In this document: one piece after another, positions 1 to 64,000 of the stretch
Layout: the number at the start of each line of letters is the position of its first letter
Position numbering within the stretch: position 1 is the first letter of the stretch
NCBI GenBank assembly: GCA_025363655.1
Contig: JANYDK010000092.1
Span: 186,001-250,000, forward strand
DNA from: Deltaproteobacteria bacterium
Lineage (GTDB): Bacteria; Myxococcota_A; Polyangia; Polyangiales; JADJMO01
Reading direction: 5' to 3'
Length of the DNA: 64,000 nt
Translations under genes and position numbers: made by a program
The notes under the pieces: model-generated
Told to the model about the DNA's origin: nothing
Databases searched by the model: none
What the model saw: the letters and a program-made list of their open reading frames with translations, nothing else

Positions 1-413
1 TCGGTGTACGTGTACTCGACCCGGAGCATCGGGGTCTTGGTGCCGGCGGCGTCGACGACGGTGACCTTGGTCTTGACGAAGGTCTTGGGGTCGACGTCCT
101 TGAGCTCGCGGCTGTTGACGCCGACCTGCGCGGTGCGAAGCGCGCCGAACGCGGTCTGCGTCTGCGAGCGCACGGCCGAGACGATGGTGGCGTCGCTCGC
201 GGTGGCGCTGACGTAGACGCGACCCTGGAACTTGAGCGAGCGCGAGAGCGCCGAGACCGAAGTGAGCGCGTCGTCGACCGCCTTCTCGTCGACCTCTTGC
301 TCCTCACCACGCTCGTTCGCGACGGCGCAGCCAGTGCCGCAGAGAACGGACGAAGCGACGACCGAAGCGACCGAGAGAACCGAGAGGCGACCGAGCAGCT
401 CGAGCTTCGTCAT
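1..413 (-). CDS. Partial lipoprotein, N-terminal part, paralogue of the divergent neighbour
   Basis: Open frame from an ATG at 413 running off the left edge, so only the first ~137 residues are visible. The N-terminus has a hydrophobic signal ending at a lipobox-like LCGTGCA, followed by an acidic linker (EQEVDEKAVDD). From about residue 50 it aligns with the protein at 594-2270: both share LT...F-G-V-V, ASDA-I, T-A-GALRT, VDP and VVD blocks in the same order, so the two divergent genes are paralogues. A strong GGAAGGAAGG ribosome-binding sequence precedes the ATG. Function unknown; whether it carries the His/Cys pair of its neighbour cannot be seen because the C-terminal part lies outside the window. 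Confidence 0.75.
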   Translation of the reverse strand, partial: MTKLELLGRLSVLSVASVVASSVLCGTGCAVANERGEEQEVDEKAVDDALTSVSALSRSLKFQGRVYVSATASDATIVSAVRSQTQTAFGALRTAQVGVNSRELKDVDPKTFVKTKVTVVDAAGTKTPMLRVEYTYT

Positions 414-433
414 CAGGAACCTTCCTTCCGGGA

Positions 434-561
434 GGACTTACATAGGTGCGAGAGGAGGGACTTATGTAGCTGAATGTAGGTACATGTCAACACGCACGAT
501 TCTCAGGCATTTTTGCCCGACGCTCGTCGACAGGTTGCGCGCGCTCTTGATGTAGGTATAT
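434..561. promoter_or_regulatory. Repeat-rich divergent promoter region between two paralogous lipoproteins
   Basis: The 180 bases between the divergent genes are AT-richer than the surroundings and contain related short repeats. GGACTTACATAGGTG at 434-448 and GGACTTATGTAGCTG at 458-472 are direct repeats 24 bp apart. ATGTAGGTACAT at 474-485 is a palindrome with a GG centre. ATGTAGGTATAT at 550-561 is a degenerate copy. The shared core is (A)TGTAG. This arrangement fits operator sites for one regulator controlling both genes; the regulator is unknown. Confidence 0.45.
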
Positions 562-593
562 ATGCGCTGTAGTTACTCAGATAGGAGTCACTA

Positions 594-2270
594 ATGTCGC
601 TCTCTCGGTCGCTCGTGTCACTCTTCTCGCTCGGTTCGCTCGGTTCGCTCGTGTCGGTCGTTGGCCTCGCGTCGACGATGGTCGGCTGCGCCGCGCACCA
701 CGCGACCGAGACGGAGGAGTCGGAGGTCGCTGCGGACAGTCGCGATCCACTCACCGGCATCACGGGCGTCGAGCGCGGGATCCATTTCGAGGGCGTCGTC
801 CACGTCGACCCGTCGGCGAGCGACGCTCAAATCGCGGTCGCCGTGGCGCGTGAGGTGAAGACCGCGATTGGCGCGCTGCGGACGCCGAAGGTCGCGCTCG
901 ACGATCGCGCTGCGCGGACCAACGTCGATCCGAGCAAGTGGAAGAAGCGGATCCTCCGAGTGGTCGATCCGAAGACGGGTGCCGCCGTGAGCTCGGTGCT
1001 CGAGGTCACCTTCCGCTACGACGATCGCGCGGTCGTGACCCATGGGCTCGATGGGAAGAGCGCCGTCGATTTCGTCGTCCTCGCCGACGATTACGCCACC
1101 CACGCCGACGGTCTGAAGGCGAGCTGCTCCGACGACGCGACGACGGACGCCGACTCGCTCTGGTACCACTACACGCCGCAGCTGGCCGCCTGTCGCACGT
1201 CGATCCAAGCCGAGCTGACGGCGATCACCGCCGAGAAGACTGCCCTCGCCAAGCAGACCGACGCGATCGGACCGAAGGAAGCCGCCCGTTTCTTCCTTCC
1301 GATCACCGCCAAGCTCGACGCGCCGAAGCTCCCCGCCGCTGCCGCCAAGCTCTCCCCCGAGTACGATCGGCTCTTCGGCGTCGGCAGCGACAAGTCGCAG
1401 GTCGTCGTCTACGCGTTCTTCGGCGTCGACAGCGACGAGCAGAACCCCGACGACGTCCTCGCCCAAGAGGCGGCGCGCTTTCTCCGCGAGCTCCTCCGCG
1501 CGCAGCCCAACTTCCGGCCGGTGCGCACCGACCCGTTCACCTGGCTCCTCGACTTCAACGTCGGCGGCAAGAAGGTGGAAGACGTCACCTACGATCGGAT
1601 GCTCGGTTGGATCGTCGATCAGACGAATTTCCCCGCCGAGGCGACCGACGCCGCGCTGAAGCTCGACTTGCGCAAGCAAGCGATCGGGAAGCTCGCCGAG
1701 CGCTGGATCTACTGGGATTTGCCGATCACCGTGAACGGCGCGCAGAAGACGGTCGAGGTGCGCACCTTCTACGGCTACGAGGACGCCGCGCCCGACGCGC
1801 GTCAGCATGCCCAATGGCGCTACCTCGAGGCGCTCTGGTACGGCGACGTCTTCCTCTACAACGGCCACTCGCACTTCGGTCACGGGCCGCTCGAGCCGAC
1901 GCTCTACGGCCCGCAGAACTTCAACGACCGCTACCAGATCATGCTGGTGAACAGCTGCATCTCGTACAACTACTACCACCAAGATTTCTTCGAGAAGAAG
2001 CCGGGTGGCACGGCCAACCTCGACATGGTCGTCAACGGCCTTCCGAGCTACGTGTGGGGCGGTGGGCTGGTGACGGCGCGGTTCCTCTCGGGCCTCATCT
2101 CGGGGACGCAGCCGACCTACGCCGACCTCCTCGGCTCGATGCGGCTCGACACCCCGTGGGGTGAGAAGGGCTACGATCCGATGCGCGTCGCCGACGGCGA
2201 GCTCGACAATGCGTTTTCGCAAGCCAAGACTCCACTCACTCTCACTGTGGGCGCGCCCGTCTATCCCTGA
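594..2270 (+). CDS. Lipoprotein with clan-CD-like (gingipain/caspase-type) His/Cys pair
   Basis: 558 residues. The start is supported by AGGAG seven bases upstream. A signal region is followed by a lipobox-like MVGC near residue 32, suggesting a lipid-anchored envelope protein. The C-terminal third has a hydrophobic strand ending in YNGHSHFGHG (His425) and, 30 residues on, a second strand ending in MLVNSC (Cys455). This is the order and spacing of the His-Gly and Cys motifs of clan CD cysteine peptidases (gingipain, caspase, separase), each preceded by a hydrophobic block. Peptidase activity is inferred from that pattern only. The N-terminal ~150 residues match the divergent partial gene at 1-413. 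Alternative: an inactive member with a binding role. Confidence 0.7.
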   Translation: MSLSRSLVSLFSLGSLGSLVSVVGLASTMVGCAAHHATETEESEVAADSRDPLTGITGVERGIHFEGVVHVDPSASDAQIAVAVAREVKTAIGALRTPKVALDDRAARTNVDPSKWKKRILRVVDPKTGAAVSSVLEVTFRYDDRAVVTHGLDGKSAVDFVVLADDYATHADGLKASCSDDATTDADSLWYHYTPQLAACRTSIQAELTAITAEKTALAKQTDAIGPKEAARFFLPITAKLDAPKLPAAAAKLSPEYDRLFGVGSDKSQVVVYAFFGVDSDEQNPDDVLAQEAARFLRELLRAQPNFRPVRTDPFTWLLDFNVGGKKVEDVTYDRMLGWIVDQTNFPAEATDAALKLDLRKQAIGKLAERWIYWDLPITVNGAQKTVEVRTFYGYEDAAPDARQHAQWRYLEALWYGDVFLYNGHSHFGHGPLEPTLYGPQNFNDRYQIMLVNSCISYNYYHQDFFEKKPGGTANLDMVVNGLPSYVWGGGLVTARFLSGLISGTQPTYADLLGSMRLDTPWGEKGYDPMRVADGELDNAFSQAKTPLTLTVGAPVYP

Positions 2271-2379
2271 CCGTGCCGACCCCGAGAAATCGCCTCGCGC
2301 GATGGTAGTTCTCGTGGGAACCTTCACGGGCTGAAGGTGTCGCCCCTTCTCCGGGCGACCTCACCCGGGTGGAGGCGAG

Positions 2380-2850
2380 ATGCGGGGCAAGACGATCATC
2401 GGCGCGGCAGTCTCGTTTTGCGTATTTTCCCTCGGCGTTTTCGGCATCTTCGGCGTCGAACGTGAGGCACGCGCCTTCGCGGTCCCAGAGATCGCCGCGC
2501 CCTGGCTCAACGACATCGCGATGGCGAAGATCACGGCGAACGGGCCGGTCATCTTCTACAATCCGTCGATGTGCAAAGAGGTGGGGCCCGGCGTCTGCGG
2601 GTTCATCCGCGCGCACGAGTACGGGCACATCGTGCTCAACCACTCGAACGAGTTCTACACGAAGTATTTCGGAGGTCGCGCGCTCGCCGAGGCCGAAGCC
2701 GACTGCTTCGCGGCGAAGAACACGCAGGGCTGGCAGGCGAAGGCGACCATCAACTGGTTCCTCGCGCCCGAGCGCATCGACTTCGACGCCGGCGATCACG
2801 GCACGGGGCGAGAGCGCGCCAAACGCATCAAAGAGTGTCGCGGAATCTAG
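2380..2850 (+). CDS. Small exported zinc metallopeptidase-like protein (HEYGH)
   Basis: 156 residues with an N-terminal signal peptide (about 1-32, ending ARAFA). H79-E80-Y81-G82-H83 is an HExxH zinc motif, and EAEAD at 104-108 could supply the third zinc ligand, as in gluzincins. The protein is much shorter than M48 peptidases and has little beyond the core zincin helices, so it may be a minimal periplasmic peptidase. It ends seven bases before the convergent gspC. No close family name can be assigned from sequence alone. Confidence 0.7.
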   Translation: MRGKTIIGAAVSFCVFSLGVFGIFGVEREARAFAVPEIAAPWLNDIAMAKITANGPVIFYNPSMCKEVGPGVCGFIRAHEYGHIVLNHSNEFYTKYFGGRALAEAEADCFAAKNTQGWQAKATINWFLAPERIDFDAGDHGTGRERAKRIKECRGI

Positions 2851-2857
2851 CGACGCA

Positions 2858-3787
2858 TCAGCGCACCTCGACTTCGATCACGAGCTTGCGATCGCCGCGT
2901 TGGATGCCGACTTGGAGAGAAGGCGCGGTCTTCAGGCGACCGTAGGCTTCGAGCATCTTCTCGGGGCTGGCGACTTCGAAGCCGTTGATGCTCTCGAGGA
3001 CGTCTCCTTTCGTGAGACCGAGCACGGCGAAGAGCGTGCCGGGGACGACGTTCTGCAGTCGCAGGCCCACGGTCTTTCCGCCGGCGACTTCTGGCGTGAT
3101 GCGCAGTGATTTCATGAATTCGGTGGGGTTGTCGACGATGCGATCGCGGAGCAGCCGATCAACGGCGAAATGCGTCTCGTCGACCTTCTGGACGCCGACG
3201 ATCGGCGCTGTCGGCGTCGCGATCGTGAGCTCGGGCTTCACCTGCGATTGCGGCGGCGGTGCGACGGCGCGCGCCACGCCGTCGATGAAGCATGTGGGAG
3301 TCGCTCCCCCGAGGTGGACCCGCCCGCTGCCGATGCTGACGACGGGGCGTCCGGCGACGTACGAGCCGAGGCGAATCATCGGCTTGGCGTTCGCAGCATC
3401 GGCGAGGACCGCGAGCGAGCGCGCGGGATGCTCGTCGTCGACCGCCGCGACCACCACTCGATAGCTCGTCGGACACGGCTGCTCGTCTTCCGATGCGAGG
3501 ACGCTCGCCTGGTTCGTCGTCGTCGTCGCCGGCACGGTCTCCGGCCTCGGCGACGAGTCGAACGGATTGTTGGTGAGGATGGTCACCGCGGACAGACGCT
3601 TCGGCGGCGCGGGCACCGGCGGCGGCGTCTCCAGATCGGTGCGGAGGAAGAACGCCGCCGTTTGCAGCGGCAGGTACGCGCCGCCGACCAGTTGGGTCAC
3701 GCCGACCGCCAGCAGCCACGCGGAGATGGAGCCGACGATCAAGGTCGTCGCGGTGACGAAGGTCGTGGGGAGCCGGGGAGCGTGCAT
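2858..3787 (-). CDS. gspC: Type II secretion system protein C (GspC)
   Basis: 309 residues, single-pass inner-membrane type: a short cytoplasmic N-terminus, a membrane segment at about 10-34, a Pro-rich linker, a homology region around ILTNNPFDS, then a C-terminal PDZ domain (about 225-305: GLRLQNVVPGTLF, GLTKGDVLESINGFEV). This is the GspC domain order; in the type II machine GspC links the inner-membrane platform to the secretin GspD. Length fits the family. It stands alone here with no other gsp gene in the window, so the rest of the machinery must be encoded elsewhere. The ATG at 3787 begins just before the membrane segment. Confidence 0.85.
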   Translation of the reverse strand: MHAPRLPTTFVTATTLIVGSISAWLLAVGVTQLVGGAYLPLQTAAFFLRTDLETPPPVPAPPKRLSAVTILTNNPFDSSPRPETVPATTTTNQASVLASEDEQPCPTSYRVVVAAVDDEHPARSLAVLADAANAKPMIRLGSYVAGRPVVSIGSGRVHLGGATPTCFIDGVARAVAPPPQSQVKPELTIATPTAPIVGVQKVDETHFAVDRLLRDRIVDNPTEFMKSLRITPEVAGGKTVGLRLQNVVPGTLFAVLGLTKGDVLESINGFEVASPEKMLEAYGRLKTAPSLQVGIQRGDRKLVIEVEVR

Positions 3788-3930
3788 GACGAGAACGCTT
3801 TGCGGCCGGCGTGCCAGGGACGAATTTTGCTATTTTTCAAGCGTTCGAGCGACTCGAGGCACGCGCAGATCGACAACGTGGCAGGTGACCTGCGGCGGCA
3901 TCGACGACGCGTGACAAATCGACAGTGCGC

Positions 3931-4521
3931 TCAAATGTCGGCGGTGTAAGGCGGCGCCGGGAAGTACTCGATGTACTTCTGCACCGCGCGCGCGAAGGTG
4001 GGCGTGCGGAGCTGGCCGACGAGCCAGAGCGCCATGTCGATGCCCGCCGAGACGCCCGCGGCGGTGACGACGTTGCCATCGCGTACGAACCGCGTGCCCT
4101 CGACGACGGTGATGTCACCGCGCGCGCGCAGTTGTTCGACGAAGCTCCAATGGGTGGTCACGCGCTTGTTCCGCGCGAAGCCAGCCTCGTGGAGGAGCAA
4201 GGCGCCGGTGCACACGCTCGTCACCCATCGGCATCGCGCGCCGACGTCGCGGAGCCAGGCGAGGAGCCGCTCGTTCTTCACCTCGTGACGCGTACCCATG
4301 CCACCGGGAACGACGACGAGATCGAGCGGCGGCGCGTCGGCGAACGTGTGATCGGGAAGCACGCGCATGCCTTTGGCCGCGCGAACCGGCACCGCGCGCT
4401 CGGCGATGGAGACGACCGAGAGGTCTCCCGCGAGCATGCCGGCCGCGGTGAAGACCTCCCAAGGACCGACGAAATCGAGCTCTTCGGCGCCGTCGAAGAG
4501 GAGCACACCGATCGTTGTCAT
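3931..4521 (-). CDS. DJ-1/PfpI family protein
   Basis: Starting at the ATG at 4521 (a frame-extending upstream ATG adds 23 unlikely basic residues) the protein is 196 residues and opens with a first beta strand, MTTIGVLLFDGAEELDFVGP, as is usual. The nucleophile elbow is VTSVCTGALLL, with Cys104. The early Glu/Asp pair (EELDF) and the Cys elbow resemble isonitrile hydratase and the N-terminal domain of GlxA-type regulators. There is no C-terminal AraC helix-turn-helix, so a stand-alone enzyme is more likely than a regulator. It is divergent from the acyl-CoA dehydrogenase gene, 80 bp away. The substrate is unknown. Confidence 0.8.
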   Translation of the reverse strand: MTTIGVLLFDGAEELDFVGPWEVFTAAGMLAGDLSVVSIAERAVPVRAAKGMRVLPDHTFADAPPLDLVVVPGGMGTRHEVKNERLLAWLRDVGARCRWVTSVCTGALLLHEAGFARNKRVTTHWSFVEQLRARGDITVVEGTRFVRDGNVVTAAGVSAGIDMALWLVGQLRTPTFARAVQKYIEYFPAPPYTADI

Positions 4522-4601
4522 GGGGCGCGACGATCTCACGAGAGACGACCGCACGAAACCCTCTTGCCTTCGGCGTTCGGCCAGCCTCATGCTCCGCGGC
4601 G

Positions 4602-6323
4602 ATGATCCTGCTGAACCCGAACAGCTACGCCCCGAAGGACCTCGACGCCACTTCGGCCGACCTCATGCGCAAGACCATCGCCTTCTTCGAGGCGAAGGGA
4701 AAGACGCGTCTGAAGAAGGACGATCGCGAGCGCGTCTGGTACGCGGACTTCCTCGAGTTCGTCGCGAGCGAGAAGATCTTCGCCAAGCTCCTGACGCCGG
4801 CGGCCTATGGCAAAGGCGAAGACGGCTATCGTTGGGACACCTTCCGAAACTGCCATTTCAGCGAGATCACGGCGTTCTACGCGCTCCACTATTGGTACAC
4901 CTGGCAGGTCACCATCCTCGGCCTCGGACCGATCTGGATGGGGACCAACGAGGGCGCGAAGACGCGGACGGCCGAGCTCCTCCGCGAGGGCGGCATCTTC
5001 GCCTTCGGTCTCAGTGAGCGCGCGCACGGCGCCGACCTCTACTCCACCGAGATGGCGCTCTCGCCGAAAGGCGATGGCACGTGGTCGGCGAACGGCTCGA
5101 AGTACTACATCGGCAACGCCAACGAGGCGGCGCTGGTCTCGACGTTCGCCAAGACGACCGATGGTGGCGAGTTCGTCTTCTTCGCCGCGCAGCCGAAAAA
5201 GGCTGGTTACGAGCTGGTGCAGAACGTCGTCAACGTGCAGTCGTACGTCGCGGAGTATCGACTGCACGACGTCACCATCACCGAGGCCGACATTCTCTCG
5301 AAGGGCCAAGACGCCTGGGACTCGGCGCTCAACACCGTCAACGTCGGCAAGTTCAACCTCGGCTGGGCGTCGATCGGCATCTGCACGCACGCCTTCTACG
5401 AGGCGATTCACCACGCGGAGCACCGCGTGCTCTACGGCAAGTCGGTCACGCACTTTCCGCACGTGCGTCAGCTGCTCGTCGATGCGTATTGTCGCCTGGT
5501 GGCGATGAAGGCCTTCGCGCGTCGCGCCGCCGATTACATGCGCGCGGCCTCGCCGGAAGATCGCCGCTACCTACTCTACAACCCGCTCGTGAAGATGAAG
5601 GTGACGACGCAGGGCGAGCAGGTGATTGATTTGCTCTGGGACGTCATCGCCGCCAAGGGCTTCGAGAAGGACACCTACTTCGAGATCGCCACTCGCGACA
5701 TCCGCGCGCTCCCCAAGCTCGAAGGCACCGTGCACGTGAACATGGCGCTGGTCGTCAAATTCATGCGCAATTACTTCTTCAACCCGGGGACGTTCCCCGA
5801 GGTCCCGTGCGTCACCGAGGCGCGCGACGACACGTTCCTCTTCCACCAAGGGCCGACCAAGGGCCTCGGGAAGATTCAGTTCCACGATCACCAGCTCGCC
5901 TACGCCAAGGTGAACCTGCCCACCGTCTCGGTCTTCAAAGAGCAGATCGAGGTGCTGAAGGAGTTCCTCATCGCCTCTGCCGGTGACGTCGAGACCGCAG
6001 CGGTGCAGGGAAAGGACATCGATTTCCTTCTTTCGCTCGGCGAGGTCTTCACGCTCGTCGCCTACGGACAGCTCTTGCTCGAGTATCGCGAGCTCCACCC
6101 CGAAGACGTCTCCGACGATCTCCTCGAGCAGATCTTCGACTTCATGGTGCGCGACTGTTCGAAGTTCGCGCTCCAGCTCTTCTCCAAGCCGTCGAGCACG
6201 CCGAAGCAAATGGAGCTTTGCCAGAAGATGATTCGCAAGCCGCCGGTCGACACGGCGCGCTTCGATCGCATCTGGAACGAGCACGTCCACGCGCTGCGCG
6301 ACGCGTACGAGATGCGGCCCTGA
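4602..6323 (+). CDS. Acyl-CoA dehydrogenase family protein, long form
   Basis: 573 residues from the ATG at 4602; the frame is open further upstream but that part overlaps the divergent promoter. The middle resembles the FAD/acyl-CoA-binding fold: FAFGLSERAHGADLYSTEM corresponds to the flavin-binding T-E-x-x-x-G-S-D region, followed by WSANGSKYYIGNANEA (the conserved G-x-K-x-[WY]-I-T-N block) and a helical C-terminal domain. At 573 residues it exceeds the usual ~380-400, with ~150 extra C-terminal residues as in long FadE-type proteins. Likely role: flavin-dependent alpha,beta-dehydrogenation of an acyl-CoA in fatty-acid breakdown or lipid remodelling. The electron acceptor and chain length cannot be told. 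Confidence 0.8.
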   Translation: MILLNPNSYAPKDLDATSADLMRKTIAFFEAKGKTRLKKDDRERVWYADFLEFVASEKIFAKLLTPAAYGKGEDGYRWDTFRNCHFSEITAFYALHYWYTWQVTILGLGPIWMGTNEGAKTRTAELLREGGIFAFGLSERAHGADLYSTEMALSPKGDGTWSANGSKYYIGNANEAALVSTFAKTTDGGEFVFFAAQPKKAGYELVQNVVNVQSYVAEYRLHDVTITEADILSKGQDAWDSALNTVNVGKFNLGWASIGICTHAFYEAIHHAEHRVLYGKSVTHFPHVRQLLVDAYCRLVAMKAFARRAADYMRAASPEDRRYLLYNPLVKMKVTTQGEQVIDLLWDVIAAKGFEKDTYFEIATRDIRALPKLEGTVHVNMALVVKFMRNYFFNPGTFPEVPCVTEARDDTFLFHQGPTKGLGKIQFHDHQLAYAKVNLPTVSVFKEQIEVLKEFLIASAGDVETAAVQGKDIDFLLSLGEVFTLVAYGQLLLEYRELHPEDVSDDLLEQIFDFMVRDCSKFALQLFSKPSSTPKQMELCQKMIRKPPVDTARFDRIWNEHVHALRDAYEMRP

Positions 6324-6351
6324 GCGAAACAGGAGCCCTTTTCGTGTCGAG

Positions 6352-6432
6352 TGCGACGGGCGGGACTTGAACCCGCAAGCCTTGCGGCGCCGGAACCTAA
6401 ACCCGGTGCGTTTGCCATTCCGCCACCGTCGC
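6352..6432 (-). tRNA. tRNA-Leu (anticodon UAG)
   Basis: On the minus strand the acceptor arms GCGACGG (6432-6426) and CCGTCGC (6359-6353) pair, with discriminator A at 6352. The D arm is GCG...CGC, and the anticodon stem-loop CCGGG-TTTAGGT-TCCGG gives anticodon TAG. A short class II variable arm GCC-GCAA-GGC is followed by the T arm GCGGG-TTCAAGT-CCCGC. The long variable arm and anticodon fit leucine. The CCA end is not encoded. Confidence 0.95.
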
Positions 6433-6454
6433 GGGTGGTGACTTCAGTGTCTCA

Positions 6455-6520
6455 CTTCGCCAAAGATTGCTCCGCAACTTTGGCCGCTTCGGTCAATCTC
6501 GCTTTGCTCGGTTGCCGAAG
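6455..6520 (+). repeat. REP-like dispersed element, copy A
   Basis: Contains a 26-nt hairpin at 6459-6484 with arms GCCAAAG and CTTTGGC and inner arms TTGC/GCAA. It is followed by GCCGCTTCGG and, after a gap, CTCGGTTGCCGAAG. The core, its 26-nt length and the flanks recur at 10461-10516 (inverted) and 30441-30480. It lies between a tRNA gene and the 3' end of a 57-codon gene. Confidence 0.75.
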
Positions 6521-6528
6521 CAATGCAC

Positions 6529-6570
6529 AAAAACGCCTGCGCCCGAGAGAGCCGACTCGGCCTTCTCGGG
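6529..6570 (-). terminator. Rho-independent terminator-like hairpin
   Basis: On the minus strand a strong stem (CCCGAGA/TCTCGGG outside, GCCGA/TCGGC inside, 6542-6570) is followed eight bases later by TTTTT. It sits 45 bases beyond the stop of the minus-strand 57-codon gene and fits an intrinsic terminator for it. Confidence 0.6.
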
Positions 6571-6615
6571 ACGCGGGACCGTGACGCACGCTCGAAAAAT
6601 GAGCGCGCGAGCGAA

Positions 6616-6789
6616 TCAGCTCTGCTGGTTCTGACCGTCGGTCTGCTCGACGACTTCGCCGCTCTTGCGGTCCATCGCGTCTTGCAGGCCGATGCGGACC
6701 CGACCCGAGCGCTTCATCTTCTTCGCCTTGAGGGGGGTCGCGAGCCACTCGTGACGCTTACGCATTCCCCAGATCGCACGATTCGCCAT
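6616..6789 (-). CDS. Small basic hypothetical protein (57 aa)
   Basis: 57 codons from an ATG at 6789. The protein is rich in Lys/Arg in its first half (AIWGMRKRHEWLATP, KAKKMKRSGRVR) and acidic/Gln-rich at the end. Third codon positions are almost all G/C as in neighbouring genes, and a terminator-like hairpin follows, which supports a real gene. The basic N-terminal half suggests nucleic-acid or ribosome contact, but I recognise no family. It is divergent from the SlyD-like gene, 150 bp away. No strong ribosome-binding site is visible. Confidence 0.55.
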   Translation of the reverse strand: MANRAIWGMRKRHEWLATPLKAKKMKRSGRVRIGLQDAMDRKSGEVVEQTDGQNQQS

Positions 6790-6939
6790 TTTCGACTTGG
6801 TCTCCGAGGCCGAAGCATGGGCTCCGGCAAAAGGGAGGCGGACCTTAGCGGAAGGAAAGTTTTCGTGCAAGCAGCGCCTTGCCGCAGTTGCGTGAGAAGT
6901 CCGGATGACGCGGCGGGCCGTGTTCGCTAGGGTGCGGGC

Positions 6940-7566
6940 GTGTTGCGCGGTCCCCAGGAAAAGCTGCTGCGCGTGGCCCGCGACCATCTCGTGGTCCTCG
7001 ACTACGTCCTCTACGATGAAGCCGGCGATGTCGTCGAAGAGACCGACGACGAAGGCGGCGCGCCCGTTCGCTTCGTCTACGGCTATGGAACGCTCGTGCC
7101 CGGCCTCGAGCGCGGGCTCATCGGGCTCGCGCCTGGAGAGACGCGCGAGGTCACCGTTCCGGCCGCCGAGGGCTATGGCCCAGTCCGCGAAGAGCTCGAG
7201 CGATGGGTCGATCGGGCAGATTTTCCCGAGGATTTGGCGATCGACGACGAGTTCGACGCCGACGACGACGAGGGGACGCCGCACACCCTTCGCATCGCCG
7301 AAATCACCGAAGATGCAGTGCTCGTCGACGAGAACCACCCGCTCGCGGGCGTGACGCTGCGCTTCGACGTCATCGTCCGCGAGGTCCGCCCGGCGACCGA
7401 GACCGAGATCGCCGCCGCGCGCAAAGATGCCCCGCCGACCCGTCTCCTCGTCATCAATGCGACCCCCGAGCCTCCCGCCCCTTTGAAGCCGGCGCGCACG
7501 GGAGTACGAGACGAGCCCCGCGGAAAACGACCCAAGCGTCCCGACCCTCTGGACGACGAACAGTAG
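6940..7566 (+). CDS. SlyD-like FKBP-type peptidyl-prolyl isomerase
   Basis: 208 residues from a GTG start. The FKBP core is recognisable: VLDYVLYDEAGDVVEET near the N-terminus, then VRFVYGYGTLVPGLERGLIGLAPGE, followed by an inserted acidic chaperone (IF) segment and the NHPLAGVTLRFDVIV signature of SlyD proteins. It should catalyse cis-trans isomerisation of X-Pro bonds and act as a folding helper in the cytoplasm. Unlike E. coli SlyD it lacks a His/Cys-rich metal-binding tail; its tail is instead Pro/Arg/Asp-rich. It is first in a run of same-strand genes (small protein, DUF1844, HtrA-like protease, Lgt-like) with 21 bp to the next start. Confidence 0.85.
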   Translation: MLRGPQEKLLRVARDHLVVLDYVLYDEAGDVVEETDDEGGAPVRFVYGYGTLVPGLERGLIGLAPGETREVTVPAAEGYGPVREELERWVDRADFPEDLAIDDEFDADDDEGTPHTLRIAEITEDAVLVDENHPLAGVTLRFDVIVREVRPATETEIAAARKDAPPTRLLVINATPEPPAPLKPARTGVRDEPRGKRPKRPDPLDDEQ

Positions 7567-7587
7567 GAAAGCGAGCGAGACCGAGCG

Positions 7588-7797
7588 ATGGACAAGTCCA
7601 AGCAGACCAGCCACACCTTCATGCCCTGGGCCTACGACACGCGCGTCATCCAGCGCAACATCAACGAAGGCGTGCTCACGCAGGCCGACGTGAAGAACAT
7701 GATCGAGAAGCTCCCCGACGTCGCCGAGAAGGCCGAGTCGGTCCACACGACCCTCGGCGGCAACGACATGGACGACGACTTGGAGGAGCAGGACTGA
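7588..7797 (+). CDS. Small hypothetical protein (69 aa) in the SlyD-DUF1844 operon
   Basis: 69 residues with a polar N-terminus, a short hydrophobic-aromatic patch (FMPWAYDTRVIQRNI) and an acidic tail (DMDDDLEEQD). No membrane segment or known domain is seen. It is placed 21 bp after the SlyD-like gene and 3 bp before the DUF1844 gene, so it is almost certainly co-transcribed and probably translationally coupled. GC-rich third positions support coding. Function unknown. Confidence 0.65.
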   Translation: MDKSKQTSHTFMPWAYDTRVIQRNINEGVLTQADVKNMIEKLPDVAEKAESVHTTLGGNDMDDDLEEQD

Positions 7798-7800
7798 CCG

Positions 7801-8094
7801 ATGGAGATGGAGCTTCCCACCATCGACTTCATGACGCTCGTGGTCTCGCTCTCGCAGACCGCGCTCGTCCACCTCGGTGAGATGGTCGATCCGGAGATGA
7901 CGAGCCCGGAGAAGAACCTCCCGCTCGCTCGCCAGACCATCGATCTGCTCGGAATCCTCCAAGAGAAGACCAAAGGGAATCTCACGGGGGACGAAGAGCG
8001 TTTGCTCGATCAGGTGCTCTACGATCTTCGCCTGCGCTTCGTCGAGGTGGCACGCGAAGAGGCCGGCGGGGCGAGCAAAGAGAAAGAGAAGTAG
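7801..8094 (+). CDS. DUF1844 domain protein
   Basis: 97 residues that match the DUF1844 pattern: DFMTLVVSLSQTALVHLGEM, then NLPLARQTIDLLGILQEKT, GNLT-EE, and LYDLRLRFVE. The family is small, helical, cytosolic and of unknown function; it is common in Deltaproteobacteria and related groups. Its stop codon overlaps the GTG start of the next gene by one base (TAGTG), which suggests coupled expression with the HtrA-like protease. Confidence 0.85.
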   Translation: MEMELPTIDFMTLVVSLSQTALVHLGEMVDPEMTSPEKNLPLARQTIDLLGILQEKTKGNLTGDEERLLDQVLYDLRLRFVEVAREEAGGASKEKEK

Positions 8095-9308
8095 TGAGCA
8101 GAGCGAACCGAAAGCGAGGGTTGGCGATGCGGTCGGTCCAGTTCAGTGGTGCGATCGTGGCGTTGGCGGTCGCGGGCGTCCTCACCGGCTTCGGCGGCTG
8201 CAAGAAGCCCTCGTCCGGCGACGACGGCACCAAGACCGAGACCAAGCTCCCGACTTCGGCGACGGCTGTGACCAGCGGGACGGGCCCGGGCATCTCCACC
8301 GGGCCGGTGATCATCCCCACGCCCGGCCTCAGCGGCGTGCCGGGCCAAAGCGCGCCGCTCAGCTTCGCGCCGCTCGTCCGCAGCGCCGAGCCCGCGGTGG
8401 TGACCGTCGTCATCAAGGTGAAGAAGAAGAGCGGGAAGATGGTGATGAAGGGGCTCGGCTCCGGCTTCATCATCGACAAGCAGGGGACGATCGTGACCAA
8501 CAATCACGTCGTCTCGGGGGGCAACGCCATCGAGGTGGTGCTCTTCAACGACAAGACCGTCGAAGGGAAGGTGCTCGGCACCGACCCGACGACCGACGTC
8601 GCGATCATCAAGATCGATCCGCCGGACGACGTCGTGCCGATCCCGCTCGGTGACAGCGATGCCGTCGCGGTCGGTGACTGGGTCGTCGCCATCGGCAACC
8701 CGCTCGGCCTCACGCACACCGTGAGCGCGGGCATCCTCTCGGCGCGCGGTCGCACCACGCACGACGTGCCGCTCAAGCCCATCGGCGGCGGCGACGCGTA
8801 CTTCGACTTCCTGCAGACCGACGCCGCGATCAACCCGGGAAACAGCGGCGGACCGCTGATCAACGTCAAGGGCGAGGTCATCGGGATCAACACCGCGATC
8901 AACGCCGCCGGACAGGGCCTCGCCTTCGCCATTCCCATCAACATGGTGAAGCTGCTGATTCCTTCCCTGGTGAAGGATGGTCATCTCGTCCGCGCCTACC
9001 TCGGCGTCGGCATCGAAGACGCTGTCGCCGACGGCTCCGGCACCAAGGGCGCGATCATCAACCACGTCTGGAAGGACACGCCGGCTGACAAGGCCGGACT
9101 GAAGGACGGTGATCACGTCCTCGCCATCGACGGCACGCCGGTCCGCGACGCGGCGCAGATGCGTTGGCTCGTCTCCATCGCCGGCGTCGGCAAGAAGGTG
9201 ACGCTTCGCCTGGTGCGCGACGAGAAGACGTTCGATCTCCCCGTCACGCTCGAGGAGCTGCCGAAGAAGGGCCAGCCGACGAGCGACGACGACGAGGACG
9301 AAGAGTAG
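8094..9308 (+). CDS. HtrA/DegS-like envelope serine protease, lipid-anchored
   Basis: 404 residues from GTG 8094 (an ATG at 8127 is also plausible). A hydrophobic segment ends at a lipobox-like GFGGC (Cys36), followed by a Gly/Pro/Thr-rich linker. The trypsin-like domain has the full triad: His138 (TIVTNNHVV), Asp168 (TTDVAIIKI) and Ser251 (INPGNSGGPL). A single C-terminal PDZ domain (about 295-390) follows, so the architecture is DegS-like rather than two-PDZ DegP. A lipid anchor in place of a membrane helix is unusual and would hold it at the envelope for quality control or stress signalling. It is followed 15 bp later by an Lgt-like gene. Confidence 0.88.
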   Translation: MSRANRKRGLAMRSVQFSGAIVALAVAGVLTGFGGCKKPSSGDDGTKTETKLPTSATAVTSGTGPGISTGPVIIPTPGLSGVPGQSAPLSFAPLVRSAEPAVVTVVIKVKKKSGKMVMKGLGSGFIIDKQGTIVTNNHVVSGGNAIEVVLFNDKTVEGKVLGTDPTTDVAIIKIDPPDDVVPIPLGDSDAVAVGDWVVAIGNPLGLTHTVSAGILSARGRTTHDVPLKPIGGGDAYFDFLQTDAAINPGNSGGPLINVKGEVIGINTAINAAGQGLAFAIPINMVKLLIPSLVKDGHLVRAYLGVGIEDAVADGSGTKGAIINHVWKDTPADKAGLKDGDHVLAIDGTPVRDAAQMRWLVSIAGVGKKVTLRLVRDEKTFDLPVTLEELPKKGQPTSDDDEDEE

Positions 9309-9323
9309 TAGTAGCGGACCGAC

Positions 9324-10160
9324 GTGTTCCTCCCCTACATCGACCTCCCGCAAGATCTCGCGCACGGCAAGCTGAAGCCGATCGAGATTCACCCATTCGG
9401 GCTGCTCGTCGCCACCGGCGTGCTCATCGGCTCCTGGCTGATCGTGCGACGCGGGGAAAAATACGGCCTTCCGCGCCAGAAGATGGAGTCGTTTCTCACG
9501 TACGGGCTGGCGTTCGGCTTCGTCATCTCGCACGTGCTCGATCAGCTCATGTACTACCCGAAGGACGTGCTGGCGCGGCCGTACGTGCTTCTTCTCATCT
9601 GGACCAGCCTCTCGTCGTACGGCGGCTTCATCGGCGGCGTCGTCGGCGCGTTCGTCTACAAGGCGGTGAAGAAGGAGAAAATCCTTCCTTACCTCGAGCA
9701 CATCCTCGCCATCTTTCCCGTCGGATGGATCTTCGGTCGCGCGGGATGCTCGGTGGCGCACGATCACATCGGTCGCGCCTCGACGTCGTTTCTCGCCGTG
9801 AATTTCCCTGGCGGACCCCGCTTCGATCTCGGGCTCCTCGAGATGCTGATCACGATCCCGATCGCCGCCTTCATGCTCTGGTTCGCGAGCAAGCCGCGTG
9901 CACCGGGCGTCATCACCGGGACGCTCGCGATCATCTACGCGCCGATCCGCTTTCCGCTCGACGCGCTGCGAGCCACCGACATCGCGCACGCCGATGCGCG
10001 CTACCTCGGGCTGACGCCGGGGCAGTGGCTGTCGGTGGCGCTCTTGGCGGTCGGCGTGCTCCTCCTCGTGCGCGCGCGCAGCCTGCCGAAGACGATGCCG
10101 GCTCCGCTGCCGACCGAGAAACCGGTGGTCACCGAAGACGCCACCGGCTCCGACGTCTGA
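9324..10160 (+). CDS. Lgt-like protein (prolipoprotein diacylglyceryl transferase family, variant active site)
   Basis: 278 residues with about seven membrane segments and the Lgt fold order. In E. coli Lgt, His103, Arg143, Asn146, Glu151, Arg239 and Glu243 are conserved. At equivalent spacing this protein has Tyr99 (SSYGGFIGG), Arg139, Cys142, Asp147 (GRAGC...HD), Arg209 and Asp213. The fold and arginines are kept, but His103 and Asn146 are replaced. It may be a diverged but active Lgt suited to this phylum or a paralogue with another lipid-transfer role. It lies between two lipoprotein genes, and the many lipoproteins in this window require an Lgt somewhere. GTG start. Confidence 0.75.
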   Translation: MFLPYIDLPQDLAHGKLKPIEIHPFGLLVATGVLIGSWLIVRRGEKYGLPRQKMESFLTYGLAFGFVISHVLDQLMYYPKDVLARPYVLLLIWTSLSSYGGFIGGVVGAFVYKAVKKEKILPYLEHILAIFPVGWIFGRAGCSVAHDHIGRASTSFLAVNFPGGPRFDLGLLEMLITIPIAAFMLWFASKPRAPGVITGTLAIIYAPIRFPLDALRATDIAHADARYLGLTPGQWLSVALLAVGVLLLVRARSLPKTMPAPLPTEKPVVTEDATGSDV

Positions 10161-10225
10161 CCTCGAAACGGCGCGATCCAGCGCGATTTTCGCCTGTCTG
10201 CTGGTTGTCCGTTACGCTCTCGAAG

Positions 10226-10459
10226 ATGAACGCTCGGCAGTTGCTGCTGCTCGGCCTCGGCCCTCTTCTCGTCGGTCTCACGATCGGCTGTGGCGGTGGC
10301 GGCTATCCCGCGCCAAGCAGCGCGAACGACGAGCACGTGGGCGGCCCAGCCGACGACGAGCAAGCTGCCAAGCCTCCGCCCGACGACGATGCGACGGACG
10401 ACGCGCCGCCTCCGCCCGAGCCCGACACGCCGCCCGACCCGCCCAAGGTGGACGACTAG
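10226..10459 (+). CDS. Small lipoprotein with Pro/Asp-rich tail
   Basis: 77 residues from the ATG at 10226. A basic N-terminus and hydrophobic core end in the lipobox LTIGC, so the mature protein is a lipid-anchored ~55-residue peptide made mostly of Pro, Asp and Ala (PPPDDDATDDAPPPPEPDTPP). It is intrinsically disordered and acidic, with no domain. It follows the Lgt-like gene by 65 bp on the same strand. It could be an envelope spacer or simply a tail-only lipoprotein; no function can be assigned. Confidence 0.65.
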   Translation: MNARQLLLLGLGPLLVGLTIGCGGGGYPAPSSANDEHVGGPADDEQAAKPPPDDDATDDAPPPPEPDTPPDPPKVDD

Positions 10460-10460
10460 C

Positions 10461-10516
10461 TTCGGCAACCGAGCGAAGCGGCCAAAGTTGCAGAGCAAGC
10501 TTTGGCGAAACGAGAC
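10461..10516 (-). repeat. REP-like dispersed element, copy B
   Basis: Inverted copy of the element at 6455-6520. The hairpin 10481-10506 has arms GCCAAAG/CTTTGGC and inner arms TTGC/GCAA (loop AGA), with flanks GCCGCTTCG and CTCGGTTGCCGAA. It fills the gap between two convergent genes and could terminate transcription from both sides. Confidence 0.75.
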
Positions 10517-10529
10517 CTCCGGCAGTCGC

Positions 10530-11477
10530 TCAGGCTGCCCAGATTCCCGTGCTCTCGAGGACGCCGCTGCGGAGCTCGTAGGTGCGCACGCGGGTTTGGT
10601 CGACGGGTCCTTCGACGACCGCGGGGGCGCCGAAGACGTTGCTGCGCGTGCCGACGATGGTGCGCGTGGTCGCGCGATGCAGGTGTCCGTGGAGCACGTG
10701 CACGTTCTCGAAGCGTTCGAGGAGCGACATGATGCGCTCGCCACCGCGCATGGCGTCGATCCACTGCCACACCTTCGGTCCTTCGCCGTAGGGCGGGTGG
10801 TGTGCGACGACGATCGTCGCCTTGCGACGGAGCGCAGGGTCGGCGAGGCGCGCTTCGAGTGCGGCCGCGCTGGCCCCGTCGAGCACGCCGCCCGAGCGCG
10901 TCACGGCTTGGTGCACGCTGACGTCGAGAGGGAGAAAACAGACATCTCCGCGATCGACGATCTTCCCCGGCGTCGTCGCCGCCCCCGCTTTCCAGCGCGC
11001 GAGTGGCCCCGCGAGGGCACGACGAAAGGCCTCGCCGTCGCTGTAGGCGTCGTGGTTGCCAGGGACGAGGACGAAGCGATCGGGATCGATTCCGGAAGCG
11101 TCGAGCACCTCTCCGAGAGACTCGAACTGCACGTCGGTGCCCATCTCGGTGAGATCGCCGGAGATGACGACGTGCTTGGCGTCCATCTTCCGCGCGGCAA
11201 CGAGGTTACGAAGGAGTCGCTCGCGTCGCTCGTCGGCGTCGAGTCGACGCCCGAAGCTGACGAAGCGGAGTTGAAAGGCGTATCCCGCACCAGACCAGCC
11301 GGGGCGGGATTCGAGGAGATGCACGTCCGAGAGGTGTGCGATGTGCGGCGTGTGCTGCGCGTGTTGCGCGTGCTGCGCGTGTTGCGTCTCTGTCGATGTC
11401 GTCTGCTCCACGACGAACCCCCTACGTAAGGTACGGCGCGACCAGCGCGCCGCCGTAGAGAGGAGAGTGGACGCCAC
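10530..11477 (-). CDS. Calcineurin-like metallophosphoesterase
   Basis: 315 residues with all the metal-binding motifs in order: D-x-H in HLSDVH, GD in ISGDLTEMG, GNHD in LVPGNHDAYSD, the His of VVAHHPPYG, and GHLH in VLHGHLH. These bind a dinuclear metal centre that hydrolyses phosphoesters; the DxH...GHLH form resembles the 3',5'-cyclic-nucleotide phosphodiesterase (CpdA/class III) branch, so cAMP or another cyclic nucleotide is a possible substrate. No signal peptide, so probably cytosolic. The N-terminal ~40 residues are low complexity and include four AQH-type triplets coded by a 9-bp tandem repeat; the true start could be inside this stretch. Confidence 0.82.
   Translation of the reverse strand: MASTLLSTAARWSRRTLRRGFVVEQTTSTETQHAQHAQHAQHTPHIAHLSDVHLLESRPGWSGAGYAFQLRFVSFGRRLDADERRERLLRNLVAARKMDAKHVVISGDLTEMGTDVQFESLGEVLDASGIDPDRFVLVPGNHDAYSDGEAFRRALAGPLARWKAGAATTPGKIVDRGDVCFLPLDVSVHQAVTRSGGVLDGASAAALEARLADPALRRKATIVVAHHPPYGEGPKVWQWIDAMRGGERIMSLLERFENVHVLHGHLHRATTRTIVGTRSNVFGAPAVVEGPVDQTRVRTYELRSGVLESTGIWAA
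11352..11387 (+). repeat. Four-copy 9-bp tandem repeat
   Basis: GTGCTGCGC and GTGTTGCGC/T alternate four times. On the minus strand it encodes the His-rich tract (AQH)n upstream of the first metal motif of the metallophosphoesterase. A multiple of three, so copy-number change would not shift the frame. Confidence 0.8.
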
Positions 11478-11555
11478 GGGCGGCGTTCCGAGGGCGCACC
11501 GGCAACGTATTCGTTACTCATGCATTTGCTCGGCACGTTGCCCGACGCGCGGTGG

Positions 11556-13226
11556 TCACGGAGTCGCGAGCATCAGCGGCGCCGGAAGACGGAGGACCCA
11601 CACGCGAGACACCTCGCCTGGGTTGGTCCCGATGCCGAAATCGTCGTCGTTGGCGATGGCGATCGTGTTGGCGTCGACGATCGCCAATCCCTCGATTTTG
11701 TCCGGGTCGACGCCGCCGCTGGTCGTCGCGTAGAGCGAACCAGTGGCCAGATCGGCGGTGTCGAAGACGACCGTGCGCTTGCCCGGCGTGATGCCCATCG
11801 CCGCATAGCCCTTGCCGGACGCGCCGCTGACGTCTTCGGGATCGAGCGTCGTCGCAGCAGCGCCCGTGAGGTTGGTCGCCGCGGCGAGATCGACGTCGAC
11901 GAGGCGCATCCGGCCGCTCACCCGCTCGAGCATCAAGAGGTGATCTTTGCGAAGCCAGGTCGCCGAGTTGAAGTAGACCTTCGCTTGATCTTTCGCCGCC
12001 GCGCCGTAGCTGACCGCAGTGTCGTGGAGGACGACGTACTGACCGATCACCGACGCATCGAGCGGGCTCGTCAGATCGAGCACGACCACGCGATTGACGA
12101 GCGTGGCGCCGTACGTCTTGTCGTCGCCCATCGAGCCCTGCAGGACCGCGTAGATCGTCTTGCCATCGGCGGAGACCGCGAGGCCCTCGAAGCCCTTGTT
12201 GATGCGCCGCTGGAGGAAGATCTTCGGAAGGATGGCCTTCACCGGGTAGGGCGCACCTGCGATGGCGAGGCCGTCGGGCACGTAGCGCACCTTCACATGA
12301 CCGGTCTTGCCGTCGACGATCGAGATGCTCGGCGAGTACTCGTCGACGACGACGAAATCGCCGCTGGGAAGCCGACGAACGTCTTCGGTGTCGAGCCCAC
12401 CCGAGACGTGCCTGCTCCCGACTGCGAAGCCGCCGGCTGCCCCCTCGAAGGTGAGCGGCGTGGTGCCCGCGATGCTGCCGAAGACGACGTCGTAGAAGCC
12501 CGAGGTCGGATCCCCGTTGGGCAAACCGGTGACGGCGCCGCCGGATGCGTCGAGGATCGGCAACGTCGCCTCTATCGCAAGCGTGCCGGTGCCGCTGCCG
12601 GTCGCGCCCACCGTGACGATCGTCGGCGTGAAGGCGAGCATGGGAAAGACCTTGCCATCGACCTTGCCGGCGCTCGTCAGGTGATCGACGTTCGGACCGC
12701 GATCGGTGACCATCGCGAAACTGCAACCGCCGAGATACTCGAGCCCCGAGCCCGGCCCCGGACCGTCCGCGAGCGCGCCGCTAGCGACCCCCGCGGTGAC
12801 ATCTGCATCGGTGAGGAGCGGATCGACCGACTTCAGCAGCGTGCTCTTTGGCAACGAATAGACGCCAATCACCTTGCTCTTGCCGTCCGTCGCGCCGATC
12901 CAGGCCGTGCACCCGCCGGACGCATCGGCGGACGCATCGAGGGACGCATCGGTCACCGCGTCGGCCACGGCATCCGCCGCGCCATCCTTCGCGGCGTCCA
13001 CGATTCCGGTCTCGTTCGAGTCGAAACTTCCGGTGTCGTTCGCATCGTTCGCATCGTTCGTATCTACGTGAAGGGTGTCTTCCTTCGATGGCGCGGTGTC
13101 GATCGCCGAGCTGTCGATCGCACCGTCGGTGCCGTCCGTCGGTGAGGCGTCGTCGGCGGAGCTGCAGGCGGCGACGAGAGCGAGGGTGAACGGCGCGTAG
13201 AGGGAGGAGACTCGGGAGATGCGCAT
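11556..13226 (-). CDS. Lipoprotein with esterase-like phytase beta-propeller domain
   Basis: 556 residues. A signal ends at the lipobox LVAAC. Residues ~23-108 are a low-complexity Asp/Ala/Ser/Thr linker (DANDAND, ADAVADAVTDAS types). The rest resembles the esterase-like-activity-of-phytase family (PF13449): a fluctuating beta-propeller with EDVRRLPSGDFVVVDEYSPSI, KGFEGLAVSADGKTIYAVLQ and KIEGLAIVDANTIAIANDDDFG. The Glu/Asp-rich loops could bind calcium and phosphate. A surface phosphohydrolase or calcium-binding propeller is the best guess. It lies beside a porin and phosphatases, consistent with phosphate use. The stop is near the start of the minus-strand metallophosphoesterase. Confidence 0.75.
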   Translation of the reverse strand: MRISRVSSLYAPFTLALVAACSSADDASPTDGTDGAIDSSAIDTAPSKEDTLHVDTNDANDANDTGSFDSNETGIVDAAKDGAADAVADAVTDASLDASADASGGCTAWIGATDGKSKVIGVYSLPKSTLLKSVDPLLTDADVTAGVASGALADGPGPGSGLEYLGGCSFAMVTDRGPNVDHLTSAGKVDGKVFPMLAFTPTIVTVGATGSGTGTLAIEATLPILDASGGAVTGLPNGDPTSGFYDVVFGSIAGTTPLTFEGAAGGFAVGSRHVSGGLDTEDVRRLPSGDFVVVDEYSPSISIVDGKTGHVKVRYVPDGLAIAGAPYPVKAILPKIFLQRRINKGFEGLAVSADGKTIYAVLQGSMGDDKTYGATLVNRVVVLDLTSPLDASVIGQYVVLHDTAVSYGAAAKDQAKVYFNSATWLRKDHLLMLERVSGRMRLVDVDLAAATNLTGAAATTLDPEDVSGASGKGYAAMGITPGKRTVVFDTADLATGSLYATTSGGVDPDKIEGLAIVDANTIAIANDDDFGIGTNPGEVSRVWVLRLPAPLMLATP

Positions 13227-13308
13227 GGCGCGCTCATAGCGCGATTGTCAGGACCACTCGGCGACACCGTGGTGACGTTCGCGTGCGCGAAGTCGCCATC
13301 TCGTCGTC

Positions 13309-14832
13309 TCAGAGCGCGATGGCGATGCGCGCAGAGAATTCGTGGAGCGCGTGGGCGCCGAAGTCGAAGCCCGTCGCGCGTGAGCCGGGAGCCGCCGCTT
13401 GGTTGGTGACCGGACCGGGAGGCACCGAGGCGACGCCGAAACGATCGTTGGTCGCCGGTCCGACGCCAGGAAACATATAGAGACTATATTCAGCGGTGAG
13501 CCGCACGTGCTTCGTCGCCCAGTAGTTGGTGACGAATTGGAACGCGTTCACCTTCAGATCGCGCGTGTCCTTGTCGAGCTCGCCGCGGGTGACGTCGGGG
13601 GTCGTCTTGATCGAGTCGTACTTCAACATCAGCTGTTCGAAGCGGACGGCGATCTGGAGGCCATTCGGCTCTCCGGGCATCTTCGCGGTCGAGAGCTTCG
13701 GCGTCGGCTCGAAGCCTGGCTCCTTGTTCACGCGCGGACGGCCCCATGGCCAGACCGAGAGTTGCACGTAGTACGCGAGCCCCGAGAGCGACCCGGCGCG
13801 CACCGTCGTGTAGGGCGTCGCGCCGCCGGCGCCGTTGGCTGCTTCTCGACGACCGTCGTCGACGAAGACGGCCTCGGCGCGGAAGTCGGCACGCTCGTGG
13901 AAGGGCACGTACAGCTCGGCGGCGAACGCCTGCTGTTTTCCCGAGGGAATGATGTGCTCCTCGTTCGAGCCCTTGCCGTAGCTCGGCACCCAGAAGGCGT
14001 ACCCGCCCGGCGTCGTCATCTGCAGCGCGTCGTAATAGACGTAGTCGGGATCACGCTTGCCGTAGCGCCCGCTGACGCCGAAGTGCATACGAGCGAGCGC
14101 GCCGCTGCCGCCGGCCATCGGCAACACGAAGAGACGACCCATGAAGTCGACGCGGTTGTCGACGCTCGGCCGATTCTTCCCGTCACCACCGACGACCGCG
14201 ATCGCGTAGTTGAAGAGCTGATTCTCCGTCTCGCCGCGGAGCATGATGCCTTGGTCTTTGTCGGAGTACGTGCCGACCGTGCGAACGGTGAGTGAGCGCT
14301 CCATGAAGTCGAGGTACTTGTCGGAGGTGAACGACTCCATCATGAAGGGGACGTCGAACTGCCCGACCTGAACGTTGAAGAGCGGGTGCAGATCGACACC
14401 GATGAAAGCGTCGGCGAACGCCGCGGTGCTCACCGGCTTTTGTTGGCTCCCGTCGACGGTGGTGCCGCCGAACTCACCACCGAAGAAGAAGTAGAACTTC
14501 GAGAGCACGAGGCCGCCGAGCTCGAGGCGCGTCCGACGGGGCGAGACGTTCATCTTCAAGCCCGTGCCGTTGCTCGGACGCTGGAAGTCGCTGACGCCGG
14601 GGCCCGCGTAGCCGTAGCCGTCGACCTGGAGGCGGACCTGCGGAAAGAGGACGAAGCGATCGCCGGGCGCTTTCAGGAAGAACGACTCGTTGCCATAACC
14701 GGCGGAGAAGTATTCGTCGTCCTTCGCCGGTGCGTCCGGCGGGGTTCCGGTCGGCGCGACCGGCTGTGCCGACGCCGAAGACACGACCGCGAAGATCACC
14801 GAGACCACGGACGCGAGCGCGAACGGCTTCAT
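13309..14832 (-). CDS. Phosphate-selective porin O/P-like outer-membrane protein
   Basis: 507 residues with a signal peptide cleaved after SSASAQ (about residue 23). The remainder is amphipathic beta structure of the OprO/OprP family (PF07396): FLLFPQ-RLQVDGYGY-like strand, RRTRLELGG, KFYFFFGGEFGG, VQVGQFDVPFMMESFTSDKYLDFMER and a C-terminal strand ending RIAIAL. Phosphate or polyphosphate selectivity is typical of the family but is not proved by sequence. It is divergent, 129 bp from a purple-acid-phosphatase-like gene, across a Pho-box-like direct repeat. That supports a phosphate-starvation role. Confidence 0.8.
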   Translation of the reverse strand: MKPFALASVVSVIFAVVSSASAQPVAPTGTPPDAPAKDDEYFSAGYGNESFFLKAPGDRFVLFPQVRLQVDGYGYAGPGVSDFQRPSNGTGLKMNVSPRRTRLELGGLVLSKFYFFFGGEFGGTTVDGSQQKPVSTAAFADAFIGVDLHPLFNVQVGQFDVPFMMESFTSDKYLDFMERSLTVRTVGTYSDKDQGIMLRGETENQLFNYAIAVVGGDGKNRPSVDNRVDFMGRLFVLPMAGGSGALARMHFGVSGRYGKRDPDYVYYDALQMTTPGGYAFWVPSYGKGSNEEHIIPSGKQQAFAAELYVPFHERADFRAEAVFVDDGRREAANGAGGATPYTTVRAGSLSGLAYYVQLSVWPWGRPRVNKEPGFEPTPKLSTAKMPGEPNGLQIAVRFEQLMLKYDSIKTTPDVTRGELDKDTRDLKVNAFQFVTNYWATKHVRLTAEYSLYMFPGVGPATNDRFGVASVPPGPVTNQAAAPGSRATGFDFGAHALHEFSARIAIAL

Positions 14833-14894
14833 GGGCGATGGAGTCTAGCGACGCGAAATCGCCTTTCGCCGCCGTATCGGCGTGAGTTGCCGAG

Positions 14895-14916
14895 ATGTCA
14901 CCGTGACCTCACCGTT
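14895..14916. promoter_or_regulatory. Pho-box-like 11-bp direct repeat
   Basis: ATGTCACCGTG (14895-14905) is followed directly by ACCTCACCGTT (14906-14916); eight of eleven positions match. PhoB binds direct repeats with an 11-bp period built on TGTCA-like halves, so this is a plausible PhoB site. It lies between the divergent porin and phosphatase genes. The site is short and was found by eye. Confidence 0.4.
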
Positions 14917-14961
14917 CGGCTCCAATCGACACGAGGACTCGCTGCTAGGGTCCATCTCACG

Positions 14962-16470
14962 ATGACGATGCTTCGCTCGATCTCCGTCTGCGCCACGACC
15001 GCAGGGCTTCTCCTCTCGTGCTCCGACGACACGCCGAAGGTGAGCACCGGCAAGCCACCCGGCGACGACGTCGGCACCGATGCCCCTGCCCTCCCGACGA
15101 CGTCGTTCGCGCCGACCGGTTGCGACTACATCGTCGGTCAGGTCGATCAGTATCCGGGCTTCGAAGCGCACGCCGACGTGCTCGGCACGAAGACGTCGGA
15201 CAAGAACTACTACGGCCCGAATCCGACGCACGTGCGCATCGGGCTCGGGGGCAATGCCGACGTCGGCAAGAAGGGATACGCCGACCCGTCGTCGAGCGTC
15301 GCCGTCGTATGGCAGACCGACGCGACCACGATGGCGTCACGCATGAAGATCGGCGAGAGCGCCACCAGCCTCGACAAGAGCGCCACCGGCTTCTCCTATG
15401 TCATCGCGCAGGACCCGGGGTTCGCCACCGGCCCTGCCGACGGCGTCCGCTTCCACGAGGTCCACGTCTGCGGTCTCACGCCCGGTCGCACGTACTATTA
15501 CCAAGTCGGCGGCGGCCCGGCGGGGACCGAGGTCTTCAGCAAGGTCGCGAGCTTCACCACCGCACCGGCGGCGGGCGGCAAAGACCCAGTGAGCTTCGGC
15601 TTCAGCGGCGACACGCGCGATCACGACGGCAACGGCGATCTCGCGATCTGGCGACAAATTGGCTCCCGCGTGAAGGCTGCGGGCGTGCGCATGATGACGT
15701 TCTCCGGCGACTTCGTGTACCTCGGGACGAGCGAGGACATGTGGTACACGTGGGGCAACGCGGCTGATCCGTTCGCCTCCGAGATGTTCGTGGCGATGGG
15801 CCCGGGCAACCACGACAACGAGCAGCTGCGCTACTTCGCCAACGCGCTCATGCCCGGCAACGTCGGCGCCAACTTCGAGCGCTACGCGTCGTTCGACTAC
15901 GGCCCGGTGCACGTCGTGATGATCGACGACTACGATGGCATCGTCTCCGAGAGCATCGACTCCACGAGCTACAAGACCGAGGTGCTCGCCTGGATCGACA
16001 AGGACCTCGCCGCCGCCGACGCCAACCGCGCCAAGGTGCCTTGGATCATGACCTTCCATCATCACCCCTTCTTCAGCTCGACGACCCAGACCGAACGCGC
16101 CGCCGAGCGTGCCAAGGTCATCGCTTCCCTCGAGTCGATCTACGAGGCCCACCACGTCGACTTCGACGTCGCCGGTCACGACCACTTCTACGAGCGAAGC
16201 AAACCGATCCTCGGCGGCAAGGCGAGCGCCGATGGCAAGGGCACGCGCTACGTCATCTGCGCAGGCGGCGGCGCCGACGCGTATTCGACGAAACCGACCG
16301 ACGTCTCGGAGAAGATCGTCGGCTACGATCCGACCAAGCTCGAGGGCCTCTACGGCATCGCGACGGCGACCGCGACGCAGCTCGACGTCAAGGTCTACAA
16401 GATGAACGGCCCCTCGGGCTCGAGCCCCGCCGACGACACGGTGGTCGACACCTGGAGCCTCACGCGCTGA
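14962..16470 (+). CDS. Purple-acid-phosphatase-like lipoprotein (first of tandem pair)
   Basis: 502 residues from the ATG at 14962. A signal ends at LLLSC (lipobox), followed by a Pro/Asp linker. An Fn3-like N-terminal domain (about 60-195: VAVVWQTD, VCGLTPGRTYYYQVGG) precedes a metallophosphatase domain: FSGDTRD, FSGDFVY, GNHDNE, HHHPFFSS and GHDHFYERS. This is the purple acid phosphatase layout (Fn3-like plus dinuclear metal core). It should hydrolyse phosphate esters at the cell surface. It is followed by a close paralogue 51 bp later. The second member shares almost every motif, so a recent tandem duplication is likely. Confidence 0.85.
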   Translation: MTMLRSISVCATTAGLLLSCSDDTPKVSTGKPPGDDVGTDAPALPTTSFAPTGCDYIVGQVDQYPGFEAHADVLGTKTSDKNYYGPNPTHVRIGLGGNADVGKKGYADPSSSVAVVWQTDATTMASRMKIGESATSLDKSATGFSYVIAQDPGFATGPADGVRFHEVHVCGLTPGRTYYYQVGGGPAGTEVFSKVASFTTAPAAGGKDPVSFGFSGDTRDHDGNGDLAIWRQIGSRVKAAGVRMMTFSGDFVYLGTSEDMWYTWGNAADPFASEMFVAMGPGNHDNEQLRYFANALMPGNVGANFERYASFDYGPVHVVMIDDYDGIVSESIDSTSYKTEVLAWIDKDLAAADANRAKVPWIMTFHHHPFFSSTTQTERAAERAKVIASLESIYEAHHVDFDVAGHDHFYERSKPILGGKASADGKGTRYVICAGGGADAYSTKPTDVSEKIVGYDPTKLEGLYGIATATATQLDVKVYKMNGPSGSSPADDTVVDTWSLTR

Positions 16471-16521
16471 GTTTCCGCCTGTTTTCGGCGCCATTTCACA
16501 TGCGTGCTACATTCGTCACGC

Positions 16522-17991
16522 ATGCGTCACTTGCGTCACCTCGGGTGCCTGTCGGCGACTTTTCTCTCCTCGATGGCGATCGCGTCTTGCAGCAGCAAGA
16601 GCGATCCCGCCCCGTCGAGTCCGGTCGACACCGGCGTCGAATCGGGTCCCGTCGTCGTGACGTACGATCCGCAAGGATGCGGCTATCGCGTCGCCGCGAT
16701 CGACGGCTTCCCCGACTTCGAAGCCACCGCCGACAGCCTCGGCGCCGACGCCGCTCCGAAGCACGTGCGCCTCGGGCTCGGGGGCGGCGTCGATGCTTCG
16801 AAGGCCGGGTACGCCGATCCGTCGACGAGCTTCGCGGTGATCTGGCAGACCGACGTCGACACCAAGGTGAGCAAGCTCCGCTTCGGCGACACCGAGACCG
16901 CCCTCACGCACGTCGTCGACGGCATCAGCTACATCGTGCCGCAGGAGCTGAATCGCGGTCCCGAAGCTGGCATTCGCTTTCACGAGGCGCATGCATGCGG
17001 CCTCACGCCCGGTCGAACCGTCTACTACCAAGTCGGTGGCTCGGCCGGCGGCAAAGACGTCTGGAGCGACGTGCGCTCGCTCACGGTCGCGCCTGCAAAG
17101 GGCGGCAAAGACCCGGTGCCCTTCGCTTTCTTCGGCGACACGCGCGACGCCCTCGGTCGCAGCGATCTCCCTGTTTTCAAGGCGATCACGGGTCGCGTGA
17201 AGGTCTCGGGCGCGCGCCTCGGGGTCTTCTCCGGCGATGCCGTGCTGATCGGCGCCGACCAGAGCCTCTGGGACATTTGGACCAACGCCTCCGACGCGCT
17301 CGCCGGCTCCGTCGTCGTCGCCGAGGCCGCCGGCAACCACGAGAACGAGCTCGTCCGCTACTTCGCGCACATCGCGATGCCGGGCGCGACGAAGAACGCC
17401 GAACGCTATGCGTCGTTCGACTACGGCCCGGTTCACTTCGTCTTCGTCGACGACTACGTCGGCATCGTCGCCCCGAGCATCGACGTCACCAACTATCGCG
17501 CCGAGGTCCTCGCCTGGCTCGACGCCGATCTGCAGAAGGCCGACGGCAACCGCGCCAACGTGCCGTGGGTGGTCACGGTGCACCATCACCCGGTCTACGA
17601 TTCGGGCGCCGACAAGGCGCGCGTCGCCGAGCGCAAATCGACGCACGACGCGCTCCTCTCGCTCTACGACAAATACCACGTCGACCTCGATCTCGCGGGG
17701 CACGATCACTTCTACGAACGAAGCAAAGTGCTCGCTGCCGACGCCGTGGCGACGAAGGGCACGACGTACGTCATCTGCGCGGGAGGCGGCGCGCCGTCGT
17801 ACTCGACGAACCCCGACAACCCGCTCTCGCAGAGCATCGTCCATTACGATCCCGACACGTTCCAAGGCCTCTATGGCCTCGCCACCGCCGACGCGACCAA
17901 GCTCGACGTGAAGGTCTATCGCATCAAGGGCGCCGTCGGCACGAGCCCCGCGGACGACGAGATCGTCGACACGTTCACGCTCTCTCGGTAA
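16522..17991 (+). CDS. Purple-acid-phosphatase-like lipoprotein (second of tandem pair)
   Basis: 489 residues from the ATG at 16522; a GTG at 16504 in frame would add six residues. The lipobox is AIASC. It has the same layout as the preceding protein: Fn3-like domain (AVIWQTDVD, ACGLTPGRTVYYQVGG), then FFGDTRD, FSGDAVL, GNHENE (the other copy has GNHDNE), HHHPVYDS and GHDHFYERS. The GNHE variant keeps the metal-binding Asn/His. Conservation of both copies suggests different substrates or dosage. Repeats of GCGTCAC at 16515-16540 overlap the start codon. Confidence 0.84.
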   Translation: MRHLRHLGCLSATFLSSMAIASCSSKSDPAPSSPVDTGVESGPVVVTYDPQGCGYRVAAIDGFPDFEATADSLGADAAPKHVRLGLGGGVDASKAGYADPSTSFAVIWQTDVDTKVSKLRFGDTETALTHVVDGISYIVPQELNRGPEAGIRFHEAHACGLTPGRTVYYQVGGSAGGKDVWSDVRSLTVAPAKGGKDPVPFAFFGDTRDALGRSDLPVFKAITGRVKVSGARLGVFSGDAVLIGADQSLWDIWTNASDALAGSVVVAEAAGNHENELVRYFAHIAMPGATKNAERYASFDYGPVHFVFVDDYVGIVAPSIDVTNYRAEVLAWLDADLQKADGNRANVPWVVTVHHHPVYDSGADKARVAERKSTHDALLSLYDKYHVDLDLAGHDHFYERSKVLAADAVATKGTTYVICAGGGAPSYSTNPDNPLSQSIVHYDPDTFQGLYGLATADATKLDVKVYRIKGAVGTSPADDEIVDTFTLSR

Positions 17992-18015
17992 CGGCGTCGA
18001 CAGCGTGAGAAGGAG

Positions 18016-19143
18016 TCACGCACGCACGGTCGGCGGCGGTAGCGGCGTCGAGGCGAGGAGCGCTTGCCAACGCGTGAGCGCCGGACCGAGGCCCTTCTCG
18101 ACCTGCTGTTGCTCGACCATGAGCTCGGAGGCAGGGGCACCCGCGGCGATGGCTCGGCGAAGACACGACATCGCCGCGACGAAGCGCTGACGTCGCAGAT
18201 ACGCGCGGGCGAGCATCGGCATCAGGTCACGTTCGGGGCCTCCGAGGGCGATGGCCCGACGAATCGGGGCGATCGCTTCGCCCGGTCGACCATCGGTGAG
18301 GAAGGCCTCGGCGAGACGACGGAACAAGTCGGGCGCGAGAGGGCTCTCGCCCGCGTACTGGATGCCGAGCCGAAGAATCTCTTCGGCCTGCGGTGACTCA
18401 CCGAGCTTCGCGCATGCGGTGCCGAGGAGGCCGAGCCCCTTGGCGATGAGACCGCGCGCGTCAGGCGCGAGGCTCTGCCCCTCGGGCGTACGGAGGAAGA
18501 TGGCGAGCGGCGCCGGCCAACTGCCGAGGAGCCCCACCACCTTCGACCAATCGTTGGCCGCAGCGGCGATCTCGGCCTCGGCGACGCGCGAGAGATCGAT
18601 GGCGCTGCGTGCACCGGCGGCGACTCGATCGAGCTCTTGGCGCACGAGCGCACCGATGCCGGTGCGGAGCTCGTCGAGCGAGTGCGTCTCCTCGAAGCCG
18701 TCGCGACTGACGACGACGATCGTCTCTTTCCCTTCGAGCAGCAGCCGCTTGAGGCTGATCCCGAAGAGCGGCGCGAGAAGCAGCCAACGCACGCCGATGT
18801 GCGCTTGAATCGCGTCGACGTCGGTCTCGCGGGTAGGTTGCGGTCCGACCGGCTCTGTCGTGAGGAGCGCGCCGACGAGCTGCCTGCGGAATTCGGGGAG
18901 CGACGCGCGCCGACCATGCTCGGCGTCTTCTTCTCCGGCGACGAACTCGACGATGGTCGCGTCGGGTGAACGACGATCGACGGTGAGCGCGGTGATGCGC
19001 ACGCCAGCCACGAGCGAGAAGGCGAAGAAGCGCTCGCCGATGATGTCGCAGAGCGCCTGGAAGCTCCCGATGCTCTCGCCGATGCGCTCGAACCATCCGT
19101 CCGTGCGCACGGCGTCGAGCGGAATGATGCGCGCAGCAGCCAT
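18016..19143 (-). CDS. TPR-repeat protein of unknown role
   Basis: 375 residues from the ATG at 19143; the frame is open further upstream but that stretch is low-complexity and outside the globular part. The N-terminal ~180 residues are an alpha/beta region with a hydrophobic stretch (HIGVRWLLLAPLFGISLKRLL). The C-terminal half is a run of TPR-like helices (AKLGESPQAEEILRLGIQYA, FRRLAEAFLTDGRPGEAIAPIRRAIALGG, LARAYLRRQRFVAAMSCLRRAIA). It is probably a protein-interaction scaffold. It is divergent from mreB with 397 bp between. No family was recognised for the N-terminal part. Confidence 0.65.
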   Translation of the reverse strand: MAAARIIPLDAVRTDGWFERIGESIGSFQALCDIIGERFFAFSLVAGVRITALTVDRRSPDATIVEFVAGEEDAEHGRRASLPEFRRQLVGALLTTEPVGPQPTRETDVDAIQAHIGVRWLLLAPLFGISLKRLLLEGKETIVVVSRDGFEETHSLDELRTGIGALVRQELDRVAAGARSAIDLSRVAEAEIAAAANDWSKVVGLLGSWPAPLAIFLRTPEGQSLAPDARGLIAKGLGLLGTACAKLGESPQAEEILRLGIQYAGESPLAPDLFRRLAEAFLTDGRPGEAIAPIRRAIALGGPERDLMPMLARAYLRRQRFVAAMSCLRRAIAAGAPASELMVEQQQVEKGLGPALTRWQALLASTPLPPPTVRA

Positions 19144-20575
<1,432 letters not shown>

Positions 20576-20635
20576 CCGATGATGAGCGCGTGGCCGAGGC
20601 GACATGACCGACGCGATGTCGATTTTGGGTGAGCG

Positions 20636-21505
20636 ATGAGCACGCCGCTTCGCCGGGGGCGCGACATCGTCGTCGTCATCCTTCTGCTCGCTCTGCCCTT
20701 CTTCGTCCTCCGCGCGAACGTCCGTGATCCGCGCAAGCTCAACGCGCTCGACCGACTGATCCTCCGCGCCTCGGCGCCGTTGCAGTACGTCGGCGCGCTC
20801 CTCGGACGGGGCATCTCGTCGCTCGTCGGCTCGTACGTCTATCTCGTCGACGTGAAGCAGGACAACGAGCGTTTGCAGCACGAAAATGCGGTGCTTCGTG
20901 AGAAGGCGCGCAAGCTCGAGGGCCTCGAGGCGCAGAACCGCCGGCTTCGCGAGAAACTCGGCCTCAAAGAGCAGCTCGGCCCCGAGGCGCTGACCGCCCA
21001 GGTCATCGCCAAGGACGGCACCGAGTTCCACGTCGCCCGCATCTTCCTCGATCGGCCGAGCAGCGAGGTGAAGCCGGGCTGGCCGGTGCTCAACGAAGAA
21101 GGCGTCGTCGGCGTCGTGCTCCGCGCCGAAGGACCGAACCTCGAGGTGCAGTTGGCGATCGATCCGCAAGTGGCCATCGACGTCGTCGACGATCGCACCG
21201 GCGCGCGCGGCATCGTCCGTGGCACCACCGACGTCGACAAGTACTCGTGTCGCGTCGAATACATGAAGCGGAGCGACGAGGTCGCGGTCGGCGATCTCCT
21301 CGTCACGAGCGGCGTCGGTACGCGTTTCGCCAAGAATTTGCGGGTCGCCAAGATCACCAAGATCGTCAACCGCGGCTTCGGCGAGTTCCAAGAAGTGGAA
21401 GCCGAGCCGGTGGTGAACTTCTCGCAGCTCGAGGAAGTGATCGTCGTCCCCGAGGCCAACGCCGAGAAGAACGCCTCGCCGAGCCCGGGCGAACCGAAGA
21501 AGTGA
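20636..21505 (+). CDS. mreC: Rod-shape-determining protein MreC
   Basis: 289 residues: a short cytoplasmic N-terminus, a membrane segment (about 12-30), a coiled coil (about 68-105, DVKQDNERLQHENAVLREK...), then two beta-barrel domains (VIAKDGTEFHVARIFLDRPS..., LLVTSGVGTRFAKNLRVAKI). The periplasmic part regulates PBP2/RodA. The GGGTGAG-like sequence upstream supports the ATG at 20636. It lies between mreB and mreD. Confidence 0.95.
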   Translation: MSTPLRRGRDIVVVILLLALPFFVLRANVRDPRKLNALDRLILRASAPLQYVGALLGRGISSLVGSYVYLVDVKQDNERLQHENAVLREKARKLEGLEAQNRRLREKLGLKEQLGPEALTAQVIAKDGTEFHVARIFLDRPSSEVKPGWPVLNEEGVVGVVLRAEGPNLEVQLAIDPQVAIDVVDDRTGARGIVRGTTDVDKYSCRVEYMKRSDEVAVGDLLVTSGVGTRFAKNLRVAKITKIVNRGFGEFQEVEAEPVVNFSQLEEVIVVPEANAEKNASPSPGEPKK

Positions 21506-21514
21506 AGAGCGGCC

Positions 21515-22150
21515 ATGCGCTACACAGCCTTCTTCCTCCTCGGAGTTCTCCTCATCGTCGCCCAAGGTGAGACGTACATGATCCTCGGGCCGATCGCGGC
21601 CAAGGGGTTCCGGCCTTCGCTGCTGGTGCCGCTTCTCGTCTATCTCGGGGTCACCGAGGCCAACCTCGCGCTCGGCGCCTGCGTGGCCTTCGTCCTCGGC
21701 TACGTGCTCGACGTCGTCTCGGGTTCGCCGATTGGCCTCCACACGTTCACCGCCGTCGCCACCGTCGCCCTCGCGCGCATCGCCGGGCTCCGCATCGTCA
21801 CCCAAGGAGGCTTCGCGCGTGCGCTCCTTGCGGGTGCCTTCGCCGCGCTCGGCGCGATCATCATCCTCGTCCTCCTCGTCATCTTCGGCACCACGCTGCG
21901 CAACGTGATGGTCGGGCCGGTGCCGCTCAATTCGGTGGCGGTGGGAAGGCCCTATCTGCCGCGGGCGTTGCTCAAGCTCGTGGTTCCGCACGCCATCGCC
22001 ACGGCCGTGCTCGCCCCGCTCGTCTATCGGCTCGCCGAGAAGACGTCGGCGCTCGCATCCAGCTTCCTCGGCCAGAAACCCGACGAGACTCGCCCGAGCA
22101 AATTGGCGACACCAGCGGCGGCGCGTCCGAACGAGGAGCCGAAGTCGTGA
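21515..22150 (+). CDS. mreD: Rod-shape-determining protein MreD
   Basis: 211 residues with five or six membrane segments and a short polar tail; MreD-like features include an early strongly hydrophobic region (FFLLGVLLIVAQG) and ALGACVAFVLGYVLDVVSGSPIGLHTF. It completes the elongasome with MreB and MreC at the inner membrane. Its TGA overlaps the GTG start of mrdA (GTGA at 22147-22150), so translation is coupled. Confidence 0.9.
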   Translation: MRYTAFFLLGVLLIVAQGETYMILGPIAAKGFRPSLLVPLLVYLGVTEANLALGACVAFVLGYVLDVVSGSPIGLHTFTAVATVALARIAGLRIVTQGGFARALLAGAFAALGAIIILVLLVIFGTTLRNVMVGPVPLNSVAVGRPYLPRALLKLVVPHAIATAVLAPLVYRLAEKTSALASSFLGQKPDETRPSKLATPAAARPNEEPKS

Positions 22151-24087
22151 GCTTGCTCACGCAGCGCCCCGACGTGGGCGAGTTCCGCAAGCGATACGCC
22201 TGGATGGCGCTGACCGTCCTCGCGCTGATGGTGGTGCTCGTCGTGAAGTTGGTGGTGTTGCAGATCGTCCACCACGACGAGAACGCCGCGATCGCGCACG
22301 ACAACATCGTCCATCGACTGACGCTCGCCACCAGCCGCGGCGTCATCCGCGATCGCAACGGCGTCGTCCTCGCAGCCAGCCGTGAATCGTGGAACGTCTA
22401 CGTCGTCCCGGCGCGGCTCGATTTCGAAAAAGTGTGGCCGACCCTCGCCGACACGCTCGCCCTCGGCCCCGTCGAGCGCGCGACCCTCGAACAGAAGCTG
22501 CGCACCACGCACGACGACGATCTCGCCAAGCTGAAGAAAGATCCGAAGCATCACATTCGCGAGGTCATCGTCCGCGAGGACGTCGGTCGCGACATCGTCG
22601 GAGCGCTCGAGACCCACGCGCTCGAGCTCCCTGCCGTCAATTGGCTCTCGGTGCCGATGCGCTACTACCCGAGCAAAGAGCTCGGGTTTCATCTCCTCGG
22701 GTACGTCAACGAGGTCAGCGCCGACGACCTCAAGCTCGACGTCGCCGGGCTCTTGCAGGCGGGCGATCGCATCGGCCGCAGCGGCATCGAGCGCGCGTGG
22801 GAGAGTCAGCTCCGCGGCGAGCGCGGTTGGCGAAAGATCATCCTCGACGCACGCGGCGGCAAGCGCCTGGCGAAGGAAGATCTCGCCCAGATCGATCAGC
22901 CCGCCGAGCAGCCGCCGATTCCCGGTCGCGACATCCGCCTCACCATCGACGCCGATCTCACCGCCGCTGCGAGACGCGCCTTCGCCGGACAGCTCGCCGG
23001 CGCGGTCGTCGTCGTCGAGGTCAAGACCGGTCGCGTCCTCGCGCTCTATTCCAAGCCCGAGCTCGATCCCAACGACTTCGTCAGCGGTCTCACCGGCAAA
23101 CAGTACGAGGGCATCAACGAGAACCCGCTCCACCCGCTCATCGACAAGACGATGCACGAGGCGTACTTCCCGGGCTCGACGATGAAGCCGTTCTCGGCGC
23201 TCGCGGCGCTGATGACCAAGGCGATGACGCCCGAGTCGCACGAGACCTGCGAGCACATCTACGTCCTCGGAAAAACCCGCTTCAAATGCGAAGGTCTGCA
23301 CGGGCAGATCTCGCTCCACGACGCCATCGTCCACAGCTGCAACATCTATTTCTACCACCTCGGCGAGAAGACCGGCCTCGACGCGATGGCCGCGGTCAAC
23401 ACCGACTTCGGCTTCGGACAGCGTGCCGGCATCGGCATCAACTTCGAAGTGCCGGGGCTCGTGCCGACCAAGGCTTGGTACAATCAGCACTACGGCGGAC
23501 AGTTCCGGCTCGGCTTCACGCTCAACGCGGCGATCGGGCAAGGCAACACCAAGGTGACCGTGCTCCAGCTGGCGATGGCCTACGCCGCGCTCGGCAACCA
23601 CGGAACTCTCTACGCACCGCAGGTCGTCCGCTCGATCGAGAGTCACGACGGCAAGGTCGAGGTCGACTTCGCGCCGCAGCTGCGTCGCACCCTCGCGCTC
23701 CCGCCCGATTCACTCCAGGCGGTGCTCGAGGGCATGCACGGCGTCGTCAACGAGCCCGGCGGCACCGCGTACAAGGAGCGCACCGAGAAGGTCGATGTCG
23801 CCGGAAAAACCGGCACTGCGCAGGTCTCCAAGATCTCGCAAAAGGCGGGGCTCGATCCGCACCAGATTTGGTACTTCAACCGCGACCACGCCTGGTTCGC
23901 CGGCTTCGCGCCCTACGACAACCCCGAGATCGCCATCGTCGTCCTCGTCGAGCACGGCGGCGGCGGTGGGCACAACGCCGCCCCGATCGCGATGCGCCTC
24001 TTCGAAGAGTACTTCACGAAGATCAAGCCGGGCGCCGCCGGGGGAAGTCAGAAGCCGCCGCCCTCCGCGCAGAAGGGCACCAAGTGA
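22147..24087 (+). CDS. mrdA: Penicillin-binding protein 2 (elongasome transpeptidase)
   Basis: 646 residues, a class B PBP. One N-terminal membrane helix (about 18-40), a dimerisation/pedestal domain (GVIRDRNGVVLAAS), then the transpeptidase domain with Ser344-T-M-Lys347 (PGSTMKPF), Ser397-C-Asn399 and Lys554-Thr-Gly. It cross-links peptidoglycan during side-wall growth together with RodA, whose gene overlaps its 3' end (GTGA at 24084-24087). The SxN motif is SCN, as often in PBP2. Confidence 0.96.
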   Translation: MSLLTQRPDVGEFRKRYAWMALTVLALMVVLVVKLVVLQIVHHDENAAIAHDNIVHRLTLATSRGVIRDRNGVVLAASRESWNVYVVPARLDFEKVWPTLADTLALGPVERATLEQKLRTTHDDDLAKLKKDPKHHIREVIVREDVGRDIVGALETHALELPAVNWLSVPMRYYPSKELGFHLLGYVNEVSADDLKLDVAGLLQAGDRIGRSGIERAWESQLRGERGWRKIILDARGGKRLAKEDLAQIDQPAEQPPIPGRDIRLTIDADLTAAARRAFAGQLAGAVVVVEVKTGRVLALYSKPELDPNDFVSGLTGKQYEGINENPLHPLIDKTMHEAYFPGSTMKPFSALAALMTKAMTPESHETCEHIYVLGKTRFKCEGLHGQISLHDAIVHSCNIYFYHLGEKTGLDAMAAVNTDFGFGQRAGIGINFEVPGLVPTKAWYNQHYGGQFRLGFTLNAAIGQGNTKVTVLQLAMAYAALGNHGTLYAPQVVRSIESHDGKVEVDFAPQLRRTLALPPDSLQAVLEGMHGVVNEPGGTAYKERTEKVDVAGKTGTAQVSKISQKAGLDPHQIWYFNRDHAWFAGFAPYDNPEIAIVVLVEHGGGGGHNAAPIAMRLFEEYFTKIKPGAAGGSQKPPPSAQKGTK

Positions 24088-25235
24088 TCGCGCGCGCATC
24101 GTCGATGCCGGGACGCGTCCGTGACAACGTCGACTGGCCACTCCTCATCGTCGTCTTGCTCATCGCCGTCGTCGGCGTCGTCAATCTCTACAGCGCCACC
24201 AGCGTCGCCCGCGGTGGTCGCGCCGATCTCTACGTCACGCAAATCTATTGGCTCGTCGCCGGCGGCATCGCCGCCACGCTCGCCGCCACCATCGACTATC
24301 GCCACTTCGAGCGCCTCGGCTACGTCATCTACGGCGGCGGCATCCTTTTGCTCCTCCTCGTCTTCATCCTCGGCCGCGACATCCACGGCGCCGCGCGATG
24401 GATCGACATCGGCGGAAAAGACAGGGGATTTCGCTTTCAGCCGTCGGAGTTCATGAAGATCATCCTCGCGATCTCGCTCGCGAAATATCTCCACGACGAT
24501 CCGAAATTGGCGGTCGGTCCCGGCGGCGGCGGACGAACGCTGAAGGACTTCATCGTCCCCAGCATCCTCGCAGGCATCCCCTTCGCGCTCGTCGCCAAGC
24601 AGCCCGACCTCGGGACGTCGCTCATCCTCGCCGGCATCTTCATCTCGGTGATGGCGATGGGGAAGATTCGCTGGCAGTCGCTGGCGACGCTCGTCGTCTC
24701 CATCGCCGTCGCCGCGCCCGTGCTCTGGAACTACGTCCTCAAGGACTACCAGAAGCAGCGAGTCATCTCCTTCATCAACCCCGAGCTCGACATTCGCGGC
24801 GCCAACTGGCACTCGCACCACGCCAAGATCGCCATCGGCAACGGCGGCTTCTCCGGCATGGGCTACATGAAGGGGACGCAGAACCACTATCTCTTCATCC
24901 CCGAGCAGCACACCGACTTCCCCTTCCCCGTCTTCGCCGAAGAGTGGGGTTTTCTCGGGTGCATCGTCCTCGTCGTCCTCTATTCGTTCCTCGTCCTCTG
25001 GGGAATTCGCATCGCCTCGCAGGCGAAAGATCGCTTCGGCGCCGCGCTCGCCATCGGCGTGACCGCGATGATCTTTTGGCACGCATTCTTCAACATTGGA
25101 ATGGTCACCGGCGTCCTCCCGGTGGTCGGCGTGACGCTCCCGCTCTTCTCCTACGGCGGATCGAGCGTGACCACGATCCTCATCGGCATCGGCCTGCTGA
25201 TGAACGTCAGCATGCGTAGGTATTCGTTCGGATGA
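24084..25235 (+). CDS. rodA: Peptidoglycan glycosyltransferase RodA (SEDS)
   Basis: 383 residues from the GTG at 24084 that overlaps the mrdA stop (an ATG at 24105 is a weaker alternative). Ten-helix SEDS topology. Conserved parts include YSATSVARGG, RWIDIGGKDRGFRFQPSEFMKI, VAKQPDLGTSL (with the essential Asp), GFSGMGYMKGTQNHYLFIPEQHTDFPF and PLFSYGGSS. It polymerises lipid II with PBP2. Last gene of the rod operon; it ends 21 bp before the convergent outer-membrane protein gene. Confidence 0.96.
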   Translation: MIARASSMPGRVRDNVDWPLLIVVLLIAVVGVVNLYSATSVARGGRADLYVTQIYWLVAGGIAATLAATIDYRHFERLGYVIYGGGILLLLLVFILGRDIHGAARWIDIGGKDRGFRFQPSEFMKIILAISLAKYLHDDPKLAVGPGGGGRTLKDFIVPSILAGIPFALVAKQPDLGTSLILAGIFISVMAMGKIRWQSLATLVVSIAVAAPVLWNYVLKDYQKQRVISFINPELDIRGANWHSHHAKIAIGNGGFSGMGYMKGTQNHYLFIPEQHTDFPFPVFAEEWGFLGCIVLVVLYSFLVLWGIRIASQAKDRFGAALAIGVTAMIFWHAFFNIGMVTGVLPVVGVTLPLFSYGGSSVTTILIGIGLLMNVSMRRYSFG

Positions 25236-25256
25236 GAGAGAGCTGAATCTCGGCTC

Positions 25257-26939
25257 TCAGAACCCGAACTTGATGCCGGCTTCGGGCGCGAACGCAGGGA
25301 CGAGCACCGGCAAAGGGACGAGGACTTTCAGCGCGAGGTTGAGGGCGACGCGGTCGCCGATGCCGACCCACATGCCGAAGCCGGTGCCGATGAAGATGGG
25401 GCCGCCGAGCTTCCAAGCGCTGACGTCGCTGATGGTGCCGTTGCCGTTGGTCGCCTTGGTCGGGTCGTTGGGCGTGACGATGACGCCGCCGACGCTGCCC
25501 TCGGTGCGCGCGTAGCCGCTGCTGAGGAGCACGTAGGGCCGGAAGCCCGACTCGGTGAAGAAGTACTGCGCGCGCGCTTCGAAGTGGATGGGGTTGAACT
25601 TGGCGACGTCGGTCGGGTTGCCGCCGATGATGTAGCCGAGGCGCGTGCCGATGCTGAGCTTGCTGGCGACGAAGTAGTCGATGGAGAGCCAGACGTGCTT
25701 CGTGCCGAACGCCGAGCCTCCGTCGGTCTTGCCGCCGGTGCGTGCGTCGTTGCGGATGGCGATGCCGGTGGCGTCGGGCACGCCCACGTCTTGGCGACCA
25801 TCGGGCGTGTTCACGGTGCAGGCCCACGACTGCTGTTTGCACAGCTCGGACTGTTGCCCGATGAAGAGCATGTCGAGCTGACCGTCGATGCCGAACCAGA
25901 GCTTCTTCGCGTCCTTCGTGGCGGCGGACGGCTTGTCTTCGTCTTCCTCTTTCGCGTGACAAGTCTTCTCGCCGGTCTTGTCGTCTTCGACGCAGCTCGC
26001 GCCCTTCTTGCAATCTTCGTCGGTCGAGCAGGTCTCGGCCGCAGCGGCCCCGCCGTCTTCGCCGCTGCACGATTTCGGCTCTTCGTCGCCAGGGAGGAGC
26101 GGCCGGTCTTCGTCGGCGATGGCGTCGGTGACCTTGACCACCACCGGCTTCTTGATGGTGCCCCAGTGCTCGAGCTCGACGTCGTCGCCGTCGTAGGCGC
26201 GCGCGAACATCTTCAAGGTGCCCGCGGCTCCGGTGGCGTCACAGCCGACGATCACCAGCCACTTGTTCTTCGCCTTCTTCGCATCGACGACTTTGTACTT
26301 GTCCATCGCCGCCGTCTTGAACGACAGCTTCACCTTCGAGGGATCGACGCCCTTCGGCACCTCGATGACGATCGGGAGCTCGTAGCCGATCGGCGCGGCT
26401 TTGATTTTGACCGTCAGGTTGCCATCGGCCGCTGCGCCACCGCCACCACCACCCCCGTCTTCGCTACCGCCTCCGCCGCCGCCGCCACCGTCTTCGCTGC
26501 CACCACCGCCGGCGTTCTTCTTCGCAGCCTCCCACGACTTTTTGACCACCGGGTTGTCGAGGTAGTCCTTGGGGACGCTGACGTTGGGATCGTTGGCGAG
26601 CGCTTGGGCGAACTCGCTGTCGCCGCTCTTGGTGTCCTTCGCGTTGAGGGCGACGATCGCGAGGTTGCGATGGAGCAAGCCCAGCATCGGCTTGCTGCAC
26701 TTCTCTTTGCCGCACTTCTTCAGCGCGTCGGAGAGCTTCTTCTTCGCCTTCTTCATGTCGAGCGACAAGAAGTCGACGTCCATCGCCTCGGAGGCAGCCT
26801 TCTTCGCTGACTCTTCGACCTTCGGATCCATCGCCCGAACTTGGGGCGCTGCCGAGGCGACCAGCGCGAGCACCACAGCACTGACCGCGATCGATCGGGA
26901 ACGAGAACTCACCACACCATCATACCTGCCGAGGCCCAT
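25257..26939 (-). CDS. Outer-membrane protein with Cys-rich and Gly-rich linker (paralogue 1)
   Basis: 560 residues. After a signal peptide (ending QVRA) there is a helical TPR-like N-terminal domain (CGKEKCSKPM, LLHRNLAIVALNAKDTKSGDSEFAQALA), a Gly-rich linker (about 140-170) and a beta-sandwich-like region (PIVIEVPKGVDPSKVKL). A Dickkopf-type Cys cluster follows (CSTDEDCKKGASC...C), then a C-terminal barrel-like half (LSIGTRLGYIIGGNP, YFFTESGFRPYVLLSSGYAR, ending KFGF). The terminal Phe fits outer-membrane insertion. The gene at 27075-28772 has the same layout. Cargo or partner unknown. Confidence 0.7.
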   Translation of the reverse strand: MGLGRYDGVVSSRSRSIAVSAVVLALVASAAPQVRAMDPKVEESAKKAASEAMDVDFLSLDMKKAKKKLSDALKKCGKEKCSKPMLGLLHRNLAIVALNAKDTKSGDSEFAQALANDPNVSVPKDYLDNPVVKKSWEAAKKNAGGGGSEDGGGGGGGGSEDGGGGGGGAAADGNLTVKIKAAPIGYELPIVIEVPKGVDPSKVKLSFKTAAMDKYKVVDAKKAKNKWLVIVGCDATGAAGTLKMFARAYDGDDVELEHWGTIKKPVVVKVTDAIADEDRPLLPGDEEPKSCSGEDGGAAAAETCSTDEDCKKGASCVEDDKTGEKTCHAKEEDEDKPSAATKDAKKLWFGIDGQLDMLFIGQQSELCKQQSWACTVNTPDGRQDVGVPDATGIAIRNDARTGGKTDGGSAFGTKHVWLSIDYFVASKLSIGTRLGYIIGGNPTDVAKFNPIHFEARAQYFFTESGFRPYVLLSSGYARTEGSVGGVIVTPNDPTKATNGNGTISDVSAWKLGGPIFIGTGFGMWVGIGDRVALNLALKVLVPLPVLVPAFAPEAGIKFGF

Positions 26940-27074
26940 CCCATAAAGAGGCTAAGCGCTCAGAGGCCGGAAAAATGGGCGCAAAAGCGTGCGCGCGAGA
27001 ATCGATGGTTCCCGACGGACGAAAAGTGTCACGTCTGCAGGACGTGTGAGGACGACAGAAGTCGGTCGCCGAAG

Positions 27075-28772
27075 CTAGAACTTGAAGCCGATCTCCGGCG
27101 CGATGCCCGGCGAGAACGTCGGCAGCGGGAGGAGGATCTTGAGCGCGAAGTTGAGGGCGACCTTCGGCGAGACCATGTACCAGAAGCCGCCACCGAGCGC
27201 GGCGAAGCCACGACCCGCGAGGCGATAGGCTTTCACGCCGGAGACGCGACAGCCGGTCGAGGAGACGCAGGAGTCGGCATCGGCGTCGGCCGGATCGGTC
27301 GGGACGGCGACGATGTTCGGGACCGCGGCGTCGAACTCGCCCATGCCGCCGGCGCCGAGGAGATAGATCTTGATGCCCTTCGGCTCGGCCATCGGACCCT
27401 TGCCGAGGAAGTACGAGAGCCGACCTTCGGCATGCGCGGGGAAGAACTTGGCGTTGGCCGACGGGTTGCCGTTGAAGGCGAAGCCGAGGCGCGCGCCGAG
27501 GGCGATGTTGGCGGTGATGAAGTAGTCGACGGAGACGAACGCGCGGATGGTGCCGAGCGCCGGACCGCCGCTGGTCTTGCCGCCGCCGCCAGTGACCGTC
27601 GGGATGCCGCCCTGGTCCTTCTTCACGCCGACGTCTTTGCCGTCCTTCACGCAGGCCCAAGCGCCGTCGTTGCAGATGTCGTCGGCCGAGCCGAGGAAGA
27701 GGAAGTCGGCCTGGACGTCGGCGCCGAACCAGAGCTTTTTGCCGCCCTTCGCGTCCTTCTTGCCCGGTTCGCCGGTGCCGCTGCTGGCGGTCTCGTAGCA
27801 CCACTTCTTGCCATTGTCGTTGTCGACACAGGCGAGGCCGGCCTGGCACTCGTCGTCGGTGTCGCAGCCAGAGCCTTGCGGCTTCTTGTTGGCGTTCGGA
27901 TCGCAGGGGAAACCAGGCTGGCAGTCACCCTTGTCGGTGCACTTGTCGGGCTCCTTGCCGCCGGGGAACGACGGGGCCTCTTCGCCTTCCGGCATCTTCT
28001 CGACGAGCGTGACGATGGCCGGCTTCTTCAGCGTGCCGAAGTGCTCGACCTCGTTCTTGTCGGCGTCGTAGGCGCGGACGTAGAGCTTGATTTCGCCCTG
28101 AAATTGCGTGTCTTCGCAGGGGATGCGGGTGACGTACTTGCCGCCCTCTTTCTTCGCCTCGATGACTTTGTACTTGTCCATCGCCTTGGTCTTGTACGAG
28201 ACCTTGACCTGCTCGGCGTCGACGCCATCGGGGACGTCGATGACGATCGGCAGCACGTAGCCAATCGGCGCGGTCTTCGCTTCGATGGAGAGGTTGCCTT
28301 CGGCGTCCGGGTTGGGCGGCGTCGCGGTGCCGGTGCCGGTGGTCGTGGTGGTGACGGTCGGCGTCGCGGCCGCGCCCTTCTTCGCCTTTTCCCACGCCGT
28401 CTTGACGTCGGGGTTGTCGAGGTAGTCCTTGGCGAGCGTGATGCCCGAGTCGGCGGCGACGGCGGCCTCGAACTCTTTCTCGCCGCCCTTCTTGTCGCTC
28501 ATCGCGAAGAGGATCACGCCGAGGTCGCGATGCAGGGCTGCCTGCATCTCCCCGCCGCACTTGTCTTTGCCGCACTTCTTCAGCGCGCCTTCGAGCTTCG
28601 CTTTGGCGCCTTTGAAGTCGGCCGCGAGCCAGAGGTCCATCGCCTCGCCGTCGGCCTTCTTCGCCTCGGCTTCCGTTTTCGCGTCGGCGCGGGCGTCGCT
28701 CGAGAAGTGAATCCACGTACCCGTGGCGAGCAGACCGAAGACGAGGGCGAGATTACGGAAAGACCGGCGCAT
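27075..28772 (-). CDS. Outer-membrane protein with Cys-rich linker (paralogue 2)
   Basis: 565 residues from the ATG at 28772, chosen because GAAGGAG stands nine bases upstream; the frame extends further but without such a site. It has the same domain order as the adjacent paralogue: signal peptide, helical domain (CGKDKCGGEMQAALHRDLGVILFAMSDKKGG), Pro/Thr linker, APIGYVLPIVIDVPDGVD sandwich, two Dickkopf-like Cys clusters (CTDKGDCQPGFPC; CDTDDECQAGLAC) and a barrel ending GFKF. YKVIEAKK and the -AMDKYKV- block are nearly identical in the two. A tandem duplication with added Cys cluster. Confidence 0.7.
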   Translation of the reverse strand: MRRSFRNLALVFGLLATGTWIHFSSDARADAKTEAEAKKADGEAMDLWLAADFKGAKAKLEGALKKCGKDKCGGEMQAALHRDLGVILFAMSDKKGGEKEFEAAVAADSGITLAKDYLDNPDVKTAWEKAKKGAAATPTVTTTTTGTGTATPPNPDAEGNLSIEAKTAPIGYVLPIVIDVPDGVDAEQVKVSYKTKAMDKYKVIEAKKEGGKYVTRIPCEDTQFQGEIKLYVRAYDADKNEVEHFGTLKKPAIVTLVEKMPEGEEAPSFPGGKEPDKCTDKGDCQPGFPCDPNANKKPQGSGCDTDDECQAGLACVDNDNGKKWCYETASSGTGEPGKKDAKGGKKLWFGADVQADFLFLGSADDICNDGAWACVKDGKDVGVKKDQGGIPTVTGGGGKTSGGPALGTIRAFVSVDYFITANIALGARLGFAFNGNPSANAKFFPAHAEGRLSYFLGKGPMAEPKGIKIYLLGAGGMGEFDAAVPNIVAVPTDPADADADSCVSSTGCRVSGVKAYRLAGRGFAALGGGFWYMVSPKVALNFALKILLPLPTFSPGIAPEIGFKF

Positions 28773-28856
28773 CGGGTGAAGCTCCTTCGTAGACTCGAAT
28801 CGCTCGTGAGGCTCGGGCCCCTCGAGCAAGCGCGCAGCGACGGCGCGCGCGCACGC

Positions 28857-28887
28857 ATACTACAGAAAGCGGCCCGCGAGTACACAA
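28857..28887 (-). promoter_or_regulatory. Possible promoter for the paralogue-2 gene
   Basis: On the minus strand a TTGTGT (28887-28882) is followed by TAGTAT (28862-28857), upstream of the ATG at 28772. The 19-base spacer is longer than the sigma-70 optimum, so the call is tentative. Confidence 0.25.
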
Positions 28888-28947
28888 GCCGTCGCAGATC
28901 TGTGACACGACGCTTCCGCTCGGGGGCGAAAGTTCACATATGAAGGA

Positions 28948-30072
28948 TCAGCCGCCAGCCTTCGAGGCAGAGTCGGTGCGGATGAATTCGACGCGGCGAT
29001 TCTTGGCGCGGCCGGCTTCGGTGCTGTTGGTGTCGATGGGGACGTCCATGCCGTAGCCGCGGGCGGTCAGGCGCGAGCCCGAGATGCCGTGCTCGACGAG
29101 GTAGAGACGAACCGAGTCGGAGCGGTCTTGGGAGAGCTTCTTGTTGTAGGCCGCGCCACCGACGTTGTCGGTGTGGCCGCCGATCTCGAGCGTGATGTCG
29201 GGGTTCTCTTTGAGGACCTGCACGACCGCGTTGAGGATGGCGAAGCTGTCCGGCTTGATCTTCGATTTGTTGAATTCGAAGTGAATTTGCTGCGTGATTT
29301 TGATTTGCGTGCCGGTGACGACGACGAGGGCCGGCTTCTTCGGGCAGCCCTTGTTGTCGGCGGGGCCCGGATCGATCGGGCACTGATCGTCCAAGTCGAC
29401 GACGGTGTCCTTGTCGTTGTCGAGCTCGGGACAGCCGTCGGCGTCTTCGTAGCCGTCCGGGTCTTCCGCTTGGTCGGGGCACTTGTCGACCTTGGTCGGA
29501 AAGTCGAGGAGGCCGTCGCCGTCGTTGTCGGGATCGGGGCAGCCGTCGTCGTCGAGGTAGCCGTCCTTGTCCTCGGCGAGGTTCGGGCAGCTGTCGCGCG
29601 AGTCGGCGAGGCCGTCGGCGTCGGTGTCGGGATCGTCGGGGCAACCGTCGTCGTCGACGAAACCGTTGTAGGTCTCGGGGACGTCGGGGCACTTGTCGTC
29701 CGGATCTTTGTAGCCGTCGCCGTCGCGGTCGCCGGGGAGCGGCTTCTTCGCGATGACCACCGGGCGATCGGTGCACTTCTCGGCGGGCGAGAGATCGAGC
29801 GCGGCGTGGGCGTTGGGGATGGCGATCGCCAGGTGCTCGTTGGCGCGCGAGAGGAAGCCTTGGGCGAGCTCGAGCTTGGCGAACTCGGCGTGGGTCTCGG
29901 CGAGGGCGAGCTCACGCGGGGCGCAGCGGAGGGCGCCGTTGGTCTTGGCTTGCTCGATGGTGCTGTCGAGACCCGCGAGGCGACCGACTTGCGCCGACGG
30001 ACCGGCACAGGCGGAGACGCCGAAGAGCGCGGCGACGACCATCGCGCTGGCTGCGTGGATGCGGCGATTCAC
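28948..30072 (-). CDS. OmpA-family lipoprotein with TSP3-type calcium repeats
   Basis: 374 residues from a GTG. A signal peptide ends at the lipobox GVSAC. A helical stretch (about 40-100) is followed by several thrombospondin type 3 repeats (DRDGDGYKDPDDKCPD, DTDADGLADSRDSCPN, DNDGDGLLDFP...) that should bind calcium. A C-terminal OmpA domain (about 255-365: IHFEFNKSKIKPDS, LEIGGHTDNVGG, NKKLSQDRSDSVRLYL, AKNRRVEF) should bind peptidoglycan. Its start overlaps the stop of the upstream DUF4398-like lipoprotein (GTGA at 30069-30072), and the pair probably acts together in the outer membrane. Confidence 0.88.
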   Translation of the reverse strand: MNRRIHAASAMVVAALFGVSACAGPSAQVGRLAGLDSTIEQAKTNGALRCAPRELALAETHAEFAKLELAQGFLSRANEHLAIAIPNAHAALDLSPAEKCTDRPVVIAKKPLPGDRDGDGYKDPDDKCPDVPETYNGFVDDDGCPDDPDTDADGLADSRDSCPNLAEDKDGYLDDDGCPDPDNDGDGLLDFPTKVDKCPDQAEDPDGYEDADGCPELDNDKDTVVDLDDQCPIDPGPADNKGCPKKPALVVVTGTQIKITQQIHFEFNKSKIKPDSFAILNAVVQVLKENPDITLEIGGHTDNVGGAAYNKKLSQDRSDSVRLYLVEHGISGSRLTARGYGMDVPIDTNSTEAGRAKNRRVEFIRTDSASKAGG

Positions 30073-30389
30073 TTCGCGCCTCCTGCGCCTTTGCGCACGG
30101 CTTCGGCTTGCTCGATGGCCTTGAGCGCGTCGTTCTCGGCTTCGTCGAGGAGATCGAGCGCGTCGCCGTAGTCGGCGCGGGCTGCTTCCTCGCGCGCCTT
30201 GAGCACGCGCTCTTTCGCCGAGTAATAGAAGTACGGCGCGTATTGCTCGGCCTGCACCTCCTTGGCGTGCTCGACCTTGCCTTCCACCGAGTTGATGCGA
30301 GCGGTGTACATCACGCCGCCGCAGCCGAGGGAGGCGCAGCAGGCGAGGAGCACACCGGAAGAAACGAGCCGTCGTGACGCGCGGAGCAT
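30069..30389 (-). CDS. DUF4398-like lipoprotein paired with OmpA
   Basis: 106 residues from the ATG at 30389; an upstream in-frame ATG at 30422 is possible. Lipobox SLGC. A mature helical region of ~80 residues (EHAKEVQAEQYAPYFYYSAKERVLKAREEAARADYGDALDLLDEAENDALKAI) resembles the DUF4398 family, which is commonly encoded next to OmpA-like lipoproteins. Its stop overlaps the ompA-like start, consistent with a two-protein envelope unit. The exact role is unknown. Confidence 0.72.
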   Translation of the reverse strand: MLRASRRLVSSGVLLACCASLGCGGVMYTARINSVEGKVEHAKEVQAEQYAPYFYYSAKERVLKAREEAARADYGDALDLLDEAENDALKAIEQAEAVRKGAGGAK

Positions 30390-30440
30390 CGTGCTGATGA
30401 CGCTATCGCTCCCTCTGTGCATCCGTCAATCGAGTCGATT

Positions 30441-30480
30441 TCGTCATGCCAAAGATGGCTTCGCGACTTTGGCCGCTCGC
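30441..30480 (+). repeat. REP-like dispersed element, copy C (partial flanks)
   Basis: Hairpin at 30448-30473 with arms GCCAAAG/CTTTGGC, again 26 nt long, and the flank GGCCGCT as in copies A and B; the loop (ATGGCTTCGCGA) has diverged. It lies 37 bases 3' of lexA. Confidence 0.6.
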
Positions 30481-30509
30481 TGGATCTCGCGGTCCGCGCG
30501 CTATTCGCC

Positions 30510-31196
30510 TTACAATTTCCGGTACACGCCGACGACGACGCCGAGGATCATCGACGAGCGGAAGTCGCTGGCGCGGACGTAGATGGGGGCCATCGCGGCG
30601 TTGGCCGGCTGGAGCCGGACGTGCTCTTTTTCCGGGAAGTAGTACTTCACGGTGGCCTCGTCGCCGAGGAGCGCGACGACGATGTCGCCTCGCGAGGCGG
30701 TGGGCTGCTTGCGGACGAAGATGTAGTCGGCGTCGTGGATGCCGGCCTCGATCATCGACTCGCCCTGCACGCGCAGCGCGAAGACGTCTTTGCCGCCACG
30801 CACCAGCATGCGGTCGATGCGGACGGTGTCGACGACGTTCTGCTCGGCGAGGATGGGCACGCCGGCGGCGACGCGACCGACCACCGGCACCTCGACGAGG
30901 CGCTCGTCGTCGTGCACGTGCTCGGAGGAGGCGTTGTTGCCGTTGGCGGGCGGATCGGGGACGCCGGGGATCGAACCGTCGATCATCGACGCGGGCCGAA
31001 GGGCGCGCGACTTCATGTCTTCGCGCGTCAGATAGCCTTTGCGCTCGAGCGCGCGGAGGTGATCGTTGACGCCGTTGGTCGAGCGGATGCCCATGAAGGC
31101 ACCGATTTCACGCAGGGTCGGCGGGTAGCCGCGATCGGTGATCGACCTACGGATGTACTCGAGGACCATCTGCTGCCGGTGGGTCAAGCCCTGCAT
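30510..31196 (-). CDS. lexA: LexA repressor (SOS regulator)
   Basis: 228 residues from the ATG at 31196, set by GGAGGAG seven bases upstream. The N-terminal winged helix (THRQQMVLEYI, YPPTLREIGAFMGIRSTNGVNDHLRALERKGYL) binds DNA. The C-terminal S24 domain has the cleavage bond Ala111-Gly112 (VVGRVAAGVPI) and the Ser147 (GESM)/Lys184 (ATVKYY) dyad. RecA-stimulated self-cleavage derepresses the SOS genes. Two GTTCAG-type boxes lie upstream, consistent with autoregulation. The linker (75-95) is longer than in E. coli. Confidence 0.96.
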   Translation of the reverse strand: MQGLTHRQQMVLEYIRRSITDRGYPPTLREIGAFMGIRSTNGVNDHLRALERKGYLTREDMKSRALRPASMIDGSIPGVPDPPANGNNASSEHVHDDERLVEVPVVGRVAAGVPILAEQNVVDTVRIDRMLVRGGKDVFALRVQGESMIEAGIHDADYIFVRKQPTASRGDIVVALLGDEATVKYYFPEKEHVRLQPANAAMAPIYVRASDFRSSMILGVVVGVYRKL

Positions 31197-31214
31197 CGCG
31201 CGCTCCTCCAACGC

Positions 31215-31224
31215 ACTGAACGAG
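31215..31224 (-). promoter_or_regulatory. LexA-box-like site 1 upstream of lexA
   Basis: On the minus strand CTCGTTCAGT, matching the GTTCAG core of the Myxococcus LexA box (described as CTRHAMRYBYGTTCAGS). It sits 19 bases before the lexA start, in a position to repress. Confidence 0.5.
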
Positions 31225-31304
31225 AGGCAAGGGTGCACACGGCGACGATTTCGCCGGGTGCGTGAACGACGCCTCGTCGCAATTGTGCGGGACCCGCGAA
31301 AAAT

Positions 31305-31314
31305 ACTGAACGGG
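31305..31314 (-). promoter_or_regulatory. LexA-box-like site 2 upstream of lexA
   Basis: CCCGTTCAGT on the minus strand, nine of ten bases as in site 1 and 90 bp further upstream. Two copies of this uncommon 10-mer upstream of lexA support autoregulation. Confidence 0.45.
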
Positions 31315-31393
31315 TGGAGGGGTGTCAAACTTCGTGCAAACAACCTTTGGGCAGGTTGTCCACAGGGCAGGAAATCGAGGCGTTTTTGCTTGA

Positions 31394-31409
31394 CCCCCCT
31401 TTCGGGGGG
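31394..31409 (-). terminator. C6/G6 hairpin with GAAA tetraloop
   Basis: CCCCCC-TTTC-GGGGGG on the + strand; on the minus strand it reads CCCCCC-GAAA-GGGGGG, five bases after the antiporter stop codon. The stem is perfect and the loop is a stable GNRA type. No T run follows, so it may act by pausing or protect the 3' end rather than be a classical intrinsic terminator. Confidence 0.5.
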
Positions 31410-31413
31410 ACGG

Positions 31414-33762
31414 TCACCGAAGCATGGCGATGTTCGGCACCACCACCACCAGGGCGACGTCGCTGTGCTGGATGAGGCGTTCGGTGTCGTGGCCGAAGAA
31501 GAGGCGGCTCTGGATGGCGCGGTGCTCGGCGCCGAGGATGACGAGATCGTGGCCGCCCGAGGCGACGGCGGTCGAGAGCGCGCTCGAGGCCGGGTCGGCG
31601 GCGAGGCGAACGATGTTCGGCTTCACCTGCGTCGTGCGGAAGACGACCGAGATGCGGTGGAGCTCTTCGTCCGGCGGGCGAGCCGACGTCGCCGGCGGAG
31701 GCGGAATCGAGGGATGGCTTTGGAGTCGCGGTTCGGCGAGATAGCTGGGCGTCTTGGTGCGCTGCGACGACTGTTCGGTGAGCAGCGCGAGGGTCAGCTC
31801 GGCGCCGCTTCCCTCGGCGTAACGAACGGCGAACTCGGCGGCGAGGCGTGAAGCGGCGCCTCCGTCGACCGGAACGAAAAGCCGCGTATAGCTGGTGGCG
31901 CCGGGATGCGCGCGCATGATCGCGACGTGACAAGGTGACTGCTCGACCACCGTCTGGAGCACGCCGCCGCCGAGCATGGCCCCGCGCTGCGAGGCGCCCA
32001 TCAGCACCAAATGAGCTCCCTTTCTCGCTTCCATGACGATCGCCTCGGCGACGTCGGCGCTGGAGACGCGTCGCACCGTCGGAGCGCGCGACGACCTGCT
32101 GCTCGGCGGTGGAGTGATCGCAGTCGACTTTCCCACCGATCCAGGCGGAGGCGTCTGCGTGCTGCTGCGCTGGGACGATGGGAGATTGCTCGCGCGCGAC
32201 TCGCCCTCGGCGATCTGTTTGAGCACGCCGAGGTGCGCTTCGATTTTCTCTTGATCGGGACGCTCGCCTTTGGCGATGGGCGCGAGGAATTTCTCCCACC
32301 AGGTCTGCTTGCGCGTCTCGACGTAGAGGATGGTGATCGGCTCGTCGCTGCGTGCATCGAGCACCGCCGCGAGTCGCATCGCCTCGATGGCGTTGGGTCC
32401 GCCCGCCGTCGGAACGAGGAGACGGAGACGGAGCGGATCGAGAGCTCCCTTCGATTGGGATTCGAGGATGCGGAGCGCCTCTTCGTCGGTCATCCGAACG
32501 CGCCGCATCGTCAGCTTGAGGAGGAGCGGCGCGAGGAACGACGTGGAGATCGCCACCATGACGATGATCGAGAACATCTGCTGGTTGAGGATGCCGAGCG
32601 AGAGGCCGATCGACGCGGCGACGAGCCCCATCGCGCCGCGCGCGTTCATCGCCACCGCGATCGAGAGCGCCTCCCAGATGCGCAGACCTCCCCAGAGACC
32701 GCCGAGCGTGCAGCCGAGGATCTTGCCGAGGCAGGCCACGCCGATGACGATCGCGAGCATCCCGCCACCGCCGAGCGCCCAGAGATCGACCTTGAGGCCG
32801 ACGACGCCGAAGAAGATCGGCGCGAGGACGGCCATGACGAAGCTCTCGAGCTTGTGGACCGTCTCCTCTTTGAGCTGCGGCACCTGACGGAAGATGGTGC
32901 CGGCGACGAAGGCGCCGAAGACGGCGTGGACGCCTATTTTCTCGGTCAACGCGGCAGAGAGCAGCGTGATGATGAAGATGATCGAGAGGTCGGCGTCGGT
33001 CGAGCGGAAGCGCTCGGAGACGCGGAGGAGAAAGCGCGAGACCGGGAAGACGACGACCACCGCGCCGACGAGGAAGGCGACGAGGAAGCCGATCGTCTCG
33101 AGGATGCCGACGACGTCGACGGTGCCGCCGCTCGTCGCCGCGCCAGCGATCACCGAGAGGATGAGCCAACCAGCGGTGTCGTCGACGACGCCGGCCGAGA
33201 GGATGACCATCCCGATGTTGCGCTTGGTGAGATCGAGATCGATCAGGATCTTCGCGATCACCGGCATCGCCGAGATCGAGAGCGTGGTCGCCAGGAAGAA
33301 GCCAAAAAGAAGGCGCCTTTCGGGCTGCGCGAGGTAAGCGTCGGGCATCACCAAGCCGAGGCCGAGCCCCATCGCGAAGGGGATCACCATCCCCATCATC
33401 GAGGCGACGACAGCCGCGCGGCCGAGGTTCTTCACCAGCTTGAGATCGGTCTCGATGCCGGTCAGCAGGAGCAGGAGCACCATCCCGAGGGTGCCAATCG
33501 TCTCGAGGAGGTGGAACTGCCCCGCCTCCATCGGAAAGACGCGCGCGGAGAGCTGCGGCGCGAAGTGACCGAAGACCGTCGGCCCGAGGACGATGCCGGC
33601 CGCGAGCTCACCGACCACGCTCGGCAAGCCCAGCCATTTGACGATTTCGCCCGCAACGCGCGCGACGAAGAGGAGCAACGCGAGCTGCAGGAGAACGAGG
33701 AAGACGGCGTGGCTGGAGAGTGACGCGAGTGCGGCGGTGCTGCTCCCGAGGAGGCCGGGCAT
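31414..33762 (-). CDS. CPA2 cation:proton antiporter with two universal-stress-protein-like domains
   Basis: 782 residues. The first ~430 residues have about 12-13 membrane segments of the Kef/NhaP2-like CPA2 family (GLPSVVGELAAGIVLGPTVFG; the transport Asp pair in SAGVVDDTAGW; VAMNARGAMGLV). Two cytosolic USP-like domains follow, separated by a Ser/Pro-rich disordered stretch: LRLLVPTAGGPNAIEAMRLAA...HLVLMGASQRG and LFVPVDGGAASRLAAEFA...HDLVILGAEHRA. The G-x(2)-G-type nucleotide loops suggest ATP or AMP sensing. It would exchange Na+/K+ for H+ in the inner membrane. It contains no KTN/RCK domain; the USP pair takes that place. Confidence 0.85.
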   Translation of the reverse strand: MPGLLGSSTAALASLSSHAVFLVLLQLALLLFVARVAGEIVKWLGLPSVVGELAAGIVLGPTVFGHFAPQLSARVFPMEAGQFHLLETIGTLGMVLLLLLTGIETDLKLVKNLGRAAVVASMMGMVIPFAMGLGLGLVMPDAYLAQPERRLLFGFFLATTLSISAMPVIAKILIDLDLTKRNIGMVILSAGVVDDTAGWLILSVIAGAATSGGTVDVVGILETIGFLVAFLVGAVVVVFPVSRFLLRVSERFRSTDADLSIIFIITLLSAALTEKIGVHAVFGAFVAGTIFRQVPQLKEETVHKLESFVMAVLAPIFFGVVGLKVDLWALGGGGMLAIVIGVACLGKILGCTLGGLWGGLRIWEALSIAVAMNARGAMGLVAASIGLSLGILNQQMFSIIVMVAISTSFLAPLLLKLTMRRVRMTDEEALRILESQSKGALDPLRLRLLVPTAGGPNAIEAMRLAAVLDARSDEPITILYVETRKQTWWEKFLAPIAKGERPDQEKIEAHLGVLKQIAEGESRASNLPSSQRSSTQTPPPGSVGKSTAITPPPSSRSSRAPTVRRVSSADVAEAIVMEARKGAHLVLMGASQRGAMLGGGVLQTVVEQSPCHVAIMRAHPGATSYTRLFVPVDGGAASRLAAEFAVRYAEGSGAELTLALLTEQSSQRTKTPSYLAEPRLQSHPSIPPPPATSARPPDEELHRISVVFRTTQVKPNIVRLAADPASSALSTAVASGGHDLVILGAEHRAIQSRLFFGHDTERLIQHSDVALVVVVPNIAMLR

Positions 33763-33852
33763 CGGGGCACGCTACGGCATTCGGGGAGGGATGTGGGTGA
33801 CAAGCGGGCCATCGCGATTGACGCCGTCGCGTGCTCGGGGTCGATACGGGGG

Positions 33853-34542
33853 GTGAAGCGCGTCTTTCTTCTTTCGCTGTTTTCGCTGGTGGGAGCGCTG
33901 GGTTGTGCATCGTCCGACGATGCGGTCGCCGAAGCGGACAGCGGGACTGCCGACGTGGGGCGCGATGTCGCGAGCGACGCGACCGACGGCGCCGTCGATA
34001 CCTCGAGTGGCGAAGTGGCCACGGACGTCGGCGCCGATGCGGGTCCCGATGTCGTCGATGCGATCGACGCCGATGCCGGAGCAGATGCTATCGACGCGGC
34101 AAAAGAAGCCGCCTCCGACGTTGGAGCGGACGCGCACGGCGATGCAGCAGGCGGGCGCGGTCAGTGTTGGAGCCACGCGCAGTGCGGCGGCGGAAGAACC
34201 TGCTCGACCGATGCGCCGGGCGGCATCTGCGTCGGATGCGGCAGCGACGGCGACTGTCCGGTGTCGTTCGACACCTGCGGGACCGCGGCGTCGTGCACGC
34301 GCAGTTGTTCGTCGGACGGCGATTGCGTGCCGGGGATGCGCTGTCTCGGAAGCACCGGGACGTGCGCGCTGAAGACGTGCTCCGTGGTCAGCGATTGTCC
34401 GGCGACGGCGACGTGTCGACCGCTCTCGACGGGCGGGACCAGCTACTGCTTGCGCGTGCTTTGTCCGAGCGGCACCGGTTGTCCGTCGGCGACGACGTGC
34501 AGGTCGGGTGTCTGCGTGGAAGACGCGCTGACGTTTCCCTGA
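33853..34542 (+). CDS. Lipoprotein with Asp/Ala linker and Cys-rich C-terminal domain
   Basis: 229 residues from the GTG at 33853, where the signal sequence (VKRVFLLSLFSLVGALGC) begins; the frame is open 60 bases further but without a signal there. After the lipobox comes ~90 residues of Asp/Ala/Val-rich low complexity, then ~110 residues with about 17 Cys in C-x5-C-x5/6-C clusters (CWSHAQCGGGRTCS, CGSDGDCPVSFDTC, CSSDGDCVPGMRC, CSVVSDCPATATC), as in Dickkopf-like repeats of Myxococcota surface proteins. Disulphide-bonded surface module, function unknown. Confidence 0.7.
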   Translation: MKRVFLLSLFSLVGALGCASSDDAVAEADSGTADVGRDVASDATDGAVDTSSGEVATDVGADAGPDVVDAIDADAGADAIDAAKEAASDVGADAHGDAAGGRGQCWSHAQCGGGRTCSTDAPGGICVGCGSDGDCPVSFDTCGTAASCTRSCSSDGDCVPGMRCLGSTGTCALKTCSVVSDCPATATCRPLSTGGTSYCLRVLCPSGTGCPSATTCRSGVCVEDALTFP

Positions 34543-34565
34543 CTTCGCGACGCTGCCGCGAGGCC

Positions 34566-36695
34566 TCAGTGATGAGGAGCTTCCTCTTCCTCGTCGCCGG
34601 GCTTCGTCTTCGGCGGGAAGATGAACTCGAAGGGATGGCGCCAGAGGCGTGAGAGCAAGGTCTTCGTGAGGATGCGGAGATCTTGGCGGTGGATGTCGCG
34701 CGCGCGGATGGCGACGTAGAGGGCGCACGCGAAGCTGACGCCAAAGTTGAGCGCGCCGATGATGACGATGCCGATCATCGCGCCGATGAACTGGCCTTTG
34801 AGCACGGCCTCTTTGCCGAGCGAGGCGCCGGCGAGGGCGAGCGAGCCCGTCGAGAGGGTGACGTGGCGGACGTCGAGCGGGAGGCCGAAGAAGCTGGCCA
34901 TGACCGGCGAGAATGCGAGGAGAATGCCGAGCGCGGTGTTGCCGGCGACGCCGCTGATGGCGTGCGAGAACTTCTTCGAAAACCACTCGGCGCGTGCGCG
35001 ACCGAAGACGTAGATGAGCTGACGGCTGTGCCTGATGGCCTCGGGGAGCTGACGGTACGCGGCCCAGTTCTCGACCCAGCCGGCGACGATGCTGGAGACC
35101 CAGAGGAGCACGCCGGTGAAGGCGGCGAAGGGGATGGTGAGGCTCTCGAGCGGGTGCAGCGACTCGACGGTGTGCTTGGCCTTCTCGAGATCCATGAAGT
35201 GTTTATGGAAAATCAGGTTCCAGATGAAATCGAAGCCGAGCGCGGTAGGGATGACCCAGAAGACGTTGCCCACGGCGGCGGCGAGTTGCGAGCGGGTGAT
35301 GCGCGCAGTGACGTCGACGAGGCGATCGAGGCGCCGCATCATCGTCGGGCCGCGACGCGTCTGCACCTCGACCGAGGCTGCGAGCGCAGCGGCGGTCATG
35401 GCCGGCTGCTTCGTGGCGAGCGTGAACCCGAGTGCCTGCATCAGGAGGAAGCTGCCGGCGTAGTTGATCGACGCGAAGAAGCCGATGAAGAACGCGGGGA
35501 GCGTCAGCTTGGTGATGAGCGTCTTGATGACCAGCGTGCCCGCGGTGAGGACGCCGCCGCCCGAGGCCGAGAGGAGCATTCCGCGCCATTCTTTGCGGGT
35601 GCGCGTGATGTAGTGCTCGCCCGAGTGGCCGGCGCGCTCGATGATTTTCCGCGCCAACATGTCGGAGCTGCGGCCGACGAGGGCGCGGATGCTGCGACCT
35701 TGGTAGTAGCCGCGGATGGTCGACGCGAGGAGGTTGCCGACGTCGAGCGACTGCACGCGGAAGACGCCAGGGGCGAGCTGCACCAAGAGATCTTCGAGGC
35801 GCCCGAGCTGCGCGGAGATGAGCTCGACGCGGTAGACGAGGTCGATGCTGACGCCGAACTCTTCGCCGTGACGAATCACTTCCTTCAGACATTTGCGGCA
35901 TAGATCGATGCCGGTGCGGGTCTGATCGGCGGCCATGAGGCCCGCAGGCGGAGCGGCGGCGAGGAGGGCGTCGCAGGCGCGCGGCAGATTGAGGAAGGGC
36001 AGCGCCTTCACCGAGCGATTGGGGAGACGATCGCGGATGTCTTGGGCGAGGCCGAGCGCCGAGACACGTGCGGCGAGGATGGCGACTGCGTCGGCGAGCG
36101 ACTCGCGGACGTTCTTGCGCGCCTCTTCGGCCTCTTCTTCGGCGGCGCCGAGGATGCCGACGAAATCTTTGATGAGATCGCGCGGGAGGGTCTCGAGCCA
36201 AGCCGCGTCGTCGACAGTGGTGAAGAGGCGCGGGAGGAAATGCGAGAATCGGTGAGGATTCTGCGGCATCGGGAGGATGTGCGTGGTGATGCGATCGATG
36301 AGCTCGCGGGCGAACCCCGGCTCCATCGGCAGCCCGACGTCGGTGAAGAGCTGCTGCATCTGCATCCGCGCGAGCGCCGAGCCGACCACCTTGGCGAAGC
36401 GCTTGCGAGGGTTCTCGAGATCGCGAAGCACGCGGATGAAGAGGCGGAGGCGGAAGGTGCGCGGGTCTTCGCGACCGAGGCGAAGTACGCCCCAGGCGCT
36501 GCCGTGGATGAAGCCGGAGAAGGCCTCGAGGGTCTCGAGCTTGGCCTCGTGCTCGGCGTCCGGATTGAGGCCCGAGAGGAAGGCGTGGAGCGCGCGCGCG
36601 ACCTTGCTCGCAGGCTTGTCGGGCGTGTACGTAGCGCCGAACGCGGCGAGGGCGGGCAGCCCGGTCTCCGGGTTGACGAGGCTGTCGGCCGTCAT
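34566..36695 (-). CDS. Gcr-family ('site-specific recombinase', PF10136) membrane protein
   Basis: 709 residues from the ATG at 36695, with AGGA just upstream. The soluble N-terminal half is helical; the C-terminal half (from about 345) contains several hydrophobic segments (LTLPAFFIGFFASINYAGSFLLMQALGF, TIPFAAFTGVLLWVSSIVAGW, FIGAMIGIVIIGALNFGVSFACALYVAI). Conserved phrases include TLATKQPAMTAAALA and HSGEHYITRTRKEW, typical of the family named after gonococcal Gcr. I see no recombinase catalytic motif, and the membrane segments argue for another role. Ends with an acidic, His tail. Confidence 0.75.
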   Translation of the reverse strand: MTADSLVNPETGLPALAAFGATYTPDKPASKVARALHAFLSGLNPDAEHEAKLETLEAFSGFIHGSAWGVLRLGREDPRTFRLRLFIRVLRDLENPRKRFAKVVGSALARMQMQQLFTDVGLPMEPGFARELIDRITTHILPMPQNPHRFSHFLPRLFTTVDDAAWLETLPRDLIKDFVGILGAAEEEAEEARKNVRESLADAVAILAARVSALGLAQDIRDRLPNRSVKALPFLNLPRACDALLAAAPPAGLMAADQTRTGIDLCRKCLKEVIRHGEEFGVSIDLVYRVELISAQLGRLEDLLVQLAPGVFRVQSLDVGNLLASTIRGYYQGRSIRALVGRSSDMLARKIIERAGHSGEHYITRTRKEWRGMLLSASGGGVLTAGTLVIKTLITKLTLPAFFIGFFASINYAGSFLLMQALGFTLATKQPAMTAAALAASVEVQTRRGPTMMRRLDRLVDVTARITRSQLAAAVGNVFWVIPTALGFDFIWNLIFHKHFMDLEKAKHTVESLHPLESLTIPFAAFTGVLLWVSSIVAGWVENWAAYRQLPEAIRHSRQLIYVFGRARAEWFSKKFSHAISGVAGNTALGILLAFSPVMASFFGLPLDVRHVTLSTGSLALAGASLGKEAVLKGQFIGAMIGIVIIGALNFGVSFACALYVAIRARDIHRQDLRILTKTLLSRLWRHPFEFIFPPKTKPGDEEEEAPHH

Positions 36696-36830
36696 TCCTG
36701 ACGGCTCGGCGGGAGTCCCAGTCGTCAAGTTTTCCACGCTACCACGCGAGAGCGGCCAGGCGCTCGCTTCAAGTCGCCGCGCGCGAAAACATCCGCGGGC
36801 GGGCGCGTGGAGGTAAGCTGAGCCGCCCCG

Positions 36831-38438
36831 ATGCTCGCGCTCCTGCTCCACGCGCACCTGCCGTTCGTGCGCGACCCGACGCACGCCCGCCCGCTCGAAG
36901 AGCGCTGGCTGCACGAGGCGATCGTCGAGAGTTATCTACCTCTCCTCGCCGTCCTCGATCGCCTCGCACGTGACGAGGTGACGACGGCGCTGACGGTGTC
37001 GCTCTCGCCTTCGCTCGGCGACATGTTGCGCGATCGGCTGCTCCGCGAGCGTTTTGCCGCACACCTCGACGGGCTCGAAGCGCTCGCCGCCCGTGAACGC
37101 GTGCGGGTGGCGGGAAATCCAGCGCTGGAAGAGATCGTCGAGGCGCACCGCGCGTGGCTCTCGGAGGCGCGCGCGACCTGGAACGCGATCGAGGGTGACG
37201 TGGTCGGCGCGCTCGTCGCCCATGCGCGCGCGGGCCGTCTCGAGCTGATGGCCTCGGCGGCGACGCACGCGCTATTGCCTGGCCTCCTCCCGACCAAGAC
37301 CGGCGTGCGCGCCCAGGTGCGGCTCGGGAAGGCTGCATTTCGTGCGCAGACAGGCCTCGACGCCGACGGCTTCTGGCTCCCCGAGTGCGCCTACGATCCG
37401 GCCCTCGAGCCGACGCTTTCGGAAGAAGGCGTGCGTTACGTGGTCCTCGAATCGCACGGGCTCGAGCTCGCTCGGCCGCGTCCACCTGCGGGCGTCTATG
37501 CACCGATCGCCGGCGAGCATGGCGTCGTCTTCTTCGGACGCGACCCGTCGTCGGGACGTCAGGTGTGGGCCCGCGAGGCCGGATATCCAGGCGATCCTTG
37601 GTATCGCGAGCATCACCGCGACATCGGCTTCGAGCTCCCCCTCGAGATGCTCGGCGACGAGGTCGGACCGCACGGAACGCGCGTCTCGACGGGCCTCCGC
37701 TACCACCGCGTCACCGGGCACGACGTCACGCTCGAGGACAAGGCGCACTACGAGCCGTCACGAGCCATCGCTCGCGCGCGCGAGCACGCTGCTCATTTCG
37801 TCGAGCAGCGAACGAGCCAAGCACGCGAGCTCGCAACAGCGATGGAGGCGACGCCGATCATCGTCGCGCCGTACGACGCCGAGCTGTTCGGACACTGGTG
37901 GTTCGAGGGGCCGCGCTTCCTCGAAGAGGTCTTTCGCGAGCTCGCGCGCAGGCCAGGCGACCTCGCGCCGACGACGTTGGGCGGCTTTCTTCGGACCAAC
38001 GGAGCCGTGGTGCGCGCCGAGCCCTCGGCGTCGACGTGGGGCGCCGAGGGTCATCGCAGCGTCTGGATCGACGAGCGCAACGCCTTCGTCTGGCGTCGCG
38101 TCCACCATGCGCACGCGGCACTCGAAAGGCTCTCTTCCTCGCGCGAGCCCTCGCGCGAGGACAGGAGCGACGTCGAACGCGCCGCTCTTCGCCAACTCGC
38201 CGTCGAGACGCTCTTGCTCTCGGCGAGCGACTGGCCCTTCATCCTCGCGATGCGCACCAGCGAGGGCTACGCGCGCGATCGGTTGCGGCGCCACTCGGAA
38301 GACGCAGCATCCCTCGTGCGCGCGCTCGAACACAAAACTGTCGATGCAGGCGCCGTGGCCGCGATGGCGGCGCGCGACGATCTCTTCGAAGAACTCGGCG
38401 ACACGCTCGTCGAAGCATTTGCTTCGACGGCGAAATGA
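36831..38438 (+). CDS. GH57 / DUF1957 1,4-alpha-glucan branching-like enzyme
   Basis: 535 residues from the ATG at 36831, preceded by GAGGTAAG. The GH57 (beta/alpha)7 barrel begins with LLHAHLPFVR. The nucleophile region is GFWLPECAYDP (Glu185), and the acid/base region PYDAELFGHWWFEGP (Asp349) agrees in spacing with known GH57 branching enzymes (about E184/D353). The helical C-terminal domain (ETLLLSASDWPFILAMRTSEGYA) matches DUF1957. It should form alpha-1,6 branches in glycogen-like glucans in the cytoplasm. It is divergent from the Gcr-like gene and its stop is one base from the convergent FmdB gene. Confidence 0.88.
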   Translation: MLALLLHAHLPFVRDPTHARPLEERWLHEAIVESYLPLLAVLDRLARDEVTTALTVSLSPSLGDMLRDRLLRERFAAHLDGLEALAARERVRVAGNPALEEIVEAHRAWLSEARATWNAIEGDVVGALVAHARAGRLELMASAATHALLPGLLPTKTGVRAQVRLGKAAFRAQTGLDADGFWLPECAYDPALEPTLSEEGVRYVVLESHGLELARPRPPAGVYAPIAGEHGVVFFGRDPSSGRQVWAREAGYPGDPWYREHHRDIGFELPLEMLGDEVGPHGTRVSTGLRYHRVTGHDVTLEDKAHYEPSRAIARAREHAAHFVEQRTSQARELATAMEATPIIVAPYDAELFGHWWFEGPRFLEEVFRELARRPGDLAPTTLGGFLRTNGAVVRAEPSASTWGAEGHRSVWIDERNAFVWRRVHHAHAALERLSSSREPSREDRSDVERAALRQLAVETLLLSASDWPFILAMRTSEGYARDRLRRHSEDAASLVRALEHKTVDAGAVAAMAARDDLFEELGDTLVEAFASTAK

Positions 38439-38439
38439 C

Positions 38440-38781
38440 TCAGGTCCCGCCGCTCGGCTTGGTTCCGGAGTCGGAGCTGGTCGACGGTGACGGCGACGGT
38501 GACGTCGAAGTCGAGCTCGAAGACTCGGAAGAGCTGGAGCTGGAGCTGGAGGATTCGCTCGAGGTGCTCTTCGCCGCGTCTTTCACCTTGTCGGGTGCGG
38601 CGCCGTAGCCGCCGGTGGTGTACCAGCCGCCGCCCTTGAGGATGAAGTTGCCCTGCGAGATCAGCCGCTGCGCCTTTTTTTCGTGGCACTTCGGGCATTC
38701 TTCGATGGGCGGCTCGCTCATCTTCTGGATCTCTTCGAACTGATGGCCACAGGCTTTGCAGGCGTACTCGTAAGTCGGCAT
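38440..38781 (-). CDS. FmdB-family zinc ribbon protein with Ser-rich tail
   Basis: 113 residues. The N-terminal ~45 residues are a zinc ribbon: MPTYEYACKACGHQF...CPKCHEKKAQRLIS with two CxxC pairs. A Gly-rich stretch (FILKGGGWYTTGGYG) is followed by ~50 residues rich in Ser/Thr/Pro. The family is a putative regulatory zinc ribbon; its function is not settled. The poly-Ser tail is low complexity and may be a slippage-prone addition. Convergent with the GH57 gene. Confidence 0.85.
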   Translation of the reverse strand: MPTYEYACKACGHQFEEIQKMSEPPIEECPKCHEKKAQRLISQGNFILKGGGWYTTGGYGAAPDKVKDAAKSTSSESSSSSSSSSESSSSTSTSPSPSPSTSSDSGTKPSGGT

Positions 38782-38843
38782 GGGTCTTCTCGTGCGTCGG
38801 TAATCATCTCCCCATGGGCTGGCAACCCGAAGGGGGGGCAAGC

Positions 38844-40001
38844 TCAGGGCGGGGCGATGGTGAGGTCGAGCTGCACGGGTTTCGACGAGGTGTTGATCGA
38901 GCCCCAACACCAGAGGCTGTCGGCGGCAGCGCCGGGTAAGCCACTCTTGCGGACGCAGGTGGAGCCTGCGCCACCTGCCGGCTCGCCGCCGCCGACGCGC
39001 AGCTCGACGACGTGATCGACTCCGGCGACCGCGACCGGCACATCGGAGCTGGTGTCCTTGCCCTCGTCGATCGCGATGCCGAGCTGACCGGCGTCGTTCG
39101 AGCCCCAACACTTGATGGTGCCGCCTTCGATGAGCGCGCACGAGTGGTACTCGCCGATCGCGAGGTGGGAGACGTGGGCGAGGCCCGCGAAGGTCTTGGG
39201 CGTCGTCACCTTGCCGAGCTCGCCACCCCAGCATTTCACGGCGCCGCCCGCGAGCGCGCACTCGTCGTGGAACAGGCTGGTCTGGATTTCGTCGACGAGC
39301 GCGAGGCCTTTGATCGGCCCTGGCGAAGGCCGGTCGGTGGTGGTGCCGTCGCCGAGCTGGTGGAAGTTGTTCGAGCCCCAGCAGAGCGGCACGCCCTTGT
39401 CGTCGATGACGCATGGCGTGCCGTCGCCACCGCCGAGCGCCCGCGCGGTGATGCCGGCGAGGACGTGCGGCTTCGTGGTGTCGCCGTCCCAGCAGGTGAC
39501 GCGCCCATCGGCGTGACGCGCGCAGGAGCCGGAAATTTCGACGGCCGCGGGGACGCCCATCGACTTCGGCTTCATGTCGGGCTCGAAGCAGGAGACGTCG
39601 CCGCCCTTGCGACGGACGCAGAAGAACCAGTCATCGCCGGCGACCTGCACGGCGTCGTCGAGCCCTGGAACGAGGCGCGGCGCTTCGGTGATGCCGGCGT
39701 CGGGATCGAGCGTTCCCATCCCGGGTCCCCAACAGACGACGCGACCGTCCGCGCGCACGGCGCAGGCGCGATAATGGCCGATTTCGAATTGCACGACGGG
39801 GCTCGGACCGACCGGAACCGCCTTCGCGGCGACGTCGGGCACGTTGGCGTCGATCTCGGCCTTCGGCACCGGAGTCGCCGCGGGGACGTCGGGGTTCGTG
39901 GGCGGTTCGCGTTTGCAGGCGGTGAGCAACGCAAAGGCGACGAGCCCACTCAGGAGGCACGAAGTTGCTCGCCGATCACCGAGCCGACCGAGGTCGATCA
40001 T
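38844..40001 (-). CDS. RCC1-like beta-propeller lipoprotein
   Basis: 385 residues with a signal and lipobox (LLTAC). After a short Pro/Val linker there are repeated ~50-residue blades with the pattern C-A/V...G-G-x-V-x-C-W-G: ACAVRADGRVVCWGPG, CARHADGRVTCWDG, CVIDDKGVPLCWGSNN, CALAGGAVKCWGGE, CALIEGGTIKCWGSND. This is the bacterial RCC1-like form in which paired Cys likely form disulphides. It is a surface-exposed interaction domain; the ligand is unknown. No downstream operon partner. Confidence 0.75.
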   Translation of the reverse strand: MIDLGRLGDRRATSCLLSGLVAFALLTACKREPPTNPDVPAATPVPKAEIDANVPDVAAKAVPVGPSPVVQFEIGHYRACAVRADGRVVCWGPGMGTLDPDAGITEAPRLVPGLDDAVQVAGDDWFFCVRRKGGDVSCFEPDMKPKSMGVPAAVEISGSCARHADGRVTCWDGDTTKPHVLAGITARALGGGDGTPCVIDDKGVPLCWGSNNFHQLGDGTTTDRPSPGPIKGLALVDEIQTSLFHDECALAGGAVKCWGGELGKVTTPKTFAGLAHVSHLAIGEYHSCALIEGGTIKCWGSNDAGQLGIAIDEGKDTSSDVPVAVAGVDHVVELRVGGGEPAGGAGSTCVRKSGLPGAAADSLWCWGSINTSSKPVQLDLTIAPP

Positions 40002-40080
40002 CGGGTCATGCTACCCGAACTGAATTTTCGTGGTCTTGCCCGCGTCGTCACCGGGCGCCTTGAAGCCGAGCATCAGGTTC

Positions 40081-41676
40081 TCAATGACTCGATGTCGGAC
40101 CGTCGGCTTCGAGAGCACGAGGCGCGCCGCCGGCGTGGAAAGGACAACCGCTCGCCGCCACGCCGCGCTCGGGCTTCTCGCCGAGATCGCCGACGTCACC
40201 ACGAGAGACGCGCCCGGTCGTCGATTGCGCGGATGGCGCCGATTGCGCATGAAGATGCACCGGCACGCCGTGCTTCGGTCGCAACGTGACGCCAGGATCG
40301 GGGACGATGGCGTGCCCCGGCACCAGCGAGAGACGAAAGCGACGGACGATCATCGCGAGGATGACCTGCGCCTCCATCAGCGCGAACTGGTTGCCGATGC
40401 ATTGGCGTGGGCCGACGGCGAACGGGAGATACGCGCCGCGCGGACGCTGCTCGACGGCGGCAGGGGCGAAGCGTTCGGGATCGAAGCCCTCCGGGTTCGG
40501 CCAATAGCGCTCGTTGCGATGGAGCGCCCACGGGCTCACCGAGACGATCGAGCCCTTCTTGATACGGTGCGAGGTGCCCGACGAGGTGAGGACGTCTTCT
40601 TCCAGCGCCTCGCGCTCGACGATCCACACCGGCGGATAGAGGCGCATCGACTCTTGCACCACCATCGCCGTGTATTTGAGCTTGGGGAGATCGGCGACGG
40701 TCGGGAGGCGATCGCCGAGGACCTCGTCGACCTCTGCGCGCAGCTTGCGTTCGACGTCGGGGTGACGCGAGAGGAGGACCCACGTCCAGCTGAGCGCGTT
40801 GGCGGTGGTCTCGTGACCGGCGAGCGCGAGGGTCATCACCTCGTCGCGCAGCTGCTGATCGCTCATCTGCCCTTCCCCTTCGACGCGCGCGTCGAGCAAG
40901 AGGTCGAGCAGATCGCCCCGCGAAGCAGCGCCCTTCGCGCGACTCTCCCGACGCTCTTGGATGATCGCGAGGACGAGCGTGTCGAGCTTGCGGACGGCGC
41001 GGTTGAAGACGAAGTTCGCGGGCGTCGGCACCCAGGGCGGCAGACGGATGAGCGACTCGGCGACGTCGTTGGCGTGTTTCAGACAGACGCCGATCGCGGC
41101 GCCGATCTCGCTGTCTTCGGCCGCGACGCCCGACACTGACTCGGAGGCGAGCTCGGCAGAGAACAGCGTGTGCCCGACGATGCGGAACGTGAGGTGAAGC
41201 ATCTCCTCGTGGGCATCGATGCGAAGGCCGGGGGCACGAGCGACCATCGCCGTCCAACGCTCGAGCATGGTGGCGGTGTCGCGCGCGAACGTGTCGACGA
41301 ACGACGCGAGGCGCTCCTTGGCGAAGGCCGGCTGCACGAGCTTGCGTTGACGGCGCCAGAGCTCGCCCTCGCTGGTGACCAGCCCCTGCCCGAGGACGAG
41401 CTTGAGACCCTGGTAATTGCGGCTCTTCTTGTACTTCTTGCTGGCGTCGACCAAGAGGTGACGCGCGGCCTCGGCGGAGTTGTAGAGGACGTAGTCGAAG
41501 GGGCCGAAGCGGAACTTGACGACGTCGCCGTAGATGACCGCGTTCTGGGTGAAGAGCTTGAGCGGATCACGCCAGGCCTCGAGGATGCTCCCGAAGAGCG
41601 GCCGACCGGGCGGGCCAGGCGGCGGCGAGAGCGGAGTGACCGGCGTGTCTGGCGTGAGCGCGGGCGTGGCTTGCAT
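40081..41676 (-). CDS. Cytochrome P450
   Basis: 531 residues from the ATG at 41676, with GGGGGA upstream. Helix I carries AGHETTA (His288-Glu289-Thr290-Thr291), the K helix ExxR is ESMR, and the haem loop is FAVGPRQCIGN with Cys426. The N-terminal ~20 residues are Pro/Thr-rich; there is no membrane anchor. The C-terminal ~55 residues after the last strand are Ser/Gly/Arg-rich and end near GCPFH, an extension seen in few P450s. It should be a haem monooxygenase, with fatty acid or lipid substrates typical of the CYP102-like/CYP4-like class. Electron partners are not in the window. It shares a promoter with a TetR gene across two palindromes. Confidence 0.9.
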   Translation of the reverse strand: MQATPALTPDTPVTPLSPPPGPPGRPLFGSILEAWRDPLKLFTQNAVIYGDVVKFRFGPFDYVLYNSAEAARHLLVDASKKYKKSRNYQGLKLVLGQGLVTSEGELWRRQRKLVQPAFAKERLASFVDTFARDTATMLERWTAMVARAPGLRIDAHEEMLHLTFRIVGHTLFSAELASESVSGVAAEDSEIGAAIGVCLKHANDVAESLIRLPPWVPTPANFVFNRAVRKLDTLVLAIIQERRESRAKGAASRGDLLDLLLDARVEGEGQMSDQQLRDEVMTLALAGHETTANALSWTWVLLSRHPDVERKLRAEVDEVLGDRLPTVADLPKLKYTAMVVQESMRLYPPVWIVEREALEEDVLTSSGTSHRIKKGSIVSVSPWALHRNERYWPNPEGFDPERFAPAAVEQRPRGAYLPFAVGPRQCIGNQFALMEAQVILAMIVRRFRLSLVPGHAIVPDPGVTLRPKHGVPVHLHAQSAPSAQSTTGRVSRGDVGDLGEKPERGVAASGCPFHAGGAPRALEADGPTSSH

Positions 41677-41696
41677 CGTGGATTCCCCCGAGGTCG

Positions 41697-41718
41697 AATG
41701 TGAGGTCGCCCTCACGTT
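41697..41718. promoter_or_regulatory. Putative TetR operator 1
   Basis: AATGTGAGG-TCGC-CCTCACGTT, a 22-bp inverted repeat with one mismatch, 20 bp upstream of the P450 start codon. It differs from operator 2 at only four positions. Confidence 0.75.
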
Positions 41719-41724
41719 CCCGAG

Positions 41725-41746
41725 AATGTGAGGCGGCCCTCACATT
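41725..41746. promoter_or_regulatory. Putative TetR operator 2
   Basis: AATGTGAGG-CGGC-CCTCACATT, a perfect 9-bp inverted repeat around a 4-bp centre. Its centre lies 28 bp from operator 1, between the P450 and TetR genes. Confidence 0.8.
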
Positions 41747-41771
41747 TGTCAATCGGGATTCTTCCTTCCGC

Positions 41772-42449
41772 ATGAAAGCCAGCGATCGAGAAGCTGCCCC
41801 TGCCGGCGCCGCGCGCAAGGTGCCGACGCAGGACCGGAGCAAGCAACGCGTCGAGCGAATTCTCGATGCCGCCGCCGACGTCTTCGCCGAGGTCGGCATC
41901 GAGGCCGCGACCACCGAAGCGATCGCCGCCAAGGCCGAGACGTCGATCGGCTCGCTCTACCAGTTCTTCCCCAACAAGAAGGCGATCTTCTACGCCATCG
42001 TCGCGCGCTACGCCGAGCGCGTGCGCGAGCTCTTCGACTACGAGGTGGCGCCGATCGCCGGGCGGACGTGGCAGGAGCAAATCGACGCGTCGATCGACGT
42101 GCTCTACGCGTTCCACCACGTCGACGCCGGCTTCCGCGCCATCTTGCGCAACTGGAGCTCGGGCGAGTTCCTCGAAGCCGACGACGCCATCAACCGCGAG
42201 TTCGCGCGGCGCACCGAAGCGCTCCTCGAAGCGCACGCCAAGGCGCTCCCTGCCGCCAAGCGACGGGTGGTCGCCGAGGTCTTGGTCGAGACGGTGTCGG
42301 CGATGCTCATCCTCTCGGCGCGGCGTGATCCCGAGCACGGGAAGCTGATCGTCGCCGAGGCGAAGGCGATGCTCCATCGCTACCTCGAGCCCTATTCGGC
42401 GCGGCCACGTGGTCGGCCGAAAGGGACGGGGAAGAAGCCGGCGAAGTAG
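41772..42449 (+). CDS. TetR-family transcriptional regulator
   Basis: 225 residues from the ATG at 41772. N-terminal helix-turn-helix: RVERILDAAADVFAEVGIEAATTEAIAAKAETSIGSLYQFFPNKKAIFYAIV. The C-terminal ligand-binding part is helical, followed by a basic tail (PRGRPKGTGKKPAK). It probably represses the divergent cytochrome P450 gene and itself through the two palindromes at 41697-41746, released by a P450 substrate-like ligand. Convergent with the multicopper oxidase gene, whose stop is the next base. Confidence 0.93.
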   Translation: MKASDREAAPAGAARKVPTQDRSKQRVERILDAAADVFAEVGIEAATTEAIAAKAETSIGSLYQFFPNKKAIFYAIVARYAERVRELFDYEVAPIAGRTWQEQIDASIDVLYAFHHVDAGFRAILRNWSSGEFLEADDAINREFARRTEALLEAHAKALPAAKRRVVAEVLVETVSAMLILSARRDPEHGKLIVAEAKAMLHRYLEPYSARPRGRPKGTGKKPAK

Positions 42450-44822
42450 CTACTTACAAGCTCCGTGCGCGCACATTTGCGGCGGCGGACAGGGAGCGCC
42501 GCAGCTGACCGGCTTGCAGGTGCTCGCCGTGGTGTCGCAGGACTCGGTGATCGCGCACTCCGCGTCGCTGGTGCAACCCGGGATGCAGCGTTTGGCACCG
42601 TCGTCGTCGGCGGCGCTCGAGCAATGCGACGCCGCGGGACAGCTCGTTCCGCTGCCGCACGACGTGCACCGAACGGAGGCCTCGGGGCACATGGTCGGAT
42701 CGAGGGCGCACTCGGTGGCGATCAATTTGCGACGACAGTCATCGTCGCCAGAAGCGCACGTCTTCCAATCGCATTTGCCGCCGGAGCAGAGGGTGTCGCA
42801 CGACTCGGTGGCCGGGTCGCAGACGCGCACCAGCTCCATCATCCCGTGGTCTTCGTGGGTGAGCTTGTGGCAGTGATAGACGTACGAGCCGGTGAATCCC
42901 TTGTACTCGGTGAGCAGGTCGGTCGTGCGGGCGAGGTTCACCAGATACGTGTCGCGCCAGTGCGCGAACGGAGGCTCGAAGAGGCGAGAAATCGTGTTCG
43001 GATCGGACGAGCCGGCCGGCGGCAGCGGACACACCAAGTAGGGATTGATGTGGATGTGAAAGGGGTGCCCATCGAAGCCCGAGAAGAGGCGCCAATGATC
43101 GACCGCGCCCTTCTTGAAGACGCGATCGTACGGATACTTGGTGCGATCGGTCCCCTCGAAGTTCTTGCAGTTGATGTTGTGATCGGAGAACCCGCACTTG
43201 TCGGTCTTCTCGGTGTTGTAGAAGAGCAGCCACATCGCCGCGAGCTGGTCGATCTCCTCCGGCTTGGTCTTCGCTTTCACCTCGGCACAGCGCGCGAGGG
43301 CGTCGAGCTTGCCGTCTTGCAACATCATCGTCGGCGCCTCGGCGGCGACCTTCTCGAGGTCGGGCATCTTCGTCTCGGTCGGCGCGCCGACGCCGTCGGT
43401 GACGTTGACGATGGCGAGGAGATCGCCGTTCGACGCCGCCTTGAGCATCTCCTCCGGGGTCGGCACCTTCGTCAGGCCGACGGGATCTTTGGTGGTGCCG
43501 CTCGTGTCTTGTTGGAGAAAGCGTCCCGACATCACGCAGAGGGTCTCGCCGTTCTTCAGCGTGCTGCCGTCGAGCATCGCCTCGACGCGATATCCCGGCG
43601 CCATGAAGACGTACGGCGGCGCAAACGGCCAGTCGACCCCGCCCGCCGGCTTCGGAAGCACAAGGCCGTCACGACCGATTTGGGTGAGCGTCACCGGACC
43701 GGCCGAGAGGTTCAAATCTTTGCAATTCGAGTCCTTCCCTTTGAAGACCGCGATCGTGATCTCGTCGAGGAACGAGCCGTGGAGAAAGCGCCAACGCTCG
43801 ATTTGCCCCGGCGCCATCAGCATCCGCGGACGACGAAGCCCATTGACGAGGTTGGTCTGCGTGCCCGACGTGGCGTTGAGCGTGGCGAACTTGTCGAAGG
43901 TGATGTGATCTTCGTCGCAGGTCTCGCCATCTTTCAGCGGCGTGAAATCGGACGGCGGCGTGGTGATGAGGAGGATGCGTTCGCGTGCGTTCTTGATGCC
44001 GGCGATCTCGTCGAGGGCGCCGCGGATGATCCACGCCCCGGTGGCGCCGCCGGCGACTTGAATCGTGGTGCTGCCGTGGATGTGCGGGTGGTACCAATCG
44101 AGCCCGGCGTGGTGGGTGCCGTCCTCGTCGATGTCCCAGCGGTGCTGCACGCCAGAGCCTGGCTTGACGCGGCCGATGACGTCGTCGGCGAAGAAGCACT
44201 CGTGCGCGCCGGTGTCACGATCGGCGTTGCAGGAGCGGCACATGAGGCCGTCTTGCTCGACGCAGCCGCCACCGGTGGCGTAGTCCGGGCGCACGTGCGA
44301 GCCGTGGGCATGGAGGTTCGTGACGTTGAAGTCGAAGAGGTGACAGGCCTCCCCTTTCTCGTTCGTACACATGCAGCCGCTTCCGCCGCTGTGATCGTGG
44401 CCTGCGGGCGGCGTGCAACTGGCGCCGGTCGTCATGTCCTTGCAAGTGCACGTCTCGTCGAGGAGCGAGCGATAGTCGCTCTTGGTGAAGCGGTTCTTCA
44501 GGTTGACCCGCACCTGCCGCTTCTTCCCGTCGGCCTGCGGCGCGGTGTCGATGGTCGGCGCTGGATAGAGCCCGTTGTACGCGCGACCGCAGTGGCGTTG
44601 GCCCTCGAAGGTGAACTCGGTGGGCTTCAGCTCCAGCTCGTAGACGCCTTGGGCGTTGGATTTGAGCACGGGCGGGTTGTGGAACGTCTCGACGACGCAC
44701 GAGCCGTCGGTGAGCGTCACGCAGACGCCGGTGCTGGAAGAGCTCTCGCTCTTGCAACCGGACCAGAGGGCGACCACGGCAGCGAGCGACAGCACCACGC
44801 GCGAGCGAGAGCGATAGGTCAT
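42450..44822 (-). CDS. Multicopper oxidase, Cys-rich lipoprotein form
   Basis: 790 residues from the ATG at 44822 (GGGAGG upstream). Signal ends at the lipobox LWSGC (Cys23). Copper motifs: HAHG (His171, His173), HPHIHG (His245, 247, 249), HPFHIHINPY, and YHCHKLTHEDHGMM (His650, Cys651, His652, His656). These supply the type 1, 2 and 3 copper sites. Oddities: a Cys-rich insert at about 124-161 and 195-210, and a C-terminal tail with 21 Cys in the last ~120 residues, arranged as Dickkopf-like repeats. It should be a surface laccase/ferroxidase-like oxidase. The Cys clusters could bind extra copper or form disulphides. Confidence 0.88.
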   Translation of the reverse strand: MTYRSRSRVVLSLAAVVALWSGCKSESSSSTGVCVTLTDGSCVVETFHNPPVLKSNAQGVYELELKPTEFTFEGQRHCGRAYNGLYPAPTIDTAPQADGKKRQVRVNLKNRFTKSDYRSLLDETCTCKDMTTGASCTPPAGHDHSGGSGCMCTNEKGEACHLFDFNVTNLHAHGSHVRPDYATGGGCVEQDGLMCRSCNADRDTGAHECFFADDVIGRVKPGSGVQHRWDIDEDGTHHAGLDWYHPHIHGSTTIQVAGGATGAWIIRGALDEIAGIKNARERILLITTPPSDFTPLKDGETCDEDHITFDKFATLNATSGTQTNLVNGLRRPRMLMAPGQIERWRFLHGSFLDEITIAVFKGKDSNCKDLNLSAGPVTLTQIGRDGLVLPKPAGGVDWPFAPPYVFMAPGYRVEAMLDGSTLKNGETLCVMSGRFLQQDTSGTTKDPVGLTKVPTPEEMLKAASNGDLLAIVNVTDGVGAPTETKMPDLEKVAAEAPTMMLQDGKLDALARCAEVKAKTKPEEIDQLAAMWLLFYNTEKTDKCGFSDHNINCKNFEGTDRTKYPYDRVFKKGAVDHWRLFSGFDGHPFHIHINPYLVCPLPPAGSSDPNTISRLFEPPFAHWRDTYLVNLARTTDLLTEYKGFTGSYVYHCHKLTHEDHGMMELVRVCDPATESCDTLCSGGKCDWKTCASGDDDCRRKLIATECALDPTMCPEASVRCTSCGSGTSCPAASHCSSAADDDGAKRCIPGCTSDAECAITESCDTTASTCKPVSCGAPCPPPQMCAHGACK

Positions 44823-44890
44823 CGAAGTGCCTCCCTCTTCCGAAGCTAGCAAGCGCACGGCCCGCAGGTTGGCCAACGTCGGGCAGAGGG

Positions 44891-44907
44891 TGGTCAAATA
44901 TCGACCA
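44891..44907. promoter_or_regulatory. Palindrome in the oxidase/hydratase divergent promoter
   Basis: TGGTC-AAATATC-GACCA, an inverted repeat with an AT-rich centre. It is in the 158-bp gap between the multicopper oxidase and the enoyl-CoA hydratase and could be an operator. Confidence 0.35.
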
Positions 44908-44936
44908 TCTCGGTCGCCCTCGCCCACGCCCTCGCC

Positions 44937-44967
44937 GGCGTGATTGCCCCCCGCCCTCGATCACGCC
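44937..44967. promoter_or_regulatory. Inverted repeat upstream of enoyl-CoA hydratase
   Basis: Perfect 8-bp arms GGCGTGAT (44937-44944) and ATCACGCC (44960-44967) separated by 15 bases, ending 13 bp before the ATG at 44981. It could be an operator or a leader hairpin. Confidence 0.4.
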
Positions 44968-44980
44968 AAACGGCTTGCCC

Positions 44981-45763
44981 ATGAGCTCCGACACCGTCCT
45001 CGTCTCCGCGACCGAGAAGCACCTCGTCACCATCACCATCAACCGCCCGGACAAGCTCAACGCGCTCAATCGCGAGGTGCTCGAGAACCTCACGAAGGCC
45101 TTCGTCGAGCTGCGTGCGCGGGGCGACGTGCGCGCGGTGATCGTCACCGGCACCGGCGAGAAGGCGTTCGTCGCCGGCGCCGACATCGGCGCGATGCAGA
45201 AGATGACGGTGCCCGAGGCGAAGGCGCTCTCCGATCTCGGCCACCACCTCGGCGACGTGATGGAGGGCTCGCCCTTCGTCATCCTCGCGGCGATCAACGG
45301 CTTCGCGCTCGGCGGCGGCTGCGAGCTGGCGATGGCCTGCGACCTCGTCTACGCGAACGAGAAGGCGCGCTTCGGACAGCCGGAGGTCAACCTCGGCGTC
45401 ATCCCCGGCTTCGGCGGGACACAACGCCTCGCTCGTCGCGTCGGCGTCGGCAAGGCGCGCGAGCTCGTTTACACCGGCGACATGATCGACGCCGCCGAGG
45501 CGCACCGCATCGGGCTCTGCGAAGCCGTATTTCCCGCAGCAGAATTGCTCGAGAAGGTCCGCGCGGTGGCGACGAAGATCGCGACCAAGGGGCCGGTCGC
45601 GATCGCGCAGGCGAAGGTGGCGATGCGACGTGGTGACGCGCTCCTCCCGACGGCGAACGAGCTCGAGGCGCAAGCGTTCGGCTTGCTCTTCGGGACGACC
45701 GATCAGAAGGAGGGCATGGCCGCCTTCGTCGAGAAGCGTCCCGCGAGCTTCGCCGGGAAATGA
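44981..45763 (+). CDS. Enoyl-CoA hydratase (crotonase)
   Basis: 260 residues, usual length. N-terminal beta strand VTITINRPDKLNALN; oxyanion-hole strand KAFVAGADIGAM; signature GFALGGGCELAMACDLVYAN and FGQPEVNLGVIPGFGGTQRL. The two catalytic glutamates are Glu115 and Glu135. It should hydrate trans-2-enoyl-CoA to 3-hydroxyacyl-CoA in beta-oxidation. No dehydrogenase or thiolase partner is adjacent; the acyl-CoA dehydrogenase at 4602-6323 is distant. Confidence 0.92.
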   Translation: MSSDTVLVSATEKHLVTITINRPDKLNALNREVLENLTKAFVELRARGDVRAVIVTGTGEKAFVAGADIGAMQKMTVPEAKALSDLGHHLGDVMEGSPFVILAAINGFALGGGCELAMACDLVYANEKARFGQPEVNLGVIPGFGGTQRLARRVGVGKARELVYTGDMIDAAEAHRIGLCEAVFPAAELLEKVRAVATKIATKGPVAIAQAKVAMRRGDALLPTANELEAQAFGLLFGTTDQKEGMAAFVEKRPASFAGK

Positions 45764-45806
45764 AGCCAGCGGGTGACCGTGAGCCTCGCCGCGGCATCCA
45801 TCGGCG

Positions 45807-45834
45807 CCTACCCGCGTAGCGCGCAGCGCGTAGG
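45807..45834. repeat. Hairpin 3' of the enoyl-CoA hydratase gene
   Basis: CCTAC (45807-45811) pairs with GTAGG (45830-45834), extended by GCG/CGC after a two-base bulge. Located 44 bases after the stop. Possible terminator; no T run. The region 45835-45981 up to the next start holds no other clear feature. Confidence 0.3.
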
Positions 45835-45981
45835 TGATTGCGCACGGGGCGCGTGTTCCACGCACCGTTTCTGGTAAGACCACTGCGCTTTCCCGCGTGC
45901 TCGTTGTGCGGCGCGGTGTGTGCTAATCCGGCCGCGCGATTCGCGGAGCCCACGCGGACGAAGGAAGAGGAGTCAGTGTCC

Positions 45982-47247
45982 ATGAGCAACAGCAACGATC
46001 TGGCCTCGGGGATCGCCTCACGCGGAAACCTTGCGCGCATGAGCGGCAAGGACCTGTTCGCGAAAGCGAACGCGTGGACGCTCACCGACGAGGCGCGCGC
46101 GATGGGGATGTACCCATTCTTCCGCCCGCTCGACTTCAACGACGGACCCGAGGCGGTGCTCGAGGGCAAGCGCGTCGTCATGTTCGGCTCGAACAACTAC
46201 CTCGGCCTGACGACGCACCCGAAGGTGCGTGAGCGCGCCATCGACGCCATCCGCAAGTTCGGCCCGTCGATGACCGGCTCGCGGCTCGTGAACGGCTCGA
46301 TGAAGCTGCACCACGTCTTCGAAGAGCAGCTCGCCGCGTTCATGAACAAGGAATCGGCGCTGGTCTTCACGACCGGCTACCAGGTGAACCTCGCCACCAT
46401 CCAGGCGATGCTCTCGAACAAGAAGAGCGTGGCGGTCGTCGACAAGCAGGTGCACGCGTCGATCTACGACGGCATCCGCCTCGCGCAGAGCAACGGCGCG
46501 CAGCTCGTCCGCTTCCACCACAACAACCCGGCCGATCTCGAGAAGCGCCTCGCCGCCCTGCAAGAGGACGAGGGCGCGCTCGTCATCACCGACGGCGTCT
46601 TCTCGACCGAAGGCGAAATCGCCGATCTCAAAGGGATGTCGGCGGCGAGCAAGAAGTACGGCTATCGCATCATGGTCGACGACGCGCACGGCCTCGGCGT
46701 GCTCGGCGAGAAGGGCCGCGGCACCGCCGATTCGCTCGGCGTGCAGGACGACGTCGATCTCATCGGCGGCACGTTCAGCAAGTCGCTCGCTTCGATCGGC
46801 GGCTGGCTCGTCGGTCCGCGCAAGGTGCTCGACTACGTCAAGCACTTCGCCAGCTCGTTCATGTTCGCCGCCTCGTGTCCCCCCCCGTCCGTAGCCGCGG
46901 CGATGGCGGCGTTCGAGGTCATGCAGGAAGAGACCTGGCGCATGGACAAGGTCCGCGACAACGCGCGTTACATGCGCGACGAGCTGCGCAAGATGGGCTT
47001 CGAGACAGGGCCGACCGAGACGGCGATCGTTCCCATCTTCGTCCGCCAAGACCTCACCACCATCGCGATGTGGAAGGCGCTCCTCGAAGACCACGCGGTC
47101 TACGTCAATCCGTTCATCTCGCCGGGGGTGCCGCCGAAGGGCGCGCTCCTCCGCACGAGCTACATGGCGACGCACGAGAAGCACCACCTCGATCGCGGCC
47201 TCGAAGCCTTCCGCGCCGTCGGCAAGCAGTTCGGGCTCATTTCCTGA
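45982..47247 (+). CDS. Serine-palmitoyltransferase-like alpha-oxoamine synthase
   Basis: 421 residues from the ATG at 45982 (GAGGAG nine bases upstream; an in-frame GTG is too close to it). PLP fold type I: SNNYLGLTTHPKV, SRLVNGSMKLHHVFEEQLA, DDAHGLGVLGEKGRG and GTFSKSLASIGG with PLP Lys267. The TFSKS motif and ASIGGW following it favour the SPT group over BioF (GTLGKA) or KBL. It would condense L-serine with a fatty acyl-CoA to 3-ketosphinganine, so this bacterium may make sphingolipids. Other alpha-oxoamine synthase activities remain possible. Contains a C8 run at 46879-46886, in frame. Confidence 0.78.
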   Translation: MSNSNDLASGIASRGNLARMSGKDLFAKANAWTLTDEARAMGMYPFFRPLDFNDGPEAVLEGKRVVMFGSNNYLGLTTHPKVRERAIDAIRKFGPSMTGSRLVNGSMKLHHVFEEQLAAFMNKESALVFTTGYQVNLATIQAMLSNKKSVAVVDKQVHASIYDGIRLAQSNGAQLVRFHHNNPADLEKRLAALQEDEGALVITDGVFSTEGEIADLKGMSAASKKYGYRIMVDDAHGLGVLGEKGRGTADSLGVQDDVDLIGGTFSKSLASIGGWLVGPRKVLDYVKHFASSFMFAASCPPPSVAAAMAAFEVMQEETWRMDKVRDNARYMRDELRKMGFETGPTETAIVPIFVRQDLTTIAMWKALLEDHAVYVNPFISPGVPPKGALLRTSYMATHEKHHLDRGLEAFRAVGKQFGLIS

Positions 47248-47254
47248 ACGTTCC

Positions 47255-48406
47255 GTGAAGGCCTTCGCGACTCGGGTGCTTCGTCACCTGCTCGTCGCGG
47301 GGGCCTTCGCCTTTTTGTCGACGTCGTTCGCCGCGCATGCGCGAGCCGAGAGTCCGGCCGCAACCGACCTCGCGACGGCCAACGCGGCGATCGATCGCAA
47401 GGACGACGACGCAGCGAAGCCGATCCTCGCGCGTCTCGCGACGGGGCCCACGGCCACCGCCGAAGAGCGCGACGTCGCGGCCCGAGCATCGTTTCTCCTG
47501 GCGACCCTCGACGAGCGTCTGCGCGACTACCCGAGCGCGATGACGCACTACCGCGCCGTCTTGACGATCGATCCCGGGAACTGGTTCGCCTCGACGGCCC
47601 GCGCGAGGCTCGAGGCGCTGGCGCCGTACGACGCCGATTTCGCCTCGCTCGAGCGGCTCGACGCAATTCGCAAAGATCCTGCGCGCGCGAACGACCCAGC
47701 GGCGATCGACGCGCTCGCCCGTGAGCTCCAGGAATTTCCCTCGGGAAACGCGCGTCGCGAGGGCTACCTCTTCGTCGCGCAGGCGTACCTCGGGAGGCTG
47801 CAGAGGCCACGCGACGCGGTCGCTCCGGCGCTGAGCGTCGCGCATGATCGCACCGCGCCGCTGATACAGCGACAGAGTGCCTTCGACGTCGCCCACGCCG
47901 CACTGATGGCGATCGGCGCCCTCGACGAAGCGGCGCGCGTGATCGGCGACGACCCCGATGCGCCGCCATGGCTACGCAAGACGATCCGACGTGACCTCCG
48001 TCGGCGCACGCTCCACGTCGGTTCGACGCGCCTGCTCTTCCTCGGCGGTGGCATCGGTCTCGCGGCGCTGGTGATCGCCGCGCGTCGCCAGCGGCTGCGC
48101 ATCACCGGAAGAGCGCTGGTGAATCCCCACGCGCTCGCGATCGTCGGCGTCCTCGTGGGCCTCGGATATTTGATCGCGCAGCAGTGGGAAGATGGCGATG
48201 GAAAGCCATTTCTCGGCTTCGGCGTGGTGCTTCTCGGAGTCCACGTGCTCGTCGCGTCACTCCGGGGTGCGCTGGCCGATCGTGGTCGCGTGCTCCGTGT
48301 CTCGTCCGCGCTCGTCGTCGCAGCGTGCGTGCTCGCGGGCGCTTACCTCGTGCTCGAACGAGGACAAGCGCACGGCGCGTCCTATCTGGAGGGGTTCGGA
48401 CTCTAG
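47255..48406 (+). CDS. TPR-containing membrane protein
   Basis: 383 residues from a GTG, 7 bp after the SPT-like gene. Signal/first hydrophobic segment (HLLVAGAFAFLSTSFAAHARA), then a helical TPR-like region (ATANAAIDRKDDDAAKPILARL; ERLRDYPSAMTHYRAVLTIDP), then three or four membrane segments (LLFLGGGIGLAALVIAA; ALAIVGVLVGLGYLIAQ; PFLGFGVVLLGVHVLVASL; SALVVAACVLAGAYLVL). The close spacing suggests co-transcription with the SPT-like enzyme. No family was recognised. Confidence 0.65.
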   Translation: MKAFATRVLRHLLVAGAFAFLSTSFAAHARAESPAATDLATANAAIDRKDDDAAKPILARLATGPTATAEERDVAARASFLLATLDERLRDYPSAMTHYRAVLTIDPGNWFASTARARLEALAPYDADFASLERLDAIRKDPARANDPAAIDALARELQEFPSGNARREGYLFVAQAYLGRLQRPRDAVAPALSVAHDRTAPLIQRQSAFDVAHAALMAIGALDEAARVIGDDPDAPPWLRKTIRRDLRRRTLHVGSTRLLFLGGGIGLAALVIAARRQRLRITGRALVNPHALAIVGVLVGLGYLIAQQWEDGDGKPFLGFGVVLLGVHVLVASLRGALADRGRVLRVSSALVVAACVLAGAYLVLERGQAHGASYLEGFGL

Positions 48407-48441
48407 TGACACGGAGACACTGAAAGACACTGCGAGAGCGG

Positions 48442-50340
48442 TCAGCGCGCGCACCGAAAGCCGAGGAGCGGATCGGCGCTCTCTTCGACGGCGCCCGAAG
48501 TCTGTTTCTGCGACGGCGCTGCGAACAGCGCGGGAGCCTGCGCGTTGGTGGTCTCGAGCGCGACACCGCGGACGACCGCGAAGTCGCCGTCGACGTCGCC
48601 AGTCCATTCACGCACCGAGCCGAAGAGATCGAAGACGCCCTCGGGCGTGCGATCGACGACGTAGGACTCGACCCTCGGGAGCTTGCTCCCGACGACGCGG
48701 TTGGCGCCGACCGGACCCGGCGGCGGAAAGCCCTCGCCCCACGGGTATTTCCGCTTTCCGAGCGCGCTCGACCACTCGGCGCTGGTCGGCAAGCGCGCGG
48801 CGATGGCGTGGCAGAAACCGTCCGCTTGCGGCTGCGTCACCCAGGTCACTGGACGATCGAAGCGACCATCGTCGACGTCCTCACCTGGCCATTCGCGGAG
48901 GGGACGCCGCGTCGGGCGATCGGGTTCGGTGAGCGAGAGGAGGTAGAGCTCGTACTCGCCGCGCGTGGTCTCGTGGCGCTCTAGCTCGAGGATTCCTGCG
49001 GCGACGAGCGCGCCCGTGTCGACGAAGGGATTGGTCTCGGCGACCTCTTGCGCGAGCGTCTTCGACTTCTGCTTCGGTGAGCTCGACAGAGCAGAGGCCC
49101 CCTGCGTCAGAGACGTTGACGAGCTCTTGGGGGGCGAATCGCTCGCTACGGGGCTGCGGGAAGGCTCGTTCGAATTCTTGGCGAGGACGGCGATGACCAC
49201 GACGAGCCCGAGCGCAGCCAAGAGGGCCACCGGAAGGACCCACGGCGGAGGCTTCGTTCGCCTTTTTTTTCCGATCGATCCGGAATCGCTGGCCACTCGC
49301 GCAGAAGCGTCCGAGGCCGCCGGCGCCGTCGTCGAGCTGAAGGCCGGGGGAGCACGCTCGGTCTTCCCTCCGGGGATCTCGGGGACCACCGTCGGCGGCG
49401 TCGCGATCATCGTCGGCGGCGCCGCGGGATCGACGACCAAGGAGACGCGCGGAGGTGGCGGGGTCGCAGTGACGTCGACCGAGAGCGCTTGCGCGAGCGC
49501 GTTCACGGCAGCACCGGCGCGGGCGAAGCGCATCTCCGGATCTTTGTGGACGCACTGCGCAAACCAATCGTCGAACGCACGCGGCAAGGTCACGCCACTG
49601 CGCACGGCGCGCTTCGACGCTCGTTCGCTCGCTCCGCCGATGATCTCCGGATAGAGCTCTTCGAGCGTCTCGCCCTCCCAGTAGGGCCGACCGACGAGGA
49701 AATCGTAGGCGATGAGCCCGATCGCCCAGATGTCGGTCCAGGGGCCGATTTGCTTGCTACGCCCCATCTGCTCGGGCGCCATGAAGAGCGGCGTGCCAGC
49801 CGCTTGCGTGGTGTGCGCCGACGCCGCGCGAACGATCTTGGCGATGCCGAAGTCGAGGATCTTCACGCGCACGAGGTCTTCTTCGATCGCGAGGAAGAGG
49901 TTCGCGGGCTTCAGATCACGGTGCACCACTTGCGCGGCGTGGGCCTTGTCGAGCGCGCGCGCCGCTTGTCCGAGCCAGGCCACCGTCTCTTCGGCAGAGA
50001 AGCGCCCCTTCTGTTTGAGCAGCTCGCCGAGCTCGTGACCTCGCAAGAGCTCCATCACGAGGAAAGGCATCTCGGTCTTCGGATCGATGTCGGCGTCGGT
50101 CACCTGCACGACGTGCGGACTGTCGATGAGCGAGGCGACCTGCGCCTCTTGGACGAAGCGATCGCGCATCACCTGGTTGGCGATGAGGTCGGGATTCATC
50201 ACCTTGAGCGCGAGCGGCGCCTGCGTGCGTACGTGACGTACGAGATAGACCGCCCCCATTCCGCCGGCCTTGAGCCGCCTTTCGATGCGATACCGACCGG
50301 CGAAGATGCCGCCAGGCTCGAGCGTCGCGAAGGTGACCAT
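48442..50340 (-). CDS. Ser/Thr protein kinase fused to a formylglycine-generating-enzyme-like domain
   Basis: 632 residues. Kinase domain (about 15-280): GxGxxG-like KAGGMGAVY, Lys46 (ALKVM), HRDLKPAN (Asp142) and DFG (163-165), GTPLFMAPEQ. A Pro/Ser-rich linker and one membrane helix (about 367-387) lead to a periplasmic FGE/SUMF1-like domain (about 455-632: ELERHETTRGEYELYL, WVTQPQADGFCHAIAARLPTSAEW, YPWGEG, PEGVFDLFGSVREWTGD, LLGFRCAR). The kinase is catalytically intact. In this domain class the FGE part is usually a binding module rather than an oxidase. It might sense a periplasmic ligand. The next gene encodes a secreted protein of the same domain family. Confidence 0.88.
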   Translation of the reverse strand: MVTFATLEPGGIFAGRYRIERRLKAGGMGAVYLVRHVRTQAPLALKVMNPDLIANQVMRDRFVQEAQVASLIDSPHVVQVTDADIDPKTEMPFLVMELLRGHELGELLKQKGRFSAEETVAWLGQAARALDKAHAAQVVHRDLKPANLFLAIEEDLVRVKILDFGIAKIVRAASAHTTQAAGTPLFMAPEQMGRSKQIGPWTDIWAIGLIAYDFLVGRPYWEGETLEELYPEIIGGASERASKRAVRSGVTLPRAFDDWFAQCVHKDPEMRFARAGAAVNALAQALSVDVTATPPPPRVSLVVDPAAPPTMIATPPTVVPEIPGGKTERAPPAFSSTTAPAASDASARVASDSGSIGKKRRTKPPPWVLPVALLAALGLVVVIAVLAKNSNEPSRSPVASDSPPKSSSTSLTQGASALSSSPKQKSKTLAQEVAETNPFVDTGALVAAGILELERHETTRGEYELYLLSLTEPDRPTRRPLREWPGEDVDDGRFDRPVTWVTQPQADGFCHAIAARLPTSAEWSSALGKRKYPWGEGFPPPGPVGANRVVGSKLPRVESYVVDRTPEGVFDLFGSVREWTGDVDGDFAVVRGVALETTNAQAPALFAAPSQKQTSGAVEESADPLLGFRCAR

Positions 50341-50380
50341 CGGACGAGGAGCTTATCCGGGCTGCGGAGGAGGCGTGACG

Positions 50381-51565
50381 TCAGAAGGGTGGGAGCGAGG
50401 TCTTCTTCGGCGCGTCGTCGATGTCGGGAGTGAGAGCGCAGCGGAACCCGTTCATGGGCTCGACGTTCGAGTAGTGCTCGTCGGTGATGATCACTTCGTT
50501 CGGCTGGACGCTGAAGAAGCTCCCTCCGCGCGCGTAGTTGCTGAAGCCGCCGAGCGATCGGGTGATCTCCGAGACGTTGCCGCCGAGATCGTAGAAGCCG
50601 AAATTCTCCATCGGGAAGGCGCCGACAGGCGACGTCTCGGGATAGACGTCGGCACCCGCGAACGACGTCGGGTGGCTCGATCCAGGGTATTTCGTGGTGT
50701 AGTTGGGTGGGCACTCGCCGAAGCAGAGGTTGGACGCGCTCGGCGACGGCTCGGTGTTGCCCCACGGATACGTCGTCGCCTTGGCGCCCCCGCGCGCAGC
50801 CCATTCCCACTCTTCGCTGAACGGAAGCCGCTTGCCGACGGCGACGCAGAAGGCATCGGCTTCGGCGAAGTCGACGCAGTTGATCGGATGCGTTTCGCGG
50901 CCCTTGGGGTGATTCCAATTGCAGAAGGGCTCGTTGGCGTTCGCGCCGCCGAGGTTGGCACTGGACGCGTACTTCCCGTGGGGCTCGCCGCACTTCTTGC
51001 CGGCGACGCACGACGCGTACGACTTCACCGTCACCTCGGTGACGTCCATGCAGAAGGGGACCACCGTCATCACCTTCGAGTAGTGCGGCGGCTTGTACGT
51101 GCCTCCGCTCACGTAAATCATGCCGCTCGGACACCCGAGGAGAATGGGTGGCGCAGCGGTCGTCACCACCGTCGGTACCGGTCCCGCCTTGGCGGTCGCC
51201 GTCGGAATCGCGATCGTCGGCGCCGAGGTCGCGGTGGGCGTCGGAGTCGGCGCGGGCGTGACGATGATGGTGGTGTTCGTCGGCTTGCTGGTTCCCGTGG
51301 TAGTCGCGGTCACGGTCGGCGTCGGAGCCGGCTTCACGGTCGGCTTCGGCGTCGGGGTCGGCGCTGCAGCAGGTTTGGCGATGCACCGCGAGACGCCCTT
51401 GCCGTCGGTGCTCTCCGCCTTGCCGGTCGGACAGTCGCACTTCTTCGTCCCCGAGTTCGGCTTTCCGCCGGCACCACATTGGTACTCGGTCGCCGCCGGG
51501 GCATTCGAGGCGGCGACAGCGGTGGCGAGGACGAGCAGCACCGAGCTGAGCGAGCGAAGACGCAT
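50381..51565 (-). CDS. Secreted FGE/SUMF1-like domain protein
   Basis: 394 residues from the ATG at 51565. Signal peptide ends about NAPAAT. A short Cys motif (CGAGGKPNSGTKKCDC...C), a ~70-residue Pro/Thr-rich linker, then a sulfatase-modifying-factor-like domain (about 165-390: MIYVSGGTYK, FCMDVTEVTVKSYASCV, HPINCVDFAEADAFCVAVGKRLPFSEEWEWAARGG, YPWGNTEPSP, GFYDLGGNVSEITRSL, GFRCALTPDI). The W of the usual GNVWEW is Ser-Glu-Ile here. Upstream of, and same strand as, the kinase-FGE fusion gene with 40 bp between. Confidence 0.82.
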   Translation of the reverse strand: MRLRSLSSVLLVLATAVAASNAPAATEYQCGAGGKPNSGTKKCDCPTGKAESTDGKGVSRCIAKPAAAPTPTPKPTVKPAPTPTVTATTTGTSKPTNTTIIVTPAPTPTPTATSAPTIAIPTATAKAGPVPTVVTTAAPPILLGCPSGMIYVSGGTYKPPHYSKVMTVVPFCMDVTEVTVKSYASCVAGKKCGEPHGKYASSANLGGANANEPFCNWNHPKGRETHPINCVDFAEADAFCVAVGKRLPFSEEWEWAARGGAKATTYPWGNTEPSPSASNLCFGECPPNYTTKYPGSSHPTSFAGADVYPETSPVGAFPMENFGFYDLGGNVSEITRSLGGFSNYARGGSFFSVQPNEVIITDEHYSNVEPMNGFRCALTPDIDDAPKKTSLPPF

Positions 51566-51624
51566 GGGACCAGGATAGACGCCCTCGCCTTGGGATTGTT
51601 CATCGGAAAAACAAGGCCCGTTCG

Positions 51625-51645
51625 CTGTGGCAGGCGACGCCACAG
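51625..51645. promoter_or_regulatory. 21-bp palindrome between FGE-like and ccoI genes
   Basis: CTGTGGC (51625-51631), seven bases, GCCACAG (51639-51645): a perfect 7-bp inverted repeat in the 210-bp divergent region before ccoI. It could be an operator for the oxidase operon or a leader structure. It is not an FNR site (no TTGAT/ATCAA). Confidence 0.45.
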
Positions 51646-51775
51646 TGGCATTCGCGGCCACGCGGGCACGCGCCGAACGCGGACGCAAGCCCTGCAGCGC
51701 TGCGCACGGCTCGCGTCGACCGACCTTCGACGAGCGTTCTAGCGACGAAAATACCGCACGAGATCGGCGTAATTC

Positions 51776-54229
51776 GTGCGCGACTGGCGCGGCCCGACGC
51801 TTGCTGAAGCGCTCGCAAAGCTCGTGTCTGCTTCGCTGCTCATCGACGACTCTGCATTCGCCTGTCTCCACTGCGGCTCGTCTCTGGGCGCGAGCGACGG
51901 ACCCTATTGCTGCAGCGGTTGCGAGCTCGTCGCCGCGCTCCTTCGTCGCGATCACCTCGAGCGCTACTACGACCTTCGCGGCGAACGCGGGCAGCCGGTG
52001 CCGGATGTGCCTTCGTATCGGGACGAGAAGTGGCTCGAGCCGATCGAAGCTCGGCTCGCCGCCTCGAGCGGGCTCTGTCGCGTCGATCTCGACGTGCAGG
52101 GCCTGCATTGCAGCGGCTGCGTCTGGCTCGTCGACGAGCTCTTCCGAAGGCGGGCGGGCGGCGTGCGCGCGCTCGTAAACCCCGCCCTCGGCAAGGTGCA
52201 GCTCTCGATCGAGAGCACGTTCGCGCTCCGTGACTTCGTCCGCGAGCTCGCGCGCTTCGGCTACCTGCTCGGTCCCTCGCTGAAGGGACGCGCCAGCGAA
52301 GCGAGCGACGGCGGTGCATCCCGCGGGCTCCTCGTGCGTATGGGCCTCTGCATCGCGATCGCGATGAACTCGATGATCTTCGCGATCGCGCTCTATGCCG
52401 GGCTCAGCGACGGGCCGGTCGCGCGTCTCTTCCAAGCGCTCAATTTCGGGTTCGGAATCCTCAGCGTGGCCATCGGCGGGAGCGTGTTTCTCCGCTCGGC
52501 ATACGAAGGACTCCGCCGAGGCGTGCTCCACCTCGACACGCCGATCGCGCTCGGGATCCTCCTCGCGTTCGGCTCGTCGACGTGGTCGTTCTTCGCGCGC
52601 GACTCGCGGACGGCGTACTTCGACACGCTCGACGTCTTCATCGCGCTCATGCTCGTCGGGCGCTACCTCCAGGAGCGTGTGCTCGAGCGCAATCGCCTCG
52701 CGCTCCTCGCAGACGACGGCGCAGGCTCGCTGCTGACGCGCCGCATGGGAGCGGGAGGACCCGAGCTCGTGCGCTGCGGCGAGCTCCGTCGAGGAGACGT
52801 GCTCTTGATCGCGCCGGGAGATCTGGTCCCGGTCGAAGGTACGCTCCTCGACGCCCACGCCAGCTGCTCGCTCGATTGGATCAACGGCGAGAGTCGGCCC
52901 CGCGGGTATGCGGTCGGCGAACCGATCCCCGCCGGAGCCTTCCTCGCGTTCGCGTCCGGCGCGGTACGGCTTCACGCGGAGGAAGACTTCGACGACGGTG
53001 CGCTCGTCGAGCTGCTGCGCTCGCCGCTCGACCGAAGCGCGGACTCGCTTCGTGCCTCGCGCATCTCGCCGTTCTGGGACGGCATCGCGCGGCGCTATGT
53101 CGTCTCGGTGCTCGTCGCGGCCTCGATCGGCTTTTTTTCCTGGCTGTTCGTCACCCGCGACCTCGCGCGCGCGCTCGATGTCGTCACCGGTCTGCTCATC
53201 GTCACCTGTCCGTGCGCGTTCGGCATCGCGGTGCCGATGGCCTACGAGCTCGCGCAAGCAGGCCTGCGACGCGCCGGACTCTATGTGCGCTCTCGAGGGT
53301 TTCTCGATCGCGCGCTGACCGTGCGCCGCGTCGTCTTCGACAAGACCGGCACGCTGACGACGGGAACGCTCGGGCTCACGGTCGAGAGTCGCGCGGCGCT
53401 GGCTAGGCTCGGGGACGACGAGGTCGCAGAGCTCCACGCGATGACCTCGCGCTCGACCCATCCCAAGAGCGTGGCGGTGGCACGCGCGATCGCCGCTCGC
53501 GTGCCGCGTCCGATCCTCGACGCGGTGATCTCCGAAGAGGTCGGCTGCGGCCTGCGCATGGACCTCGATGGGCACGCGTGCAGATTCGGCGCCGCCGCTT
53601 GGGCAGGTGCCGAGCGCAATGAAGAGGCCGACGTCGCCTTCACCAAGGACGGCGAGGTGCGCTGCGAGCTGCGCTTCACCGAGGAGATGCGTCCGGACGC
53701 CCGCGTCGAGGTCGAGGAGCTGCGGCGCGACGGCTTCGAGGTCTTCGTGCTCAGCGGCGACGCCGAGGATCGCGTCGCGCAAATGGCGTCGAATTTAGGC
53801 ATTCCCAGCGATCACGCGCTCTCCGCGCGGACGCCGATCGCGAAGATGGCGTGGCTCGATGCGCACGACCACGGCGACACGTTGATGATCGGCGATGGCA
53901 TCAACGACGCGCTGGTGGTCGACGCCGCCTGGTGCAGCGGCACGCCGGCGATCGATCGACCGTTCATGGCGGCGCGCTCCGACTTCTACTTCACCACGCT
54001 CGGGCTCCGTCCGATTCGGCTCGCCCTGCAGACGAGTCGGGCCCTCGCGCAGACCGTGCGCCGGACGCTGCGGGTCGCGCTCGCCTACAACGCTTTGACC
54101 GTGGGTTTGGCCTACGCGGGCCTGATGTCGCCGTTGGTCTGCGCCGTGCTCATGCCGGTGAGCTCGCTGACCACGATGGCGTTCGTCGTCGGTTCGCTCT
54201 CCAGGAGAAGCCCCCTTTGGAAATCGTGA
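51776..54229 (+). CDS. ccoI: Copper-translocating P-type ATPase CcoI/FixI
   Basis: 817 residues from GTG 51776 (a later GTG is possible). N-terminal Cys cluster (CLHCGSSLG...CCSGC), HMA domain with GLHCSGC, then six to eight membrane segments. CPC is Cys478-Pro-Cys480; phosphorylation Asp522 in DKTGT; His562-Pro in the SERCA-like HP motif; GDGINDA hinge. It is the cbb3-type CcoI branch. It loads copper for cbb3 oxidase assembly. It is first in the operon, and overlaps ccoS. Confidence 0.93.
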   Translation: MRDWRGPTLAEALAKLVSASLLIDDSAFACLHCGSSLGASDGPYCCSGCELVAALLRRDHLERYYDLRGERGQPVPDVPSYRDEKWLEPIEARLAASSGLCRVDLDVQGLHCSGCVWLVDELFRRRAGGVRALVNPALGKVQLSIESTFALRDFVRELARFGYLLGPSLKGRASEASDGGASRGLLVRMGLCIAIAMNSMIFAIALYAGLSDGPVARLFQALNFGFGILSVAIGGSVFLRSAYEGLRRGVLHLDTPIALGILLAFGSSTWSFFARDSRTAYFDTLDVFIALMLVGRYLQERVLERNRLALLADDGAGSLLTRRMGAGGPELVRCGELRRGDVLLIAPGDLVPVEGTLLDAHASCSLDWINGESRPRGYAVGEPIPAGAFLAFASGAVRLHAEEDFDDGALVELLRSPLDRSADSLRASRISPFWDGIARRYVVSVLVAASIGFFSWLFVTRDLARALDVVTGLLIVTCPCAFGIAVPMAYELAQAGLRRAGLYVRSRGFLDRALTVRRVVFDKTGTLTTGTLGLTVESRAALARLGDDEVAELHAMTSRSTHPKSVAVARAIAARVPRPILDAVISEEVGCGLRMDLDGHACRFGAAAWAGAERNEEADVAFTKDGEVRCELRFTEEMRPDARVEVEELRRDGFEVFVLSGDAEDRVAQMASNLGIPSDHALSARTPIAKMAWLDAHDHGDTLMIGDGINDALVVDAAWCSGTPAIDRPFMAARSDFYFTTLGLRPIRLALQTSRALAQTVRRTLRVALAYNALTVGLAYAGLMSPLVCAVLMPVSSLTTMAFVVGSLSRRSPLWKS

Positions 54230-54399
54230 TCTTCCAAGTCTTCGTCAGCCTCGTGCTCGGCGTCGGCTCGCTGCTCCTCTTCGCGTTCAGCGCACGCGCG
54301 CGCGACAGCGAGCACGCCGACCGCCTCGCGCTCCTACCCCTCGAAGACGAGGCCCCTTCCCCTCCTGCAACGTCCACCTCTTCCAAAGAGACGCCATGA
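54217..54399 (+). CDS. ccoS: cbb3 oxidase maturation protein CcoS
   Basis: 60 residues, starting at TTG 54217, chosen because AGGAG lies nine bases upstream and CcoS proteins begin MEI. A GTG at 54226 overlapping the ccoI stop is the alternative. One membrane segment (FQVFVSLVLGVGSLLLFAF) followed by an acidic, disordered tail. It overlaps the ccoI end and the ccoN-ccoO start (ATGA). Role: assembly of haem and copper into cbb3 oxidase. Confidence 0.85.
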   Translation: MEIVIFQVFVSLVLGVGSLLLFAFSARARDSEHADRLALLPLEDEAPSPPATSTSSKETP

Positions 54400-56783
54400 G
54401 CACGTCATCGTCATCTCGCACCGAAAAAATCGTCTACGACGACGGGGTCGTCCGCAAGTTCGTCTTCGCCTCGATCGCCTTCGGCATCGTCGCGATGTTG
54501 GTCGGCGCCATCGCCGCGCTCCAGCTCGCGTTCCACCAGGCGAACGTCCATCCCTACCTCTCGTTCGGCAGGCTTCGCCCGCTGCACACCAACGCGGCCA
54601 TCTTCGCCTTCGTCGGCAACATGATGTTCGCGGGCGTCTACTACTCGACGCAGCGCCTCACGAAGCAGCGCCTCTTCTCCAACGTCCTCACCAACCTCCA
54701 TTTCTGGGGCTGGCAGCTGATCATCGTCGCCGCCGCGGTGACGCTCCCGCTGGGGATGACGCAAGGAAAAGAGTACGCCGAGCTGGAGTGGCCGATCGAT
54801 CTCGCGATCACGGCGGTGTGGGTGATCTTCGCGATCAACTTCTTCGGCACGCTCTGGAAGCGCAACGAGAAGAACCTCTACGTCGCGCTATGGTTCTACA
54901 TCTCGACGATCGTGACGGTGGCGGTGCTCCACATCGTCAACAGCATGGCGATCCCGATTTCTCCCTTCAAGAGCTACTCGCTCTTCGGCGGCGCCAAGGA
55001 TGCGCTCATCCAGTGGTGGTACGGCCACAACGCGGTCGCCTTCTTCCTCACCACCCCGATCCTCGGCATCATGTACTACTTCGTGCCGAAGGCCGCCGAT
55101 CGGCCGGTGTACAGCTACCGACTCTCGGTCGTGCACTTCTGGTCCTTGGTGTTCATGTACATCTGGGCGGGGCCGCACCACCTGCTCAACACCGCCCTGC
55201 CCGATTGGGCGCAGACGCTGGGGATGGTCTTCTCGGTGATGCTCTGGGCGCCGAGCTGGGGCGGCATGCTCAATGGCCTCCTCACGCTCCGCGGTGCTTG
55301 GCAGAAGCTCCGCACCGATCCGGTGCTCAAGTTCTTCGCCGCCGGCATCACCTTCTACGGAATGGCCACTTTCGAGGGCCCGCTCCTCTCGATCAAGAGC
55401 GTCAGCGGCCTCGCGCACTACACCGATTGGATCATCGGTCACGTGCACGGCGGCGCACTCGGCTGGAACGGGCTGATGGCCGCGGGGATGTTCTATTGGC
55501 TGATCCCGCGCCTCTACGGCACCAAGCTGCGCTCGACGCGCGCGGCCGACATCCACTTCTGGCTCGGCACCTTCGGCATCGTCCTCTACATGGTCGCGAT
55601 GTGGGTCGGCGGCATCACGCAAGGCATGATGTGGCGCGCGCAGAGGCCCGACGGTGGGCTCCTCTACCAAGGCATTCCCGGCTTCGTCGAGACGCTCGTG
55701 GCGCTGAAGCCGATGTACTGGATGCGCCTCGTCGGCGGCACCATGTACCTCGTCGGGTTCGTGATGATGGGATGGAATCTCATCGCCACCGCCCGCTCCG
55801 GCAAGCCCGTCGACGGCGAGACGACCGTCGTCATCGAGGGCGAAGAGGCCGATTCGCAGGGAAAAACAGGCGCAAAAGTGCGTTGGACCGAGATCGTCTT
55901 CGCGCAGCCGGTGGTGATCAGCTTCCTCGTCCTCGCCACCCTCGCGTGCATCGCCTTCACCAGCGCGATCGGCGCCGGCGCCTTCATGCTCTTCGCCGGA
56001 ACGATCGCCTTCTTCGCCATCTTCTTCGCGCAGCTCTCGAAGAAGCCGGGCGAGTCGACCTGGCACGCACTCCTCGAGGGACGTGCGCTCCTCTTCACCG
56101 TGCTCACCGCCATCGCCGTCCTCATCGGCGGCGCGGCGGAGATCATCCCCGCGCTCGTGGTGCAACAGACCGACGGTGCGGCGACGGCCGCCGGTCGTCC
56201 GTATCGCCCGCTCGAGCTCGAAGGACGCGACATCTACCTGCGCGAGGGTTGCTACGTCTGCCACTCGCAGATGATTCGTCCCTTCACCTGGGAGACGCAG
56301 CGCTACGGCGAGGTCTCGGCGATCGGTGACTCGGTCTACGACCACCCCTTCCAATGGGGCAGCAAACGCACTGGACCCGATCTCGCGCGCGAGGGCGGTC
56401 GCAACCCGAACGAGTGGCACTACACGCACTTGATCGATCCGCGCTCGGTGGTGCCGCAGTCGAACATGCCGCCCTACGCGCACACCGCGAAGTGGAAGCT
56501 CGATTTCACCAAGACGGCGGACAAGCTGCGAGCGATGCGCGCGGTCGGCGTGCCCTACACGCCCGAACAAATCGCCGCTGCGGCCACCGACGCGAAGGCC
56601 CAGGCCGACGGCATCGTCGCCGACCTCGCCACCAAGGGCATCACCGTCGCGCCCGACGCGGAGATCGTCGCGCTCATCGCCTACCTGCAAAAACTAGGGA
56701 CCAACGCGCCGGCGACGAAGACCGCGGCCCCGATCACCCAGCTCGCGCCCCCCGTGAGCAGCACGACCTCTCACGCAGATTGA
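54396..56783 (+). CDS. ccoNO: cbb3-type cytochrome c oxidase subunits I and II, fused (CcoN-CcoO)
   Basis: 795 residues, with CcoN (about 1-475) and CcoO (about 495-795) in one chain. CcoN: RPLHTNAAIFAF, WWYGHNAVAFF, GPHHLLNTALP, and HYTDWIIGHVHGGALGWNG, the helix with the catalytic Tyr and haem ligands. CcoO: membrane anchor, then the c-type haem site CYVCH (Cys619-Cys622-His623). The two are normally separate genes of about 470 and 200-300 residues; fusions are known in some lineages. It reduces O2 with high affinity and pumps protons in the inner membrane. ATGA overlap with ccoS. Confidence 0.93.
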   Translation: MSTSSSSRTEKIVYDDGVVRKFVFASIAFGIVAMLVGAIAALQLAFHQANVHPYLSFGRLRPLHTNAAIFAFVGNMMFAGVYYSTQRLTKQRLFSNVLTNLHFWGWQLIIVAAAVTLPLGMTQGKEYAELEWPIDLAITAVWVIFAINFFGTLWKRNEKNLYVALWFYISTIVTVAVLHIVNSMAIPISPFKSYSLFGGAKDALIQWWYGHNAVAFFLTTPILGIMYYFVPKAADRPVYSYRLSVVHFWSLVFMYIWAGPHHLLNTALPDWAQTLGMVFSVMLWAPSWGGMLNGLLTLRGAWQKLRTDPVLKFFAAGITFYGMATFEGPLLSIKSVSGLAHYTDWIIGHVHGGALGWNGLMAAGMFYWLIPRLYGTKLRSTRAADIHFWLGTFGIVLYMVAMWVGGITQGMMWRAQRPDGGLLYQGIPGFVETLVALKPMYWMRLVGGTMYLVGFVMMGWNLIATARSGKPVDGETTVVIEGEEADSQGKTGAKVRWTEIVFAQPVVISFLVLATLACIAFTSAIGAGAFMLFAGTIAFFAIFFAQLSKKPGESTWHALLEGRALLFTVLTAIAVLIGGAAEIIPALVVQQTDGAATAAGRPYRPLELEGRDIYLREGCYVCHSQMIRPFTWETQRYGEVSAIGDSVYDHPFQWGSKRTGPDLAREGGRNPNEWHYTHLIDPRSVVPQSNMPPYAHTAKWKLDFTKTADKLRAMRAVGVPYTPEQIAAAATDAKAQADGIVADLATKGITVAPDAEIVALIAYLQKLGTNAPATKTAAPITQLAPPVSSTTSHAD

Positions 56784-56802
56784 CGGAGAAAGAAGCAGAG
56801 CC

Positions 56803-56997
56803 ATGTTTGGTCAACTCTTCAGGAACAGTCCGCTCCTCGTCTATCCCATCGCCGCGCTCGCCATCTTCCTGGCGGTGTTCACGGTCATCGTGCTCCGCGT
56901 CTACGGACGCAAGGCGAGCACCTACGACGGCGTCTCGCGATTGCCGCTCGAGTCGGAAGAAGACGACACGAACACCGAGGCACGCCGCCATGTCTGA
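56803..56997 (+). CDS. ccoQ: CcoQ-like subunit of cbb3 oxidase
   Basis: 64 residues: one membrane segment (LLVYPIAALAIFLAVFTVIVLRVYG) and an acidic C-terminus. Its size and position between CcoO and CcoP fit CcoQ. It starts 19 bp after the fused ccoNO and overlaps the start of ccoP by eight bases. CcoQ stabilises the complex. Confidence 0.8.
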   Translation: MFGQLFRNSPLLVYPIAALAIFLAVFTVIVLRVYGRKASTYDGVSRLPLESEEDDTNTEARRHV

Positions 56998-57589
56998 GCG
57001 CGAAACGAAGCCGGCCGAGAAGTCTCCGGGCGAAGATCCCGACAAAGACCGCGTCATCCACGAGTACGACGGGATTCAGGAGTACGACAATCGGCTGCCC
57101 AACTGGTGGCTCTATACCCTCTTCGGCTCGATCATCTTCGCGGGCGGCTATTGGCTGCACTACGAGTCGTTCAAGGTGGGTCCCTCGCCGAAGGTCGCGT
57201 ACGACAAAGAGATGGCGGCGATCAACGCGGCCGAGGCCGAGAAGGTGAAGGCGATGGGCGCCGTCACCGAAGAAGGGCTGCGCACCCTTGCGAAGGACGC
57301 CATCACCGTCGCCGACGGCAAGGCGACCTTCGAGCAGGTGTGCTTCACCTGCCACCTCGCGAACGGCGGCGGAAATATCGGCCCAAATCTCACCGACGGG
57401 TCGTGGCTCCATGGCGGTTCGCCGGAGAAGATCTACCTCTCGATCCGAGACGGTTGGCCCGAGAAGGGGATGCTCGCGTGGGGCCCGCAGCTCGGTGAAC
57501 AGAAGGTGCGCGCGCTTGCCGCCTTCGTCCTCACGATCAAAGGCTCGAACGTCGCGGGGGGGAAGGCGCCGCAAGGGACCGCCGAGTGA
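56990..57589 (+). CDS. ccoP: cbb3 oxidase subunit CcoP, mono-haem short form
   Basis: 199 residues. N-terminal YDGIQEYDNRLPNWWLYTLFGSIIFAGGYW is the characteristic FixP anchor. Only one c-haem site is present (CFTCH, Cys118-Cys121-His122), whereas CcoP usually has two and ~300 residues. The following IGPNLTDGSWLHGG is a usual c-type cytochrome stretch. It feeds electrons to the fused CcoO haem. It ends in GTGA overlap with ccoG. Confidence 0.9.
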   Translation: MSERETKPAEKSPGEDPDKDRVIHEYDGIQEYDNRLPNWWLYTLFGSIIFAGGYWLHYESFKVGPSPKVAYDKEMAAINAAEAEKVKAMGAVTEEGLRTLAKDAITVADGKATFEQVCFTCHLANGGGNIGPNLTDGSWLHGGSPEKIYLSIRDGWPEKGMLAWGPQLGEQKVRALAAFVLTIKGSNVAGGKAPQGTAE

Positions 57590-59004
57590 GTGCGGATCGC
57601 GAAGAGCGCGTGCATCTCCCGATCGTCAAGAGCTCGCTCCGCTCCGATGGCTCGCGCGACTTCGTGCAGCCGGCGGACGTGCGAGGTCGCTTCCAGAACG
57701 CGCGGCGCGTGGTCTACGTCCTCTTGGTGGTGATCTGGCTCCTCTTGCCGATGGTGAAGATCGGCGGCAGCCCTGCCGTCTTCCTCGACATCGAGCACCG
57801 CCGGTTCTTCCTCTTCGGCTCCACCTTCAACGCGCAGGACATCTGGCTCGTCTTCTTCCTCCTCACGGGGGTGGCCTTCGGTCTCGTCTACCTCACCGCG
57901 CTCCTCGGCCGCGTCTGGTGTGGCTGGGCGTGCCCGCAGACGGTGTTCATGGAGGGCTTCTTCCGCCCCATCGAGCGCCTCACCGAGGGGCCACGCGAAG
58001 CACGCCTGAGACGCAATGCGGGGCCGTGGAGCGCCGGCAAGCTCGCGCGCAAGATCGCCAAGCACGCGCTCTTCCTCCTCCTCGCGTTCTTCGTCGCCCA
58101 CGTTTTTCTCGGCTATTTCGTCTCGCTCCCGGGCCTCTTCCGGATGGTGCGCGGACGACCGGGCGATCACCCCGAGGCCTTCGGTTGGGCCGTCGCGCTC
58201 ACCGGCGTCTTCTACGTCGACTTCAGTTGGTTCCGCGAACAGATGTGCCTCGTCGTCTGCCCCTACGGACGCATGCAATCGATCCTCGTCGATCGCGATT
58301 CGCTCGTCGTCGGCTACGACGAGAGGCGGGGCGAGCCACGGGGCAAGGCGGTCCGCAGGGAGAAGAAAGAGGAGGTCGAGCCAAGCGTCGGCGATTGCGT
58401 CGATTGCAAGCGATGCGTCGTCGTCTGTCCGACCGGCATCGACATCCGCAACGGCCTGCAGATGGACTGCATCGGCTGCACCGCCTGCATCGACGCCTGC
58501 GACGAGGTGATGGACAAGCTCGAGCGCCCACGCGGCCTCGTTCGCTACGACTCGCTCGCGGGCCTCTCGCAGGAGAAGAAGCGCGTCTTGCGGCCGCGCA
58601 TGTACGTGTACACCGCGCTCCTCCTCCTCGGCGTGCTGGTAGCGTCGATCGCTTTTCGCAAGCACACCGACTTCGAGGCCAATGTTCTCCGCATCCCTGG
58701 CGCGCCCTTCGTGCTCGACGGCAGCGACGTACGAAATGCCTATGAAATTCACCTCATCAACAAGCTGCCCCGCCGCGAGACCTTCACCGTGGTGCCCGTT
58801 CCGCAGGCCGGGCTCACCTTCATCATGCCGACCCAATCGGTGACGCTCGAGCCGCTCGCGAGCACGCACGTCCCCGTCTTCGTGACGCTCGCGCGCTCGA
58901 GCTTCCAAGGGCAGTTGACGCTGCGACTGACGGTCACCGCCGCGAGCGAGCCGGACGAGCCGATGACGGTGACGACGAGCTTCCTCGGCCCGACGACGCC
59001 GTAG
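57586..59004 (+). CDS. ccoG: Cytochrome c oxidase accessory iron-sulphur protein CcoG
   Basis: 472 residues from GTG. Membrane segments around a 4Fe-4S-binding core: CGWACPQTVFMEGFFRPIERL, CLVVCPYGRMQS, CVDCKRCVVVCPTGIDIRNGLQMDCIGCTACIDACDEVMDK, and a C-terminal Ig-like domain (about 375-470). CcoG is implicated in copper reduction and delivery during cbb3 assembly. It is followed by the 78-residue peptide gene 22 bp downstream, so the peptide and radical SAM genes are likely co-transcribed. Confidence 0.93.
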   Translation: MSADREERVHLPIVKSSLRSDGSRDFVQPADVRGRFQNARRVVYVLLVVIWLLLPMVKIGGSPAVFLDIEHRRFFLFGSTFNAQDIWLVFFLLTGVAFGLVYLTALLGRVWCGWACPQTVFMEGFFRPIERLTEGPREARLRRNAGPWSAGKLARKIAKHALFLLLAFFVAHVFLGYFVSLPGLFRMVRGRPGDHPEAFGWAVALTGVFYVDFSWFREQMCLVVCPYGRMQSILVDRDSLVVGYDERRGEPRGKAVRREKKEEVEPSVGDCVDCKRCVVVCPTGIDIRNGLQMDCIGCTACIDACDEVMDKLERPRGLVRYDSLAGLSQEKKRVLRPRMYVYTALLLLGVLVASIAFRKHTDFEANVLRIPGAPFVLDGSDVRNAYEIHLINKLPRRETFTVVPVPQAGLTFIMPTQSVTLEPLASTHVPVFVTLARSSFQGQLTLRLTVTAASEPDEPMTVTTSFLGPTTP

Positions 59005-59026
59005 GGAGTGGTAGACTCCGCGCCCG

Positions 59027-59263
59027 ATGAGCGGGTCCAACGACGTGCCGCCGGAGTTGCCGCCGCTACCGCCGGGCGTCCTCGCGGTTCGTCTCGGGCC
59101 CGGCGCCAACTGCTCGTCGGTCGGTTCGGTGATCGATTTGCTCTTCGGTGCCGTCGTCGTCAGCGGCGTCCTCTACGCGGCGATTCACGTCGCGGTCGCC
59201 GAGCGACGTGTCGCTCGCGCGCCGAAAGAGCAGGAAAACAAGCCTCCCGAGATCGATTCGTGA
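59027..59263 (+). CDS. 78-aa membrane peptide with GANCSSVGS motif, candidate radical-SAM substrate
   Basis: 78 residues: a Pro-rich polar leader (VPPELPPLPPGVL), the motif GPGANCSSVGS with a single Cys29, a membrane segment (about 36-58: VIDLLFGAVVVSGVLYAAIHVAV) and a charged tail. It overlaps the radical SAM start by four bases (GTGA at 59260-59263). One Cys, Ser and Gly before a helix would suit a modification site for a radical SAM enzyme. It could instead be a copper-handling or subunit-like peptide of the oxidase, similar in size to CcoQ. I know no named family with this motif. Confidence 0.65.
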   Translation: MSGSNDVPPELPPLPPGVLAVRLGPGANCSSVGSVIDLLFGAVVVSGVLYAAIHVAVAERRVARAPKEQENKPPEIDS

Positions 59264-60465
59264 CCACGCTCCCGCCGCTCCGGGCACGCGCCGAGCACTT
59301 CGGTGCCTGGGCTCGGCTCGACGATCGGACGATGGTCGCGCTCGATCGCGAGACCGCGCGCTCGCTCGGCATTCTGGGCGACGAGGTGTGGGACGGCCCG
59401 CAACCGCTCGACACCACCGGTGCTCTCTCCGCCCCCCTCGAGGTCCACGTCGCGATCACCACCCGCTGTCCGGTGCAGTGCACGGGCTGCTATCAGGAAG
59501 CGCGGCCCGAAGGTGTGCACGTCGAGACGACGACGCTCCTCGAGAGCCTCGATGCGCTCGCGGCCGCTGGCGTCTTCACCGTCGCGTTCGGCGGCGGCGA
59601 ACCGCTCACCCACCCTGCGCTCGAACGGTTGGCAGAGCACGCACGTGCACGCGGGCTGACTCCGGTGCTCACCACCAGCGGCATCGGGCTCTCGGAAGAG
59701 CGCGCGCGCTCGCTCGCTGCCTACGCGCAAATCAACGTCAGCCACGACGGCGTCGGAGAAGCCTACGAAGCGGTGCGCGGCTTCGACGGAGGTCACGTCG
59801 CCGAACGCGCGATTCGCACGTTGGTCGCCGCTGGCATTCCCGTCGGCGTCAACGTCGTCCTCACGCGCGACAGCTACGGCGCCGAGGGCGCGCATCTGCT
59901 GGCCACCGTGGCGCACGTCGCGTCGCTCGGAGCCCGGGAAATCCAGCTCCTTCGTTACAAACCAGCCGGACGCGCAGCCTCGCTCGACTACCTCGCGCGG
60001 AGGCTCGCGCCCGTCGACGTCGACGCCCTGCCGAGGGTGCTCGCGGCCTTGGTCGCGCGCGGCGACGTCTCGATCCGCATCGACTGCGCGCTCGTCCCGC
60101 TCCTCTCGCCAGCGTTCGCCGCGCTCGATGCCGCCGAAGCGACGCGAAGGCTCACCTCCCTCGGCGTCTTCGGGTGCGAGGCCGGCAACGCGCTCTCCGC
60201 CGTCAAACCGAGCGGCCTCGTCGCGCCCTGCAGCTTCCTCGGCGAAGGCGAGCTCCCGGTGCGCGATCTCGCGACGGGCTTTGGTGATGACGCCACGCTC
60301 GCTCGGGCACGCGGACACGTCGATCGACCTTCGCCTCCTTGCGACACGTGCAACATCCGCCGCGTCTGCCGCGGTGGGTGCCGCGTCGTCGCAGATCATC
60401 TTCGTCCCCTCGGCGGCCCCGATCCCGAGTGCCCGCGCGTGCGTGCATTCGAGGAGGCGCGATGA
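59260..60465 (+). CDS. Radical SAM/SPASM-domain enzyme coupled to the peptide gene
   Basis: 401 residues from a GTG overlapping the upstream stop. An N-terminal ~50-residue stretch (AEHFGAWARLDDRTMVALDRETARSLG) precedes the radical SAM core: CPVQCTGC with Cys70-x3-Cys74-x2-Cys77, then AFGGGEPLTHP, TTSGIG, VSHDGV. The C-terminal SPASM region has several Cys (about 307-374: FGCEAGN, APCSF, CDTCNIRRVCRGGC). SPASM enzymes often modify ribosomal peptides or proteins by radical chemistry. The adjacent 78-residue peptide is the obvious candidate substrate. Whether the small Cys motif is cross-linked cannot be told from sequence. Confidence 0.85.
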   Translation: MTTLPPLRARAEHFGAWARLDDRTMVALDRETARSLGILGDEVWDGPQPLDTTGALSAPLEVHVAITTRCPVQCTGCYQEARPEGVHVETTTLLESLDALAAAGVFTVAFGGGEPLTHPALERLAEHARARGLTPVLTTSGIGLSEERARSLAAYAQINVSHDGVGEAYEAVRGFDGGHVAERAIRTLVAAGIPVGVNVVLTRDSYGAEGAHLLATVAHVASLGAREIQLLRYKPAGRAASLDYLARRLAPVDVDALPRVLAALVARGDVSIRIDCALVPLLSPAFAALDAAEATRRLTSLGVFGCEAGNALSAVKPSGLVAPCSFLGEGELPVRDLATGFGDDATLARARGHVDRPSPPCDTCNIRRVCRGGCRVVADHLRPLGGPDPECPRVRAFEEAR

Positions 60466-60776
60466 CCGCGCGAGCGCCGAAGACCGCGCTGACGTTCGCC
60501 GCCATCGCCGCGCTGCTCTCGATCCCGGCCACCTACGCCATCCAGCGGCTCGTTCAGGACGCGCTTTTTCCAGATCCAAATCCGGCGCTGGTCACTGCCT
60601 CGCTTCGCATCGCGATGTTCTGGCGGCTCGAGGTGTCGCTCCCGATCGCGCTCGTGATCGGCATCGGTACCCACGCAGCAGCGCAGCGCAACGCAGCTTT
60701 GGTCGCGCGCGTCCTCGAGCCCGCCCTCTACGCCTCGGCTTCGCTCCTCGTGCTGCAATCGATCTTGCGACCATGA
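60462..60776 (+). CDS. Small membrane protein (104 aa) of the radical SAM unit
   Basis: 104 residues from the ATG overlapping the radical SAM stop (ATGA). Membrane segments: LTFAAIAALLSIPATYAI, FWRLEVSLPIALVIGIGTHAA and PALYASASLLVLQSIL; a central polar loop (QDALFPDPNPALVTASLR). No motif recognised. Its stop is overlapped by the next start (ATGA). Confidence 0.65.
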   Translation: MTARAPKTALTFAAIAALLSIPATYAIQRLVQDALFPDPNPALVTASLRIAMFWRLEVSLPIALVIGIGTHAAAQRNAALVARVLEPALYASASLLVLQSILRP

Positions 60777-61231
60777 ACGAGCTCTGGCTCCGCGTCCTCG
60801 AGCGCGTGCACGGACACCTCGGGTGGCTCTCGGTGGTGGCGCTCCTCCATCCCGTGATCGTGCTTCGAAGGCCGCGTCGTCGTGCGCGCCTCGCGACTGC
60901 GCTCGCCACCGGCATCGTCACGCTCGCCTTCGTCCTCGGCACCGTCGTCTATCCGAGCTACCGACTGCTCCTCAAACAGGCCATTTTCAGGACGAATCCG
61001 CGCATCGGCTGGCTGTTCGAACGGAAAGAGCACCTCGCGGTCGGCGTCCTCGCGTTCGCCTGGGTGGGGCTCGTCGCGCACTGGCTCTCGTTCGGGCTCG
61101 GGACCAACGACGACGCCGACCTGCGCGCGCGCGTCGAACGCATCGCGCAACGTGGGTACGCGGTCTCCTTCGCGCTCGGCGTCGCCGTCGGCGTGATCGG
61201 CGTGACCGTGGCGGTCTTCAAGACGTTTTGA
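60773..61231 (+). CDS. Four-helix membrane protein with buried histidines (152 aa), end of the radical SAM unit
   Basis: 152 residues, four predicted membrane segments (HLGWLSVVALLHPVIVL; LATALATGIVTLAFVLGTVV; HLAVGVLAFAWVGLVAHWLSFG; GYAVSFALGVAVGVIGVTVAVF). His residues lie in or beside helices (VHGHLGW, LLHPV, KEHLAVG, VAHWLS), positions that could ligate haem b or copper. Family unknown. Convergent with the MYXO-CTERM-like gene at 61257. Confidence 0.6.
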   Translation: MNELWLRVLERVHGHLGWLSVVALLHPVIVLRRPRRRARLATALATGIVTLAFVLGTVVYPSYRLLLKQAIFRTNPRIGWLFERKEHLAVGVLAFAWVGLVAHWLSFGLGTNDDADLRARVERIAQRGYAVSFALGVAVGVIGVTVAVFKTF

Positions 61232-61256
61232 GCTTGTTTTCGAGCGGTTTCGAGCT

Positions 61257-61889
61257 CTACCGACGACGACGACGACGCCCGACGAACACGAGAGCGGTCG
61301 CCAAGGTCACGCCGACGGGCGCGAGCGATGGGTCTTCGTCGCGCGCGACGACGCAACCGCCCGCACATCCACTCTTCGGCGGACTGTCGTCGATGCGTCT
61401 CGCTTTGGGCTCTTTTCCCAGCGGCGCGCCGCTCGAGGTCGGCTGCGGCGTGAGGCCACCCATCGGCGGATCGATCGGCGTGATCGTCGGCGTTCCCGTC
61501 GCCGCGCCCGCGACCTTGGCGACCTCGAGCAGCAGCGCGGGGCACGCGACCGGTCCCATCGAGCCGCCCGACCACGAGACGGTCGCGACGTAGTTGCACT
61601 TGCCGGTCGACTTGTCGCGATCGATCTCTTCGCCGACCGGCTCCTTCACCAGCTCGGCCGGGCAGTCGACCTTGGCGTTGCCGCCGGACGGATAGGAGAC
61701 GTAGCAACCGCCGTCGTGTTTGCGCACGAGCGACGGAGTCTCGGCCACCTTGGGGGCGACGAGCGGAGGATCGGGCATGTTGGTCGGGGCCGGCGGATTG
61801 GCCGCGGCCTCGCCACGGAGGAGCGCGCTCCCGACAGTGCCGACGACGCTCCCGACGACAATCGCCACTTGGAGCGCCCGCCGACGCAT
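61257..61889 (-). CDS. Secreted protein with MYXO-CTERM-like C-terminus
   Basis: 210 residues. A signal peptide (VAIVVGSVVGTVGSALLRGEAAA) precedes a Pro-rich linker and a Cys-containing region (GGCYVSYPSGGNAKVDCP, KCNYVATVSWSGGSMGPVACP). The C-terminus is a CAGGC Cys motif, a short hydrophobic segment (LAPVGVTLATALVFV) and RRRRRR, the layout of MYXO-CTERM sorting signals. It would be processed or anchored at the outer surface. ATG overlaps the stop of the upstream methyltransferase gene by one base. Confidence 0.7.
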   Translation of the reverse strand: MRRRALQVAIVVGSVVGTVGSALLRGEAAANPPAPTNMPDPPLVAPKVAETPSLVRKHDGGCYVSYPSGGNAKVDCPAELVKEPVGEEIDRDKSTGKCNYVATVSWSGGSMGPVACPALLLEVAKVAGAATGTPTITPIDPPMGGLTPQPTSSGAPLGKEPKARRIDDSPPKSGCAGGCVVARDEDPSLAPVGVTLATALVFVGRRRRRR

Positions 61890-64000
61890 CAGCGCTTCTC
61901 GGCGAGAATGAGAATCCGCGGAGATTCCGCGCCGAAATAGGTTCCCGGGGTCGAGGTGTCGCCGCTCGCCTCGGCGACGCGGAAGCCGCAATCGTGGAGC
62001 ATCTTGCCGAGCTCGTGGAGCGCGTAGAGGCGAATCGAATAGTCGATTTCGCGCTGACGACCGTCCTCCATCATCAACGTGCGCTTCACCTGGAGGCGGC
62101 TGGTGATGGCGTTGACCGTCATCTCGTCCATGCAGACGCAGCCTTCGCCTTCGAACCACGCCATCGACGGTTGACGACCGATGACGTAGTCGCGGTTCAC
62201 CACGTCGAGGAGCAAACGGCCGCCCCGGCGGAGCGCACGATGCACCTTCTGGATGACCTCGATGTTCTTCTGCTCGTCGAAGTAGCCGAACGTCGTGCCC
62301 CAGCAGTACACCCCGTCGAAGGCCTCTTCGAAGGTGATGTCGCGCATGTCGCCCTGCACGAAGTTGATGCGCTGATCGAGCGCGACGGCCTCGTCGGCAG
62401 CACGCGCGAGCATGGCGAGGGAGAGGTCGACGCCGATGACCTCGTAGCCGCGCTTGGCGAGACGCACCGCGTGCTCACCCGGTCCGCAGCCGAGGTCGAG
62501 GATGGTCGCGCCCTTCATGCACCCGAGCGAGTCTTCGATGAAGCCGACCTCGCGATCGAGGAAGACCGCCGGCTGCTTCGGCATCGTGCGCTGGAAGTCG
62601 TCGTTGAAGAGCTCCTCGTACCACTGCTTCTTCTTCTTGCGCCCTTCGCTCGTGAGCTCGCCGGAGACGGGCGGCGCGATCGCCGACGGCGTCGTCGCAG
62701 CAGCAACGGTAGCGATGGTGACGGGCGGAGGAACGGGCGAGACGGCCGGAGTTGCAGCCGCAGAAGTGATGGCAGCCGGCGTCGTCGGCGCGCCGGTGAT
62801 GACGACCGGTACTTCACGCGCGGTCGCCGGAAGCTGCGCGGAAATGGGCGTCAGCTCGACCATCGACGGCGCGGCACGCACCGCGGCTTCGGTCGAGGCC
62901 GGCTGCTTCGACGTGCTCTTGCGCGGGGGCGGAGCGACGTGGACGCCGCCCTTCGCCTTCGCGGTCGTCGGGGGCACGACCTCTTCGAGCTCGACGTCGT
63001 CGGTCTCTTCGGAGGGTGGCGCATCGGCGATCGCCGCAGGTGCCATCGGGAGCTGCACGGCCGGCAAACGCGGCGCAGTGGGCTCGTCTTCGACCGCGAT
63101 GTCGATGGCAGTGGTCTCGAAGTCCTCGCGCGCGAGCAGGTCGAGCGCTTCCTTCACCTGTGCATCGAGGTTGCCGAGCGTCGGCGTCTTCGTATGCGTC
63201 ATCTCCGGCGGAGGCGGAGGGATCGAAACCGGACGAGGCGGACGTGGACCGGTCGGCGTGGTCGTCGGTGCCGGCTCGAGGAAGTCCGGCGGCGCGGGAA
63301 TCGGCGCAGGACGCAGCGCGACGGGCTCGACGGTCGGCTCGACGATCAGCGCCGAGGTCGGCGGCGCGAACGGGCTCTGCATCGGATACGGCGTCTGCAA
63401 CCGCGACGACGTCGGCGGGAACGACGCAGGTTTCGGCGGCGGCGTCGACTGACGTGACGACGGCGGCGGACGCTGCGAGGCCGGAAGCTGCACGCTCGCG
63501 GCGGCGGCGGCGACGAGCGAAGGAACGCTCCCGTATCCGGACGGTCCTCCGGACTCGGAGATGGGAGGCGCCACCGCGATGCGCTCGGACGAGGTCGCGC
63601 CGACGCTGATCATCCGCGTCGGCATGATGCGCACTTCGGAGCTGTACGCCTGTTGCGCCACCGGCATCTTGTCCGAGCTCGTCCCCTCGGGGAGTGTGGC
63701 CCGGCTCGACGGCAACGTACCCACGGGCTCGTCGGGGACGAGCGACGTCGGCGCCGAAGCAGGCGGCGTCGCCAGTTGCGGCGGTGGAGCTTGTGGGTGC
63801 GGCGGAGGTTGCGATGGGTGCGACTGCGGGGACGATTGCGGCCCGACATCGACGGGCGCGCGAGGCCCCGTCGTGCGCGTCGGCGGCGGCGGAGGCGTCG
63901 CGTCGTCGGGCACACGCAACGTCGAACCACGACGACGACGCGCTCCGCGACCGAGGAGCGCCGCGGCCGACGGTTTGCCCGGATCGGAGCCGCGATCGGA
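61889..64000 (-). CDS. SAM-dependent methyltransferase with very long Pro-rich N-terminus (5' end outside window)
   Basis: The frame is open without a stop to the right edge, so the start is probably beyond position 64000; a TTG at 63919 is the first possible start but has no special support. Of the >700 residues visible, the first ~400 are Pro/Ser/Ala/Thr-rich and disordered. The C-terminal ~245 residues are a class I methyltransferase: motif I ILDLGCGPGEHAVRL, motif II VIGVDLS, GDMRDITFEEAFDGVYCWGTTFGYF, and an ALRRGGRLLLDVVNRD block. The substrate is unknown; the WGTTFGYF region resembles small-molecule/Type 11 methyltransferases. The overlap with the downstream gene suggests co-expression. 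Confidence 0.8.
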   Translation of the reverse strand, partial: SDRGSDPGKPSAAALLGRGARRRRGSTLRVPDDATPPPPPTRTTGPRAPVDVGPQSSPQSHPSQPPPHPQAPPPQLATPPASAPTSLVPDEPVGTLPSSRATLPEGTSSDKMPVAQQAYSSEVRIMPTRMISVGATSSERIAVAPPISESGGPSGYGSVPSLVAAAAASVQLPASQRPPPSSRQSTPPPKPASFPPTSSRLQTPYPMQSPFAPPTSALIVEPTVEPVALRPAPIPAPPDFLEPAPTTTPTGPRPPRPVSIPPPPPEMTHTKTPTLGNLDAQVKEALDLLAREDFETTAIDIAVEDEPTAPRLPAVQLPMAPAAIADAPPSEETDDVELEEVVPPTTAKAKGGVHVAPPPRKSTSKQPASTEAAVRAAPSMVELTPISAQLPATAREVPVVITGAPTTPAAITSAAATPAVSPVPPPVTIATVAAATTPSAIAPPVSGELTSEGRKKKKQWYEELFNDDFQRTMPKQPAVFLDREVGFIEDSLGCMKGATILDLGCGPGEHAVRLAKRGYEVIGVDLSLAMLARAADEAVALDQRINFVQGDMRDITFEEAFDGVYCWGTTFGYFDEQKNIEVIQKVHRALRRGGRLLLDVVNRDYVIGRQPSMAWFEGEGCVCMDEMTVNAITSRLQVKRTLMMEDGRQREIDYSIRLYALHELGKMLHDCGFRVAEASGDTSTPGTYFGAESPRILILAEKR

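Follow-up and report, generated by a model that had tools for sequence, protein, structure and literature searches.

The locus and its neighbours

The window, by which we mean the whole stretch of 64,000 nucleotides that was analysed, has at 9324-10160 on its forward strand a 278-aa open reading frame with a GTG start. The frame is genuinely protein-coding, as seen from its GC content by codon position (0.65/0.43/0.88), its score to the Pfam LGT family PF01790 (111.2 bits versus a cut-off of 24.9, spanning residues 17-249) and its orthologues in other genomes, whose identity runs up to 64%. The product belongs to the Lgt family and, within it, to a group that we call class W. The features, all on the + strand, are these:

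6940..7566, +, FKBP-type peptidyl-prolyl isomerase (Pfam FKBP_C, 41.3 bits)
7801..8094, +, DUF1844 protein (Pfam DUF1844, 107.7 bits)
8094..9308, +, upstream HtrA/DegP-like protease (trypsin + PDZ) with a lipoprotein-like signal (Pfam Trypsin_2, PDZ_2)
9324..10160, +, class W Lgt-family protein, 278 aa (Pfam LGT, AlphaFold2 model, 5azb match)
9618..9620, +, Tyr99 codon, at the position of E. coli H103 (alignments; no His in 69 class W rows)
9738..9749, +, Arg139-Cys142 codons, E. coli R143-N146 (R139 and C142 in 69/69 rows)
9759..9767, +, His146-Asp147-His148 codons, class W signature, E. coli G150-E151-L152 (D147 and H148 in 69/69 rows, H146 in 65/69)
9762..9824, +, shortened periplasmic head, Asp147-Phe167 (alignment; 21 residues versus 46 in E. 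coli E151-H196)
9948..9962, +, Arg209-Asp213 codons, E. coli R239-E243 (R209 and D213 in 68/68 rows reaching there)
10226..10459, +, downstream 77-aa putative lipoprotein (signal ending LLVGLTIGC)
19541..25219, +, mreB, mreC, mreD, PBP2-like transpeptidase and RodA/FtsW-like genes (Pfam)

The FKBP isomerase, DUF1844 protein, HtrA-like protease, class W gene and 77-aa putative lipoprotein form a same-strand cluster. The protease matches NCBIfam HtrA families, none of them above its curated cut-off. The original prediction placed the class W gene between two lipoprotein genes; the flanking genes do stand as by-eye lipoprotein predictions, with lipoboxes that are imperfect in both, FGGC in the HtrA-like protein and TIGC in the 77-aa one. 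Comparison is with 80 other class W loci, the best 80 of 194 stretches encoding a relative. The window's four nearest relatives (L086-L089) also have FKBP upstream, and three of them (L086, L087, L089) have a clustered HtrA gene. mreB is downstream of class W in 25 of the 80 loci, some of the loci ending too early to show it; the genes between class W and the mre block differ, and so we regard the arrangement as synteny and not an operon. An argument from operon logic was dismissed, the HtrA neighbour being confined to the window's nearest relatives. Other class W contexts include thioesterase, diacylglycerol-kinase-like and ComEC-like genes (Pfam, one member each), along with what we take to be RlmN and a beta-barrel-like gene. 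Since the contexts vary, they yield no single pathway.

Two recurrent neighbours are recorded here as observations. The gene directly upstream of class W in 25 of the 80 loci belongs to one cluster (L135:4499-5998) with a lipoprotein-like signal, GCA following a hydrophobic stretch, and a Pfam scan of one member gave no match. A YegS/diacylglycerol-kinase-like gene (the cluster of L097:6846-8423) is near class W in 13 of the 80 loci; of its 14 members, 13 are encoded on the opposite strand.

Fold and active-site residues

The AlphaFold2 model of the window protein, made from an alignment of 57 rows (the window and 56 class W loci found by pattern), has a mean pLDDT of 92.8. Foldseek against solved structures finds E. 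coli Lgt with E = 6.5 × 10−11 and a TM score of 0.74, and VIA aligns the model to 5azb at Z = 21.8 over 250 residues and 3.4 Å, with the next structure at Z = 6.6. The model has the Lgt fold, and E. coli Lgt is the lone standout among solved structures. Matches scoring below Z = 7, to HD hydrolases and GPCRs, were dismissed as being at chance level for helical bundles.

Residues were aligned against E. coli Lgt from NC_000913.3, with which identity is 24-25%. The substitutions named by the original prediction are borne out, H103 becoming Tyr99, N146 Cys142, E151 Asp147 and E243 Asp213, as is its statement that both arginines are retained, R143 and R239 corresponding to R139 and R209. The constant offset from E. 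coli Lgt that it had used has to be given up: the offset is 1 at Y26/F25, 4 for H103 through E151, 29 at E202 and 30 from Y235 onwards. The periplasmic head of the window protein, about 25 residues shorter, accounts for this. The head of E. coli Lgt is delimited as E151-P197 (Mao 2016, PMC4728403), and the 46 residues of E151-H196 have just 21 counterparts in the window protein. Further changes that had escaped that prediction are Y26 to Phe, loss of the H196-P-S-Q stretch and the presence of an H146-D147-H148 triplet. The canonical Lgt signature motif GRLGNFINGELWG is not matched, and the window protein carries GRAGCSVAHDHIG in that place. Against these differences, the protein shares with E. 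coli Lgt (5azb/5azc) the fold over 250 residues and counterparts of R143, G154, E202, Y235, R239 and R246. Having Tyr99 and Cys142, it is not an E. coli-type Lgt by H103 and N146, and it scores 83.3 bits to the curated Lgt equivalog TIGR00544, under the cut-off of 118.9.

His103 is the proposed catalytic base of E. coli Lgt. In that enzyme the replacements H103A, N, Q, R and Y fail to complement, and the lipid is bound and activated by R143 and R239 (Mao 2016, PMC4728403). Y26A, H103A and N146A are likewise described as failing, H103Q doing better than H103A (Legood 2026, PMC13251419).

Class W and the other LGT genes of Myxococcota

Class W is a distinct, widespread, short-headed Lgt subfamily without His103, recognized by the motifs SSxGG (x = hydrophobic or Tyr), GRxGC and DHxG. 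In 69 distinct rows, collected through overall sequence similarity or Pfam matches with no motif imposed, position 99 (E. coli 103) is F in 37, Y in 22, V in 5, M in 3, and I and L in 1 each, and His never. S98, R139, C142, D147, H148 and G150 are invariant in all 69, and R209, D213, R216 and D224 in all 68 rows that extend that far, with H146 (65 rows) and H70 (63) less strict. A larger set of 94 rows, made up of the window, 80 pattern-found loci and 13 sole-copy genes, agrees at position 99 (F62 Y17 V11 M3 L1); the invariance of R139, C142, H146 and D147 in that set is partly built in, because the locus pattern demanded GRxGC and HD. A quick-method tree of 123 rows, of which 105 are distinct, with SH-aLRT as its sole support measure, sets class W apart on one side of a branch supported at 100. 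The other groups have support of 100 (class A), 100 (class D), 98 (canonical) and 37 (class B).

The best 80 of the 194 relatives are mostly labelled as myxobacteria/Deltaproteobacteria, a few as Acidobacteria or Terriglobia (L150, L155, L164, L165). By our own cut, an A1 match with E up to 10−33 counted by hand at the level of the genome rather than residue by residue, class W is found in about 157 of the 282 Myxococcota genomes in the sample, three more falling just outside (E from 10−30 to 4 × 10−29), and it is also found in some Acidobacteria-named MAGs. Plasmid-borne relatives were set aside as distant matches only, at 26-30% identity in the 5 listed of 10 records. One genome of the window's family (G001) has at least four class-W-like matches of 42-60% identity, so the group expands locally.

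The window's own genome (9.0 Mb in 150 contigs, 96% complete) has one lspA match and three LGT genes, namely a class A gene on contig 144, a class B gene on contig 123 and the window gene; the LGT matches number four, two of them being pieces of the contig 123 gene. A check for a second, canonical lgt, proposed with the original prediction, thus turns up two more LGT genes and neither is canonical, both being Y103/C146. That prediction offered either an adapted Lgt or a paralogue with a new role. The paralogue part holds insofar as there are three LGT genes. The substitutions as a sign of a new role were dismissed, since Tyr at 103 and Cys at 146 are common to all three copies and therefore mark no new role. 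The class A and B paralogues (L001, L002) resemble class W in these two residues and in both arginines, but they keep HPTQxYE and E243, carry FGCD or AGCC in place of the AHDH of class W, and fall outside the class W branch of the tree. Among 14 genomes with no class W match, from which the 20 best-scoring LGT stretches rather than every copy were sampled, a canonical LGT is present in all 14, and class B too in four f36 genomes and G288.

An LGT match is present in 277 of the 282 genomes, and exactly one in 45. The count is of matched stretches, which excludes single genes matched in two pieces; as these are often class B, 45 is a lower bound and biased against that class. The single match is class W in 13 genomes, class D in 29 plus one look-alike fragment, class B in 1 and canonical H103/N146 in 1, so that H103 and N146 are present in 1 of the 44 single-match genomes readable at both positions. 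That class W is the sole match in 13 of 45 favours an adapted Lgt over a paralogue with a new role. These are draft genomes, and 7 of the 13 are below 90% complete. The other six (G193, G201, G209, G257, G329, G363) reach a completeness of 90% or more with contamination no higher than 5%; three of them, G193, G201 and G209, at 96, 99 and 99% complete, represent one genus.

LspA acts on diacylglyceryl-modified prolipoproteins. It is encoded in 10 of the 13 class W sole-copy genomes, including all six of high completeness, and the three with no lspA match are all 65-79% complete. Where lspA is present something must lipidate prolipoproteins, and the sole-copy genomes yielded no candidate other than class W. 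When nine short loci surrounding class W or lspA in these genomes were scanned for lipoboxes, one candidate emerged, and BamD was checked instead. All six high-completeness genomes have BamD above its curated cut-off, with an N-terminal hydrophobic stretch ending in Cys; the lipoboxes are imperfect and the placement of the cysteine is lipobox-like. A class W gene as the only LGT alongside LspA is thus found at the level of the subfamily, the window's own genome having three LGT genes.

Class D, from other Myxococcota, is like class W in having Tyr103 and Cys146 and in often being the sole LGT match in the sample. It differs in having Asp-Asp for Asp-His (GDDYG or GDDWG in the single-match genomes), Asn, Ser or Ala at Tyr235, and HPTQ or HPTM mostly kept. 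Tyr235 is essential in E. coli Lgt according to PMC8689077 and PMC13251419. As class D (L196, L216, L219-L245) is the sole match in 29 of the 45 single-match Myxococcota genomes, even Tyr235 is missing from a likely sole Lgt.

Function of class W and competing readings

The feature in the window is real, was correctly read and is mostly explained, as an Lgt-family enzyme of a clade-wide variant. We think it quite probable that the gene encodes a short-headed, active prolipoprotein diacylglyceryl transferase with no need of His103, its activity and substrate being judged from sequence and predicted fold; most likely it still lipidates lipoproteins, as opposed to being an oddity whose function has been lost. 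The basis for this is the computed fold, the conserved residues, the clade, and the sole-copy genomes with lspA and a BamD bearing a lipobox-like cysteine. Counting against it are the alterations of class W at Y26, H103 and N146, all needed in E. coli, and the shortfall from the TIGR00544 cut-off; also, with two further LGT genes in its genome, the window copy need not be the general one.

Judging from conservation and fold, a phospholipid would most likely be held in the Lgt cavity by R139, R209 and a network of E173, Y205, D213 and R216, these six corresponding to E. coli R143, R239, E202, Y235, E243 and R246. The diacylglyceryl group would then be passed to the thiol of the lipobox cysteine. 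Position 103 may be Phe, Val, Met, Ile or Leu and therefore supplies no base there. Deprotonation of the cysteine might be assisted by the substrate, or carried out by the invariant D147-H148 pair; to nominate that pair, at the place of the headgroup-binding E151 of E. coli, as the base is a guess prompted by its conservation.

That other Lgts have lost H103 and N146 has already been published (PMC13251419). The text of that work gives Y in place of H103 in Firmicutes, W in Actinobacteria and F also elsewhere, with C at N146 and C or D at E151 in distant Lgts, and it describes one subgroup, including Myxococcales, without even R143 and R239 (Legood 2026, PMC13251419). Class W, unlike that subgroup as described there, has counterparts of both arginines. 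It shares the absence of His at 103 with the Firmicutes and Actinobacteria enzymes and, compared by description, goes beyond them: it has Cys146 and the D-H signature, and in 10 of its 69 rows residue 103 is V, M, I or L. In the Lgt literature consulted, we found no description of the class W signature, of non-aromatic residues at 103 or of a sole-copy role. Class W strengthens the case made in the text of PMC13251419 that H103 is not universal, and a natural test of the His103 mechanism is offered by a large clade that lacks His103 and yet provides the one LGT match of some genomes encoding lspA and a BamD with a cysteine placed as in a lipobox. In myxobacteria, loss of H103 or N146 is not to be taken as loss or change of function.

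Compatible with a functional transferase is the idea that class W, where several LGT genes coexist, would lipidate only certain proteins, such as the neighbouring HtrA-like lipoprotein protease or envelope-stress or cell-wall lipoproteins. The three LGT genes of the window's genome (G000) point this way, as do the adjoining FKBP and HtrA genes, mreB downstream in the 25 loci, and the short head, given that substrate specificity is attributed to head and arms (Legood 2026, PMC13251419). But a clustered HtrA gene occurs in only 3 of the 80 other loci, all within the window's four nearest relatives, the neighbours of other class W genes differ, and 13 genomes have no LGT match besides class W. 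We lean against such specialization while regarding it as a serious contender.

It is rather unlikely that the Lgt fold has been turned to other chemistry, with a lipid donor other than phosphatidylglycerol or another acceptor. E151, which is given as the holder of the phosphatidylglycerol headgroup in E. coli (PMC4728403), is now within the H-D-H triplet, and a cluster of diacylglycerol-kinase-like genes, one member of it Pfam-checked, is in the class W flanks at 13 of 80 loci. Yet the counterparts of R143, R239, E202, Y235 and R246 are retained, and LspA, which acts on diacylglyceryl-modified proteins, is present in sole-copy genomes.

A role for class W in MYXO-CTERM lipidation is possible. 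The acyltransferase for the MYXO-CTERM cysteine is left unassigned and drawn as Lgt-like in the text of Guo, Haft and Wall (2025, PMC11980579), where an Lgt or Lgt-like enzyme is favoured. Among the best 26 candidates per genome, MYXO-CTERM (TIGR03901) matches are found in 146 of 157 class W genomes versus 74 of 125 without class W, and at least five in 136 of 157 versus 45 of 125 (Fisher p = 5 × 10−19, uncorrected for shared descent). We dismissed this co-occurrence as proof of a link, the association being strong and not tight. Class W is not present wherever MYXO-CTERM proteins are, as the 74 genomes lacking a class W match by our own cut show. Tagged proteins without a class W match occur in families such as f36 (at least 26 in one genome) and f24, and the best-scoring LGT genes from seven such genomes are canonical or class B. 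Conversely, no MYXO-CTERM match is found in 11 class W genomes, among them every class W genome sampled from f25 (six) and from f29 (two). These exceptions both ways disfavour a dedicated link. Myxosortase is also reported to cleave the tag in E. coli with no added enzyme (PMC11980579). That class W lipidates the invariant Cys of C-terminal tags ahead of myxosortase cleavage is therefore improbable in our estimation, and we give equally little credence to the broader version, by which class W would lipidate both MYXO-CTERM cysteines and ordinary lipoproteins through D147-H148, with canonical Lgt doing so in f36-like lineages.

Least probable of these is a catalytically dead or regulatory relative of Lgt, which the altered H103, N146, Y26 and HPSQ stretch might suggest, set against the invariance of R139, C142, D147, H148, R209, R216 and D224, the 13 genomes with class W as their sole LGT match, and the same 103/146 changes in both other copies of the window's genome.

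Two minor observations concern other LGT-family genes in the sample. Very divergent ones (L210, L211, L199, L200, L202), some without a recognisable HGG region, occur next to class W or, in small genomes, on their own. Three large f36 genomes (L276, L278, L280) have two neighbouring or overlapping class-B-like LGT reading frames.

Follow-up and report, generated by a model that had tools for sequence, protein, structure and literature searches.

Radical SAM peptide maturases have mostly been studied in the context of secreted natural products or cofactors, and the substrates of one SPASM enzyme, anSME, share the consensus C/S-x-P/A-x-R. This enzyme carries eight SPASM cysteines and oxidizes cysteine or serine to formylglycine (PMC5682303). 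In another peptide-modifying system, the borosins, an alpha-N-methyltransferase bears the core peptide at its C-terminus (PMC7878506), and modifying enzyme and substrate peptide occur both fused and as separate genes (PMC8429565).

The locus described here pairs a SPASM radical SAM enzyme with a short peptide. This peptide-enzyme system is uncharacterized, and our search of the open literature found no described system of such layout. On balance, and with modest confidence, we favor the explanation that the enzyme is a SPASM peptide maturase and that the 78-aa peptide is its dedicated substrate, modified at a Cys/Ser motif and serving as a subunit of a membrane complex.

Organization of the Locus

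Within the window (the whole 64,000-nucleotide stretch of DNA that was analyzed), the peptide gene occupies 59027..59263 on the + strand and encodes, from an ATG start, 78 aa with a single cysteine, C29, within GANCSSVGS; the predicted modification site is the core motif N28-C29-S30-S31-V32-G33-S34 (59108..59128, + strand). Three further + strand genes follow in a chain of overlaps: the radical SAM/SPASM enzyme gene (59260..60465; GTG start, 401 aa), which overlaps the peptide gene at GTGA, and the genes of two small membrane proteins, m1 (60462..60776; 104 aa, two hydrophobic segments by hydropathy) and m2 (60773..61231; 152 aa, a four-helix bundle in the predicted model), each entered through an ATGA overlap. 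The preceding ccoG (TIGR02745, 439 bits), whose end at 59004 leaves a gap of 22 bp to the peptide gene, is the last gene of a cbb3 oxidase operon (ccoI-ccoS-ccoNO-ccoQ-ccoP-ccoG; 51776..59004, + strand), a neighbor that lies outside the system. A sequence-only reading of this DNA had described the four chained genes just past ccoG, and all were found where it had placed them. Two points need amending: there is no overlap between ccoG and the peptide gene, and the conserved unit comprises more than these four genes. Within the oxidase operon, ccoN and ccoO seem to be fused in one 795-aa reading frame (54396-56783), and long frames resembling this apparent fusion occur at L005, L193, and L194.

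In the nearest genomes with the whole cluster, G001 and G003 of the same family, the order aminotransferase-TPR2-peptide-enzyme-m1-m2 is contiguous. The window keeps the aminotransferase and TPR2 genes at 45982-48406, with the TPR protein gene TPR2 (47255..48406, + strand; four C-terminal hydrophobic segments by hydropathy) about 10.6 kb upstream of the peptide gene, and the cbb3 operon and two minus-strand genes at 48442-51541 lie in between. From their sequence, we take these two genes to be serine/threonine kinase-like and FGE/SUMF1-like, and related genes are found near the cbb3 operon in G001 and G003. Gene calls beyond the window came from a simple coding model built for this analysis, and the genomes of the relatives are mostly draft assemblies.

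A SPASM Enzyme and a Conserved Peptide

The Cx3Cx2C motif at enzyme residues 70, 74, and 77 is present in 100 of 100 homologues, the match to PF04055 reaches 60 bits (cut-off 29.5), and each of eight SPASM cysteines (276, 306, 324, 361, 364, 370, 374, 391) is kept in at least 99 of the 100. These features mark it as a complete radical SAM protein of the SPASM type, with two auxiliary clusters predicted from the cysteine set. The family profile matched PqqE, SkfB, SuiB, and anSME in the PDB. Similarly, the predicted structure of a fused homologue (L033), in which the enzyme part is confident (overall pLDDT 86.7), best matched SuiB with bound SuiA peptide (Z 28.5 over 372 residues at 3.7 Å; residues 50-442), followed by SkfB (Z 27.4), CteB, anSME (Z 24.7), and PqqE (Z 23.8). 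The peptide part of this fusion was left unplaced (pLDDT about 26-37), and the predicted model argues neither for nor against docking of the peptide in the enzyme. A PADLOC match to pVip, the profile of the prokaryotic viperins of defense (46 bits), covers residues 63-214, the radical SAM core only; the peptide, m1, m2, and the TPR protein had no PADLOC matches.

Likewise, profile searches with Pfam, NCBIfam, and PADLOC assigned neither the peptide nor m1 to a family, and the Pfam and NCBIfam matches of m2 were all sub-threshold. A contig scan, which reaches close relatives only, was confined in its yield to Polyangiaceae and one record named Deltaproteobacteria, and the peptide and enzyme homologue sets were widened by profile searches of 318 genomes from the class and 379 from the phylum. 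The peptide homologues comprise 61 Cys-type and 17 Ser-type sequences, and on this comparison the peptide/enzyme pair appears conserved across the phylum Myxococcota.

Among the Cys-type homologues, A27, C29, S30, S31, G33, and S34 are kept in all 61 and N28 in 59, while the codons at the motif sites vary synonymously, including TCN/AGC switches at one serine. This combination indicates that the peptide gene is real and under selection, which acts on a short polar motif followed by a predicted hydrophobic helix (one hydrophobic segment by hydropathy). The conservation of the GANCSS motif, proposed earlier as a check, was thus borne out, with A-x-C-S-S-x-G-S invariant in the 61 peptides. The motif is under strong purifying selection and the N- and C-terminal tails vary freely in sequence; in charge, the tail of Cys-type peptides is acidic (mean net -2.1) and their N side weakly positive (+0.9), while both sides are positive in Ser-type peptides. 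A lipoprotein was considered and rejected: Asn stands directly before the cysteine and there is no signal sequence ahead of it, which leaves the sequence without a lipobox.

Sorangium-like genomes carry a second Cys-type peptide copy (L094, L104, L107, L109, L112, L141), which stands behind a protein of about 1,224-1,252 aa and has no adjoining radical SAM enzyme. In L107, the only one scanned, this long protein has TPR, DUF3857, transglutaminase, and DUF3858 domains.

Paired Cys- and Ser-Type Clades

Serine replaces cysteine in the enzyme-side peptides of several other orders and classes, which read GxNPNSSS or GYNANSSS. The 22 enzymes paired with Ser-type peptides form one clade among 100 (SH-aLRT 99), a grouping that takes one change and that no shuffle of 500 matched with a value as low. 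The Cys/Ser split thus falls on one deep branch of the tree (all trees here being quick trees) and therefore counts as a single event. Of the 78 Cys-clade enzymes, 74 have Gln at residue 229, where 20 of the 22 Ser-clade enzymes have Glu; residue 277 is Ala in 68/78 and Ser in 22/22, respectively. Two Polyangiales genomes, G267 (L128) and G236 (L144), have a Ser-type peptide with a Ser-clade enzyme, outside the usual lineage of this pair, and G236 also has a Cys-type peptide (L143) with a Cys-clade enzyme (L216); since G236 holds both matching pairs, the enzyme tracks residue type within one genome. A metal-binding product, as the sequence-only reading had entertained, is unlikely to form through the cysteine, since serine stands at this position throughout a whole branch of the family.

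Co-occurrence and Fusion of Peptide and Enzyme

Both peptide and enzyme are present in 21 of 57 relatives and both are missing from 35, while one relative has only the enzyme and none has only the peptide (Fisher 1e-14, kinship ignored); in the enzyme-only relative, G002, the peptide is cut off by the contig end. At 82 of 99 peptide loci the enzyme gene lies no more than 3 kb away. Linkage accounts for part of the co-occurrence, which also extends to genomes in which the two genes are not adjacent (G030, G048, G035) or lie on different contigs (G021). At L217 (G226), the order is TPR2-enzyme-m1-m2 with no intervening peptide, and the peptide of that genome is found elsewhere, behind a long TPR protein. 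At L003 and L004, a divergent m2 and one more small membrane protein come after the enzyme; no peptide is close by, but both genomes have one at another place.

Other classes encode motif, hydrophobic segment, and enzyme in a single reading frame of about 380-520 residues; a TPR-type gene stands before it, and m1 and m2 often come after it. Within Polyangiales, the split forms surround separate in-frame fusions in two genomes (L033, L042); the L042 enzyme is shorter than those of its relatives, for which the assembly could be the cause. The fused state, found in 26 of 98 rows, takes 4 changes on the tree, of which at least 3 are forced. We know of no precedent for such fused and split forms among radical SAM enzymes.

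The co-occurrence, the repeated in-frame fusion, the tracking of Cys and Ser by enzyme clade, and the peptide-maturase-like fold lend strong, if indirect, support to the earlier suggestion that the peptide is the substrate. We infer that the enzyme would modify, via a 5'-deoxyadenosyl radical, the sequence G-x-x-[A/P]-N-[C/S]-S-[S/A]-x-G immediately ahead of the hydrophobic helix, the likeliest site being the Cys/Ser itself or else a neighboring residue. The product may be an oxidized, formylglycine-like residue, which is the natural first guess because anSME, with the same number of SPASM cysteines, oxidizes Cys or Ser; the alternative chemistry would be a cross-link via the side-chain S or O. 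Once modified, the peptide would probably remain in the inner membrane and serve there as a small subunit of an envelope complex. The cues to its topology are mixed: in the fused form a cytosolic enzyme following one membrane span would place the motif outside, and the flanking charges differ between the Cys and Ser types.

The fusion could also simply anchor the enzyme. We regard it as improbable, yet deserving of serious weight, that the unmodified peptide is a membrane anchor or recognition subunit and that the real substrate is another protein (the TPR protein or a phosphatase) or a small molecule. A hydrophobic peptide that is often fused to the enzyme is what one would expect of an anchor, and the second peptide of some genomes lies far from any enzyme; however, an invariant polar N-[C/S]-S-S-x-G motif would be needless for a mere anchor, and the enzyme clade would not then track Cys versus Ser. 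There is a much smaller chance that the peptide is a classical secreted RiPP, leaving the cell after modification and cleavage to act as a signal or antibacterial. While the enzyme class is typical of RiPPs, no conserved dedicated protease or exporter was seen in the examined neighborhoods (either could be encoded elsewhere), the core is near-invariant across orders, unlike that of diversifying natural products, and the fused form comes without a separate precursor.

Possible Partners of the Peptide

If the peptide is the modified subunit of an envelope complex, as we favor, its partners would probably be m1, m2, and the TPR protein, the last of these being exported. A recognizable TPR2 homologue is present at 52 of 99 peptide loci, an undercount given that other upstream genes are often TPR-like, and the upstream TPR protein recurs across classes. 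m2 is found at 41 of the 99 loci, with homologues in the cluster across classes, and m1 homologues lie directly 3' of the enzyme in several families. The m2 model (pLDDT 93.7) has four predicted helices; its fold was discarded as a clue to function, being a generic four-helix bundle for which many unrelated bundles tied, and the di-heme designs among the matches prove nothing.

The genes of such a complex probably had those of a purple acid phosphatase and a porin as ancestral neighbors. A purple-acid-phosphatase homologue, in the cluster with PF16656 and PF00149 domains, lies within 12 kb of the peptide at 19 of the 99 loci, in 11 families. This link is probably real in those lineages, because the genome of the window (9.0 Mb) has 5 phosphatase genes of that kind, which by our own estimate gives a chance of about 1% per 24-kb stretch. 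Both the TPR and the phosphatase links are positional only. A search of the window's own genome with the cluster phosphatase found two tandem homologues at 14989..17739 (approximate ends, + strand). These lie roughly 30 kb ahead of TPR2 and are possible distant partners. In some genomes of other orders, a PF03618 kinase/pyrophosphorylase gene follows the enzyme (L120, L121, L124, L126, L127, L129-L131, L133, L189).

Relation to cbb3 Oxidase

The system has no general link to cbb3 oxidase. cbb3 genes occur within 12 kb of the peptide at 2 of 99 loci, and adjacency to ccoG is restricted to the window and G258, a genome of another family. The enzymes of these two loci are not specially related: L150 groups with L151 of the same genus, near which there are no cbb3 genes. 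The sister genomes G001 and G003 have their cbb3 operon on a different contig from the peptide, and no peptide follows it there. Moreover, ccoG is found without the enzyme in 23 of the 57 relatives, and G023 gave no ccoG match despite having both peptide and enzyme. ccoG is present in 20 of the 22 enzyme-bearing relatives versus 23 of the 35 others, a difference that is not significant (p = 0.056, kinship ignored).

The sequence-only reading had proposed to look for orthologues beside cbb3 genes, a check that failed, and its proposal that the peptide product aids the assembly or activity of the oxidase finds no support here. That a modified, perhaps metal-binding peptide helps cbb3 oxidase in this way is the least probable of the explanations, for although the peptide directly follows ccoG in two different families and enzyme bearers lean toward ccoG, 97 of 99 loci have no cbb3 genes nearby, operon and peptide are apart in the sister genomes, enzyme and ccoG each occur without the other, and a whole branch has Ser instead of Cys. 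Two independent placements beside ccoG do exceed what we would expect by chance, and shared low-oxygen expression, without a dedicated cbb3 role, may lie behind them; such co-expression could be useful because the enzyme would be oxygen-sensitive.

Comparison with Known Systems

A maturase/peptide pair that is found phylum-wide, with a near-invariant core and a membrane-looking helix, points to a housekeeping use of a modified membrane peptide, and the fused and split versions that occur in nature, together with the matched Cys and Ser clades, offer ready-made swaps for testing substrate recognition and residue choice. Tentatively, and with more doubt than confidence, the system may represent a new class of radical-SAM-modified membrane microprotein, retained as a structural or catalytic subunit, with a fused or separate maturase, Cys- and Ser-specialized clades, and possibly a membrane-embedded formylglycine-like cofactor in an envelope complex.

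Like the SPASM RiPP maturases (SuiB, SkfB, CteB, PqqE), the enzyme combines a Cx3Cx2C barrel and a SPASM domain with a small adjoining peptide gene, and, as in RiPP systems, a conserved precursor-like peptide is linked to the enzyme. It differs from them in scoring below every curated NCBIfam cut-off, the best match being the mycofactocin maturase MftC (TIGR03962; 94.7 bits, cut-off 265), with lower scores for the GeoRSP enzyme (TIGR04303; 81.7 bits, cut-off 400) and PqqE (TIGR02109; 75 bits, cut-off 381.35). The GeoRSP and mycofactocin enzymes are thus the nearest NCBIfam families, but the enzyme lies far below their cut-offs and the peptide has no family match. The peptide further departs from those of SPASM RiPP maturases in being membrane-protein-like, in its N-[C/S]-S-S motif, in its frequent fusion to the enzyme, and in its TPR and membrane partners.

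The fused and separate forms recall the borosins, although here the enzyme is a radical SAM protein and the peptide is at the N-terminus, an analogy rather than a relation. With anSME, the enzyme shares the eight SPASM cysteines, and the Cys or Ser substrates of anSME match the Cys/Ser alternation observed here. In contrast to anSME, the consensus C/S-x-P/A-x-R is replaced by [C/S]-S-[S/A]-x-[G/A/S] (C-S-S-x-G-S in the Cys-type), no sulfatase was seen in the conserved neighborhood, and each enzyme clade is bound to one residue type.
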